Part shown: in pieces, positions 1-64,000 of the stretch
How the letters are laid out: every line of letters starts with the position of its first letter
Position numbering within the stretch: the stretch's first letter is position 1
NCBI GenBank assembly: GCA_034096865.1
Contig: JAWQFJ010017484.1
Coordinates: 30,450 to 94,449, forward strand
Reading direction: 5' to 3'
DNA from: Theodoxus fluviatilis
Taxonomy: Eukaryota; Mollusca; Gastropoda; Cycloneritida; Neritidae
DNA length: 64,000 nt
Notes under the pieces: model-generated
What the model was told of the DNA's origin: nothing
The model's input: the letters and a program-made list of their open reading frames with translations, nothing else
Database searches by the model: none
Position numbers and translations under genes: made by a program

Positions 1-193
1 TGATGAGATGGGATTGTATGCTGCATTGCGGATGTAGATAGATCCTGTTGTGTATAGTCAGGGATTTTTTTCTGACACCACTCATATGTCATGTACAGTA
101 GGTATCAAAAACTGATTTCTTTGCTAGAAGGATATGACAGAAACTTGGTCTCTCCATATGGTTAATGTATACGTTTCCCACCATTTGATCACC

Positions 194-443
194 GTGCGTT
201 TGGGGTAAGAATTGACCCACCGCGTCTCCCTACGCTATTCGTAAGAGGCGAATAACTAGGGACGCCATGACTGGATTAAGTTTACTCTAAACTGTTCTAG
301 CGGTTTTCGTGCTTAATGGCCTTACATAGCCTACAAAGACTGATAGGCCATAAAACGCTATCCATCCATCCATCCATCCATCCATCCATCCATCCATCCA
401 TCCATCCATCCACCCATCCATCCATCCATCCATCCATCCATCC
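194..443 (+). mobile_element. SINE-like short element, copy 1, with TCCA tail
   Basis: A roughly 165-bp body begins near GGGGTAAGAATTGACCC and ends in a GGCC...AGCCT-loop-AGGCT...GGCC stem-loop just before a simple-sequence tail. The same body, hairpin and tail recur at 20620-20807, 30196-30300 and 29885-29991, and reversed at 32092-32153. Dispersed short copies ending in a simple-repeat tail are typical of SINEs. I could not confirm a tRNA-type A/B-box promoter by eye. Confidence 0.6.
360..443 (+). repeat. TCCA microsatellite
   Basis: About twenty copies of the tetranucleotide TCCA, with one CCCA variant near 411. It forms the expanded 3' tail of the SINE-like element. Confidence 0.95.
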
Positions 444-519
444 CACCATTTGGGTTGTCACATTCCTCTGGGAAACTCCAAATGCTTTTGGAAAGCATAT
501 TTACTATAACATAAGTTAA

Positions 520-724
520 CAGACCTGTGCACTTGTACGAAAAAATCGTACAATGTACGATTTTTGAAGCATTGTATGACTGGTTTTCACGATCTCACGA
601 TTTTTTTCGTGTTAGAGTTCCAGTGTGGGTGTTGTGTTTTTGTGTCGTTTGGAGTTCGAGAAAAAATCTTCTGATTTTTCACCCAGAATCTTCTGATTTT
701 GAAAATCTAGGGTGCACAGGTCTG
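520..724. mobile_element. MITE, 205 bp, with 13-bp TIRs
   Basis: The left terminus CAGACCTGTGCAC (520-532) is the perfect inverse of GTGCACAGGTCTG (712-724). Both ends are flanked by AGTTAA (514-519 and 725-730), a 6-bp target duplication. The interior has no coding capacity and includes small TACGAAAAA/TTTTTCGTA-type palindromes. The CAG...CTG ends recall hAT elements, but hAT normally makes an 8-bp duplication, so the superfamily is left open. Confidence 0.8.
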
Positions 725-730
725 AGTTAA

Positions 731-2739
731 TGTTCTATACATGATTATTTTAAAAAATTCTTTTGTTTTAGAACTTTTTGTGTGTGCAGCTGCAGAACTA
801 GTGGCTTTGGAAAACTTGCTTTTTCCATCTTCTGTGCATGTTGCAACATGTATTTGAATCAGTCAGATAGCAGAAAATGATAACAGTAGTACATGTTACT
901 GAAAGGCAAATGTAAGCAAACTCAGTGTGGCAGACAATTTACAGCAGTTTCCATGGGAAACCTGTCATGCAAACATTTCCTACATTTTACCACGAAGACC
1001 AAATTTGGTAGTTCATAATCTTTGGGTGAGTTTTAGTTAAACATATCTAAATAGATATATATGCAAATAAGCTTTCTAATGGAGCAATACTGATTGCAGT
1101 GATTATTTCACTAATTCAACTTGTGTTCACTGAGGTTCTAAATCCTTGTTTCACTGTTTTGACCCACTAATATATTCCTTTAGATATTTTATGTCTAGCA
1201 GAAAAAAGATCCTGTTACCTAGAGATTGGAAAATGGAAGTCAAAGGGGAGTAACTCCTCCATGAAGGAGAGGTTGCTGATGCTAGTCTAGGAAGAGTTGT
1301 GTCCCTTAGACAAGACTCCAGAATTGCATATTTTTCCTTTAGTGTTTCTCCAAACTGTTGATGCATTTTTACAGATATTGAAATATCCTTGTCATAATGA
1401 GACCTACATTTAGCATGAAGTGATCCAAAATAGTTTCCAATGCTAATTTTAAGATAAGAGTCCTTCACAGGTTTTGGTTTGAATTTTGCATGGGCTTCTC
1501 GCTCCCATCTGTTTGAATTCTGACATAATAGTGCCCCACTATGTACAGGCTATCCTGAAAGTAAGAAAGTAAGTTTTGACTTACAGAGTGGAATTTAGTG
1601 TTTGCTTGCTATGTTAAAGAAAATGAGACGCCCATGACACAGCTGTAAAGATGAGCCTCTTGGGGACTGTTTAGTTTTGCCACATAGCCTAGTTTCCTTG
1701 TCGGCTGGGGGGGACAAGATGTAGGTCAATAGCTGCCCAGTGGCTTTCCCTCTTTGTTCCTTAGTGATGAGAGCATTAGAATGAATAATTTCGAGTTTGG
1801 CTCACCCGAACTCCTCATTTATAGTTTTCCTCGACTGACTGTTTGGAGGGTCCGTACTTAGTGTATAACCAACCATATTTTTAAAAAAAATTCAAGCACT
1901 TTTTTCTTATCAGACAGACACTATGTCACCAAATTGACACCAAATCACTTTGGTTTAACACTTCAAAGCAATTATTGATTTTTAAAATGAATTATCAAAA
2001 ATATGGGTCAAATGACTGTCAAAATCATAGGTCCAAAAAAGTGGACCAAGTCCATGATAAAAAAATTTGCCCTAGAGCTTCAAAACTTACACTAAAAGTC
2101 GATCTAGGAAATAAGTTTCATAAAGATATCCATGATGTGAGGTGAGTAATGATTTTTTTGGATATCTGTAATGGATTTTTAAAGAAAAAAGGGCAGCCTA
2201 CATGATGTAGATCAACAAATAAAATTCAGTAAATTGCCATTTCTCTCCCTCACCTAAGGAAAATGTCTGCATTGTTATTTAAATCAGACACAATGATAAC
2301 TGTGCTATTGAGTTGCATTTTAAGAGTGTTTTAGGAACACATATTCACAAATGTCCAACATGCGGTGGAACCAAACAGAAAGTAAATTCCATTAAACTGT
2401 TCAACAAATGCATTTTTGTTGATTTATTTTGGTTTATAACACATCCAAAATAAATTCTATAGCCAAGAACAATCCACAGACTTGAAAGGAATACTTATGT
2501 ACAAAATCTTCCAAATTAATATTATATTACACACAAGAATACTTAAGTTAATGATTTTCTTATCATGAAAGCAGGCAAATCAAGTCAGCATCTTCATAAC
2601 TCGCAAGTAAATGGCTCACATGATACAGTTGCTCCATACATAAAGAAGACAATTAGTTCTTTGCACAGTCTTTCTATAAATGCCTTAGTTTAATACTATG
2701 AGGATTGGTGATTCTTAACTTCACGTTATACAGGTTTTT
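731..2739. other. AT-rich non-coding stretch
   Basis: No recognisable gene. The only notable ORF is 105 codons on the - strand at 1151-1468. It has no domain I recognise and no supporting splice structure. Confidence 0.5.
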
Positions 2740-3371
2740 GACTCACATGCGAAGCAAAAGTGAGTCATGTACTCACCCATTTCGGGCGTCCGGGCGTCCG
2801 TTTAAAACTTTAACATTGGATTTTTCTCAGAGACTATTAAGTCTATGAACACCCAATTTGGCATGATGGTGTATAATGACAAGGCGTCAAAAAACATACA
2901 TAGTGACTTGACCTTGCTTCAAGGTCAAGGTCGCAGGGGCCATAAATGTTGTATAAAAAGCAGCAATTTTTCACACTTTCTCAATTTTCTCTTAAGTTTT
3001 TGAGATTGGATACCTCACCTATATATGGTATATAGGGCAAAGTAAGCCCTATTTTTTGATACCAGTTTGGTTGACATTGCTTCAAGTAGTGAACCACTAA
3101 AAGTGACCATATCTCATGGTAGAAAGTGCCAATAAGCAACATTGTGCTTCCTATGTCTTGAATTAACAGCTTTGTGTTGCATGACCTTGGATGACCTTGA
3201 CCTTGGGTCAAGGCCACATGTATTTTGGTAGGAAAAATGTGTAAAGCATTTCTTAGTGTATGTCATTGCTGGGTTTAGTTGTTTGACCTTGACCTTGAGG
3301 GTCACCTGAAGGTCACGGTCATGCAAAGGTCAAGGTCAAGCATGTGAGTTGTATGGGCTTTGCCCTTCTTG
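2740..3371 (+). mobile_element. Dispersed nuclear-receptor-half-site repeat, copy 1
   Basis: It starts GACTCACATGCGAAGC and ends CATGTGAG...GGGCTTTGCCCTTCTTG. The outer GACTCACATGC is inverted near the other end, so the family has short imperfect terminal inverted repeats. The interior is packed with TGACCTTGA/TCAAGGTCA. Compared with copy 2, this copy lacks an internal block of about 230 bp: the sequence jumps from TTGCTTCAA directly to GTAGTGAACC near 3085. Confidence 0.75.
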
Positions 3372-4092
3372 TTTTCAAATGTCAACAACTTCAAAAACAC
3401 TCATTTTTCAATAGCAGGGCATGATCTGCCCATGTTTACAAAGCTTGCAGTTACAGTCATAAACTGATGGCGTCAGTAGTCCTTGACATTGCAGTTTCTG
3501 CACGCGATGTTCAAATGCATAAAATAGGAACATGGAAACCTCTTTTCCAAACATAAAATGTGTTAAATCTGAATTATTTACATATTTGAAATGTTTCCCT
3601 TAATAGTTCTGCCTAATGATAGGTGACTGCTGACACTGCTGAGCGGGCAAAATTAGGCATTCTGCTGCATACTGCATTAGCCCGTAGCTCTCCAAAGCCT
3701 ACGGCGTAGGCATGGCCGAATGAACTAGGTCACTCCAAACACACGCACTCGAGATGATTCAATTTCGCTTACTAACACTTGATCAGCAATATATGAACGC
3801 CATTGCAATTTGTGTCTCTTTATTAGATCAACACTATCAAATTAAAGACGGAAAATAGCTTTCCGACCTTTACAGGGGACTTCTCTCCGATGTCGCGCAG
3901 TTTTAAACCAATTTTCCTAACTTTTCCTTCATGATACTTTTCGGTAAAGTGGAAGCTGGTCTGCTCCTCATTTTGGCTATGTCTCTTCTGTCAGCATTGG
4001 TTGCATTTTTATTCATCCAACCAATAAGAACAAAGCTTTTGCATGTATTTGGACCCATCCAAATCACAAAATATGTGGGCCACAATGGGAGA
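3372..4092. other. No gene seen
   Basis: Unique-looking non-coding sequence. A 60-codon ORF on the - strand at 3903-4085 has no recognisable features. Confidence 0.5.
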
Positions 4093-4320
4093 TAACAATT
4101 TTTTGCAAGTAGGAGTTATGTCCCTTGTTGGTTCCTGCTAACAATTTTTTGCAAGTAGGAGTTATGTCCCTTGTTGGTTCATGCTAACAATTTTTGCAAG
4201 CAGGAGTTATGTCCTTTGTTGGTTCCTGCTAACAATTTTTTGCAAGTAGGAGTTATGTCCCTTGTTGGTTCCTGCTAACAATTTTTGCCAGTAGGAGTTA
4301 TGTCCCTTGTTGGTTCATGC
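4093..4320 (+). repeat. 46-bp tandem repeat, 5 units
   Basis: Five units of about 45-46 bp begin TAACAATTTTT and contain AGGAGTTATGTC and TTGTTGGTTC. Units vary by one base in the T run and by CCTGC/CATGC at the end. Confidence 0.9.
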
Positions 4321-4431
4321 TACTTAATGTTTTGCTGCTCCAGTAGAAGACAACAGGATCCAATTTAGACTTCATGTCTCGGAGTGTAATGATGCAGAGT
4401 GAGTGCACCCCTGCAGGCGCATTTATGAACA

Positions 4432-4590
4432 ATGGAACGGGAGGACCACACAGTGACAATTCATTTTGAGAGACTCAATTCACTGTGTGGAGTGTGTGGA
4501 GAAAGATCAAAGAGACGATGTGACAGTTTTCCTGTGAGACTGCAAGGACTATGCTACAGATCTTCAAAATATTCATGAAATTACTGAATA
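4432..4590 (+). pseudogene. Possible Cys-rich N-terminal exon, frame-disrupted
   Basis: An ATG at 4432 opens 48 codons ending at TGA 4576-4578. The peptide begins MEREDHTVTIHFERLNSLCG and continues with a second Cys two residues later, so it carries a C-x2-C pair in a basic context. A second frame starting at TGC 4541 reads CKDYATDLQNIHEITEY, which looks like the continuation of such a domain. That suggests a small deletion near 4540. It lies upstream of, and on the same strand as, the zinc-finger/AT-hook exons and could be that gene's first exon, or a broken relic. The LxxLCxxC start recalls zinc-knuckle N-termini in some RAG1-like invertebrate proteins, but that is only a resemblance. No clear donor site follows; GTGACA near 4597 is weak. 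Confidence 0.35.
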
Positions 4591-4648
4591 CTAATGAGTG
4601 ACATCCTCTTGCAGATAGCATAAAGATGGAGATCCAGTTTATCATTAG

Positions 4649-5341
4649 GGGACACTACGTTGAAAATTGGGATTATAGAAAAACAGTATTTATTCGGCAA
4701 GTATGAAAGCTATGTTCATGAAATTTTGTACATAAAACATACACAATGTAAGGTATATTCAGACCAAATTTTATTGTTCCAAATTGATTTGTTAGTGTGT
4801 TATAATTGAATCACTGGAAAAAACATGGGGGTGATTTTGCACAAAAAAGTAAAGTGACTTAGGGTAAAGATAGCTTGTTGAATTTTTTACTGTACATTTC
4901 TGAATGTATGTAGCATACAATAGGACCAGTAAGAAAACTGTAGCTTGGTAACTTGTTTTTAATATATAAGTTTAATCTCATCATGCCGGGAGTGTGTTTT
5001 TGTGCTGATAGTGCCACTTGTCGCCAGACAAGTTTCTAAGTGTTGATGATAAATTTTTTACATCCTATTGTGTAATATAGACCTTCTTCTTTGTTTACAA
5101 TGATTGGTAATCATTAAGAAAATTGAATACAGGTATTTGGTAGAGTGCAAGATCACCCCCATGTTTTTTTCAGTGATTCAATTATAACACACTAACAAAT
5201 CAATTTGGAACAATAAAATTTGGTCTGAATATACATTACATTGTGTATGTTTTATGTACTAAATTTCATGAACATAGCTTTCATACTTGCCGAATAAATA
5301 CTTTTTTTCTATAATCCCATTTTTCAACGTAGTGTCCCCCC
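4649..5341. mobile_element. MITE-like element, about 690 bp, with long TIRs
   Basis: The first 190 bp or so (4649-4840) is the near-perfect inverse of 5150-5341. It starts GGGACACTACGTTGAAAA and ends TTTTCAACGTAGTGTCCC. The flanks carry TTAG on both sides (4645-4648 and 5342-5345), a likely 4-bp target duplication. The G run at the tip differs in length between ends. The ~310-bp centre has no ORF. CACTA occurs four bases in from the tip, but the repeat extends past it, so an assignment to CACTA elements is not safe. Confidence 0.8.
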
Positions 5342-5664
5342 TTAGACTTTCCCGTCATTTGCTCCTGCAGAATACTTGTAACAGTTAAGCCTACTCAGTG
5401 TACAAACATGTTGTTTTGAAACCCTGTTTCATGTTGGAATATCAACGTCATTAATAAGAAGAGTACGCGAGGTGCTCTCCTGAATGTTCCAAATGCAACT
5501 GTTCTTGCTGAAGAAACAAACAAAAGGACATAGACTCAATTTTGATATGTGTAATGCCAAGGATTTTAAACTTGCCTTACTACAAAAAGACCTAAAAACT
5601 TTAATTTCGATGAAAAATGTACAGTCCATTTTCTACGTTTCCCTGTGTTGCTACTCCCCTCCAG
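5342..5664 (+). other. Intronic/upstream sequence with open frame
   Basis: The frame of the 5665 exon stays open upstream to about 5484 with a protein-like composition. The exon could therefore be longer than the strong acceptor at 5662-5664 implies. No independent support. Confidence 0.3.
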
Positions 5665-5734
5665 TGTGCATAACAGACAAAAGCCTGGAAAATTACATTC
5701 TCATGGTCTTCAAGGAAGTTGAAATGATTGCTAG
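5665..5734 (+). CDS. Zinc-finger/AT-hook protein gene, internal exon
   Basis: This 70-nt exon is bounded by a pyrimidine-rich acceptor (CTACTCCCCTCCAG, ending 5664) and a consensus donor, GTAAGT at 5735. In the open frame it encodes about 23 residues, ITDKSLENYILMVFKEVEMI followed by A and a split R codon. It ends after two bases (AG) of that codon. The next exon at 7208 supplies a single G, giving AGG (Arg) and running straight into CPIC, the first zinc-finger cysteines. That phase match supports the junction. The acidic/hydrophobic helix-like peptide is not a recognised domain. The next intron (5735-7207) holds the 29-bp E-box array and a CA tract. Confidence 0.65.
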
Positions 5735-6157
5735 GTAAGTGACACCACTGCATGACTTATTGCTAGTTTCATTGCGCAAAAGTAGCTTTACTCTAGAAAT
5801 TAGCATATTTTCTGCATAGGTTGTCAAAGTTAATGAATTTTTCCATTCTAGTCAAATATCATCACTGCAAACTGATGTAACTCATGACACAAAAGTAGCA
5901 TGCAGCAATTCGTCACCAATGCTACATATACTGTGTTTGATATCATTTGAAATAGTATTCTTTGGGCTATTGAATGATTTTATCTAGATTTGTCTACTTT
6001 GTTGTCTCGTACACACTAATGAAGAAAACAATGTATACCATACTCAGAAGCTAAAAGCGACAGCTGAAATCTGTGGCAAGAGATGGGGCTGTATCAGGTT
6101 ACACCCAGCCATGGCAGGCCGAAAAATCCCAGCCGGGCCTCCCAACTAAAGAGGGCA

Positions 6158-6650
6158 CTCTGGCACAGCTGTGATGAGGGTATGCACTCTGGCACAGCTG
6201 TGATGAGGGTATGCGCTCTGGCACAGCTGTGATGAGGGTATGCGCTCTGGCACAGCTGTGATGAGGGTATGCGCTCTGGCACAGCTGTGATGAGGGTATG
6301 CACTCTGGCACAGCTGTGATGAGGGTATGCACTCTGGCACAGCTGTGATGAGGGTATGCGCTCTGGCACAGCTGTGATGAGGGTATGCGCTCTGGCACAG
6401 CTGTGATGAGGGTATGCACTCTGGCACAGCTGTGATGAGGGTATGCGCTCTGGCACAGCTGTGATGAGGGTATGCGCTCTGGCACAGCTGTGATGAGGGT
6501 ATGCACTCTGGCACAGCTGTGATGAGGGTATGCGCTCTGGCACAGCTGTGATGAGGGTATGCACTCTGGCACAGCTGTGATGAGGGTATGCGCTCTGGCA
6601 CAGCTGTGATGAGGGTATGCACTCTGGCACAGCTGTGATGAGGGTATGCG
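6158..6650 (+). repeat. 29-bp minisatellite with an E-box, 17 units
   Basis: Seventeen units of exactly 29 bp carry the core GCACAGCTGTGATGAGGGT. Units differ almost only at one site (TGCGCTC or TGCACTC). Every unit contains the 10-bp palindrome CACAGCTGTG, which includes the E-box CAGCTG. Because 29 is not a multiple of 3, the long ORFs through it on the - strand are artefacts of the repeat. It sits in the intron between exons 5665-5734 and 7208-7519. Confidence 0.95.
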
Positions 6651-6810
6651 AGAACCTTGACAGGCCTGCATCAAACTGAGCAGGATCTTGCAATGAACTT
6701 CCCTCCTCATTGAGGTCATGCCAGTTTTGAAGGCTGGCAGAGTGCCAGGTAGCCTGACAGCTACTGCAGGGGTTTATGACATCACTGTGGCATGGCATGA
6801 GGACTGTCTG

Positions 6811-6811
<1 letters not shown>

Positions 6812-6851
<40 letters not shown>
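6812..6851 (+). repeat. CA dinucleotide microsatellite
   Basis: About twenty uninterrupted CA units. Confidence 0.95.
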
Positions 6852-6852
<1 letters not shown>

Positions 6853-7207
6853 CTGGGCAAGTCCTACTGATTACAACTAGGATCCATCAACCACAGGTGT
6901 GCGAGTCTACACCTGAAATGACGTAGCATTCCACAGAACACCTACAGCCACAGCAGTGTTACCTGTGTATTGCTGTTTGGAATCACTGCGTTGAGGACCA
7001 AATTAAGGAAGACTTTAAGAAAAAAACAAGTACTAGATAGAAATGGAGAAGAAATGACAGATGGGCATCATTTGCATCCTACAGAACTCCACCTGTAGAA
7101 ATGTATGTCGTGCGGTAAGCCAACTTTAACCATTGCATTGGGGATGGAGTGCAGTGGAGGACTACGGGAGGCACTTGCCCATTAGCCCGGCCCTCTTTCA
7201 TTGGCAG

Positions 7208-7519
7208 GTGCCCAATCTGCCCCCATTGGGCCAAGCAGTTCTACGACCTCCTGGCTCATATTGGCGTGGCACATGGAAACAAGTACACATACTACTGCGA
7301 GCTGTGTCGAAAACCCTTCTCTCGTCTGGGTCAGCTCAAGAAACACTTTGGCTGGGAGCACCCTGGCATTGACCCCTTGAAGAATCCCAGTGTGAAGAGG
7401 GAAGGAGGAAGAGGCCTGGAGTCAGAGCAAGGCCAGGAGGAGATTCAGGGCAACACAATGGCCATGGTGGAAGTGGATGGACGGCCGGGCTACGCCATCA
7501 AAGGGGAAACTTTTTCCGA
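7208..7519 (+). CDS. Zinc-finger/AT-hook protein gene, exon with two C2H2 fingers
   Basis: The acceptor TTGGCAG ends at 7207; the donor GTGAGT starts at 7520. The 312-nt exon enters and leaves in phase 2, so it is symmetric. It encodes two adjacent C2H2 fingers of the form C-x2-C-x12-H-x4-H: CPIC...HIGVAH, then CELC...HFGWEH, separated by a seven-residue linker (GNKYTYY) in the manner of DNA-binding finger pairs. The rest is charged and probably disordered. It includes SVKREGG, which fits the SUMO-acceptor pattern psi-K-x-E. The two fingers plus the AT-hooks in the last exon suggest a nuclear DNA- or chromatin-binding protein. I do not recognise the orthologue. The next intron is 4.55 kb and almost wholly low-complexity. 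Confidence 0.88.
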
Positions 7520-7924
7520 GTGAGTTTGAAATTTCCTGTTCCATCAGTGTGTTTTTTGGTGGTGCTGATTGAAAAGCTGCCAACGCTGGGTCTGTGAGCT
7601 CGATGAACCACTACCCAGTTGCACATTCCTTCACGAGTTCATTTCCACTCTCACAAGCTGTTGCACAAGTTGTTCTGCAAGGGTTCTACACCTGCACTAA
7701 AGGCCAGCGATGCACACTGCACAAAAGTTCCTTTCACTTACTGTTTTTCTGGGATGCAACCACCCCACCTCCCCACCCCACCTCTACCCCCCACCCTGAA
7801 GTAAGGTTTATCACACTTTCACTCTATTCCCTAATTCACTGCTCATTTCTAATGCTTGCATTGCCCCAGAGGCCATGTTCCTCCCATGCTTATCTGCTCC
7901 TCTTCTGCATTCTTTTTACAGTGA

Positions 7925-8112
7925 TCTTCCTTTACTTCCCCTTTTTTCTCTATTTCTCCTTGTCCAGTTTTTTTCTTTTTTCTTTCTTTGTGTCTTTCTT
8001 CTTACTTTCTTTCTTTCTTTTGTTTCTTTCATTTACTTTCTTTCGTGTCTTTTGTTTCTTTCTTTTTCTTTCTTTCTTTCCTTCTTTTTTTTCTTTTTTC
8101 TTGCTTTCTTTT

Positions 8113-8196
<84 letters not shown>

Positions 8197-8350
8197 TATT
8201 TGTCTTTCTTTATTTGTCTTTCTTTCTTGTCTTCCTGTCTTGTCTTTCTTGTCTTTCTTTATCTTGTCTCTTTTCTTTCTTTTCTAATATCTTTTACTTT
8301 TTTCTTTCTTTACTTTCATTTCTTTCTTTTCTTGTGTTCTTTCTTTTTCC
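7925..8350 (+). repeat. TTTC-rich polypyrimidine tract
   Basis: More than 400 bases of almost pure T/C, with a long run of perfect TTTC at 8110-8197. The long ORFs rich in F, L and S that cross it are artefacts of composition. Confidence 0.95.
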
Positions 8351-8399
8351 TATTGGTCTTTATTTTTCCTTCACTGCCTCCTGCCGTTTCCCCCAATTC

Positions 8400-9029
8400 C
8401 TGATTTCTCTTCTTGCTGCTTTCCGCTATTGCTGCTCTTCCAAGGCTTTTTCCTTTTGTTGCTCTGGCTCTTGCTGCCTCCTTTGTCTACTAGCTGTTGC
8501 TTCTTCTCATTTTGCCATTTCTTGCTGCCTGTTGCTGCTTGCCCTCTGTTTCCCTAGCCTGTGTTGGTCTTCCTGCTCTTGCTACTGCTCTGCTCTGCTC
8601 AACTTAGTAGGTTTTTTTGTGCCGCTCCTTCCTCAGCTGCTGGACCTGTTCCCTCTGTCTTGGTCTCTTTTCAGCTCTAATTTACTCCTCCTGCTGCCTC
8701 TTGCCCTGTTGCTTGTCCATGACTTTCTCTATCGGTGTTGGTCTTGGTGTTGCTGTGCTCAACTTGGCCTCCTCTGCTGCTGCGTCTCCTTTGCTCAGAT
8801 GCCTGCCTCCCGCCCCTGCCTCCCTCTCTCCTGCTGCTATGGCTGTTTCTGCTTCTGCTCTTCCTTCAGAGTCCTCTTGGTACCACTGCTTCATTCCCTC
8901 CCACCTTCATCTCTCCTGCCCTCTCTTCTCCCTCCTCCTTTTCTGACTTGCCCATCTCCACCCTCTTGTCCTGTCATGTCTCCTCCACCTCAACCCCAAA
9001 CCCCTCCCCCAGTATTGTCTTGTCCATCT
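8400..9029 (+). other. Pyrimidine-biased intronic sequence
   Basis: CT-rich, degenerate CTGCT/CTTGCT motifs between two simple-repeat tracts in the same intron. No coding evidence in any frame beyond the compositional bias. Confidence 0.6.
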
Positions 9030-9745
9030 CCACCTCCTTCTCCTCTCATTCTGTCTTCTCCTCTCCTGTCTTCTCCTCTCCTTCAGTCTCATTTCTCCTT
9101 CTGTCTCTCTTCTCCTTCTGTCTCTCTTCTCCTTCTGTCTTCTCCTCTCCTTCTGTCTCTCTTCTCCTTCTGTCTCTCTTCTCCTTCTGTCTTCTCCTCT
9201 CCTTCTGTCTCTCTTCTCCTTCTGTCTTCTCCTCTCCTTCTGTCTCTCTTCTCCTTCTGTCTCTCTTCTCCTTCAGTCTCATTTCTCCTTCTGTCTTCTC
9301 CTCTCCTTCTGTCTCTCCTCTCCTTCTGTCTTCTCCTCTCCTTCTGTCTTCTCCTCTCCTTCTGTCTCTCCTCTCCTTCTGTCTTCTCCTCTCCTTCTGT
9401 CTCTCTTCTCCTTCTGTCTTGTCCATCTTCACCTCCTCCTCCTCTTATTCTGCCTTCTCCTCTCCTTCTGTCTCTCTTCTCCTCTCCTTCTCTCTTCTCC
9501 TCTTCTTCAGTCTCTCTTCTCCTCTCCTTCTGTCTTCTCCTCTCCTTCTGTCTTCTCCTCTCCTTCTGTCTCTCTTCTCCTTCTGTCTTGTCCATCTTCA
9601 CCTCCTCCTCCTCTTATTCTGCCTTCTCCTCTCCTTCTGTCTCTCTTCTCCTCTCCTTCTCTCTTCTCCTCTTCTTCAGTCTCTCTTCTCCTCTCCTTCT
9701 GTCTTCTCCTCTTCTTCTGTCTTTTCCTCCTCCTTTTTCTGCCTT
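9030..9745 (+). repeat. CTCCTTCTGTCT-type polypyrimidine minisatellite
   Basis: Irregular alternation of CTCCTTCTGTCT and TCTCTTCTCCTC modules of 11-18 bp. A longer block, including GTCCATCTTCACCTCCTCC, recurs near 9420, 9588 and 9805. The + strand is nearly all pyrimidine, so triplex (H-DNA) formation is possible in principle. Confidence 0.9.
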
Positions 9746-10164
9746 GTCCATCTCTCACCTCCTTCGCACCTTCTGTCTAGTTCCCCCCCCTTCTTCTGTC
9801 TTGTCCATCTTCACCTCCTCCTCCTCTTATTCTGCCTTCTCCTCTCCTGTCTTCTCCTCCCCCTCCTCCTTGTTCTGCCTCGTTCATCTCCACTTCCTTC
9901 TCTCCATCTGTCTAGACCTCCCTCCTCAAGTTCTGTCTTGTCCATCTCCATCGTCTTCTCTCCTTCTGCCTTCTTGTCCATTTCCTTCTGTTCAGGTCTT
10001 ATCCATCTCCACCCCATTCTGTCTTCCTCCTGTCTTGTCCACCCCATCGTCCTTTTTCTGTCTTGTCCTTCTCCACTATCACCTTGGCTCAACTTTTCCA
10101 CATCCTCCTTGGCTCAATTCTCGTCATCCTTCTTTTGCCTGCCTCCTTGTTTTCCTCTTCCCGC

Positions 10165-11985
10165 TGCTCCTCCTGCCCCATCATCTCTTCCTGCTGCTCT
10201 GCCTGCCCCATCATCTCTTCCTGCTGCTCTGCCTGCCACTTCATCTCTTCCTGCTGCTCTGCCTGCCACTTCATCTCTTCCTGCTGCTCTGCCTGCCCCA
10301 TCATCTCTTCCTGCTGCTCTGCCTGCCACTTCATCTCTTCCTGCTCCTCTGCCTGCCCCATCATCTCTTCCTGCTGCTCTGCCTGCCCCATCATCTCTTC
10401 CTGCTGCTCTGCCTGCCCCATCATCTCTTCCTGCTGCTCTGCCTGCCCCATCATCTCTTCCTGCTGCTCTGCCTGCCACTTCATCTCTTCCTGCTGCTCT
10501 GCCTGCCCCTTCATCTCTTCCTGCTGCCCTGCCTGCCCCATCATCTCTTCCTGCTGCTCTGCCTGCCCCATCATCTCTTCCTGCTGCTCTACCTGCCACT
10601 TCATCTCTTCCTGCTGCTCTGCCTGCCACTTCATCTCTTCCTGCTGCTCTGCCTGCCCCTTCATCTCTTCCTGCTCCTCTGCCTGCCCCATCATCTCTTC
10701 CTGCTGCTCTGCCTGCCCCATCATCTCTTCCTGCTGCTCTGCCTGCCACTTCATCTCTTCCTGCTGCTCTGCCTGCCCCTTCATCTCTTCCTGCTCCTCT
10801 GCCTGCCCCATCATCTCTTCCTGCTGCTCTGGCTGCCCCATCATCTCTTCCTGCCCCTCTGCCTGCCCCATCATCTCTTCCTGCTGCTCTGCCTGCCCCA
10901 TCATCTCTTCCTGCTGCTCTGCCTGCCCCATCATCTCTTCCTGCTGCTCTGCCTGCCCCATCATCTCTTCCTGCTGCTCTGCCTGCCCCATCATCTCTTC
11001 CTGCTGCTCTGCCTGCCCCATCATCTCTTCCTGCTCCTCCTCCTGCCCCATCGATCATCTCTTCCTGCTCCTCCTCCTGCCCCATCATCTCTTCCTGCTG
11101 CTCTGCCTGCCCCATCATCTCTTCCTGCTGCTCTGCCTGCCCCATCATCTCTTCCTGCTGCTCTGCCTGCCACTTCATCTCTTCCTGCTGCTCTGCCTGC
11201 CCCATCATCTCTTCCTGCTGCTCTGCCTGCCCCATCATCTCTTCCTGCTGCTCTGCCTGCCACTTCATCTCTTCCTGCTGCTCTGCCTGCCCCACCATCT
11301 CTTCCTGCTGCTCTGCCTGCCCCATCATCTCTTCCTGCTGCTCTGCCTGCCCCATCATCTCTTCCTGCTGCTGTGCCTGCCACTTCATCTCTTCCTGCTG
11401 CTCTGCCTGCCCCATCATCTCTTCCTGCTGCTCTGCCTGCCCCATCATCTCTTCCTGCTGCTCTGCCTGCCCCATCATCTCTTCCTGCTGCTCTGCCTGC
11501 CCCATCATCTCTTCCTGCTGCTCTGCCTGCCCCATCATCTCTTCCTGCTGCTCTACCTGCCCCATCATCTCTTCCTGCTGCTCTGCCTGCCACTTCATCT
11601 CTTCCTGCTGCTCTGCCTGCCACTTCATCTCTTCCTGCTGCTCTGCCTGCCCCATCATCTCTTCCTGCTGCTCTGCCTGCCACTTCATCTCTTCCTGCTG
11701 CTCTGCCTGCCCCATCATCTCTTCCTGCTGCTCTGCCTGCCCCATCATCTCTTCCTGCTCCTCCTCCTGCCCCATCATCTCTTCCTGCTGCTCTGCCTGC
11801 CACTTCATCTCTTCCTGCTGCTCTGCCTTCCCCATCATCTCTTCCTGCTCCTCCTCCTGCCCCATCATCTCTTCCTGCTCCTCCTCCTGCCCCATCATCT
11901 CTTCCTGCTGCTCTGCCTGCCCCATCATCTCTTCCTGCTGCTCTGCCTGCCACTTCATCTCTTCCTGCTCCTCCTCCTGCTGTTT
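10165..11985 (+). repeat. 30-bp minisatellite, about 60 units
   Basis: The unit is 30 bp, built from CTGCTGCTCT, GCCTGCCCCA and TCATCTCTTC, with variants CCACTT for CCCCAT and CTCCTC for CTGCTC. A 4-bp GATC insertion near 11053 shifts the register once. The period is a multiple of 3, so most frames on both strands stay open for up to 1.9 kb. On the - strand the unit reads as a 10-residue Gln/Glu repeat (EEMMGQAEQQ). It is embedded in an intron of a + strand gene, so I treat it as non-coding. Confidence 0.95.
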
Positions 11986-12073
11986 TTGCATCTCCTGCCA
12001 GCTGCTGCTTCCTCTGTCTGCACAACTGCACTTGCATCTCTTGACATGCAACAGATGCATTTGCTGTGTGCAG

Positions 12074-12303
12074 GAGGGACAACTGGAGGGACTACGTAAT
12101 GAAGAGAGAGGAGAGCGAGAATGATGCCGAGAACGGCTGGGGACAGCTCATCTTTCCACCAGAGGTTGGCAGCTCTGAACAAGACCATGCAAGCCACGTT
12201 GACAGAGCCATGGATATAGGAGACTTGGTGAAGAGAGAGACCATTGAACCTATCAGCGTCATCGCCACCTATGGAGAGTGCCGACTTCCCCTGGCCGCCA
12301 AAG
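12074..12303 (+). CDS. Zinc-finger/AT-hook protein gene, acidic linker exon
   Basis: The acceptor TGTGTGCAG ends at 12073; the donor GTATGG follows 12303. The first G completes a GAG codon with the GA left by exon 7208-7519, and the exon leaves in phase 1, matching exon 15891. It encodes about 76 mostly polar residues, beginning RDNWRDYVMKREES and ending CRLPLAAK. Two further psi-K-x-E motifs appear (VMKREE, LVKRETI). Together with SVKRE in the previous exon that makes three SUMO-type sites, plausible for a chromatin regulator, though the function is inferred only from the motif. No domain recognised. The following 3.6-kb intron carries three mobile or simple-repeat insertions. Confidence 0.82.
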
Positions 12304-13630
12304 GTATGGGACAGTTGTCTGTGAGCGCTTGATTATGTGTCCCAGCACCTCCAGCACTAGTGCATGAACAAAGAGGTTGGCACAAACAACCGGGGAGTCG
12401 TTTAACTATGGAAATTAACTCTCCACCAAGCATCATAACAGCGACACACTGTCCACCAAGGGCATGGCAGGAGGGGAATTGAAAATGAGAGGAGAGCTGC
12501 CTCTGAAAAACCACCAGCAGGAAAAGTCTGTGTTTTGTCTGGTTGAAATGTTGACTGAATGTGTGTGCCTAGCACCCTGCTGGCCATTTCAGCAGTGGCC
12601 ATGACTGGGTACCAGCACTTCTCTCATGTCTTAGAATTTTTAAAGTCTCCTGAGTGGGAACCAAGTTTGACTGGGTGCATGGTGAGAGACTGCAGCGTGT
12701 CTTTGCTGACCAGGTTTAGTGACTTAAGAAAACCTTATTCTGTCATTTTAATGCAAACCTTGGCAGTTTGTGGAAAAAGGAAAACAATTTCATGGAATCT
12801 GCAACCTTGCCCAATGCCATTGTCTTTTATATTGGCACTTTTCATTGAAGCCACATGAGTCAAGCCAACTTTCCTTAGTACCACCAGGAAATCTAGAAGA
12901 CAAGTTGCCGTGCATTGAGTAAAAGGCAAAAATACTAAAAACAGTTTTCTAGGAAATGCTGAGAAAAAAGATCAGCTGACTAAGTCATGTAATGATGCAT
13001 GCATTTTCCTAATATGAAACCGTAAAAAATGTAAGATTTCCTCTCTGAACATGCTTTTTTGTGGAATATTCATGAACAAACAAATAATATCTCATTTTGT
13101 CTTTTTTTTGTACTTACGCCTTGTTTTCTCATATATGGTCACACGACGTTGATAAGTCTGGGCAAAACTGATGTTTTCTCTGTGAGCGTTTGGTCCAGAA
13201 AACAATATTCAGATGAAGATCACACGGAATGTGTTGATTTTGTTAATGTGCATGCGGGTCATGATGATTTGCCTCTGCCATCTGGCTGACCATTGGCAAG
13301 ATCATGTGGTAGGTCAGTCCAGTCCACAGCCTGAAGCTCTTCAGAACTTGAACAGGAAGATGTCCACTGACTGGTGGTCTGCAACCTGCTGGTCATCTTG
13401 ACGTGTGTCCCAGAAAATGGAGTGGAGTCTGCAAGTGGTTTATCTTGCTGATTGCTTGGCATTAACATTCCATCTGTTGTAGACAAGTACAGATGTCGAA
13501 ATTGTTTTGCCTCCAAGACATTTTGGCCCAGGCATAACACATTATTACAGTAGAGTTTCCACACAAATAATTATTTGATTGCTTGTATTTTGTTTTGCCA
13601 TCTGCACTTCCTTTATGATGAGGGAGGGAG
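12304..13630 (+). other. Intron sequence, no feature
   Basis: First part of the 12304-15890 intron. A 101-codon - strand ORF at 13259-13564 has no recognisable domain. Nothing else seen. Confidence 0.5.
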
Positions 13631-13631
13631 A

Positions 13632-13985
13632 GAGTGTGTGTGTGCGCGCATGTGTGTGTCAAATATTGTGTGTGTGTGTGTTGCGCGCATGTGTGCGTGT
13701 GTGTGTGGTGCATGTGTGTGTGGCTGTGTGTGTGGTGCATGCATGTTGGGCGTCGCGCATGTGTTTGGTGCATGCGCGTGTGTGTGGTGCAAGCGCATGT
13801 GTGTGGCGTGTGTGTGGTGTGCGTGCGTGTGTGGTGCGCACTTGTGTGTGTGTGGCGCGTGCATATGTGTGTGTGTGGCACGTGCGTGTAGTGTGTGTGG
13901 CGCTCGCATGTGTGTGTGGTGCGCGCGCTTGTGTGTGTGGTGCGCGCTTGTGTGTGGCGTGCTCGTGTGTGTGGCACACTGTGGC
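13632..13985 (+). repeat. Degenerate GT/GC-rich microsatellite
   Basis: About 350 bp dominated by GTGTGTG interspersed with GCGCGC, GCATG and GGTGC. The alternating purine-pyrimidine stretches (for example GTGTGTGCGCGCATGTGTGT) are the sort that can adopt Z-DNA. Open frames on both strands are artefacts. Confidence 0.9.
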
Positions 13986-14127
13986 ATGTGGGTCACATTT
14001 TTGTAACCTTTGACCCGGTGGTCTGCCTGGTACTTTTTTCCCTATTACTTTTGGAGGTTATTTTACTAGTAGGTAATTATGATACTTAATCTTTTTGTAA
14101 TACATTCATTTTTACCCCAGATTTTTT

Positions 14128-14984
14128 GACTCACATGCGAAGCAAAAGTGAGTCTATGTACTCAGCCGTGTCGTCCGTCCGTCCGTCCCTGGGCGTCCGG
14201 GCGTCCGGGCGTAAAAAACTTAAACGTTGGATTTTTCTCGGAGACTATTAAGTCTATCAACACCAAATGTGGCATGATGGTGTATGATGACAAGGCCTCA
14301 AAAAACATACATAGTGACTTGACCTTGCTTCAAGGTCACGGTCACAGGAGCCATAAATGTGGTCTCAAAAACAGTCATTTTTCACATTTTCCCAATTTTC
14401 TCCCACGTTATTGAGAATGGCGACCTTAGCTACAAGTGGTATATAGGTCAAAGCAAGCCCTATCTTTTGATACCAGTTTGGTTGACCTTGCTTCAAGGTC
14501 AAGGTCACAGGAGCTCTTCAAAGTTGGATTGTATACATATTTTGAAGTGACCTTGACCCTGAACTATGGAAGATAACTGTTTCAAACTTAATAATTATGT
14601 GGGGCACATGTTATACTTTCATCATGAGACACATTTGTTCACATATCATCAAGGTCAAGGTCACTTTGACCCTTATGAAATGTGACCAAAATGGGGTAGT
14701 GAACCACTAAAAGTGACTATATCTCATGGTAGAAAGTGCCAATAAGCACCATTGTGCTTCCTATGTCTTGAATTAACAGCTTTGTGTTGCATGACCTTGG
14801 ATGACCTTGACCTTGGGTCAAGGTCACATGTATTTTGGTAGGAAAAATGTGTAAAGCATTTCTTAGTGTATGATGTCATTGGTAGGTTTAGTTGTTTGAC
14901 CTTGACCTTGAAGGTCACCTGAAGGTCAATGTCATATAAAGGTCAAGGTCAAGCATGTGAGTCGTATGGGCTTTGCCCTTCTTG
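14128..14984 (+). mobile_element. Dispersed nuclear-receptor-half-site repeat, copy 2 (longest)
   Basis: The most complete of four copies. It has GACTCACATGCGAAGC at the left and CATGTGAGTC then GGGCTTTGCCCTTCTTG at the right. About eleven exact TCAAGGTCA/TGACCTTGA sites were counted by eye, several overlapping as AGGTCAAGGTCA. There is no ORF of useful length, so it is non-autonomous. It lies in the last intron of the zinc-finger gene. Confidence 0.8.
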
Positions 14985-15065
14985 TTTGTGTTTTAAGCAG
15001 GTCGTCACCTGTGAAATGGGTGGGAAAAAACTGTTGCTGCTGAAAGTATAATGCATCTTGTCACT

Positions 15066-15290
15066 CAGTTCAGTTCAGTTCAGTATCTTAACCCTGAGAT
15101 GGGTTGTTGAGGCACCACTGATGACTTTCGGACAATCTTCCTCCATCGATCTCTATCCTCTGTGGCTCGCTGTGAGTCAGCAAAGGTCAAGCCTGTCCAC
15201 TCTTTGATGTTGTCTTCCCACCTCTTTCTCTGCCTGCCTCTCCTTCTCCCACCTGGCACGGTACCTTGCAGGATGGTCTTGGTCAGCTCA
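15066..15290 (-). mobile_element. LINE 3' end (ORF2 C-terminus and tail)
   Basis: Read on the - strand this encodes the conserved end of a non-LTR reverse-transcriptase ORF: TKTILQGTVPGG, then RGRQRKRWEDNIKEWTG, then DRDRWRKIVRKSS, then a stop. A short CTGAA-type tandem tail follows (15066-15085 on +). It is joined head-to-head with the upstream part of the same ORF on the + strand (next entry). Confidence 0.85.
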
Positions 15291-15545
15291 TGCGCATGCT
15301 GGCCATCTCCGTATTCTTGTATGCATGGGAGTCCTGGACACTCACATCTGAACTACAGAGACGGATACAAGCCCTGGAAATGAGATGTTATCGCAAGATT
15401 CTGAACATCTCATATAAAGACCATGTCACGAATGAGGAAGTCAGCAACAGGATCAGGAGAGCAATTGGACAGTACGAAGACCTGCTCTCAATCGTGAAAA
15501 AGCAGAAAACTGAAGTAGTACGGTCACGTGTCTTGTCACTAAGGC
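15288..15545 (+). mobile_element. LINE ORF2 segment, inverted relative to its own 3' end
   Basis: The + strand reads QLMRMLAISVFLYAWESWTL, then RRIQALEMRCYRKILNISYK, then DHVTNEEV...YEDLL, typical of the last third of LINE ORF2. It breaks into another frame (YGHV) near 15515-15530. That is where the - strand fragment at 15290 takes over in an intact element. The arrangement is a 5' inversion as made by twin priming. It is a dead fragment inside the 12304-15890 intron. Confidence 0.85.
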
Positions 15546-15890
15546 AAAAAAAATATATTGTTGTGGTTATGGCAACCCAACTGACCCTGGTTTTTTTCTG
15601 CGGACCCAATAGTTTTCCCTCCATCATGCAAACAGAAAAGAAACTGATGGTAATCAACAAAGTGTGTGCTGTCCCATCTTTTCTTCCTAATGAGCACCCA
15701 AAGAATCCATATTTCAGGGGGTTTTATTCTGGTTTTTTCCATGAAAAAGAGAGATTGTGGTTTATGTTCATCTGGCCTCATCTGTTGTCACTGTCACTGC
15801 AACCACAAGTGTTTTCCATGTGTGTCCAATCTCTTTATTGGAGAGCCATGGAATGTGATTGCTAACTTGAGTGTGTCTTTTATGTTCCAG
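15546..15890 (+). other. Intron sequence before last exon
   Basis: No repeats or exons recognised. It ends in TTTTATGTTCCAG, a good acceptor. Confidence 0.6.
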
Positions 15891-18800
15891 GATTTGAGTT
15901 CAACCTGAACAAGACTGGCAGGAAACCCAAAAAATGGTTCATGCAACCAGAGCACATGAATCCAGTTGACGCCCAACGTCAAAGGAGATACCTGACTCGT
16001 CAAGAGAAGGAAATTTACAAACAGCAGGGAGGACGGGTTAGAGTGAGCCAGAAGCAGAAAGCTGGTCGGAGGTCTGCCAGGAGAAGACAGAGTCAGAGAC
16101 CAGCTTTGGATAGACAGTGGCGGGAGAAGAATCCCAAGGGGTTTGAGTTGGCTCAACGTGGAAAGTCCTTCGTGCATCATCTCCGGAGAGAAGGCGGCCG
16201 AGGTCGTGGAAGACGAAGTGCTGTGCCTCAGGATCCCTCCCTGCAAACTGTTGGAACTGCATCTGCATCTGAGACCATGGGAAGCACACGGCCTGTTGGG
16301 GGTGTGGGTGCTGCCTTGACCGCCAGCAGGTGCAAGAGGCCCAGGTCTGCCTCAAGGTCGTCAAACACCAGACCTCCAAAACGGCCGGCCATCGACACCA
16401 ATGGAGTGAACGCTAATCCACGGTCACCATATACTTCTTCTAGGCCGAGGGGTAGACCTCCAAAGCAGCTAGCCATTGACACTAATAGAGTGGACACAAA
16501 TCCACAGTCACCACATACTTCTAGACCAAGGGGTAGACCTCCAAAGCAGCTAGCCATTGACACCAATAGAGAGGACACCATTTTGACTAAGGCTCCAAGG
16601 CTACCATCTTCTTCAAGACGGAGAGGTAGATCTCTAAAACGGCTGCCCATCAACGCCAATGGAGAGGACATTGTTTTGACTACCCCAAGGCCTCCAACTG
16701 CTTGCTCAAGACCTAGAGGTAGACCCCCAAAACGGCCGGCCATTGACTCATTAGGAGAGACTACTGAATTGACTTCCTCAGGGTTGCCCAATCCCCCTTT
16801 TAAACGGAGAGGGAGATCTCATAAACAGATCACCCATGGACTTGGCAAAAGAGTCCAGGGAGCGTTCAGTCAGAGCCACAAGGAAAAGCTGATGGAAGAC
16901 CAGTCGGACCATATGCAATGTTTGGAACAAGATGGATCTATGCAGAGCAATGCCTGTGTGCATCCTGATTCCCCAGCTGTCACTGAGGTTCAAGATGTTT
17001 TGAAGAAAGGCCCTCGACTTGATACCACGTCCTCCACTCCAGAGAGCAACATGAAGAAGAGATCCGGTAGGCCAAAGAAGACTCTGCCATGCTCCTCTAC
17101 TGTGAAAAGGCCTCTTGAGTCTTCTACAGCAGGTGTTGTGAAGAGAAGACCTGGAAGGCCAAAGAAGACTCTGCTGTGCTCTTCCTCTGTGAAAGGGTCT
17201 TCCAAATCTTTTTCCTCCCCGGGCATTGTGAAGAGAAGGCCGGGGAGGCCACCAAAGGCTCAGTGCTCTTCCTCTGTGAAGAGGTCTTCTGCGTCTTTTT
17301 CCTCCAAAGATGTTATGAAGAGAAACCCGGGGAGGCAACCAAAGGCTCAGTACTCTTCCACTGTGAAAGGGTCTTCTGGGTCCTTTTCCTCCAAGGATGT
17401 TGTGAAGAGAAGGCCGGGGAGGCAACCAAAGGCTCAGTGCTCTTCCTCTGTGAAGAGGTCTTCTGCGTCTTTTTCCTCCAAAGATGTTATGAAGAGAAAC
17501 CCGGGGAGGCAACCAAAGGCTCAGTACTCTTCCACTGTGAAAGGGTCTTCTGGGTCCTTTTCCTCCAAGGATGTTGTGAAGAGAAGGCCGGGGAGGCCAC
17601 CAAAGGCTCAGTGCTCTTCCACTGTGAAAGGGTCTTCTGGGTCCTTTTCCTCCAAGGATGTTGTGAAGAGAAGGCCGGGGAGGCAACCAAAGGCTCAGTA
17701 CTCTTCCACTGTGAAAGGGTCTTCTGGGTCCTTTTCCTCCAAGGATGTTGTGAAGAGAAGGCCGGGGAGGCAACCAAAGGCACAGTGCTCTTCCACTGTG
17801 AAAGGGTCTTCTGGGTCCTTTTCCTCCAAGGATGTTGTGAAGAGAAGGCCGGGGAGGCAACCAAAGGCACAGTGCTCTTCCACTGTGAAAGGGTCTTCTG
17901 CGTCTTTTTCCTCCAAGGATGTTGTGAAAAGAAGGCCGGGGAGGCCACCAAAGGCTCAGTGCTCTTCCACTGTGAAGGGGTCTTCTGAGTGTCTTTCCTC
18001 AATGGGTGTTGTGAAGAGCAGGCCTGGGCGTCCCAGAAAAGTAGTAGTAAAGTATTCTCTGGTCATAAGACCTCAACAGCCTGATGGTGCTTCTCCCTCA
18101 ACCAGTGCTGTGCCAGGAGGACATGGACCTCCCAAGTCAGCAGACAAACCCTCTGCGGTGAGAAACACACATGACCTGTATCCAGAGCAGTTGCCAGCTG
18201 TGTCTTCCATGCTAAGCGGTGCCGAAGGACGAGGACTCCCCATAAAAATGGCCAGGCCGCATCCCAGGTCTGAAAATTGGCCAACAGAGAAGAAAAAAGG
18301 GCGAGGTCCCAAAAAATTGACCTTGCAGACCACTGTGCAGATGGAAAAGAGAAAAGTTGGACGTCCCAAGAAAAAGATGATGCACTTGTCCGCGACACAA
18401 TGCCTGATGGAGGACATAAAAGTTGGACGCCCAAGGAAGAGGAAGCTTTCGCTCCCATCTGTTCAGAGGACAGCATCCACTGATAGATCCAAGAGGACTT
18501 TGAGGCCTCAGGTGCTTGCAAAGACTGCTTCCTACCGATTGAATCAAAAGTACACTCCCAGGCAAAATGTCACTGCCAAGCCTAAACGTGCATCGACTTC
18601 TGCTGGTGTTGGCACAGACAGCCGACATCTTTCCAATGGTTCCAAGAGGACTTTGAAACCAGGAAAAAGTAATGTGTTTCACATTAAACGAAAGAACTCT
18701 CTTGGAAAGGCTAAGACTCTCAAGCCAAGCCATCTTGTTGCTCCTGCTGTCGTTGAGAATATCGCGGTGGAAAGTTGTCAACCCAAGGCAGTGGTCTCCA

Positions 18801-19267
18801 AGAAAGTTGGGAGACCAAGGAAAGCAAATCCCAAGCCTATGCTGCAGGACGTTTCTCAAAAAGTGCTTCATGACCCAAAAGAACTTGCTAAGGGAGCCCG
18901 TCTCAACCTTTCCTTGAATCACTCCAGACAAAGAGATGTTAAAGTTGCACTTCAAGTCGGGAAAAAATATGCCAATCTACGAGGAATGATGGCTGTAAGG
19001 GAAAGAAAGAGGGCCAAGCATCGGGCTCGAGGTCATCGACCGATCCCTGGTGGTTTTGGGCCACCTCATGGCTTACAAATTGACACCTTGATGAAGAGAA
19101 TAGGTGTGGATTTGCAGGCAGCAAGGGTGACTGGAGGTATCTTCAATTTGGATTCTCTGGGAGAAGACTTTAAGTATCTGGTAGTGGACATTGTGCCCAT
19201 CGGAAGGTTCAGGAATCTCGTCCCGAGCCCTCCAGACCAACCTGACAGTACAACGGATGGAAAATAA
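15891..19267 (+). CDS. Zinc-finger/AT-hook protein gene, large 3' exon with AT-hook array
   Basis: The acceptor ends at 15890. GA at 15891-15892 completes GGA with the G left by exon 12074-12303, then FEFNLNKTGRKPKKWFMQPE follows. The frame is open for 1124 codons to TAA 19265-19267. The protein is Lys/Arg/Pro/Ser-rich with about twenty AT-hook or hook-like cores. These are RPRGRPPK (three), RRRGRSLK, KRRGRSHK, RSGRPKK, RPGRPKK, then the 87-bp array (17230-18012) of RPGRPPK, RPGRQPK and NPGRQPK, then SRPGRPRK, VGRPKKK, VGRPRKR and VGRPRKA. AT-hooks bind the minor groove of AT-rich DNA, so with the two fingers this is probably a nuclear chromatin protein. In six array units Pro of GRP is Gln, which may weaken binding. 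The C-terminus looks truncated: the same frame continues past the stop (see 19268-19785). Confidence 0.93.
17230..18012 (+). repeat. Coding 87-bp tandem repeat, 9 units
   Basis: Nine units of exactly 87 bp (29 codons) in the AT-hook exon, each with one hook followed by a Ser/Lys-rich spacer (SSTVKGSSGSFSSKDVV). Units 1-2 (17230-17403) and 3-4 (17404-17577) are near-identical as a pair, showing a 174-bp duplication. An older, 90-bp relative unit precedes at about 17140. Confidence 0.95.
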
Positions 19268-19785
19268 GAGTTCTTGGGGGAGAGAATTGGAACCTCTAGC
19301 CCATCTTTGTTCAGCTCCACTCAGGGAATTGGGGAGTTGGGAAGCAGCATGGAGACTGAGCAATGGGACGGAGCCGATTGTCTGAATGATAGTGAGGTCT
19401 CTTTACAGGAACAGCTTTCGTTCGTCTCCAGCATCAGTTCGATCCACGAAAGACAGCCAGGGGAAATCGAAATGGAGCCATCCCAAACAGATGCAGAAGA
19501 AAACGATGGAGGATCTCAGGATTGGCAGTTCCCATCTTCCTCCAGCCGTTACTCTTCTGGACATCTGGTGCCAAGTGACACAGAAGCCATGTATAATGAC
19601 TACTTGTCTACCGCGGATGCTGCATGGATGGAGTATCGTGATTAGGACACACAAATGCAGAGGATGGAGTGAGTGAGTTCCCAGGTCCCAGCTGCTCTGG
19701 CGACAGCTCATGTTCAGTCACCGGAGATGATTGCATTGAAGTCTCAAGCTCTGGGAGCTCCTCTAGCCAGCCTGATGTGGAGTGA
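19268..19785 (+). pseudogene. Possible lost C-terminus of the AT-hook protein
   Basis: Directly after the TAA at 19265-19267 the same frame stays open for 125 codons to TAG 19643-19645. Its composition is acidic and Ser-rich (for example EMEPSQTDAEENDGGSQDW, DYLSTADAAWMEYRD). A second coding-like stretch continues in a +2-shifted frame from 19645 to TGA 19783-19785 (AEDGVSEFPGPSCSGDSS, ending SSSGSSSSQPDVE). The simplest reading is that the ancestral protein ended at 19785 and that this copy carries a nonsense change and one lost base. A sequencing or assembly error, a polymorphism, or readthrough of the TAA are alternatives. Confidence 0.6.
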
Positions 19786-20619
19786 ATAGGACTGGAGCCT
19801 ATAGTGATTAATGATGACAGTTATGAGGTGGCCATCGTTCTTATTGAGAAGTAATGGTAACATCCACTTTGTTGAGAGAAACAGTGATTACAATGGCGAT
19901 TTTGTCGTTGCTGCCACCCTGCACCCCATGGAATGGCTCCTGACTGATGCTAGTTAGTTTGCTAAACTGGAAACTCAAAGTATTTGAAAGTATAATCTTT
20001 GACTTCTGCATGACATGCTACAATAGACTAATGAGAGGTTTGTTAATGTCTATTGTGTGAACAAAGGAATGCTGAGTGATTTTCCTCTCCCTCAAGAAGA
20101 ACTCTACACAGCTTGCAGTCATCCACCGGAAACACCCCCACCCCCCCAGAAAATTCCATTTCAACCAAGGTGGATGCTTTGGTTCTTGTGCATTTTCCTG
20201 AAGAATCAAATGGCACCAAGTGGATAAACTGTAGAAATGTTGTAGAGGTCAAACTTGTTTTTCATCGAAGGAGAGCTGGGTTGATTGGCAGACTGGCAGT
20301 GTTGGTGTGTGCACACAGCCAGCTGTGCACTTGGAAGCCACTGGCTAGGGCTCCCTGTGCAGAACAGTGCATTGCCTGGGACTGTTGTTGATGAAGAAGG
20401 ACCCAAAGGCCATCCCAGAATGTTTTCATTGTCCGAGGAGCCTCTTGCAAGGGCAAGTGATTGGATTAAAAAGAAAAATTCCAATAAAGTCTGGGACTTT
20501 GAGAGTGTCGGATAGTGTGATTTGTCTCCAGGCTCAGCGTGGAGGGCCACGAAGCTCGGGGAGCTGAAAGTTGTCTGGAGTTCTGGCTGTTAGCCCAACT
20601 TTTGGTGTATTTGGACCCT
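19786..20619 (+). other. Probable 3' UTR
   Basis: No coding signature. It follows the last exon directly and contains the polyadenylation signal at 20483. Confidence 0.55.
20483..20488 (+). promoter_or_regulatory. Polyadenylation signal AATAAA
   Basis: First canonical AATAAA downstream of the AT-hook exon, about 1.2 kb after the TAA and 0.7 kb after 19785. The position is plausible for the mRNA end; no transcript evidence. Confidence 0.45.
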
Positions 20620-20807
20620 GTGGGTTCGGGGTAAGAATTTACCCACTACCTCTCCCTACGAGATTCTTAGGGGGCGAACAACTAGGGACACTGTGACATG
20701 ATTCGCGTTTGCTCTAAATGTTCTGGTGATTTTTGTGCTTAATGGCCTTATATAGCCTACAAAGGCTGATAGGCCGTAAAACACCATCAATCTAATCCAA
20801 TCCAATC
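20620..20807 (+). mobile_element. SINE-like element, copy 2
   Basis: Matches 194-365 along its length: GGGGTAAGAATTTACCCAC, CTAGGGACACTG, then the terminal hairpin GGCCTTATATAGCCT/AGGCTGATAGGCC and a degenerate TCCAA tail. Only about 130 bp beyond the polyadenylation signal. Confidence 0.65.
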
Positions 20808-22252
20808 GGTGTATTTGGATGACTGCCATGCCAAGAACTACCTCCTGTGGTTCCTAGGGCTGAAAATGACGAGCTTTCAGGTACTGGCTCGATAATTTTG
20901 TTTTCATTTTTCTCTCTCTTTCTCCAGACATGACAATCTGACATAGTGCTTCTAGAAAGCATTTACAGTAAGTCAAGGACTGAAGACGCAACAGCTAGCT
21001 GTTGTATGTGAAATCCTATAAAGTGGATGTGTCCCCCTTGCATGGAAATGGAGCAGTGTTTTTTTTAATTATCAATCACGAGGCTATATTGGTAGTCAAA
21101 TATGGCTGATGGTAGTCATATTTCACTATGAATAGGCAATAAGTTGTGATGTTGATTTTTGTACTCAGGGAATTCAAGTTTTCTGCATGTAAAGCATATT
21201 AGCAGTGTAGTGATGTGCAGTCCTGGAACTTCATTGGTGATGTTGGGTACAATGTATTCTATAACTTTATTAAAAACATGTGGTAGTTGTCTAAAATCTT
21301 TTTTGCAAAGAGAAAAAGAAGGAGAAAAAAAAGAAAGTACTTGGAAAGCTGGCCTGAGTATGAGTAGTGTACTTGTGTATTAGAAGTGCATTCATGCAAT
21401 TTTGTTCTTTCAGTTGGGAGTTTCAAATCATGCAGTTGGGTTAGAACTGTGTTTGTAGAGTGAATTGAATCATTAGCATTGCTGTGTGAGGCATGGCTGA
21501 CCTTTTGAATGAGGTGTGCAGTAATTTGATTCTTTCAAAAGAAAGGTATAGACAAGAATTGACGAAGTCCTACTTTGTTTGATGCAATTAAAATTGTTGG
21601 ATAAATTCATTTATCATGTGATTGGGCTAGATCATTTTTATCATTCTCTGAAAGACTCATTTTCAATCAACTCATGAAGTTTGCTTGTTCATGACAATTT
21701 GTGGGTAAGATCTTGGTTTATAATCAAGATTTTGTTTTTATTTTGGTTGTGAAGACAAAATTCTGGTGATTAAAATGTTATAAAGTTTGGCAATGTATTA
21801 AATCAGATGGAAGTTTTCTTTAAATGTTAGATAGTTTTTGCAATTTGAAGAATTGTTGTTTTCAAGATTTTTTGGGGAGAGTTAAGGTTGTACGTTAAAG
21901 ATATAAGATGGTGTTTCAACAGAATTAAGGTTGTGAGCTTTTGGAAAGCAGCATGTTTTGATTCCAAAAGCTATGTCACTCATCACAGCAGATGGGAAAC
22001 GCCAGTGGTACTTAGTTGAAACTGAATTGTTTCCTCAGATTCTTGCTTGCTGTTGAATGAGTCCTGGAAAATTCCAGTTTTTATTATCAAGTGTAGTTAC
22101 ATCACTTATGCCTGTACATTTCACGATATCTTGTTTCAAAGGCTAAGTGATCTCATCCAATGTTTGAAGTAGGCTGTCAGCCTATTGATAAACATTTAAA
22201 TTCAAATTCTTTGTTTCAACATGGGAAGTTAGGTTGGTATATTAGTTTTTTT
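20808..22252. other. Non-coding, AT-rich
   Basis: No gene or repeat recognised. ORFs are under 80 codons and unremarkable. Confidence 0.5.
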
Positions 22253-22918
22253 ACTCACATGCAAAGCAAAAGTAAGTCTATGTACTCACCCATTTCGTCT
22301 GTCCGGGCGTCCGGGTGTCCGAAAACTTTAACGTTGGATTTTTCTCGGAGACTATTAAGTCTATCAATACCAAATGTGGCATGATGGTGTATGATGACAA
22401 GGCCTCAAAAAACATACATAGTGACTTGACCTTGCTTCAAGGTCAAGGTCACAGGAGCTCTTCAAAGTTGGATTGTATACATATTTTGAAGTGACCTTGA
22501 CCCTGAACTATGGAAGATAACTGTTTCAAACTTAATAATTATCTGGGGCACATGTTATACTTTCATCATGAGACACATTTGGTCACATATCACCAAGGTC
22601 AAGGTCACTTTGACCCTTATGAAATGTGACCAAATTGGGGTAGTGAACCACTAAAAGTGACCATATCTCATGGTAGAAAGTGCCAATAAGCACCATTGTG
22701 CTTCCTATGTCTTGAATTAACAGCTTTGTGTTGCATGACCTTGGATGACCTTGACCTTGGGTCAAGGCCACATGTATTTTGGTAGGGAAAATGTGTAAAG
22801 CATTTCTTAGTGTATGATGTCATTGCTAGATTTAGTTGTTTGACCTTGACCTTGAAGGGCAAGGTCATTTAAAGGTCAAGGTCAAGCATGTGAGTCGTTT
22901 GGGCTTTGCCCTTCTTGT
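22253..22918 (+). mobile_element. Dispersed nuclear-receptor-half-site repeat, copy 3
   Basis: Full ends are present, but the segment between the two internal GACCTTGCTTCAAGGTCAAG motifs of copy 2 is missing. That is the product expected from recombination between those direct repeats. The left tip has decayed from GACTCAC to TACTCAC. Confidence 0.8.
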
Positions 22919-25731
22919 TCCAAATTAAAATGGTGGCATATCCATATGATTTTGAACAAAGACATGTTTGATTTTTTTTAAACCAGGGGGTTCTTTTGTT
23001 GAAAACTTGAAAAGGTTTTCCCATTGTGAAAGAAGGTGGAATTTCTGTAAGATGTTGAAAGGATTTTTCATTTCAGATAACTTTTTAAAAATAAAAACGT
23101 TTTTCCTATATTGAAAGAAAGTGGCATTTCCATAAGATATGGGAAGGATTTTTCTTTTTAAATTTTTTGTTTTTAGTATTTTTGTTAATTTTTTTTTTGT
23201 ATGTTGTAAACTTGACAAAAGTTTTCTCATTTTGAATTAAGGCAACATTTTCATAATATATTGAAAGGATTGTTTCAATTTTAGAACATCTCTTTTTTGT
23301 GTGTGAATATTTCAATGAGTTTTCCCATTTGAAAATAAGATTTGAGTTTCCATGAAGTTGTGAACATATTTTCCGTTTGAAAAGCCAAGTGAATTTGATT
23401 TTTTTCCTTGCATTTTTCATGTGTTATGCATTTTAGTTGTCATAAGTTGTTTTTTCCGTCATTCATTTTCTGTTGTCCTGCATTTCTCAGAATCAAATAT
23501 GGCCACCATTGTGGCAAACTTGAATAGTTTTGTCATCGTCTTATATTGAAATGCAAAGCCTGTGAGAGCACTGCAATTGCTGCTTCCAAGTGTAAAGGAG
23601 GCTGATAGTTTCAAGTAATTGGCAAAAAGAGTAACCCCACAAAAAGGAAAAAATTGTTAGACAAATCATTTTGAAATCTACTGCTTTTCTACACATTTGG
23701 TATCTGAGCTTTGGCATGCAATTTTTGTTAAATTCAGAATATAGAATCAAAGTGTATTTTGAAAACTATATTTGTTCACAGCAGTATATATACCAGCAGG
23801 AAAACAAGATTTCAGAGACAAATTTCTCAAAATTTTGGTAGATCACCAAAACAAATTTGACAAAGTGGGGTGGGGGGTGAAGGGAAGCTGTTCTAAGTTT
23901 AATTCTGTTTTTACATGGTGAATTGATGAAATTTGATTAAAATAAATTATATTTGCAAGGAAATTAACATCAAATCTAGGATTTAAGCCTCCTTTTCACT
24001 TGGAATCTCACATTGTTCCACTTCCAAGTTGTACTGCAGTACTTGCCAATTACTTGCCCGTAGAAATGTACTGAGTACCTAGCCCAGTATGTCCTCTAAG
24101 GATTTTGATATTAAGCAATGAATCTCTTGTGTACCAAAATATAGCATTCAGCAAATTCTGTAGTTTCTATGTTTGCAGTTAAGATTGATCTTAAGTTTTT
24201 GGATTTTATTTAGTAAAATTCAGGTAGTGTATTCCACAACTGTTTGAAGTTTTTTTTCTTCTCCATTTGAGTTCAAGTAAAAGTTTGTACATGGGTTTCC
24301 ATTCCAAATGTGTTGACATGATATCATCAAAATGAGATTTGCCACAATTGTGTCACAATTGAAATGTTTTTTTGTCAGCTTTTAAAATTGCTGATGTGTG
24401 AACTCAGGCAAATGCCCAGATCGGCTGATGCGTTTGTTTAGGTTGACAGTGAAATGCAGCACAATCTTTGTACTTGAATGTTTGTGTGGCAATTTGAATG
24501 GTTTCACCAGTCTGCAGATCCTTATGGTAGTAGTACCCTGTTTTTAAAAAAAGTTGTTTTTTTGATACATGTGACCTTCCACCACAAAATGAGCATCAAG
24601 TCACCTTCAGGTGATTTTCACTTTTTCAACATTTTATTATTGTATTTTTCTGCTCAATCGAATGGTGAACAATATTTGACAATGTAAGTATTAGAAGTAT
24701 TAGTTGCTGAGTTAAATGAACTCAAACGCTGTATCCCCAAATTGTGCAATTTTGAGAAAACATGGTTTAAACATTGCTGATGGTGAATGAGGAGAGAAAA
24801 GCCTAATGTTTGTATATTACTATACACTTTCATTTTTGTCTTTTTCATGGGCTGATTCTGGCACTGTAGCCAGTAAAGTGATTCCTTACAGAAAGTGGGA
24901 AGGCAGCTTATTCTATCCATGTGAACTAAACTGGTTGATCTTCTGGGATGATGATGGAGACACAGGCTTCGAAAGGAGCTATTTTTGGGGATGTGGAGGA
25001 TTGCTTTTTGATGCTGTATGGAATGAAATCTCAAAATTGTCAACCCATCACATCTACAGCAATATTACCCTCTACTGCAAAACAGCCTGAGATGACAACA
25101 CTCATTTCGTGGTGGACAGTTGCATGTGGTCAAAAGATTTTTTAAACATATCTCTCTGTAGTAAATTGTATATGACTCTGCTTTTTTTCTGGGGGAAATC
25201 AGCATTTTTGTCAACTATCTGAATGAAAACTTCAAACGCAATTTTCTCAGTTTCCAGGTTTTCCCTGCCATGTGTTAGCCGTATCTGTGCCCTGAAGTTT
25301 CACTTCCTTGATACTCGGCATAGGTATTATAGTCTGCTTCATGGGATGATCCATCATCATAACTGTATCTTCTTGTATGTCAAAGTTATGTGATCTTGAA
25401 TCTGTTATCAGTGACAAAATTCAAGCAACTTCAGATGTGAAATTGTTAAACTGGTCAGATTAGTTATTATTATTTTGGGTCAGGACATGAGTACTGCTCT
25501 GTATTTCTGTGCAAAATTACAAATTTCTATCAATAACTTCTTTGCTGGTATTATGTTTCAAAATCTGGCAATGTATTGTATCTGCAGCCATATGGGAAAG
25601 CTAATTACCATGATTTATGCAGACATCACAGGTAGACATCACTTTGAAAATTCAACTGGGTGAGAACATTGGATAACAAAAATTCAGCTGACAAAAAATG
25701 GTGAAAACTGGGTACTACTACCTTTGGGACT
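22919..25731. other. AT-rich intergenic stretch
   Basis: No gene recognised; several A/T runs. Near 24567-24600 TGTGACCTTCCACCACAAAATGAG resembles the terminal repeat of the MITE at 28847-29639 and may be a lone terminal fragment of that family. Confidence 0.5.
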
Positions 25732-27000
25732 CCAGACAGTTTATGTATTCAGCATCATTGTGCACAAATGTTTGTGTGGCATTTCAACTGTGTCCATCAC
25801 CAGTCTACAAAGCTTTAAAATTCCAGACAGTTTATGTATTCAACATCATTGTGCACAAATGTTTGTGTGGCATTTCAACTGTGTCCATCACCAGTCTACA
25901 AAGCTTTAAAATTCCAGACAGTTTATGTATTCAACTTCATTGTGCACAAATGTTTGTGTGGCATTTCAACTGTGTCCATCACCAGTCTACAAAGCTTTAA
26001 AATTCCAGACAGTTTATGTATTCAACATCATTGTGCACAAATGTTTGTGTGGCATTTCAACTGTGTCCATCACCAGTCTACAAAGCTTTAAAATTCCAGA
26101 CAGTTTATGTATTCAACATCATTGTGCACAAATGTTTGTGTGGCATTTCAACTGTGTCCATCACCAGTCTACAAAGCTTTAAAATTCCAGACATTTTATG
26201 TATTCAACATCATTGTGCACAAATGTTTGTGTGGCATTTCAACTGTGTCCATCACCAGTCTACAAAGCTTTAAAACTCCAAACATTTTATGTATTCAACA
26301 TCATTGTGCACAAATGTTTGTGTGGCATTTCAACTGTGTCCATCACCAGTCTACAAAGCTTTAAAACTCCAAACATTTTATGTATTCAGCATCATTGTGC
26401 ACAAATGTTTGTGTAGCATTTCAACTGTGTCCATCACCAGTCTACAAAGCTTTAAAATTCCAGACATTTTATGTATTCAACATCATTGTGCACAAATGTT
26501 AGTGTGGCATTTCAACTGTGTCCATCACCAGTCTACAAAGCTTAAAAATTCCAGACAGTTTATGTATTCAACATCATTGTGCACAAATGTTTGTGTGGCA
26601 TTTCAACTGTGTCCATCACCAGTCTCCAAAGCTTTAAAACTCCAGACAGTTTATGTATTCAACATCATTGTGCACAAATGTTTGTGTGACATTTCAACTG
26701 TGTCCATCACCAGTCTACAAAACTTTAAAATTCCAGACATTTTATGTATTCAACATCATTGTGCACAAATGTTAGTGTGGCATTTCAACTGTGTCCATCA
26801 CCAGTCTACAAAACTTTAAAATTCTAGACATTTTATGTATTCAACATCATTGTACACAAATGTTTGTGTGGCATTTCAACTGTGTCCATCACCAGTCTAC
26901 AAAACTTTAAAATTCCAGACATTTTATGTATTCAACATCATTGTACACAAATGTTTGTGTGGCATTTCCAATGTGTCCATCACTAGTCTGTCACACAAAC
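25732..27000 (+). repeat. 91-bp tandem array, 14 units
   Basis: Units begin CCAGACAGTTTATGTATTCA and contain CACAAATGTTTGTGTGGC and CCATCACCAGTCTACAAAG. The start points advance by 91 bp without an indel from 25732 to 26915; the last unit is partial. Variation is by substitution only. The serial 85-codon ORFs shift frame with each unit and are not genes. Confidence 0.97.
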
Positions 27001-27122
27001 ATCTGCAATCTGAATGTCTCCATCTCCAATTTACAATGCCATAAACCAGATTTTTGTGAGGGCTCCTGATTTCAGTTGTTGCCCATTTCTAACTCAACTT
27101 GATCTCTTCTTCTTTTTGGCGT

Positions 27123-27854
27123 TTTTTTCTCGGAGACTATTAAGTCTATCAATACCAAATGTGGCATGGTGGTGTATGATGACAAGGCCTCAAAAAACAT
27201 ACACAGTGACTTGACCTTGCTTCAAGGTCAAGGTTGCAGGGGTCATAAATGTTGTCTAAAAACAGACAGTTTTCACATTTTCTCAATTTTCTCTGAAGGT
27301 TTTGAGATTGGATACCTCACCTATATATGGTGTATAGGGCAAAGTAAGCCCTATCTTTTGATACCAGTTTGGTTGACCTTGCTTCAAGGTCAAGGTCACA
27401 GGAGCTCTTCAAAGTTGGGTTGTATACATATTTTGAAGTGATCTTGACCCTGAACTATGGAAGATAACTGTTTCAAACTTAATAATTATGTGGGGAACAT
27501 GTTATACTTTCATCATGAGACACATTTGGTCATATATCATCAAGGTCAAGGTCACTTTGACCCTTATGAAATGTAACCAAAATGGGGTAGTGAACCACTA
27601 AAAGTGACCATATCTCATGGTAGAAAGTGCCAATAAGCACCATTGTCTTGAATTAACAGCTTTGTGTTGCATGACCTTGGATGACCTTGGGTCAAGGTCA
27701 GATGTATTTTGGTAGGAAAAATGTGTAAAGCATTTCTTAGTGTATGATGTCATTGCTAGGTTTAGTTGTTTGACCTTGACCTTGAAGGTCACCTGAAGGT
27801 CACGGTCATGTAAAGGTCAAGCATGTGTGTCATATGGGCTTTGCCCTTCTTGTT
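27123..27854 (+). mobile_element. Dispersed nuclear-receptor-half-site repeat, copy 4, 5'-truncated
   Basis: Starts at CTCGGAGACTATTAAGTC, lacking about 100 bp of the left end, and continues to the shared right end GGGCTTTGCCCTTCTTG. One TGACCTTGA pair is lost near 27680 relative to copy 2. Confidence 0.78.
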
Positions 27855-28069
27855 TTCAATTGCAATGGTTATTTTGAAGGAAATCGCTCCAATAATCAAC
27901 CCATTTATGTATGAAAACTTTTTGGTTTGTCCCTTTTTCTATGATTTATTGTAAATTTGCAAAATAAAATTCCATTGCAATCTATCATGTATTTGTGTAT
28001 TTTTCTGGAACCACTTTTGTTTTTTTGGATAGGTGTCGTTGTGTCAGGTAAGATATTTTGTTACAACTA

Positions 28070-28133
28070 ATGAGTACGAATGTATTGTGCACGTGCTGCA
28101 AGACCGTTCTCGGAGAAAATGTCAACAACAAAG
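28070..28133 (+). CDS. Possible first coding exon of an unidentified gene
   Basis: The ATG at 28070 opens MSTNVLCTCCKTVLGENVNN, one more Lys, and a G, then a perfect donor AAAG|GTAAGT (intron from 28134). The two closely spaced Cys pairs and the quality of the donor make it more than noise. No partner exon was found downstream on this strand, and the ATG context is ordinary. It could equally be chance. Confidence 0.3.
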
Positions 28134-28185
28134 GTAAGTTTCCTCAATTGAGTGCTTGTCCCTCCAGCCTAGGAACAGTTTACAC

Positions 28186-28545
28186 AGCACACATACCACA
28201 CATGCATGAACTCACATACACATCGTACTACACACGCGCACAAACCTGTATGCGGTCACACAAGCACAAAAGCATGCGCTCACACACACATGAACACATG
28301 CATGAACGTGTGCACACACACAGACACCCACACCAAAACCAATATATAAACATGCACCTTTGTGTGCGCACACACTTGCTTCCATTCATGGATTGGCCTC
28401 TGAGCTACAGTGCTCCATCTTGCTCCAGTAGCAACTAGAGAGCAAACCTACCATCATCATCATCATCATCATCACCATCACCATCATCATCATCATCATC
28501 GCCACCAAAATTATCATCACCATCATCACTTGATTAGTCCTAGGT
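28186..28545 (+). repeat. CA-rich stretch followed by CAT/ATC trinucleotide tract
   Basis: 28186-28372 is dense in ACACAC interrupted by ATGCATGA-type sequence. 28451-28530 is largely CATCAT with CAC interruptions. Confidence 0.85.
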
Positions 28546-28625
28546 CCAGTAGTGATTGAACCATGCGTAGCATCTGCCTTATGGGCGAGTTTTTTTTTCT
28601 AAATGCATTCAGCTTTGGACGCAAT

Positions 28626-28797
28626 TGGCAGCAAGGAGTGGTATGGGAAAGGCAGCAAGGGGTGACATGGGAATGGCAGCAGGGGGTGGTATGGGAATGG
28701 CAGCAAGGAGTGGTATGGGAAAGGCAGCAAGGGGTGACATGGGAATGGCAGCAGGGGGTGGTATGGGAATGGCAGCAAGGGTGGTATGGGAATGACA
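28626..28797 (+). repeat. 24-bp tandem repeat with 72-bp higher order
   Basis: About seven units of GGCAGCAAGG + GGTGACATGG + GAAT type. Three-unit blocks (AGGAGTGG..., GGGGTGAC..., GGGGGTGG...) occur twice in the same order. Confidence 0.9.
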
Positions 28798-28846
28798 CTA
28801 ATCACTGATGATGCAATCAAACAACTGCAAGTTAGGTTTTCATATT

Positions 28847-29639
28847 AATGTGACCCTCCACGACTAAATGAGTCGCTTGCGCACTCACATAGTTTTGCGT
28901 AATAGCCAAGTAAAGTATGATGGGGTCAAAATGGTCGTTTTTTAGCTTTTGACTGTTTTAGAATCTAGAGACTATACTTTATTGTGTGTGAAAGTCTTTT
29001 GGATGAAATTGACCTCTAGACACAAGGATATGTTCACTTTGTTTGCTTGGTGTTCAATTTCCCGCATCGAACGATCGTAAGACCACGCATCGAACGAGAA
29101 CTCAAGATTTGATACTATTTATAGACCAGTCGGCTATATTGGTCACATGACTACAGCAAAGTCATAACTCATTCTGTATTTGTATACTGCAAGTTAGTAT
29201 CAGTCAAAAATGTAATTATTGACTTGTCAGAAAGAAAAAAAAAATTTGACTAAAAAGTCATTAGCTGCCCATTATTATGCTATACGTCATCCCATTAAAA
29301 ACACCAAATAAGTAAAAGTAAGTCAAGATAATGCAATCAAATTTTATAACACCCTTGCCCATATATAACCTAATCACTGTGCCAAATTTCATAAGTCTGA
29401 GATTACGGTTGCTAAGGAAACTGATCAAATTTCCTTAAAAAACTTTCAAATGCGTTTTTCTCAAACGTGAGCTTATTAGGCAAACTATCTTTAAAATGAT
29501 GTAACTTCGCGAAAAATAGTCAGATCTCGATCATTTTTGCACCGTTGGAAAGCTTGTTCCCTTGATTTTATAAAAATATGCATATCTCAAAATCTTCCAA
29601 GCGCCACGAGAGACTCATTTTGTGATGGAGGGTCACATT
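28847..29639. mobile_element. MITE, 793 bp, AATGTGACCCTCCA ends
   Basis: The left end AATGTGACCCTCCA (28847-28860) is inverted at the right end TGGAGGGTCACATT (29626-29639). Imperfect pairing extends inward to ATGAGTC/GACTCAT. TATT flanks both sides (28843-28846, 29640-29643), a probable 4-bp target duplication. No transposase coding inside. A single related end occurs near 24567. Confidence 0.8.
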
Positions 29640-29884
29640 TATTCTGTTCAACACCTCACTTCAGTGATGCCTCACACCAGCCAGTCCAGCATACATTGTA
29701 AAGGAGAAGAGAAAAAACACTGAAGAACAAACGCCTCGTCTGTCTCTTCAAGTGTCTGGGAGGGCGACAGTCATGTAGTCACTGAAGCCACTAAGTCCCA
29801 AAACCTCCCTGTGGGTTAGGAGTTGGAGCCGGCCACCATGTCTCACTATATATGTACATGACATGTCAAAGGCCAAAAGCTATG
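29640..29884. other. No feature seen
   Basis: Unique-looking sequence between a MITE and a SINE fragment. Confidence 0.4.
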
Positions 29885-29991
29885 GAAATCAAGACTTTAC
29901 TTGCTTTAAGTCTAAGGAGCTCTAGTGGTTTTAGTGATTTAATGGCCTTACATAGTCTACAAAGGCTGTGAAACTCCATTCATTCATTCAG
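29885..29991 (+). mobile_element. SINE-like element, diverged 3' part
   Basis: Shares AATGGCCTTACATAG, TCTACAAAGGCT and the CCATTCATTCATTCA tail with copies 1 and 2; the 5' half is not recognisable. Confidence 0.5.
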
Positions 29992-30195
29992 CCGATCTGC
30001 TTCAGTGCAAAGCCAGCCAGAAATGCATTTAAAGCATGTAGAGGTTTGTCAGAAGGCAATCTCCTCACTCCCATGTACACCAAGACAGTGTACAGCCATG
30101 AACAACAAACAGTCTACAGACACTCCCATGTGCCACAAGACAGTATGCAGGATGAGATGCTGGACTGTTCTGGGGTCTCTCCCTCCCACTCACCC

Positions 30196-30300
30196 CGTGT
30201 GTTGGGGGTAAGAATAGACCCAGTGCATCTCCCTACGCGATTCGGGCCCTACATAGCCTATAAAGGCTTCTAGGCCGTAAAACTCCATCCATCCATCCCT
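30196..30300 (+). mobile_element. SINE-like element with internal deletion
   Basis: The head GGGGGTAAGAATAGACCC and tail hairpin AGCCTATAAAGGCT are joined at GATTCGGGCCC. About 75 bp are missing relative to copy 1. The tail is CCATCCATCC. Confidence 0.6.
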
Positions 30301-30750
30301 CCTATCCTCTCACTCAATTTGAATACAGTAAGGTCAGGGACTGGAAAAAATTCCTCCCATCTGCTTGCAGAGAGCTGGTCAGTGGTAAAGTATCCACTGA
30401 TGCTGAAGGCAGTCAGGAGGCAGCTTGTCTGCAGGGTGTGGGGATGGCTGGGACGGAGTGGGGCTGCCCACACCATTGGAGGAGGAGGTGGAGGAAAGTT
30501 CACCCATCTGATGCAAAGGAAGCTAGTCAGTGATGAGAGTCCTCTAAACTCAAAGGAAGGTAGTGTGGGGACCACTAGCCACAAGGTGTGAGGATGGCTT
30601 GCAGGCACTCTTGCTGCCCACTCCACTGAGGTCCAGACTTAAACACATTTCATTTGCCTGAAGTCCAGAAAGCTGGTCAGAAGCTGAGGTGTCCACTCCT
30701 TGTGGAAGGCGGGAGTGCCAGGCAGTACATCCACACAGGGAATGTCAAGT
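30301..30750. repeat. Diverged duplicated non-coding block
   Basis: AGCTGGTCAGTGGTAAAGTA...GGGTGTGGGGATGGCTGG near 30371-30455 recurs in diverged form near 30519-30610 (AGCTAGTCAGTGATGAGAGT...AGGTGTGAGGATGGCTTG). No coding evidence. Confidence 0.45.
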
Positions 30751-31281
30751 CTCCAGTCAACCCCTGCCCACACAGTTTGCTGTCAAAGGTCCCTAGTTAG
30801 ACATGGACAAGGTTAGTCTAGACATCTAGTCTAGTCAAACCCTGCCCTCACAGTTTGCTGTCAAAGGTCCCTAGTTAGACATGGACAAGGTTAGTCTAGA
30901 CATCAAGTCTAGTCAAACCCTGCCCACACAGTTTGCCGTCAAAGGTCCCTAGTTAGACATGGACAAGGTTAGTCTAGACATCAAGTCTAGTCAAACCCTG
31001 CCCACACAGTTTGCCGTCAAAGGTCCCTAGTTAGACATGGACAAGGTTAGTCTAGACATCAAGTCTAGTCAAACCCTGCCCTCACAGTTTGCTGTCAAAG
31101 GTCCCTAGTTAGACATGGACAAGGTTAGTCTAGACATCAAGTCTAGTCAAACCCTGCCCACACAGTTTGCTGTCAAAGGTCCCTAGTTAGACATGGACAA
31201 GGTTAGTCTAGACATCAAGTCTAGTCAAACCCTGCCCACACAGTTTGCCGTCAAAGGTCCCTGGATAGACATGGACAAGGC
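30751..31281 (+). repeat. 78-bp tandem array, about 7 units
   Basis: Units carry GTCTAGTCAAACCCTGCCC, CACAGTTTGC and AAAGGTCCCTAGTTAGACAT with exact 78-bp spacing (30907, 30985, 31063 and so on). Each unit contains TAGTCTAGACATC, a near-palindrome. The last unit runs into the BOP1-like - strand frame. Confidence 0.93.
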
Positions 31282-31452
31282 TGGTGGCAGATGGGTCTTC
31301 TGCTCCACGTGGAGACGGATGGTTCCGTCCGAGTCTGCTGTGTAGAGCCAGGGCTGGATGCGGTGAAACTTGAGGTCCAGCACGCCAAAGTTGGGGTCGT
31401 GGCTCTTCAAGCTGGCAACATGCACTATCAGGGCATTCATGGTCAGGTCACC
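31225..31452 (-). pseudogene. BOP1-like C-terminal WD40 fragment
   Basis: On the - strand, residues from 31452 down to about 31303 read LGDLTMNALIVHVASLKSH, then GVLDLKFHRIQPWLYTADSD, then GTIRL. The order LIV-V-x-LK-x-H...GVLDxxFHxxQPW...DGTxRL is that of the extreme C-terminus of BOP1, a WD40 ribosome-biogenesis factor of the PeBoW complex that acts in 60S subunit maturation in the nucleolus. BOP1 normally stops soon after DGTxRL. Here the frame runs on about 26 codons into the 78-bp array before a stop at 31225. No clear acceptor or upstream BOP1 exon is visible to the right, so a detached fragment or pseudogene is most likely. A genuine last exon with a long intron is not excluded. Confidence 0.5.
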
Positions 31453-31746
31453 GAGGGGAATAAAATGATGAAAAAAGATGTGTGTAATAATTGGCAGGTA
31501 AGGTCTTTGGAGGCTTGTACATGTGTTATGGTTGAAGATCGGGTATGTGTGATTGCGTGACGATGGTTGTTTGATGTGCATGCTTGTGTCTTTTGTTCCT
31601 TCTGTGATAACTTGTTGCGATGTAGAATGTTTCTCTATTAAATTCAATTGCCTATGATGTAGAGCTAAATGTGTCCTATCTTATTGTGTCTTTCTGTTTA
31701 CTATATATGATGCGCGTGTTCAGTATGTATGCTGGAGCGTGTTTCT

Positions 31747-32289
31747 TAGGCAAGGTTCACACCTCGAGGGCTAGCCGAGGGCGAGCAAGACGCCAAAGAA
31801 ACGGCCAATCATCAGCTAGCAAGCAGAAGTCCGAGAGAGCTTGGCTGCGTCCTGGCGCGAGAGTCGGTGAAGAAGTTATCGATGGATGAAATAACAGACG
31901 ATACAGATATCACATTAGATTTTCTCTTGATTGAACATACCATGTTGTTATCTCGAATGGCACCGGAACTTTTTCAACTTTTCAACGAAAAATGCAACCT
32001 GGGTTCAATTGTAGAAAATGTTGTCGAAAATGTTGTGCCTCGATACACTTTGATCAATTCAAGGGACATAATTCAGAGAGTGTACTTGCACGGATGGATG
32101 GATGGATGGAGTTTAAGGGCCTATCAGCCTTGTAAGCTATATAAGGCCACCATGGTATTAGAACTCTCTGCGACAGAGGAGTATAGTACAATTCACCAAA
32201 CTAGTGACATAAAATCAATAAAATCAGAGTTCCAACAGCCCAACAGCCAGCAAAGGCAGTGCATAGCCTTCAAACAAGAAAAAGCCTAA
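31747..32289 (+). other. Unrecognised ORF region, split by a reversed SINE tail
   Basis: GCAAGGTTCACACCTCGAGG at about 31750 precedes a 140-codon ORF (31867-32289) starting MKKLSMDEITDDTDITLDFL and containing LLSRMAPELFQLFNEKCNLG. The first 70 residues look protein-like. The rest reads through a reversed SINE-like element (32092-32153), so any protein is interrupted there. The TTCACACCTCGAGG start recalls DNA-transposon tips of the PIF/Harbinger kind, but there is no matching far end. Identity unknown. Confidence 0.3.
32092..32153 (-). mobile_element. SINE-like element, reversed tail fragment
   Basis: GGATGGATGGATGG then GGGCCTATCAGCCTTGTAAGC: the reverse complement of the family's hairpin and TCCA tail. 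Confidence 0.5.
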
Positions 32290-32543
32290 TGATGATAGGG
32301 CAAAATTTCACATCTCGATGTCTTTGACACCGACAAAGCATTGAGGGATAGGTGGAAGGAGCCCAAAGGGCTCATCAGGCTTTAACTGCAAGAATGAGAA
32401 CGGCATATTCAATTTAAAAAACAAGTGCTGCATTCGCACACCGTAGACGAAACATATAATGCGCCTGCACACACCGGTTAGAAGCCCGTAAACACCAAAT
32501 GAATGATAGGGCAAAGGAAAAAGAAAGCAACCTTATTCCTCCA

Positions 32544-33825
<1,282 letters not shown>

Positions 33826-33866
<41 letters not shown>

Positions 33867-33965
33867 CACTCACTCTCTCACTCTCTCTCTCTTCTCTCTC
33901 TCTCCCTCGCTCACTCTCTCTCTCTATCTCTATCTCTCTTCTCTCTCTCTCGCTCACTCTCTCTC

Positions 33966-34048
<83 letters not shown>
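33826..34048 (+). repeat. CT-rich microsatellite after the LINE
   Basis: More than 200 bp of CT with scattered CTCGCTCA and TTT interruptions. It follows the LINE's AATAAAGATATC end and probably grew from its tail. Confidence 0.95.
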
Positions 34049-34051
<3 letters not shown>

Positions 34052-34565
34052 TACTAGGTTACCATTTCGGGGAAGTGATTCATCCTGCTTGCACTAAGAT
34101 TTGGGGGCTAACAAAGGAGGGTTGCAACATTCTACCAAATTCCCCGACCATTAACAAAGGCTTCACAACACATAGGCCTACATATGAGTGCGCGTTTGCG
34201 TGCAAATGCCTATAATTTATGAATGGGGAAAGTCCAACAACTTCTAACAAGATACATGATTTGTAGCAACCTACGCGCGTGAACGTGTGATGAGTTGGTT
34301 TGCAAAAAGTAAAGATGGTATGAGACGGGTTCACCGGAGGTCAAGCTAAACAACATTCTAGTAAACTAGAGATTTCGCCTACCGGCGAAGTGTTACTACT
34401 GACTCGGGTTTACAGAATGGCTAAACGATTTATGTCCACCCTCTTCCTGATATACGAAAACGAGGTTCCTCGCCTTACATTGTAAAAGAGGTGTGTGTCC
34501 GTTTAAAAAAAAAAGGTGGCAACAAATGGATTCAAACATGATAACAGTTTAATTTCCACCAGCAC
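34049..34565. other. Non-coding; small perfect hairpin
   Basis: TTCGCCTACCGGCGAA at about 34374-34389 is a 6-bp-arm hairpin. Nothing else recognised. Confidence 0.5.
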
Positions 34566-34789
34566 CCACACACCACCACCACCACCGCCGCAGCAACCAC
34601 AACCACCACCGCCGCCCCCGCCACCACCGCCACCGCCGTCGTCGCCGCCGTCGTCGTCGTCATCGTCGTCATCGTTGTCATCATCTTCGTCGCCGCCGTC
34701 GTCGTCGTCACCGTCATCGTCATCGTCGTCATCGTCATCGTCATCATCACCGTCTTCGTCGTCGTCATCATCGTCATCATCATCATCAG
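34566..34789 (+). repeat. Trinucleotide tract CAC/CGC to GTC/ATC
   Basis: CCACCACCGCCGC grading into GTCGTCATCGTC. Poly-D, poly-S and poly-P ORFs in all frames are artefacts. Confidence 0.95.
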
Positions 34790-36007
34790 ACATACAGATG
34801 CGGCTGCCTGGGAGTTGTAGCCTTCACCAGCTGGTTTGCTTTGCGCTTTGTGTTTACCTGTCTTATCTCTGGTAGCATTTGCAACAGATGTGTCACCATG
34901 GTGTATCATTGTGAACGGCTTATAGTATTAACCTCCTCCTTATATTTAAAAATATCGGTGGTACTTGTGGGTGGAAGACTTTTCAGCTCTGGATCAAGCT
35001 GATCTTTCGTCAGTTGGTACGAATCAATGTCACCGATCACCTCAATTTTCTTTTCAATATTGGACATTCACCTGTTGGTGAGCAAAACGTTAAGATTGGA
35101 TATTTAGTAAGTAGTTTGCAATAAATGAATATTGGACATTCATCTGTTCGTCTGCAATAGGTAGTGGCAGCACAGCACCAAAATGCAATCAAACGTGCAG
35201 AGCAACCAGAGCAACTAATTTCGCGGGGGCTGTTTTTTTTTTAACACAAGTATAGCAGATGTGTAACTTAGGACAGAAATGAAGAACTTTCTTTCTTCTT
35301 TCGTTTGAACGTACGTTATTATGAATTCATTGATATTGTTTTAACTTTCGAAAAGAAAATGGAGATATTTTTACCATTGTGCAAAAATGTTAATATTTGC
35401 CTTTTTCTTTTCACAAAGTCAGCATTTTGCAGTAGGGTAGACAATCTGAAATGGTAAGATCTCTTCTCTCATATAATGTAAATGTAAATGTATTGTTCAA
35501 TTTTCTAAGATTAACATGGAAGGGATTAGGTTTTATCTTAAAAACAGCTCACAGATATATTTGATATGTTCAAAATTATGTTGCGTCTTTAAAGTCATTC
35601 TTGTGTTTAAAGATGAATTCAAGCCTCAAGATCTTATATCTATGTGTAATATGTATATTGTAGAACTGGTTTGGCAAAAAGCATGGCTGTATGTTGATTT
35701 TACTTCAAATAATGGCCAATTCTACATGATGACATTTCTTGTAATTTTACACTGCATACTGCGCTTAAACGCCCGTAATTCTTAGGCTAATCTGATAGTG
35801 AATTTCATTACCCATTTGGAATGACGTATTGGTTATATATTTATGCCTGTGTCCCAACTTCGCTCGGCCTTTAAAACTTGGTACACTGTACCACGCCGTG
35901 CATCAGCCCAGAGATGGCGGCCTTCGAAATGTCGACTTCATCGAATTCAGAGTTGAAGATTCGCGATCTATTTGAAAGTCTCGATTAGTAAAATGAAACA
36001 AACTTTA
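34790..36007. other. No gene recognised
   Basis: An 89-codon + strand ORF at 35516-35785 has no recognisable motif. GAATATTGGACATTCA recurs at 35053-35070 and 35127-35143. Confidence 0.45.
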
Positions 36008-36212
36008 CCTTACATAACACTACTGCAAATGTGCTAATACATAACACTACTGCAAATGTGCTAATACATAACACTACTGCAAATGTGCTAATACATAACA
36101 CTACTGCAAATGTGCTAATACATAACACTACTGCAAATGTGCTAATACATAACACTACTGCAAATGTGCTAATACATAACACTACTGCAAATGTGCTAAT
36201 ACATAACACTAC
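36008..36212 (+). repeat. 27-bp tandem repeat, about 7 units
   Basis: Units of GCAAATGTGC + TAATACATAA + CACTACT, almost identical. The 9-residue repeats in both strands' frames are artefacts of the period. It lies just downstream of the tyrosinase gene's last exon (about 500 bp). Confidence 0.97.
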
Positions 36213-36714
36213 TAGCGTAAAACAGCCACACTGTGCCAACTGGGATTCCGCATCATATTCATGTGCAAGGCTATGTATTATCAGTGCATGTTTATTCTCT
36301 CAGCTTTAGTGCATATAACTATTAGATATGCATGAACCTTGCGTCTAACGAAGGCTTTTCAGTCAAATGTAGTCAAGGTGTTTTATTGCCTAATACGGGC
36401 TTAGAGCAGTTATTTTGCTTTGGAATTAAATATACATCTACAAACAATCGTGTAGCGTGTGTCCAACCATCAGCTGATTATTCAGGCATTGCCTCTATAG
36501 AGAACGTCACCTAACAAAAGTTCCCCCCCTCGCCAAGTCGCTTGGAGAGCACACCTGACAAACAAAAGCAACGAAGAAGACGTGGACACAAAACTCAGTA
36601 TATTCACAAACAGGAAACTCACACAGGCGGATGGACACTTTAGCTTTATTAGTCCCAAGGGCAGCCGCGACATCGGCGTGGGTTGCGACAGCCTCAGCAC
36701 GGACAGACGACTCT

Positions 36715-37393
36715 CTAGCCTGGGAAGCTTCCACCCCCTCCAGGGAAGCCTCCAGCCCCTCCAGGGAAACCTCCACCCCCTCCAGGGAAGCCTCCAGCCC
36801 CTCCAGGGAAACCTCCAGCCCCTCCAGCCCCTCCAGGGAAACCTCCAGCCCCTCCAGCCCCTCCAGGGAAACCTCCACCCCCTCCAGGGAAACCTCCAGC
36901 CCCTCCAGCCCCTCCAGGGAAACCTCCAGCCCCTCCAGCCCCTCCAGGGAAACCTCCAGCCCCTCCAGCCCCTCCAGGTAAGCCTAGTCCTCCTGCGTTG
37001 CCTCCGAAGCCCGCTCCAGGCCCAAAGTTTCCAGTGGGAGCAAAGCCCCCCATGAAAGGCATGGGGCTCTGGGAGGGAAACTGGGTCAACCCTGCGTTGC
37101 CCCCGAGGCCGAAGACGTTGTTGAAGTTGCTCATGAAGTTCTGGAAGTTGTTGAACATGCCGCCCATGGGCCCCACCTCGAACGGCGCCCTCGCGGCGCT
37201 GGTGCAGCGGTTGGAGGCGCTGTCGCAGACCATGAGTCGACCGCAGTCCGCGTTCCTTCGGCACTGCTCGGGCGGCAGCTCGCAATTGACAATCCGCCTG
37301 GAGAAGAAGTCGTTGTTTCCGTCCATGTTGAGGAGACGCCCCAGCCTCATGGAGTGGAAGGGACCGTGGTCTTCCTGGCCGTAGTCCACGGGC
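36715..37393 (-). CDS. Tyrosinase, last exon with Cys-rich segment and Gly-rich tail
   Basis: The acceptor (CCTCCCCACAG on the - strand) lies at 37394-37395. The first G completes TGG with the TG left by exon 40625-40761, giving DPQSDW|PVDYGQEDHGPF. The exon encodes 225 further residues. They include a region typical of the end of mollusc tyrosinases (MRLGRLLNMDGNNDFFSRR), five Cys in 28 residues (NCELPPEQC, NADCGRLMVC, SNRC) and a Phe/Asn/Met stretch. From about 36980 down to the TAG at 36715-36717 it is a Gly-rich repeat (GGAGGAGGFPGG, GGGGFPGG). Mollusc tyrosinases oxidise phenols to quinones and many are secreted by the mantle for shell matrix cross-linking. The glycine tail would suit a matrix role; that is inference. 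GC content is much higher than in the flanks. Confidence 0.9.
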
Positions 37394-37409
37394 CTGTGGG
37401 GAGGGGTGG

Positions 37410-37745
37410 AGTGGAGACACGTTGAAGAGGGTGCGGAGTCGTGCGAAGAGGATACGAAGACGTTCGAAGAGAGTGCAGAGACGCATGAAGAAACTACAGA
37501 GACGCGTGAAGAGAGTACAGAGACGTGTGAAGAGAGTACAGAGACGTGTGAAGAGAGTACAGAGACGTGTGAAAGAAAGTACAGAGACAAGTGAAATGAA
37601 TATGGAGAGGTGCGAAGAGAGTACAGAGACGTGTGAAAGAAAGTACAGAGACGTGTGAAGAGAGTACAGAGACGTGTGAAGAGAGTACAGAGACGTGTGA
37701 AGAGAGTACAGAGACGTGTGAAAGAAAGTACAGAGACGTGTGAAA
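37410..37745 (+). repeat. 21-bp minisatellite in tyrosinase intron
   Basis: Units of GAGACGTGTGAAGAGAGTACA, with variants GTGAAAGAAAG and ATGAATATG. Starts within about 20 bp of the splice acceptor of the last exon. Confidence 0.9.
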
Positions 37746-38130
37746 TGAATATGGAGAGAGGTGCAAAATGGATATGGAGACGTGTGAAGAGCGCAGGGAA
37801 GTTTTTGAAGAGTGCTCAGACGCATGAAGAGGATATGGAGACGTGAAGTGTGTACGGAGGATTATAAAGGGAGTATTGAGACGTGTGAAGAGGATATGGA
37901 GACATGTGAAGAGCGTAGGGAAGTTTTTGAAGAGTGCTCAGACGCATGAAGAGGATATGGAGACGTGAAGTGTGTACGGAGGATTATAAAGAGAGCATTG
38001 AGACGTGTGAAGAAGATATGGAGACATGTGAAGAGCGTAGGGAAGTTTTTGAAGAGTGCTCAGACGAATGAAGAGGATATAAAGACATATGAAGAGCGTA
38101 CTGAGGATTTTAAAGAGGGTAAAGAGATAT
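37746..38130 (+). repeat. 122-bp tandem repeat, about 3 units
   Basis: AGGGAAGTTTTTGAAGAG recurs at 37795, 37917 and 38039. Each unit itself contains degenerate GTGAAGAGGATATGGAGAC modules related to the flanking arrays. Confidence 0.9.
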
Positions 38131-38164
38131 ACGAAGAGGTTATGAAAACGTGTGGAGAGGGTAG

Positions 38165-40075
38165 GGAGAGTGTGAAGAGGTTATGAACACGTGTGGAGAG
38201 GGTAGGGAGGGTGTGAAGAGGTTATGAACACGTGTGGAGAGGGTAGGGAGGGTGTGAAGAGGCTATCAAAACGTGTGGAGAGGGTAGGGAGGGTGTGAAG
38301 AGGTTATGAACACGTGTGGAGAGGGTAGGGAGGGTGTGAAGAGGTTATGAACACGTGTGGAGAGGGTAATGAGGGTGTGAAGAGGTTATGAACACGTGTG
38401 GAGAGGGTAGGGAGGGTGTGAAGAGGTTATGAACACGTGTGGAGAGGGTAGGGAGGGTGTGAAGAGGCTATCAAAACGTGTGGAGAGGGTAATGAGGGTG
38501 TGAAGAGGCTATGAACACGTGTGGAGAGGGTAGGGAGGGTGTGAAGAGGTTATGAACACGTGTGGAGAGGGTAGGGAGGGTGTGAAGAGGCTATCAAAAC
38601 GTGTGGAGAGGGTAGGGAGGGTGTGAAGAGGTTATGAACACGTGTGGAGAGGGTAATGAGGGTGTGAAGAGGTTATGAACACGTGTGGAGAGGGTAGGGA
38701 GGGTGTGAAGAGGTTATGAACACGTGTGGAGAGGGTAGGGAGGGTGTGAAGAGGCTATCAAAACGTGTGGAGAGGGTAGGGAGGGTGTGAAGAGGTTATG
38801 AACACGTGTGGAGAGGGTAGGGAGGGTGTGAAGAGGCTATCAAAACGTGTGGAGAGGGTAGGGAGGGTGTGAAGAGGTTATGAACACGTGTGGAGAGGGT
38901 AATGAGGGTGTGAAGAGGTTATGAACACGTGTGGAGAGGGTAGGGAGGGTGTGAAGAGGTTATGAACACGTGTGGAGAGGGTAGGGAGGGTGTGAAGAGG
39001 TTATGAACACGTGTGGAGAGGGTAATGAGGGTGTGAAGAGGTTATGAACACGTGTGGAGAGGGTAGGGAGGGTGTGAAGAGGTTATGAACACGTGTGGAG
39101 AGGGTAGGGAGGGTGTGAAGAGGCTATCAAAACGTGTGGAGAGGGTAGGGAGGGTGTGAAGAGGCTATCAAAACGTGTGGAGAGGGTAGGGAGGGTGTGA
39201 AGAGGTTATGAACACGTGTGGAGAGGGTAGGGAGGGTGTGAAGAGGTTATGAACACGTGTGGAGAGGGTAGGGAGGGTGTGAAGAGGTTACGAACACGTG
39301 TGGAGAGGGTAGGGAGGGTGTGAAGAGGTTATGAACACGTGTGGAGAGGGTAGGGAGGGTGTGAAGAGGTTATGAACACGTGTGGAGAGGGTAGGGAGGG
39401 TGTGAAGATGTTATGAACACGTGTGGAGAGGGTAGGGAGGGTGTGAAGAGGCTATGAACACGTGTGGAGAGGGTAGGGAGGGTGTGAAGAGGTTATGAAA
39501 AGGTGTGGAGAGGGTAGGGAGGGTGTGAAGAGGCTATGAACACGTGTGGAGAGGGTAATGAGGGTGTGAAGAGGCTATGAACACGTGTGGAGAGGGTAGG
39601 GAGGGTGTGAAGAGGTTATGAACACGTGTGGAGAGGGTAGGGAGGGTGTGAAGAGGCTATGAACACGTGTGGAGAGGGTAATGAGGGTGTGAAGAGGCTA
39701 TGAACACGTGTGGAGAGGGTAGGGAGGGTGTGAAGAGGTTATGAACACGTGTGGAGAGGGTAGGGAGGGTGTGAAGAGGTTATGAAAAGGTGTGGAGAGG
39801 GTAGGGAGGGTGTGAAGAGGTTATGAACACGTGTGGAGAGGGTAGGGAGGGTGTGAAGAGGTTATGGACACGTGTGGAGAGGGTAGGGAGGGTGTGAAGA
39901 GGTTATGAACACGTGTGGAGAGGGTAGGGAGGGTATGAAGATGTTATGAACACGTGTGGAAAGGGTAGGGAGGGTGTGAAGATGTTATGGACACGTGTGG
40001 AGAGGGTAGGGAGGGTGTGAAGATGTTATGGACACGTGTGGAGAGGGTAGGGAGGGTGTGAAGAGGCTGTGAAAT
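38165..40075 (+). repeat. 41-bp minisatellite with CACGTG, about 46 units
   Basis: Exact 41-bp period (38171, 38212, 38253 and so on). The unit contains GTGTGAAGAGGTTATGAACA, then CGTGTGGAGAGGGTAGGGAG. Most units have ACACGTGT, holding the E-box CACGTG. A minority read CAAAACGTG, which destroys it. Variants (TTATG/CTATC, GTAGGG/GTAATG) recur in blocks, showing multi-unit duplications. It fills most of the 37394-40624 tyrosinase intron. Confidence 0.96.
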
Positions 40076-40624
40076 CAAATGGAGAGGGTAGAGAGAAGGG
40101 TGAAAAGGTCATGGAGACGGTGTAGAAGACGTGGGAGCTCTTAAAGATGAAGGGCGTAAAGACATGTAAAGAAGTTGTGGAGACGCAGGAAGAGAGAGAT
40201 ATGCAAACGACGTGCACTTATGAGGAGACGTGCTCATGAGAAGTGGGATGAAAACGGTTGAAGAGATTAAGACGAGGCGTGAGAAGTTAGAAAGTGAATG
40301 TTTTCTTTTCAAACATTCTAGTCCAGAAAGTTACCTGCATCTATTTCCTCGAATGCAGTAATCTTTGAATATGTCGAGTGCATCAGAGTATGTGCGTGCA
40401 TGTGGGTGTGCGTTATTATCTAGTTATTGCACACGTTTGCAATGTGATAATACGAATGAATGTAAGAAAATGAATTAGTACACTTCCCCGTGTTTCTTCT
40501 TTTTCCAGAGGACCACTACTGAACATGTCAGTCTTCTACAAATCTGGAATGACTAAAAGTAAGAAATAATAAAACGACAGCACCCAATGGCACTGGCTGC
40601 AGGGCTGACACACCAGACACCCAC

Positions 40625-40761
40625 CAGTCACTTTGAGGATCAACACCATTCTGCCTCTGCTGCTCACGGAAGCGCTCGTAGAGACAATCTACCCAAGTGT
40701 GGAGAGGCCAGAAGATGGGGTCGTAGGCCGCAGTCTCTATGGCGGCCATCAGTCCGCCCAC
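40625..40761 (-). CDS. Tyrosinase, exon with the third CuB histidine
   Basis: 137 nt; acceptor ATTCATTGAAG ends at 40762 and donor GTGGGT starts at 40624 (- strand). It reads VGGLMAAIETAAYDPIFWPL followed by HTWVDCLYERFREQQRQNG and VDPQSDW. DPxFWxxHxxxD is the signature around the third CuB ligand. The His aligning with the second of the usual HH pair (the copper ligand) is kept, while the first is Leu. The exon starts in phase 0, so HAW|VGGLM is restored with exon 42786-42923, and ends in phase 2, matching exon 36715-37393. The adjoining intron on its 5' side (40762-42785) is mostly CTC and ATC microsatellite. Confidence 0.92.
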
Positions 40762-41655
40762 CTTCAATGAATACAGGGAAAGGGTTCATTCTCTACAAGA
40801 GCTTTCCAGTCATCTCACTTGCGGTAGCTGCCGCACTATAGCGCCCTTCTCAGCTGGAAGCCATGGCTACATGGCTTTGGGGCTCCCACAGCAAAGGCCG
40901 TCAGGGGAGAAGCCACGTGACAAAGGGCAGCTTGAGGCGCTGCACTCTGTGCAATTATTCATCTATTCATAGTTGCACTCAAACCTTACCTTTTTACTTC
41001 CTGGTCACTGAGTTACTCTTGATATCACTCTCTAATTCCATCTCAGCTCCCTGGAGAGCACGAAACCAGGCTGCGGATGGACGCGCCAAAGTGATATTTT
41101 ATCATTTTCCAGCTCAGCTTTAGCAGGTTCCCGTTTTACTCCTGGGTGGGGAGAAGCAAAGTGGGCGAAGTACCGTGCTCAAGGATGCAGCTCTGAGATT
41201 CGCGCAGCAGCCAGCGCCACAGCCGCTATCCGCAAGTGACTGCCGGTCCAGCACGCTCTCCACTCGGCCACAGAGGCCCACTTTAACCCTTGTGCTTTGA
41301 GCCGTGATCAGTTCTATGTGAATGCAGGCTCGTTACAACAGACACACAGCTCGGTAGAATTAGCAGCTCGCAAATAGTGTTAGGTATCCATCTCGGCTTT
41401 TCCAGAAAATGTTCTGGTCAATGCTGGCGCGTTGGCCTCAAGGACTAACTCATTAGCTGCCATCTCTCCCTATGGGGCCTGCTGCTTCTTCCCGCGGGAG
41501 TGTGGAGCCATTCACAGTCCAAGGAGGTTGCTAACCATCAGCACTTTTGCAAAGGCTCATCAGGCAGCGCCTCCCATCCACTGCTACAGATTAGAGACGA
41601 CGTCATGATGGGCTCCAAACACCTCCCAACTCGTCTCGTCCTCCTCCACCTCTTC
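40762..41655 (-). other. Tyrosinase intron, unique part
   Basis: No exon recognised in this stretch on either strand. Confidence 0.5.
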
Positions 41656-42415
41656 CGTTTCCTCGCCCTGCTCCTCCTCTTGCTCCTTCTGCTAATCCCT
41701 CTTCCCGTTCTTCCTCCTGCTCCTCCTGATTCTCGTTCCGCTCCTACTCTAATGTTATTTTGCTTTCCTTGCTCCTTCACCTGCACCTTTTTCTCCTCCT
41801 GCTCTTCCTCCTCCTACTTTTCCTGTTTCTCCTGCTACTGCTCTTTTTCTTCTATTACTGATCTTTTTCTTCTACTACTGATCTTCTTTCTCCTCCTCCT
41901 CCTCCTCCTCCTCCTCCTCCTCCTCCTCCTCCTCCTCCTCCTCCTCCTCCTCCTCCTCCTCCTCCTCCTCCTCCTCCTCCTCCCTCCTCCTCCTCCTCCA
42001 TTTTCCTCCTCCTCCTCTCCTCCTCCTCCTCCTCCTCCTCCTCCTCCTCCTCCTCCTCCTCCTCCTCCTCCTCCTCCTCCTCCTCCTCCTCCTCCTCCTC
42101 CTCCTCCTCCTCCTCCTCCTCCTCCTCCTCCTCCTCCTCCTACTTCTCCTGTTTCTCCTGTTTCTCCTCCTCCTACTTCTCCTGTTTCTCCTGTTTCTCC
42201 TGCTACTGCTCTTTTTCTTCTATTACTGATCTTCTTCTTCTACTACTGATCTTCTTCCTCCTCCTCTTCTTCCTCTTCTTCCTCTTCCTCCTCCTCCTCC
42301 ACCACCTCCTCCTCCTCCTCCTCCTCCTCCTCCTCCTCCTCCTCCTCCTCCTCCTCCTCCTCCTCCTCCTCCTCCTCCTCCTCCTCCTCCTCCTCCTCCT
42401 CCCCCTCGTTGTCAT
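41656..42415 (+). repeat. CTC/CCT trinucleotide tract
   Basis: Long runs of CTC (41888-41990, 42010-42140, 42290-42400) separated by CTTTTTCTTCTATTACTGAT and TTTCTCCTGTTTCTCC spacers. The ~20-base spacer occurs more than once, so the tract has duplicated internally. Confidence 0.95.
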
Positions 42416-42416
42416 T

Positions 42417-42553
42417 AACTCATCATCATCGTCGTCGTCGTCGTCATCGCCGTCGTCGTCGTCATCGTCATCATCATCGTCATCATTATCATCGTCATCC
42501 TCATCGTCATCATTATCATCGTCATCATCATCGCCATCATCATGATCATGATT

Positions 42554-42623
<70 letters not shown>

Positions 42624-42725
42624 CCTTCATCATCATCGTTGTCGTCGTCGTCGTCGTCATTGTCGTCGTCATTGTCGTCGTCGTCATCGTCAGCATCATC
42701 GTCGTCGTCGTTGTCCACTTCGTCG

Positions 42726-42760
<35 letters not shown>

Positions 42761-42770
42761 GTCACGGAAA
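42417..42770 (+). repeat. ATC/GTC trinucleotide tract
   Basis: Alternating ATC and GTC runs, ending about 15 bp from the tyrosinase exon's donor site at 42785. Confidence 0.95.
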
Positions 42771-42785
42771 GATGCCATAACTGAC

Positions 42786-42923
42786 CCAAGCGTGGACGTG
42801 GTTGTGAATTTCCTCTACGTTGGCCGAGGAGTGGCCGTTGGGGAAGGAGATGTCACCCAGCAGCCTCTGCCTCAAGATACTTCTGACGTCATCGGCATGG
42901 ACGGTGCGGCCACGAGATCCCAC
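42786..42923 (-). CDS. Tyrosinase, exon with the first two CuB histidines
   Basis: 138 nt (46 codons), phase 0 at both ends. Acceptor TTCTCACAG is at 42924-42926 and donor GTCAGT begins at 42785. It reads VGSRGRTVHADDVRSILRQR, then LLGDISFPNGHSSANVEEIH and NHVHAW. The HNxxH of IHNHVHAW is the canonical first half of the type-3 copper CuB site, completed by VGG at the start of the next exon. Upstream exons carrying the signal peptide and CuA site are not seen up to 64000. The intron on that side consists almost entirely of the 28-bp satellite plus the LTR element, and begins only about 17 bp from this acceptor. Confidence 0.92.
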
Positions 42924-42941
42924 CTGTGAGAAGAGGAGGTC

Positions 42942-44817
42942 CGTCACTGTGTCTAAAGCTGTGCAAGGCAGTCACTATGTCTACAGTTGTGCAAGGCAGT
43001 CACTGTCTAAAGCTGTGCAAGGCAGACACTATGTCTACAGCAGTGCAAGGCAGTCACTGTGTCTACAGCTGTGCAAGGCAGTCACTGTCTCTAAAGCTAT
43101 GCAAGGCCGTCACCGTGTCTAAAGCTGTGCAAGGCAGTCACTATGCCTAACGCTGTGCAAGGCAGGCACTGTGTCTAAAGCTGTGCAAGGCAGGCACCGT
43201 GTCTAAAGCTGTGCAAGGCAGGCATCGTGTCTACAGCTTTGCAAGGCAGTCACCATGTCTAAAGCTGTGCAAGGCAGTCACTATGTCTAACGCTGTGCAA
43301 GGCAGTCACTGTGTCTACAGCTGACAAAGACAGTCACTGTGTCTACAGCTATGCAAGACAGTCACTATGTCTACAGCTATGCAAGGCAGTCACTATGTCT
43401 ACAGCTATGCAAGGCAGTCACTATGTCTACAGCTGTACACGGCAGTCACTGTGTCTAGAGCTGACAAAGGCAGTCACTATGTCTACAGCTGAAAAAGGCA
43501 GTCACTATGTCTAAAACTGTGCAAGGCAGTCACTGTGTATAAAGCTATGCAAGGTAGTCACTGTGTCTAAAGCTGTGCGAGACAGTCACTGTGTGTAAAG
43601 CTGTGCAAGGAAGTCACTGTGTCTACAGCTGACAAAGGCAGTCACAGTGTCTAAAGCTGTGCAAGGCAGTCATTGTGTCTACAGCTGACAAAGGCAGTCA
43701 CTGTGTCTAAAGCTGTGCGAGACAGTCACTGTGTCTAAAGCTGTGCAAGGCAGTCACTGTGTCTAAAGCTGTGCGAGACAGTCACTGTGTCTAACGCTGT
43801 GCAAGGCAGTCACTGTGTCTAAAGCTGTGCGAGACAGTCACTGTGTCTAAAGCTGTGCAAGGCAGTCACTGTGTCTACAGCTGACAAAGGCAGTCACTGT
43901 GTCTAGAGCTATGCAAGGCAGTCACTGTGTCTAAAGCTGTGCGAGACAGTCACTGTGTCTAAAGCTGTGCAAGGCAGTCACTGTGTCTACAGCTGACAAA
44001 GGCAGTCACTGTGTCTAGAGCTATGCAAGGCAGTCACTGTGTTTAAAGCTGTGCGAGGCTGTCACTGTGTCTAAAGCTATGCAAGGCAGTCACTGTGTTT
44101 AAAGCTGTGCGAGGCTGTCACTGTGTCTAAAGCTATACAAGGCAGTCACTGTGTTTAAAGCTGTGCAAGGCAGTCACTGTCAAAAGCTGTGCAAGGCAGT
44201 CACTGTGTCTAAAGCTATGCAAGGCTGTCACTCTGTCTAAAGCTGTGGAAGGCAGTCACTATGTCTAAAGCTGTGCAAGGCAGTCACTATGTCTAAAGCT
44301 ATGCAAGGCAGTCACCATGTCTAAAACTATGCAAGGCAGTCACTGTGTCTAAAGCTGTGCAAGGCAGTCACTGTGTCTACAGCTTTGCAAGGCAGTCAAA
44401 ATGTCTAACGCTGTGCAAGGCAGTCACTATGTCTAAAGCTGTGCAAGGCAGTCATTATGTCTAAAACTATGCAAGGCAGTCACTGTGTCTAAAGCTGTGC
44501 AAGGCAGTCACTGTGTCTACAGCTTTGCAAGGCAGTCAAAATGTCTAACGCTGTGCAAGGCAGTCACTATGTCTAAAGCTGTGCAAGGCAGTCACTATGT
44601 CTAACGCTGTGCAAGGCAGGCACTGTGTCTAAAGCTGTGCAAGGCAGTCACTATGTCTAACGCTGTGCAAGACAGTCATTATGTCTAAAGCTGTGCAAGG
44701 CAGTCACTGTGTCTAAAGCTGTACAAGGCAGTCACTGTGTCTACAGCTTTGCAAGGCAGTCTATATGTCTAACGCTGTACAAGGCAGTCACTATGTCTAA
44801 AGCTATGCAAGGCAGTC
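42942..44817 (+). repeat. 28-bp satellite, first block
   Basis: About 65 units of 28 bp with consensus parts GTCTAAAGCT, GTGCAAGGCA and GTCACTGT. Variants are ACAGCTGACAAAGG, CTAACGCTG and GAGACAGTC. It is interrupted at 44817 by the LTR retrotransposon and resumes at 50460. Confidence 0.98.
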
Positions 44818-45992
44818 TGTGACGTACTCGTTCTTTAATCAAATGGCTTGTTTAAATGTCTAGGGGAAGAACCGAAGCACGCACCTTCACTCCTCCATTC
44901 AAACGCTAGATGGTAATTGTCTGGCAATGAAGCAGTGGCGAAACCAAAATCAATTCAAAAGAAGTAGTTTAATTTTCAGGATGCATTTACCCGTGAAAGG
45001 TGAATGAGCGACAAGCGCTACAAAAATGCATAGAATGCAAGTAGAAGCAATCAATTCATTTCAACAAACTTGCAGCGAGACATGGAAAAACAAACAATGA
45101 AAAGAAATAGGTCTGCCCGAGCCGAGGTAATTAACTAAGTGTACTTAGCTGACCCTTTTGATGAAATCATGGAGTTGGAGAAGCACGGATTCATACCCCG
45201 CGCCTATCGCCAGCACAGGGGTTGAAATTGGGGGAAGGGGGTCTGAGTGCACCGACATTGCAGCCGGTGACCCGGGAGGAAAATCACCACAGTCGATGAA
45301 AACAGTTGAACCTGGCATTCTTTCGTTCTCTCTCTCTCTCTCTCTCTGGCATCTCTTCGTCTTCTTCGGAGTCGTCGAGGGAACTGGCTCCTTCTTCTTC
45401 TTCTTCGGAGAGGAGTCGGTCTGCTTTCCAACAAGACAGGCCACCACACTTTAGCAAAGCAAGCAAGTAGGCTGGCAGGCAAGCTGGCTGTTCACCATTC
45501 CACCACCCCCTGGCAGAGGGGTTCGCCTCCAGCCGGTTCCGGGCAGGCTGAGGTTTCTCACTAATTTCATTCCGACTTCTATATGGCCACCGCCAAGTAT
45601 AAACCTAACAAGCAGGGCGCCAGCATCTTCACGGACACTGCTTTTGCTGAAAATAAATGTTATGACGCCACGAGCATCCAGCGACACTCTCTTAAATACC
45701 TTCACTGACGTCACCAAGTTCAGCCAGTCCAATCACCACTGTTCATCCCACTCCACTCTGACTGGTCAATTCACAAGTTGAAAGTCACAGGTTGGTCAGC
45801 GTTAAAACGCCAGTGGAGTCCACTACACTGGTAACACTTTCAAGTCATTCACCTACACAGGGGTCAATTCTGTACTGACACCGGCTCAGGGCAATGAAAA
45901 AAACCGCTAAAGCTACGGCTCAGCAGACGCATGGTAAACATTTCTAGTAATACTAATAAACAAAAAGCATGGGAAATCATTGTCTCGCCACA
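44818..45992 (-). repeat. LTR (3' LTR in element orientation)
   Basis: 1175 bp, TGTGACGTACTCG...TCTCGCCACA on the + strand. The only difference I found from the other LTR is G/A in CTTTCGTTCT/CTTTCATTCT (near 45325/49792). The CT run is the same length. ORFs inside are shared by both LTRs and are not genes. Confidence 0.95.
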
Positions 45993-46010
45993 CTTCCCTT
46001 CCACAACGAG
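45993..46010 (-). other. Polypurine tract
   Basis: Read on the - strand, GTTGTGGAAGGGAAG runs directly into the LTR start TGTGGCGAG. This is the expected place and composition for plus-strand priming. Confidence 0.6.
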
Positions 46011-46293
46011 AAAAATGTTATGGAAATGACATTTTTCACACTTCATAATTCAATCAAAAAACAGCCCAAACTCTCCCTAACAACAGGCAGGAACACCTCA
46101 AAACTCCTTCTCACTGGTTTCACATCCTAAGTCCAAGCACATCACACCACACAACCACCTCACCTGACCATCACACTGGCCCACAAAACTCTCACACTCC
46201 ACCCATCACATTCTCTGCACAGCACAATCCAATAAACAGCCAAACACATCAAATCTTTCTCATTCCCACACCCAGTCATTCCTCTCTCTAAAT

Positions 46294-47117
46294 TTAACCT
46301 TTTTTCCTCTTCCTCCAGTCAAACCATTTTCTCTCCCTGTGGCTCGCCTCTCCGAGACTCACACCACCACACGCAACCTCTCCCATCTCCATTCCTTCCT
46401 CTCCCACATCCTCCAACTCCACACCAGTCTTCCCACAAGACTCAATTCCTTCCTCTCCCACATCCTCCAACTCCACACCAGTCTTCCCACAAGACTCAAT
46501 TCCTTCCTCTCCCACATCATCCAACTCCACACCAGTCTTCCCACAAGACTCAATTCCTTCCTCTCCCACATCATCCAACTCCACACCAGTCTTCCCACAA
46601 GACTCAATTCCTTCCTCTCCCACATCCTCCAACTCCTCTCTCTCCTTCCGGGTGGAACACATCAACACCCCACTCTCAGTCTCACTCTCAACTTCCATCT
46701 CTTCCTCTCTCACACACCTGTCCTCTCCCTCCACCTTCACCATTGACACTTCTCTGTCTCCATCCCTGACTCTGTCTCTGTCCCTGACTACGTCTCTGTC
46801 CCTGACTACGTCTCTGTCCTTGACTACGTCTCTGTCCCTGACTACGTCTCTGTCCCTGACTACGTCTCTGTCCTTGACCCCGTCTCCGACTCTGACCCTG
46901 TCTCCGACTCTGACCCTGTCCTCGACTCTGACCCTGTCCTCGACTCTGACCCTGTCCTCGACTCTGACCCTGTCTCCGACTCTGACCCTGTCCTCGACTC
47001 TGACCCTGTCCTCGACTATGACTCTGTCAATTCCCACTCTCTCCAACGAACGACAAGCAACCATCTCACACTGACTCTCCTCAGCAACAACCTCCTCACA
47101 CCGACTCTCCTCAGCAA
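46294..47117 (-). CDS. gag-like ORF, C-terminal part (after the LINE)
   Basis: The open frame continues the upstream part's composition and ends at 46294. It is strongly acidic and repetitive: an 18-bp unit giving RVxVEDRV/RDRDVV repeats (about 46755-47020) and four 54-bp units giving DVGEEGIESCGKTG (about 46390-46620). No CCHC knuckle or pol motif. It is separated from the N-terminal part by the nested LINE. The annotated 281-codon start lies in LINE tail sequence. Confidence 0.6.
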
Positions 47118-48463
47118 CAGTACAGTACACACAGTACACAGTAATTTATTGCGCCAAGTGACATCATTTAAAAAACGAGCACGAGGAAAACTAAGTGATG
47201 AAGGCTAAAAAAGAAACAAAACAAAAAGCCAAACACACGCATCGCTTACACACCCTAACACGCCGTTTATGCAAAAAACATGGACATTTCCCGATGTACC
47301 TCACTCACGCAGCTGCACACAGACAAGAGATAAGACTGCACCTGAAACCAAAGGATTAACTGGTAAATGGGGCAATATACAATGAACAATTAAAGTTACT
47401 ATTTAAGAACTGTTGACAAAAGAGGAACAAACTAAGATGATACACCCACCCACCCACCCCCCTTTTAAGTGACAATAAATAATACATATGAACAGAGACA
47501 AGACCACTAAGACGTACCCCCCCACCCCCCCACCCCCATCCCACCCCCCGTCACCACACAAAAGAATACAATAGAACAATACAAAAACAACCCTGCGCAA
47601 CTACAAGAAGACCAACCCTTCCCCACCCCCACCCCCTCCCCCACCCCTCCCCCCACCCCCAACCACACTCAGAAGCAGTCCATATAACCCAGAGGAAGCA
47701 CAAAAGAGAAAGTGGCACTGTCATAGATGTGGAGAAGTGTGTGCGCACCGCCGACAGGATCAGCGGCGGCAAAGCTGCCTGGGGAGGTTCTGGACAGCGT
47801 TGAGCTCCGTCACCGCCGTGGGAAAGAACGAGTTCTGAAAACGGCATGTGCGCGTTTTGAGGGACCTGAAACGACGGCCAGAGGGAAGGAGCTGGAAGAG
47901 GGAGCAAGCAGGGTGGGAGGGGTCCGCCACAATCTTACGGGACTTGCGCACTATGCGCTGGGCGTAGATAGAGGCTAGGGAGGGCAGATCACGGCCAATG
48001 ATCCTGCCAGCAGCGTGCACGACACGCTCCAGCTTGTCTTTCTGCTGTTGAGTGGCCCCTCCGAACCACACACAGATGGAGAAGGTAAGGGAGTTTACAT
48101 TGGAGAGGAAGATGCAAGGGAGAGGAGGACGGTTAGAGCGTTGCCTGAAGCGTACCAGTAATCCAGCACGCTTGCCTCTCCTGCGTCGAGGTCCACGCCG
48201 GCGACGCGCAGATGAAAAAGCACGTGCGCCCGCAGTTGAATCGCCGTGAGTTTTTGAATCGCCGTGTGTTTTCCGAGCCTCATCAGGCCAAACCAAGAGG
48301 TTAGGTACGTACTTGCAATCTAAGTTGTCACGGATGCGAAGAAGATCATCTCTGCTATATACATGCAAACTTTTAGCTCTCTCGATCACCATACAAACGA
48401 CGTACAGACCAAACAAAAGAGCCATCATCTTGTCGCCCTGACCAACCGGCGCCATCTTACCTG
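47118..48463 (-). mobile_element. Internally deleted LINE nested in the gag-like ORF
   Basis: On the - strand the first part resembles the start of a LINE endonuclease ORF (KRAGLLVRFRQRSNRPPLPC, IFLSNVNSL). It switches at once to the extreme C-terminus of the RT ORF (TFSICVWFGGATQQQKDKLE, then RVVHAAGRIIGRDLPSLASI, then SHPACSLFQLLPSGRR). Endonuclease and RT cores are absent, so this is a deletion derivative keeping both ends. It finishes with AATAAA and a short TACTGTG-type tandem tail (47119-47150), as in CR1/L2-like LINEs. GTTGCT flanks both sides as a possible target duplication. Confidence 0.8.
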
Positions 48464-49035
48464 GTAGCAACAACAACCTCCTCAGCAACAACAACCTCCT
48501 CAGCAACAACAACCTCCTCAGCAACAACAGCCTCCTCACAAGCAACAACAACCTCCTCACACCGACTCGCACCGCCAATGCCAGACAACACAACTCTCTC
48601 CCCAATGCTGGACATTCCACAACCTTCAACAGCATCACTCCGCACCAGCAAAACCTCCGCACCGACACCACGCAACACAGTGTCACACCGCCCTCGAGGA
48701 GACACACACGGAACGAAACATTCCTCAACTCTCTCTCTCTCCTGCCTCCTCTCTCTCTCTAACTTCCGCTCTGCCTCCCATTTCTCCCTTCTCTTCACAG
48801 TCTCCTTCCGCATCGCTTCTCTCCATTCCCTGTCTCTTCTCTCTAAACTTGCGTACTTCTCCCTCAGTTTCCTGTCTAACTCCTCCCCTCTGAATCTGCA
48901 GAACCTCCATTGCAACTCATATTCAGTAGCCCCCTCGCCTGCACTCAACCCAAACTTCTCAAACAACAACTCCAATCCCGCCTTATCTAATGAATAAATC
49001 AAGGCAATGGTTGGAAATTCTGCTTCTTCCCCCAT
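48464..49035 (-). CDS. gag-like ORF, N-terminal part
   Basis: ATG at 49035, about 250 bp inside the right LTR. It begins MGEEAEFPTIALIYSLDKAG, then LELLFEKFGL, then a long Glu/Arg coiled-coil-like region (REKYASLERRDREWREAMRK), then Val/Glu/Ala repeats (EEVVVAEE) where the LINE enters. The helical, SAP-like start and basic-acidic coiled coil suit a retrotransposon capsid-type protein; the assignment is by position and composition. It is broken by the LINE, so the full product is not made from this copy. Confidence 0.65.
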
Positions 49036-49261
49036 TGTAAAGATTTGCTAGCTTCACACACTACTGAACTCAGCAAAAACTTCAAACAGCAGTAAGCCAA
49101 CACAAGGTCACACAGTGCAGCAAGGCATGAGAGCAACAAGGTGAATCAAAACAAAAATGGCAGTTCAGGTCATATCACTCTCCCGCTCAAGGCACAGACA
49201 CTCAAAATTTAACTGTAAAACATGAATTCAGATTTACTTTACTTTTGCATTTCGTTCAAAT

Positions 49262-49284
49262 TATCCCAAGACGAAGACCCCAAA
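49262..49284 (-). other. Primer-binding-site-like sequence
   Basis: Reading the - strand out of the LTR: TTTGGGGTCTTCGTCTTGGG then ATAATTTGAAC. TGG two bases from the LTR, GTC, GGGAT and GAAC are spaced as in sequences complementary to a tRNA 3' end, but I cannot name the tRNA. Confidence 0.45.
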
Positions 49285-50459
49285 TGTGACGTACTCGTTC
49301 TTTAATCAAATGGCTTGTTTAAATGTCTAGGGGAAGAACCGAAGCACGCACCTTCACTCCTCCATTCAAACGCTAGATGGTAATTGTCTGGCAATGAAGC
49401 AGTGGCGAAACCAAAATCAATTCAAAAGAAGTAGTTTAATTTTCAGGATGCATTTACCCGTGAAAGGTGAATGAGCGACAAGCGCTACAAAAATGCATAG
49501 AATGCAAGTAGAAGCAATCAATTCATTTCAACAAACTTGCAGCGAGACATGGAAAAACAAACAATGAAAAGAAATAGGTCTGCCCGAGCCGAGGTAATTA
49601 ACTAAGTGTACTTAGCTGACCCTTTTGATGAAATCATGGAGTTGGAGAAGCACGGATTCATACCCCGCGCCTATCGCCAGCACAGGGGTTGAAATTGGGG
49701 GAAGGGGGTCTGAGTGCACCGACATTGCAGCCGGTGACCCGGGAGGAAAATCACCACAGTCGATGAAAACAGTTGAACCTGGCATTCTTTCATTCTCTCT
49801 CTCTCTCTCTCTCTGGCATCTCTTCGTCTTCTTCGGAGTCGTCGAGGGAACTGGCTCCTTCTTCTTCTTCTTCGGAGAGGAGTCGGTCTGCTTTCCAACA
49901 AGACAGGCCACCACACTTTAGCAAAGCAAGCAAGTAGGCTGGCAGGCAAGCTGGCTGTTCACCATTCCACCACCCCCTGGCAGAGGGGTTCGCCTCCAGC
50001 CGGTTCCGGGCAGGCTGAGGTTTCTCACTAATTTCATTCCGACTTCTATATGGCCACCGCCAAGTATAAACCTAACAAGCAGGGCGCCAGCATCTTCACG
50101 GACACTGCTTTTGCTGAAAATAAATGTTATGACGCCACGAGCATCCAGCGACACTCTCTTAAATACCTTCACTGACGTCACCAAGTTCAGCCAGTCCAAT
50201 CACCACTGTTCATCCCACTCCACTCTGACTGGTCAATTCACAAGTTGAAAGTCACAGGTTGGTCAGCGTTAAAACGCCAGTGGAGTCCACTACACTGGTA
50301 ACACTTTCAAGTCATTCACCTACACAGGGGTCAATTCTGTACTGACACCGGCTCAGGGCAATGAAAAAAACCGCTAAAGCTACGGCTCAGCAGACGCATG
50401 GTAAACATTTCTAGTAATACTAATAAACAAAAAGCATGGGAAATCATTGTCTCGCCACA
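49285..50459 (-). repeat. LTR (5' LTR in element orientation)
   Basis: Same length as 44818-45992 and near identical. Ends CTCGCCACA, followed by the target duplicate CAGTC. Confidence 0.95.
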
Positions 50460-53400
50460 CAGTCATTATGTCTAAAGCTATGCAAGGCAGTCACTGTGTC
50501 TAAAGCTGTGGAAGGCAGTCACCATGTCTAAAGCTGTGCAAGGCAGTCACTAAGTCTAAAGCTGTGCAAGGCAGTCACTATGTCTAACGCTGTGCAAGGC
50601 AGTCATTATGTCTAAAGCTGTGTAAGGCAGTCACTGTGTCTAAAGCTGTACAAGGCAGTCACTGTGTCTACAGCTTTGCAAGGCAGTCAATATGTCTAAC
50701 GCTGTGCAAAGCAGTCACTATGTCTAAAGCTGTGCAAGGCAGTCACTATGTCTAACGCTGTGCAAGGCAGTCACTATGTCTAAAGCTGTGTAAGGCAGTC
50801 ACTGTGTCTAAAGCTGTGCAAGGCAGTCACTATGTCTAACGCTGTGCAAGGCAGTCACTATGTCTAAAGCTGTGCAAAGCAGTCACTATTTCTAAAGCTG
50901 TGCAAGGCAGTCACTGTGTCTACAGTTGTACAAGGCAGTCACTGTGTCTAAAGCAGTGCAAAGCAGTCACAGTGTCTAACGGTGTGCAAGGCGGTCATTG
51001 TGTCTACAGCTGTACAAGGCAGTCACTGTGTCTAAATCAATGCAAGGCAGTCACAGTGTCTAAAGCTGTGCAAGACGGCCACTATGTCTAAAGCTGTGCA
51101 ACGCAGTCACTGTGTCTGAAACTGTGCAAGGCAGTCACAGTGTCTAAAGCTGTGCAAAACGGCCACTATGTCTAAAGCTGTGCAACGCAGTCACTGTGTC
51201 TGAAACTGTGCAAGGCAGTCACTATGTCTAAAGCTGTGCAAGGCAGTCACTGTGTCTAAAGCTGTGCAAGGCAGTCACTATGTCTAAAGCTATGCAATGC
51301 AGTCACTATGTCTAAAGCTGTGCAATACAGTCACTGTCTAAAGCTGTGCAAGGCAGACACTGTGTCTAAAGCTGTGCAAGGCAGTCACTGTGTCTACAGC
51401 TGTACAAAGCAGTCACTGTGTCTGAAGCAGTGCAAGGCAGACACTGTGTCTAAAGCTGTGCAAGGCAGTCACTGTGTCTACAGCTGTACAAAGCAGTCAC
51501 TGTGTCTAAAGCAGTGCAAGGCAGTCACTGTGTCTAAAGCAGTGAAAAGCAGCCACATTGTCTAAGGCAATGCAAGACGGCCACTATGTCTAAAGCTGTG
51601 CAAGGCAGTCACTGTGTCTAACGGTGTGCAAGGTAGTCACTGTGTCTAAAGCTGTGGAAGGCAGTCACTGTGTCTATAGCTATGCAAGGCAGTCATTGTG
51701 TCTAAAGCTATGCAAGGCAGTCACTATGTCTAAAGCTGTGCAAGGAAGACACTGTGTCTAAAGCTGTGCAAGGCAGTCACTGTGTCTAAAGCTGTGCAAG
51801 GCAGTCACTGTGTCTAACGTTGTCAAGGCAGTCACTATGTCTACAGCTGTGCAAGGCAGTCACTGTGTCTAAAGCAGTGCAAGGCAGTCACAGTGTCTAA
51901 GGCTGTGCAAGATGGCCACTGTGTCTAAAGCTGTGCAAGGCAGTCACTGTGTCTAACGGTGTGCAAGGTAGTCACTGTTTCTACAGCTGTACAAGGCAGT
52001 CACTGTGTCTAAAGCAGTGCAAGGCAGTCACAGTGTCTAAGGCTGTTTAAGACGGCCACTGTGTCTAATGCTGTGCAAGACGGCCACTGTGTCTAACGGT
52101 GTGCAAGGAGTCACTGGGTCTAACGGTGTGCAAGGCAGTCACTGTGTCTAAGGCTGTGCAAGGCAGTTATCATGTCTAAAGCTGTGCAAGGCAGTCACTA
52201 TGTCTAAAGTTGTGCAAGGCAGTCACTATGTCTAAAGCTGTGCAAGGCAGTCACAGTGTCTAAAGCTGTGTAAGGCAGTCACTGTGTCCAAAGCTGTGCA
52301 AGGCAGTCACCATGTCTAAAGCTGTGCAAGGCAGTCACTATGTCTAAAGCTGTGCAAGGAAGTCACTGTGTCTAAAGCTGTGCAAGGCAGTAACTATGTC
52401 TAAAGCTGTGCAAGGCAGTCACTGTGTCTAAAGCTGTGCAAGGCAGTCACTGTGTCTAAAGCTGTACCACGCAGTCACTATGTCTAAAGCTGTGCAAGGC
52501 CGTCACTGTGTCTAAAACTGTGCAAGGCAGTTACTGTGTCTAAAGTTGTGCAAGGCAGTCACTATGTCTAAAGCTGTGCAAGACGGCCACTGTGTCTAAA
52601 GCTGTGCAAGACAGTCACTATGTCTAAAGCTGTGCAAGACGGCCACTGTGTCTAAAGCTGTGCAAGACAGTCACTATGTCTAAAGCTGTGCAAGGCAGTC
52701 ACATTGTCTAAAGGTGTGCACGACGGCCATTGTGTCTACAGTTGCACAAGGCAGTCACTATGTCTAAAGCTGTGCAAGGCAGTCACTGTGTCTAAACCTG
52801 TGCAAGGCAGTCACTTTGTCTACAACTGTAAAAGGCAGTCACTGTGTCTACAGCTGTGCAAGACAGTCATTGTGTCTACAGCTGTGCAAGGCTGTCACTG
52901 TGTCTAAAGCTATGCAAGGCAGTCACTATGTCTAAAGCTGTGCAAGGCAGTCACTATGTCTAAAGCTGTGCAAGACATTCACTATGTCTAAATCTGTGCA
53001 AGGCAGTCACTGTGTCTAAAGCTGTGCAAGACATTCACTATGTCTAAATCTGTGCAAGGCAGTCACCATGTCTAACGCTGTGCAAGGCAGTCACTATGTC
53101 TAAAGCTGTGCAAGGCAGTCACTATGTCTAAAGCTGTGCAAGGCAGTCACTATGTCTAAAGCTGTACACGGCAGTCACTGTGTCTACAGCTGCACAAGGC
53201 AGTCACTGTGTCTACAGCTGTGCAAGGCTGTCACTATGTCTAAAGCTGTGCAAGACATTCACTATGTCTAAATCTGTGCAAGGCAGTCACCATGTCTAAC
53301 GCTGTGCAAGGCAGTCACTATGTCTAAAGCTGTGCAAGGCAGTCACTATGTCTAAAGCTGTGCAAGACATTCACTATGTCTAAATCTGTGCAAGGCAGTC

Positions 53401-56400
53401 ACCATGTCTAACGCTGTGCAAGGCAGTCACTATGTCTAAAGCTGTGCAAGGCAGTCACTATGTCTAAAGCTGTGCAAGACATTCACTATGTCTAAATCTG
53501 TGCAAGGCAGTCACCATGTCTAACGCTGTGCAAGGCAGTCACTATGTCTAAAGCTGTGCAAGGCAGTCACTATGTCTAAAGCTGTGCAAGACATTCACTA
53601 TGTCTAAATCTGTGCAAGGCAGTCACCATGTCTAACGCTGTGCAAGGCAGTCACTATGTCTAAAGCTGTGCAAGGCAGTCACTAAGTCTAAAGCTGTGCA
53701 AGACATTCACTATGTCTAAATCTGTGCAAGGCAGTCACCATGTCTAACGCTGTGCAAGGCAGTCACTATGTCTAACGCTGTGCAAGGCAGTCACTATGTC
53801 TACAGCTGTGCAAGGCTGTCACTGTGTCTACAGCTGTGCAAGGCTGTCACTATGTCTAAAGCTGTGCAAGGCAGTCACTATGTCTAAAGCTGTGCAAGAC
53901 ATTCACTATGTCTAAATCTGTGCAAGGCAGTCACCATGTCTAACGCTGTGCAAGGCAGTCACTATGTCTAAAGCTGTGCAAGGCAGTCACTATGTCTAAA
54001 GCTGTGCAAGGCAGTCACTGTGTCTACAGCTGCACAAGGCAGTCACTGTGTCTACAGCTGTACAAGGCAGTCACTGTGTCTACAGCTGACAAAGGCAGTC
54101 ACTGTGTCTACAGCTGTGCAAGACGGCTACTGTGTCTACAGCTGTGCAAGGCAGTCAATGTGTCTACAGCTTTTCAAGGCAGTCACTTAGTCTACAGCTG
54201 TTCAATGCAGACACTGTGTCTACAGCTGTGCAAGGCAGTCACTATGTCTAAAGCTGTGCAAGGCAGTCACTATGTCTAAAGCTGTGCAAGGCAGTCAATG
54301 TGTCTACAGCTTTTCAAGGCAGTCACTTAGTCTACAGCTGTTCAATGCAGACACTGTGTCTACAGCTGTGCAAGGCAGTCACTGTGTCTACAGCTGTGCA
54401 AGAAAGTCACTATATCTGAAGCTGTGCGAGGCAGTCACTGTGTCTGCAGCTGTACAAGGCAGTCACTAAGTCTAAAGCAGTGCAAGGCAGTCACTATGTC
54501 TAAAGCTGTGCAAGTTAGTCTTTGAGTCTACAGCTGTTCAAGGCAGCCACTATTACTAAAGCTGTGCAAGGTAGTCACTGTGCCTACAGCTGTGCAAGGC
54601 AGTCACTATTACTAAAGCTGTGCAAGGCAGTCACTGTGTCTAAAGCTGTGCAAGACAGTCACAGTGCCTAAAGCTGTGCGAGGGAGTCACGGTGTCTAAA
54701 GCTGTGCAAGACAGCCACTGCGTCTACAGCTGTGCAAGGCAGTCACTATGTCTAACGGTGTGCAAGGCAGTCACTGTGTCTAACGGTGTGCAAGGCAGTC
54801 ACTGTGTCTACAGCTGTGCAAGGCAGTCACTGTCTCTAAAGCTGTGCGAGGGAGTCACTGTGTCTACAGCTGTGCAAGGCAGTCACTATGTCTAACGGTG
54901 TGCAAGGCAGTCACTGTGTCTAAAGCTGTGCAAGACAGCCACTGCGTCTACAGCTGTGCAAGACAGTCACTATGTCTAACGGTGTGCAAGGCAGTCACTG
55001 TGTCTAAAGCTGTGCAAGACAGCCACTGTGTCTAAAGCTGTGCAAGGCAGTCACTGTGTCTACAGCTGTGCAAGACAGCCACTGCGTCTACAGCTGTGCA
55101 AGACAGTCACTATGTCTAACGGTGTACGAGGCAGTCACTGTGTCTAACGGTGTGCAAGGCAGTCACTATGTCTAACGGTGTGCGAGGCAGTCACTGTGTC
55201 TAACGGTGTGCAAGGTAGTCACTGTGTCTACAGCTGTGCAAGGCAGTCACCATGTCTAACGGTGTGCAAGGCAGTCACTGTGTCTAAAGCTGGGCAAGGC
55301 AGTCACTGTGTCTAAAGCTGTGCAAGGCAGTCACTGTGTCTAAAGCTGTGCAAGGCAGTCATTGTGTCTAAAGCTGTGCAAGGCAGTCACTGTGTCTAAA
55401 GCTGTGCAAGGCAGTCATTGTGTCTAAAGCTGTGCAAGGCAGTCATTGGGTCTAAAGCTATGCAAGGCAGTCACTGTGTCTAAAGCTGTGCAAGGCAGTC
55501 ATTGTGTCTAAAGCTGTGCAAGGCAGTCATTGTGTCTAAAGATGTGCAAGGCAGTCACTATGTCTAGCGGTGTGCAAGGCAGTCACTGTGTCTAAAGCTG
55601 TGCAAGGCAGTCACTGTGTCTAAACCTGTGCAAGGCAGTCACTGTGTCTACAGCTATGCAAGGTAGTCACTATGTCTCAAGCTATGCAAGGCAGTCACTG
55701 TGTCTAAAGCTGTGCAAGGCAGTCACTGTGTCTAAAGCTGTACAAGGCAGTCACTATGTCTAAAGCTATGCAAGGCAGTCACTGTGTCTACAGCTGTGCA
55801 AGGCAGTCACTATGTCTACAGCTGTGGAAGGCAGTCACAGTGTCTAAGTCTGTGCAAGACGGCCACTATGTCTAACGGTGTGCAAAGCAGTCATTATGTC
55901 TAAAGCTGTGCAAGGCAGTCACTATGTCTAACGGTGTGCAAGGCAGTCACTGTGTCTAAAGCTGTGGAAGGCAGTCATTGTGTCTAAAGCTGTGCAAGGC
56001 AGTCACTGTGTCTAAAGCTGTGCAAGACAGTCACTGTGTCTAAAGCTGTGCAAGGCAGTCACAGTGTCTAAGTCTGTGCAAGACGGCCACTATGTCTAAA
56101 GCTGTGCCAGGTAGTCACTGTGTCTAACGGTGTGCAAGGCAGTCACTCTGTCTACAGCTGTGCAAGGCAGTCAATGTGTCTACAGCTATGCAAGGCAGTC
56201 AATATGTCTAAAGCTGTGCGAGGCAGTCACTGTGTCTAAAGCTTTGCAAGGCAGTCACTGTATCTAAAGCTGTGCAAGGCAGTCACCATGTCTAAAGCTG
56301 TGCAAGGCAGTCACTGTGTCTAAAGCTGTGCAAGGCAGTCACTGTGTCTACAGCTTTGCAAGGCAGTCACTATGTCTAAAGCTGTGCAAGGCAGTGAATG

Positions 56401-59400
56401 TGTCTAAAGCTATGCGAGGCAGTCAATATGTCTAACGCTGTGCAAGGCAGTCAATATGTCTAACGCTGTGCAAGGCAGGCACTGTGTCTAAAGCTGTGCA
56501 AGGCAGTCACTATGTCTAAAGCTATGCAAGGCAGTCACTATGTCTAAAGCTGTGCAAGGCAGTCACTGTGTCTACAGATTTGCAAGGCAGTCACTATGTC
56601 TAAAGCTATGCAAGGCAGTCACTATGTCTAACGCTGTGCAAGGCAGTCACTGTGTCTACAGCTTTGCAAGGCAGTCACTATGTCTAAAGCTATGCAAGGC
56701 AGTCACTATGTCTAAAGCTGTGCAAGGCAGTCACTGTGTCTAAAGCTGTGCAAGGCAGTCACTATGTCTAAAGCTGTGCAAGGCAGTCACTATGTCTAAA
56801 GCTGTGCAAGGCAGTCACTATGTCTAAAGCTGTGCAAGGCAGTCACTATGTCTAAAGCTATGCAAGGCAGTCACTATGTCTAAAGCTATGCAAGGCAGTC
56901 ATTGTGTCTAAAGCTATGCGAGGCAGTCAATATGTCTAACGCTGTGCAAGGCAGTCACTATCTCTAAAGCTGTGCAAGGCAGTCACTATGTCCAAAGCTG
57001 TGCAAGGCAGTCACTGTGTCTAACGCTGTGCAAGGCAGTCACTGTGTCTACAGCTTTGCAAGGCAGTCACTATGTCTAAAGCTATGCAAGGCAGTCACTA
57101 TGTCTAAAGCTGTGCAAGGCAGTCACTATGTCTAAAGCTATGCAAGGCAGTCACTATGTCTAAAGCTGTGCAAGGCAGTTACTTTGTCTAACGGTGTGCA
57201 AGGCAGTCACTGTGTCTAAAGCAGTGCAAGGCAGTCACACATGTCTAAGGCTGTGCAAGACGGCCACTATGTCTAAAGCTGTGCAAGGCAGTCATTGTTT
57301 CTACAGCTGTACATGGCAGTCACTGTGTCTAAAGCAGTGCAAGGCAGTCATTGTGTCTACAGCTGTGCAAGACGGCCACTATGTCTAAAGCAGTGCAAGG
57401 CAGTCACAGTGTCTAAGGCTGTGCTAGACGACCATTATGTCTAAAGCTGTGCAAGGCAGTCACTGTGTTTAACGGTGTGCAAGGCAGTTAATGTGTCTAA
57501 AGCTGTGCAAGGCAGGCACAGTGTCTAAAGCTGTGCAAGACGGCCACTATGTCTAAAGCTGTGCAAGGCAGTCACTGTGTCTAATGGTGTGCAAGGCAGT
57601 CACTGTGTCTAAAGCTGAGGAAGGCAGTCACTGTGTCTACAGCTATGCAAGGCAGTCAATATGTCTAAAGCTGTGCGAGCAGTCACTATGTCTAACGCTG
57701 TGCAAGGCAGTCACTCTGTCTAACGCTGTGCAAGGCAGTCACTGTGTCTAAAATTGTGCAAGGCACTCACTATGTCTAAAGATATGCAAGGCAGTCACTA
57801 TGTCTAAAGCTGTGCAAGGCAGTCACTGTCTAAAGCTGTGCAAGGCAGCCACTGTGTCTAAAGCAGTGCAAGGCAGTCACAGTGTCTAAATCTGTGCAAG
57901 ACGGCCACTATGTCTAAAGCAGTGCAAGGATGTCACAGTGTCTAAAGCTGTGCAAGACGGCCACTATGTCTAAAGCTGTGCAAGGCTGTCACTGTGTCTA
58001 ATGGTGTGCAAGGCAGTCACTGTGTCTAAAGCTATGCAAGGCAGTCACTGTGTCTACAGCTATGCAAGGCACTCAATATGTCTAAAGCTGTGCAAGGCAG
58101 TCGCTGTGTCTAAGGTTGTGCAAGACGGCCACTATGTCTAAAGCTGTGCAAGGCAGTCACTCTGCCTAACAGTGTGCAAGGCAGTCACTGTGTCTACAGC
58201 TGTACAAGGCAGTCACTGTGTCTAAAGCAGTGCAAGGCAGTCACAGTGTCTAAGGCAATGCAAGACGGCCACTATGTCTAAAGCTGCGCAAGGCAGTCAC
58301 TGTGTCTAATGGTGTGCTAAGCAGTCACTGTGTCTAAAGATGTGCAAGGCAGTCACTGTGTCTATAGCTATGCAAGGCAGTCACTATGTCTAACGCTGTT
58401 TAAGGTAGTCACTATGTCTAAACCTGTGCAAGGCAGTAACTATGTCTAAAATTATGCAGGGCCGTCACTGTGTCTAAAGCTATCCAAGGCAGTCACTGTC
58501 TAAAGCTGTGCAAGGCAGTCACTGTGTCTAAAGCTGTGCAAGGCAGTAACTGTGTCTAACGGTGTGCAAGGCAGTCACTGTGTCTACAGCTGTACAAGGC
58601 AATCACTGTGTCTAAAGCAGTGCAAGGCAGTCACAGTGTCTAAGGCTGTGCAAGACGGCCATTGTGTCTAAAGCTGTGCAAGGCAGTCACTGTGCCTAAC
58701 GGTGTGCAAGGCAGTTACTGTGTCTGCAGCTGTGCAAGGCAGTCACTGTGTCTAAAGCAGTGCAAAGCAGTCACTGTGTCTAAGGCTGTGCAAGACGGCC
58801 ACTGTGTCTAAAGCTATGCAAGGCAGTAACTGTGTCTAACGGTGTGCAAGTTGTCTACAGCTGTGCAAGGCAGTCACTTTGTCTAAAGTTGTGCAAGGCA
58901 GTCACCATGTCTAGAGCTGTGCAAGGCAGTCACTATGTCTAAAGCTATGCAAGGAAGTCACTGTCTCTAAAGCTGTGCAAGGCAGTCACTGTGTCTAAAG
59001 CTGTGCAAGGCAGTCACTGTTTTTAAAGCTGTGCAAGGCAGCCACCATGTCTAAAGCTGTACAAGGCAGTCACTGTCTTTAAAGCTCTGCAATGCAGTCA
59101 CTATGTCTAAAGCTGTGCAAGACAGCCACTGTGTCTACAGCTGTGCAAGGCAGTCACCATGTCTAACCCTGTGCCAGTCAGTCACTATGTCTAAAGCTGT
59201 GAAAGGCAGTCACTATGTCTAAATCTGTGCATAGCAGTCACTATGTCTAAAGCTGAGCAAGGCAGTCACTATGTCTAAATCTGTGCAAGGCAATCACTGT
59301 GTCTAACGCTGTGCAAGGCAGTCACTATGTCTCACGCTGTGCAAGGCAGTCACTGTGTCTAAAGCTGTGCAAGGCAGTCACTATGTCTAACGCTGTGCAA

Positions 59401-62400
59401 GGCAGTCACTATGTCTAAAGCTGTGCAAGGCAATCACTATGTCTAAAGCTATGCAAGGCAGTAACTATGTCTAAAGCTGTGCAAGGCAATCACTATGTCT
59501 AAAGCTATGCAAGGCAGTAACTATGTCTAAAGCTGTGCAAGGCAATCACTATGTCTAAAGCTATGCAAGGCAGTAACTATGTCTAAAGCTGTGCAAGGCA
59601 ATCACTATGTCTAAAGCTATGCAAGGCAGTAACTATGTCTAAAGCTGTGCAAGGCAGTCACCATGTCTAAAGCTGTGCAAGGCAGTAACTATGTCTAAAG
59701 CTGTGCAAGGCAGTCACTGTGTCTACAGATGTGCAAGGCAGTCACTATGTCCAAAGCTATGCAAGGCAGTCACTGTGTCTAACACTGTGCAAGGCAGTCA
59801 CTGTGTCTAAATCTGTGCAAGGCAGTCACTGTGTCTGAAGCTGTGCAAAGCAGTCACTGTGTCTAAAGCTATGCAAGGCAGTCACCATGTCTAAAGCTGT
59901 GCGAGGCAGTCAATGTGTCTACAGCTGTGCAAGGCAGTCATTGTGTCTTCAGCTGTGCAAGGCAGTCACAGTGTATAAAGCTGCGCAGGGCAGTCAATGT
60001 GTCTACAGCTGTGCAAGGCAGTCAATGTGTCTACAGCTGTGCAAGGCAGTCACTGAGCCTACAGCTGTTCAAGGCAGTCACTATGTCTAAAGCTGTGCAA
60101 GGCAGTCACTGTGTCTACAGCTGTGCAAGGCAGTCACTGAGTCTACAGCTGTTCAAGGCAGTCACTATGTCTAAAGCTGTGCAAGGCTGTGTCTACAGCT
60201 GTGCAAGGCAGTCACTGTGTCTACAGCTGTGCAAGGCAGTCACTGTGTCTGAAGCTGTGCAAGGCAGTCACTGTCGCTACAGCTGTGCAAGGCAGTCACT
60301 ATGTCTGAAGCTGTGCAAGGCAGTCACTGTGTCTACAGCTGTGCAATGCAGTCACTATGTCTAAAGCTGTGCAAGACAGTCACAGTGTCTAAAGCTTTGC
60401 GAGGGAGTCACAGTGTCTAAAGCTGTGCAAGACAGCCACTGTGTCTACAGCTGTGCAAGGCAGACATCATGTCTAAAGCACTGCAAGGCAGTCACCATGT
60501 CTAAAGCTATGCAAGGCAGTCACTGTGTCTAGAGCTGTGCAAGGCAGTCACCGTGTCTACAGCTGTACAAGGTAGTCACTGTGTCTTAAGCTGTGCAAGG
60601 CAGTCATTGTGTCTACAGCTGTACAAGGCAGTCTCTGTGTCTAAAGCTGTACAAGGCTGTCACTGTGTCTAAAGCTATTCAAGGCAGTCACTGTGTCTAA
60701 AGCTGTACATGGCAGTCACCAAGTCTACAGCTGTACATGGCAGTCACCAAGTCTAAAGCTGTGCAAGGCAGTCATTGTGTCTAAAGCTGTGCAAGGCAGT
60801 CACCGTGTCTACAGCTGTACATGGCAGTCACCAAGTCTAAAGCTGTGCAAGGCAGTCATTGTGTCTAAAGCTGTACAAGGCAGTCACTGTGTCTAAAGCT
60901 GTGCAACGCAGTCACTGTGTCTAAAGCTGTGCTAGGCAGTCACTGTGTCTAAAGCTGTGCAACGCAGTCACTGTGTCTAAAGCTGTGCTAGGCAGTCACT
61001 GTGTCTAAAAATGTGTAAGGCAGTCACTGTGTCTAAAGCTGTGCAACGCAGTCACTGTGTCTAAAGCTGTGCTAGGCAGTCACTGTGTCTAAAACTGTGT
61101 AAGGCAGTCACTGTGTCTAAAGCTGTGCAAGGCAGTCACTGTGTCTAATGCTGTGCAAGGCAGTCACTGTGTCTAAAGCTGTGCAAGGCAGTCACTGTGT
61201 CTAAAGCTGTACAAGGCAGTCACTGTGTCTAAAGCTGTACAAGGCAGTCACAGTGTCTAAAGCTGTGCAAGGCAGTCACCATGTCTCAAGCTGTGCAAGG
61301 CAGTCACTGTGTCTAAAGCTATACAAGGCAGTCACTATGTCTAAAGCTTTACAAGGCAGTCTCTGTGTCTAAAGCTGTGCAAGACAGTTACTATGTCTAA
61401 AGCTTTACAAGGCAGTCTCTGTGTCTAATGCTGTGCAAGGCAGTCACTGTGTCTAAAGCTGTGCAAGGCAGTCTCTGTGTCTAATGCTGTGCAAGGCAGT
61501 CACTGTGTCTAAAGCTATACAAGGCAGTCACTGTGTCTAAAGCTGTGCAAGGCAGTCACCATGTCTCAAGCTGTGCAAGGCAGTCACTGTGTCTAAAGCT
61601 ATACAAGGCAGTCACTATGTCTAAAGCTTTACAAGGCAGTCTCTGTTTCTAAAGCTGTGCAAGGCAGTCTCTGTGTCTAATGCTGTGCAAGGCAGTCACT
61701 GTGTCTAAAGCTATGCAAGGCAGTCACTGTGTCTAAAGCTGTGCAAGGCAGTCACCATGTCTCAAGCTGTGCAAGGCAGTCACTGTGTCTAAAGCTATAC
61801 AAGGCAGTCACTATGTCTAAAGCTTTACAAGGCAGTCTCTGTGTCTAAAGCTGTGCAAGGCAGTCACTATGTCTAAAGCTGTACAAGGCAGTCACTGTGT
61901 CTAACGCTATGCTAAGCAGTCACGCTGTCTAAAGCTGTGCAAGGCAGTCACTATGTCTAGAACTGTGCAAGGCAGTCACTGTGTTTAACGCTGTGCAAGG
62001 CAGTCACCGTGTCTAAAGCTATGCAAGGCAGTCACTGTGTCTAAAGCTGTGCAAGGCAGTCACTGTGTCTAAAGCTGTGCAAGGCATGTCACCGTATCTA
62101 CAGCTGTGCAAGTCAGTCACTGTGTCTAAAGCTGTGCAAGGCAATCACTATGTCTAAAGCTGTGCAAGGCAGTCACTGTGTCTACAGCTGACAAAGGCAG
62201 TCACTTTGTCTACAGCTGACAAAAGCAGTCACTATGTCTAAAGCTGTGCTAGGCAGTCACTGTGTCTAAAACTGTGTAAGGCAGTCACTGTGTCTAAAGC
62301 TGTGCAAGGCAGTCACTGTGTCTAATGCTGTGTAAGGCAGTCACTGTGTCTAAAGCTGTGCAAGGCAGTCACTGTGTCTAAAGCTGTACAAGGCAGTCAC

Positions 62401-64000
62401 TGTGTCTAAAGCTGTACAAGGCAGTCACAGTGTCTAAAGCTGTGCAAGGCAGTCACCATGTCTCAAGCTGTGCAAGGCAGTCACTGTGTCTAAAGCTATA
62501 CAAGGCAGTCACTATGTCTAAAGCTTTACAAGGCAGTCTCTGTGTCTAAAGCTGTGCAAGACAGTCACTATGACTAAAGCTTTACAAGGCAGTCTCTGTG
62601 TCTAATGCTGTGCAAGGCAGTCACTGTGTCTAAAGCTGTGCAAGGCAGTCTCTGTGTCTAATGCTGTGCAAGGCAGTCACTGTGTCTAAAGCTATACAAG
62701 GCAGTCACTGTGTCTAAAGCTGTGCAAGGCAGTCACCATGTCTCAAGCTGTGCAAGGCAGTCACTGTGTCTAAAGCTATACAAGGCAGTCACTATGTCTA
62801 AAGCTTTACAAGGCAGTCTCTGTTTCTAAAGCTGTGCAAGGCAGTCTCTGTGTCTAATGCTGTGCAAGGCAGTCACTGTGTCTAAAGCTATGCAAGGCAG
62901 TCACTGTGTCTAAAGCTGTGCAAGGCAGTCACCATGTCTCAAGCTGTGCAAGGCAGTCACTGTGTCTAAAGCTATACAAGGCAGTCACTATGTCTAAAGC
63001 TTTACAAGGCAGTCTCTGTGTCTAAAGCTGTGCAAGGCAGTCACTATGTCTAAAGCTGAACAAGGCAGTCACTGTGTCTAACGCTATGCTAAGCAGTCAC
63101 GCTGTCTAAAGCTGTGCAAGGCAGTCACTATGTCTAGAACTGTGCAAGGCAGTCACTGTGTTTAACGCTGTGCAAGGCAGTCACCGTGTCTAAAGCTATG
63201 CAAGGCAGTCACTGTGTCTAAAGCTGTGCAAGGCAGTCACTGTGTCTAAAGCTGTGCAAGGCATGTCACCGTATCTACAGCTGTGCAAGTCAGTCACTGT
63301 GTCTAAAGCTGTGCAAGGCAATCACTATGTCTAAAGCTGTGCAAGGCAGTCACTGTGTCTACAGCTGACAAAGGCAGTCACTTTGTCTACAGCTGACAAA
63401 AGCAGTCACTATGTCTAAAGCTGTGCAAGGCAGTCACTGTTTCTACAGCTGACAAAGGCAGTCACTATGTCTACAGCTGACAAAAGCAGTCACTGTGTCT
63501 AAAGCTGTGCAAGGCAGTCAATGTGTCTACAGCTGACAAAGGCAGTCACTGTGTCTAAAGCTGTGCAAGGCAGTCACCGTGTCTACAGCTGTGCAAGGCA
63601 GTCACTATGTCTAAAGCTGTACAAGGCAGTCACTATGTCTAAAGCTGTGCAAGGCAGTCACCTTGTCTAAAGCTGTGCAAGGCAGTCACCGTGTCTAAAG
63701 CTGTACAAGGCAGTCATTATGTCTACAGCTGTACAAGGCAGTCACCGTGTCTAAAGCTGTGCAAGGCAATCACCGTGTCTAAAGCTGTGCAAGGCAGTCA
63801 CTACGTCTAAAGCTGTGCAAGGCAGTCACTGTGTCTAAAGCTGTACGAGGCAGTTACTGTGTCTAACGCTGTGCAAGGCAGTCACTGTGTCTAAAGCTGT
63901 GCAAATCAGTCACTGTGTTTAAAGCTGTGCAAGGCAGTCACCGTGTCTACAGCTGTACAAGGCAGTCATTGTGTCTAAAGCTGTGCAAGGCAGTCACCAT
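50460..64000 (+). repeat. 28-bp satellite, second block, runs off the window
   Basis: Over 480 further units of the same 28-bp repeat with no other insertion seen. Variants are organised in higher-order blocks. These are a 112-bp (4-unit) repeat near 53240-53760 marked by AAGACATTCAC, a 56-bp (2-unit) repeat near 59425-59640 marked by GCAATCAC/GCAGTAAC, and a 1177-bp (about 42-unit) duplication, 61063-62239 against 62240-63416. Short ORFs with VQGSHCVYSC-type repeats are artefacts. The array has no visible end on the right. Confidence 0.98.

Follow-up and report, generated by a model that had tools for sequence, protein, structure and literature searches.

Tyrosinase exons and their repeat-rich surroundings

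The DNA analyzed here, a stretch of 64,000 nt that we call the window and that spans positions 30450-94449 of contig C10164, carries on its minus strand three exons of a tyrosinase gene, probably that of a mollusc. The most upstream of them (42786..42923, 138 nt, phase 0-0), recognized by its match to PF00264 and by paralogue alignment, encodes the first two CuB histidines within an HNHVH motif. The second (40625..40761, 137 nt), which also matches PF00264 and joins the first in phase, provides the third CuB histidine (YDPIFWPLHTWVD), and the terminal exon (36715..37393), recognized by an in-phase join and its acceptor, encodes a cysteine cluster, a Gly-rich repeat of the GGAGGFPG type and the stop codon. 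Joined together, the three exons have GT-AG borders and fitting phases and encode 317 residues followed by a stop. The PF00264 match (E 2.9e-13, 51.1 bits against a cut-off of 22.6) covers profile positions 166-213 of 214, that is, the CuB end only; the query peptide ran past exon 40625-40761 into the intron, and this part lies outside the match. This CuB match, together with the in-phase joins, bears out an earlier note on this DNA, made from the letters alone, that had called exon 42786-42923 a tyrosinase exon.

The H-N-x-V-H motif and the third histidine align with those of PDB chains and of paralogues from the same genome, and we take these aligned CuB histidines to be copper ligands; one paralogue (on contig C4609) has another residue in place of the first histidine. 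Hemocyanins and tyrosinases are the best matches of this peptide among solved structures. When protein databases were searched with the 123- and 317-residue window peptides, 11 and 74 candidates, respectively, were obtained, none of them at E ≤0.001, and a tblastn search for further copies of the exons, in the window and the rest of the contig, recovered the three exons and a match at chance level (E 0.12). A C-terminal cysteine cluster is mentioned in passages on mollusc tyrosinases (PMC3334994). The Gly-rich tail is itself encoded by a 30/81-bp tandem repeat (36722-36985), so that a minisatellite lies within the coding sequence as well.

Tandem repeats cover 77%, 47%, and 83% of the visible introns, the first of which is incomplete, and arrays approach three splice sites within about 15, 21, and 21 bp (tandem arrays and duplications are given here without strand). 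The intron next to the first one holds (CTC)n and (TCA)n tracts (41890..42764) that stop 21 bp short of the exon 42786-42923 donor, and the third holds 21/42/61/122-bp and 41-bp arrays (37415..40095), the start of which is about 21 bp away from the terminal-exon acceptor; the 41-bp array (38133-40095) has 48 copies with 94% matches. The left half of the window carries more minisatellites, with units of 30, 87, 91, and 78 bp, at 10155-11980, 17134-18028, 25731-26989, and 30745-31280, respectively. Overall, tandem repeats make up 44.8% of the window (41.9% for periods of at least 7), compared with 8.8% (0.7% for periods of at least 7) in the 11,000 readable bases of a control of five stretches (20,000 bases, 9,000 of them masked), a sample too small to gauge rarity. 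The window's leftmost 42.9 kb has a share of 29%, and the next three 10-kb stretches leftward have 16%, 7%, and 6%. Other contigs also carry minisatellites, some longer than 1 kb; on C18389, for instance, a 27-bp repeat extends over 3.2 kb. The tyrosinase gene thus lies amid dense repeats, and long minisatellites also occur in other parts of the genome. The window also contains a 350-residue frame (32460-33512) with a weak match to zf-RVT (17.4 bits, cut-off 27.5), which is perhaps a retrotransposon remnant.

A locus-specific 28-bp minisatellite

Upstream of exon 42786-42923 lies a head-to-tail array of a 28-bp unit, within the 10-100-bp range of minisatellites, in two blocks. Tandem Repeats Finder reports 67.1 copies in the block proximal to the exon (42943-44817) and 484.2 copies in the distal block (50460-63997), with 86% matches and with a consensus, GTCACTGTGTCTAAAGCTGTGCAAGGCA, that is common to both blocks up to rotation. 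Counting partial units, the proximal block (67 copies) spans 42939..44817 and the distal block (484 copies) spans 50460..64000, up to the contig end. Together the blocks amount to about 551 copies and about 15.4 kb; a separate parse gave 555 units, partial ones included. Mean identity of the units to the consensus is 0.917 and 0.919 in the two blocks, and the 538 complete, gap-free units fall into 275 distinct sequences. The 28-mer accounts for about 73% of the 21,077 bases between the exon and position 64000, and a retrotransposon for about 27%.

Much of what the earlier note had said about this array holds. It had placed the start about 17 bp from the acceptor, and the distance is 15 nt if measured to a partial unit (42939) or 19 nt if measured to the first whole unit (42943), which is a perfect copy of the consensus. 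The repeat is indeed still running at 64000, but contig C10164 (94,449 bases) physically stops at this position. Given that the contig ends inside the array, the assembly broke there, and the array measures at least 15.4 kb, unless its length has been inflated by the assembly. The proposed length of about 15 kb of one repeat is likewise correct, but the array does not form the single block that had been described, as it is split by the retrotransposon.

This insertion (44818..50459, 5,642 bp, placed on the minus strand by eye) is an LTR retrotransposon, bounded by long terminal repeats of 1,175 bp each (44818-45992 and 49285-50459) with TG...CA ends (TGTGACG...GCCACA) and flanked by a 5-bp target duplication, CAGTC. 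The two LTRs differ at 1 of 1,175 sites, and when the element and one CAGTC are removed, the empty site continues in the 28-bp register, indicating a young insertion into a pre-existing array. A purine-rich tract beside one LTR, judged by eye, suggests that the sense strand of the element is the minus strand, as for the tyrosinase gene. A 196-aa minus-strand frame within it (48457-49047), the single frame scanned, had no Pfam match at 0.1. An internal repeat of the element is split by a foreign-looking piece of 1.35 kb (47120-48465), whose minus-strand frame, by eye, resembles what we take to be the end of a non-LTR reverse transcriptase.

We searched the assembly (965 Mb in 19,668 contigs, masked stretches excluded) for the unit with up to two mismatches. 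The results show 407 forward matches and none in reverse, and all 407 lie in the window, where the proximal block has 45 of them and the distal block 362. The unit spelled backwards gave no match in the genome, which excludes chance. At this threshold the unit is absent from every other readable contig, and the far side of the gap is therefore not recognizable by it. The repeat thus does not have the many copies at several loci of a genome-wide satellite DNA; it is a locus-specific minisatellite, present in one orientation. In addition, a 13-base piece of the unit is absent from the first 1,500 bases of C10163 and C10165, the start of C10163 being masked.

A looser DNA search (8 of 9 candidates scored, the array's own locus missing among the matches listed) pointed to five other contigs at 67-70% identity. 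In four of these, at one locus each, the match is to other repeats with units of 27, 13, 10, and 24 bp, none of which reaches 22 of 28 bases; the 10-bp repeat of C4052, when tripled, agrees with the unit at 17 of 28. On C6461 (1513-1737 of the stretch examined), about eight copies of another 28-bp repeat share 21 of 28 bases with the unit, whereas the best agreement among 500 shuffled units was 16 of 28. The C6461 repeat may be distant kin of the array unit or a look-alike, and its likeness above that of the shuffles means that the unit may not have arisen at the tyrosinase locus alone.

Within the distal block, unit identity is flat, between 0.854 and 0.867, over lags of 1 to 24 units, which rules out a regular higher-order structure across the block. 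Local duplications are found in the array: 343 nt are repeated at 112 bp (four units), shorter stretches at 56 and 532 bp, and 1,177 bp in a recent tandem duplication (61058..63426) whose copies agree at 1,182 or more of 1,192 sites. The 112-bp and 1,177-bp duplications are of the kind left by unequal exchange or replication slippage, and the latter, being close to the contig end, could also be an assembly fault. This duplication, the end of the contig within the array, and the presence of one tyrosinase paralogue on three contigs, implying that the assembly is fragmented or contains both haplotypes, raise the possibility that the assembly misrepresents the length of the array or some of its layout, the real array being much shorter or much longer. 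We regard this as possible but doubtful, given that the 275 sequences among 538 units anchor the array by variants instead of leaving a collapsed consensus, and that the retrotransposon has clean junctions and a target duplication. Such an artefact would be compatible with the array being either an intron or a flank of the gene.

The splice acceptor and the CuA half of the gene

The three exons cover the CuB end of the tyrosinase domain. A family search of the same genome, with 10 candidates scored, gave at least four matches on four contigs, the window exons not being among the matches listed. One paralogue is found on C4185 and again on C4186 and C12728, these copies having small flank differences and representing haplotigs or recent duplicates; a second lies on C4609. 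The window tyrosinase is 38% and 27% identical to the C4185 and C4609 paralogues, respectively. In both, the start of the window exon falls in the middle of one open frame, which in C4185 extends 57 residues (60 alignment columns) further upstream, indicating that exon 42786-42923 is not a natural gene start and that coding sequence is to be expected to the right of the array. Since the open frame of the paralogue continues upstream, the array is, as far as can be judged from sequence, most likely an intron. Both paralogues lack an intron here, as well as at the following junction (HAW|VGG), and the intron is therefore not vouched for by conservation.

The CuA exon was not found in the contig, which ends in the array, or in the genome searches, which listed at least four tyrosinase matches; when the middle exon of the paralogue was used as a protein query, the three candidates yielded only that paralogue, on three contigs. 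If the gene is whole, its CuA exons have to be located past the end of the contig. The failure to reach a CuA exon in the contig or genome searches, as well as the lack of an intron at the array position in two paralogues, would also fit a truncated tyrosinase copy, of which the three exons are the 3′ part and the array the 5′ flank. We consider such a copy unlikely: the exons are all open, their phases are consistent, the stop follows a complete tail, the acceptor is good and the CuB ligands are kept, whereas a dead gene would be expected to have lost some of these features.

Between the exon and the array, the acceptor is reduced to a unique core of 15 nt on the minus strand (42924..42938), consisting of a pyrimidine tract and CAG. 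The earlier note had predicted that hundreds of decoy AGs surround it. Between the exon and the end of the contig there are 1,985 AGs on the minus strand, of which 1,606 are YAGs, and the satellite accounts for 1,502 of the AGs (1,437 YAGs). We scored these sites with a rough acceptor matrix, its weights taken from general knowledge: the true acceptor scores 5.87 and the best satellite AG 3.28, none of the 1,501 scored reaching the true site, while 3 of 482 AGs in the retrotransposon score at least as high as the true acceptor with the same rough matrix. If only pyrimidine content is considered, two satellite YAGs equal the true site (0.80). The prediction is therefore correct as to the number of decoys but not as to their strength, no satellite AG matching the true site on this crude scale.

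The branch-like word nearest to the acceptor is a TGAC at −23 to −20 (its A at −21), located in the exon-adjacent unit and separated from the acceptor by sequence free of AG. It matches TNAY and falls short of the full YTNAY. The distal block has 396 TGACs in about 484 units. We infer that the repeat can reach so close to the acceptor since its unit happens to bring a branch-like word and is poor in good pyrimidine tracts.

Based on these data, we consider it probable that a locus-specific minisatellite has expanded within a tyrosinase intron and is bounded there by a minimal acceptor. In this model, selection for the 15-nt pyrimidine tract and CAG would set the edge of the array, and the exon-adjacent unit would supply the branch point (TGAC, A at −21), allowing splicing to work in an intron that is nearly all repeat. 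The donor and the CuA exons would lie beyond the contig end, giving an intron longer than 21 kb, and the repeat itself would require no role. A stronger version, in which the repeat has become part of the splice site, appears improbable to us: the exon-adjacent unit would be the sole usable branch point, the array would expand freely since added units mostly carry TGAC, the pyrimidine tract would fix its edge, and its length, which would differ among individuals, would be free to impose a varying delay on a pigment or shell gene. A function of the array itself, for instance in delaying transcription as proposed for Drosophila Y-linked satellite introns, would fit the analogy with kl-3 and kl-5 (passages of PMC6508621) and the folding of the repeat RNA, weaker in one 280-nt stretch than in 200 of 200 shuffles (z +3.52), but is very unlikely given that 15-20 kb is small beside megabase introns, that nothing in these data points to constraint on the unit beyond tandem turnover, and that the neighboring introns are filled by other tandem arrays.

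Significance and comparison with known systems

A literature search, judged by titles, found no description of this tyrosinase intron, which is not proof of absence. We view the instance as new and its kind as already known, a striking yet explainable growth of a repeat in a gene. Provided that the array is spliced out as an intron, it offers a clear natural test of a minimal acceptor, with 15 nt of unique sequence beside at least 15 kb of repeat. Moreover, genes with such introns break in assemblies and may be lost or truncated in annotation, and the family affected here, tyrosinase, is studied for the evolution of mollusc shell and pigment.

Locus-specific minisatellites have units of 10-100 bp, many variant copies at one locus, and local duplications. 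The tyrosinase array shares these traits and differs in its length and in lying in a presumed intron, where it abuts an acceptor. Satellite-filled gigantic introns are described for the Drosophila Y-linked genes kl-3 and kl-5 (PMC6508621; PMC11207136). As in these genes, a protein-coding gene here would have introns made mostly of tandem repeat that have to be transcribed and spliced out. In these descriptions, kl-3 and kl-5 contain megabases of short simple satellites, such as (AATAT)n, making up more than 99% of the gene, are expressed in spermatocytes only and have known RNA-binding factors, whereas the tyrosinase array, known here from DNA alone, extends so far over tens of kilobases at most and consists of close copies of a 28-bp unit at one locus. 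Closer in protein family, gastropod hemocyanin genes are described as having repetitive, incompletely assembled introns (passages of PMC7931591). Hemocyanins and tyrosinases are related copper proteins, and where those hemocyanin passages describe no repeat unit, the tyrosinase case gives one, of 28 bp.
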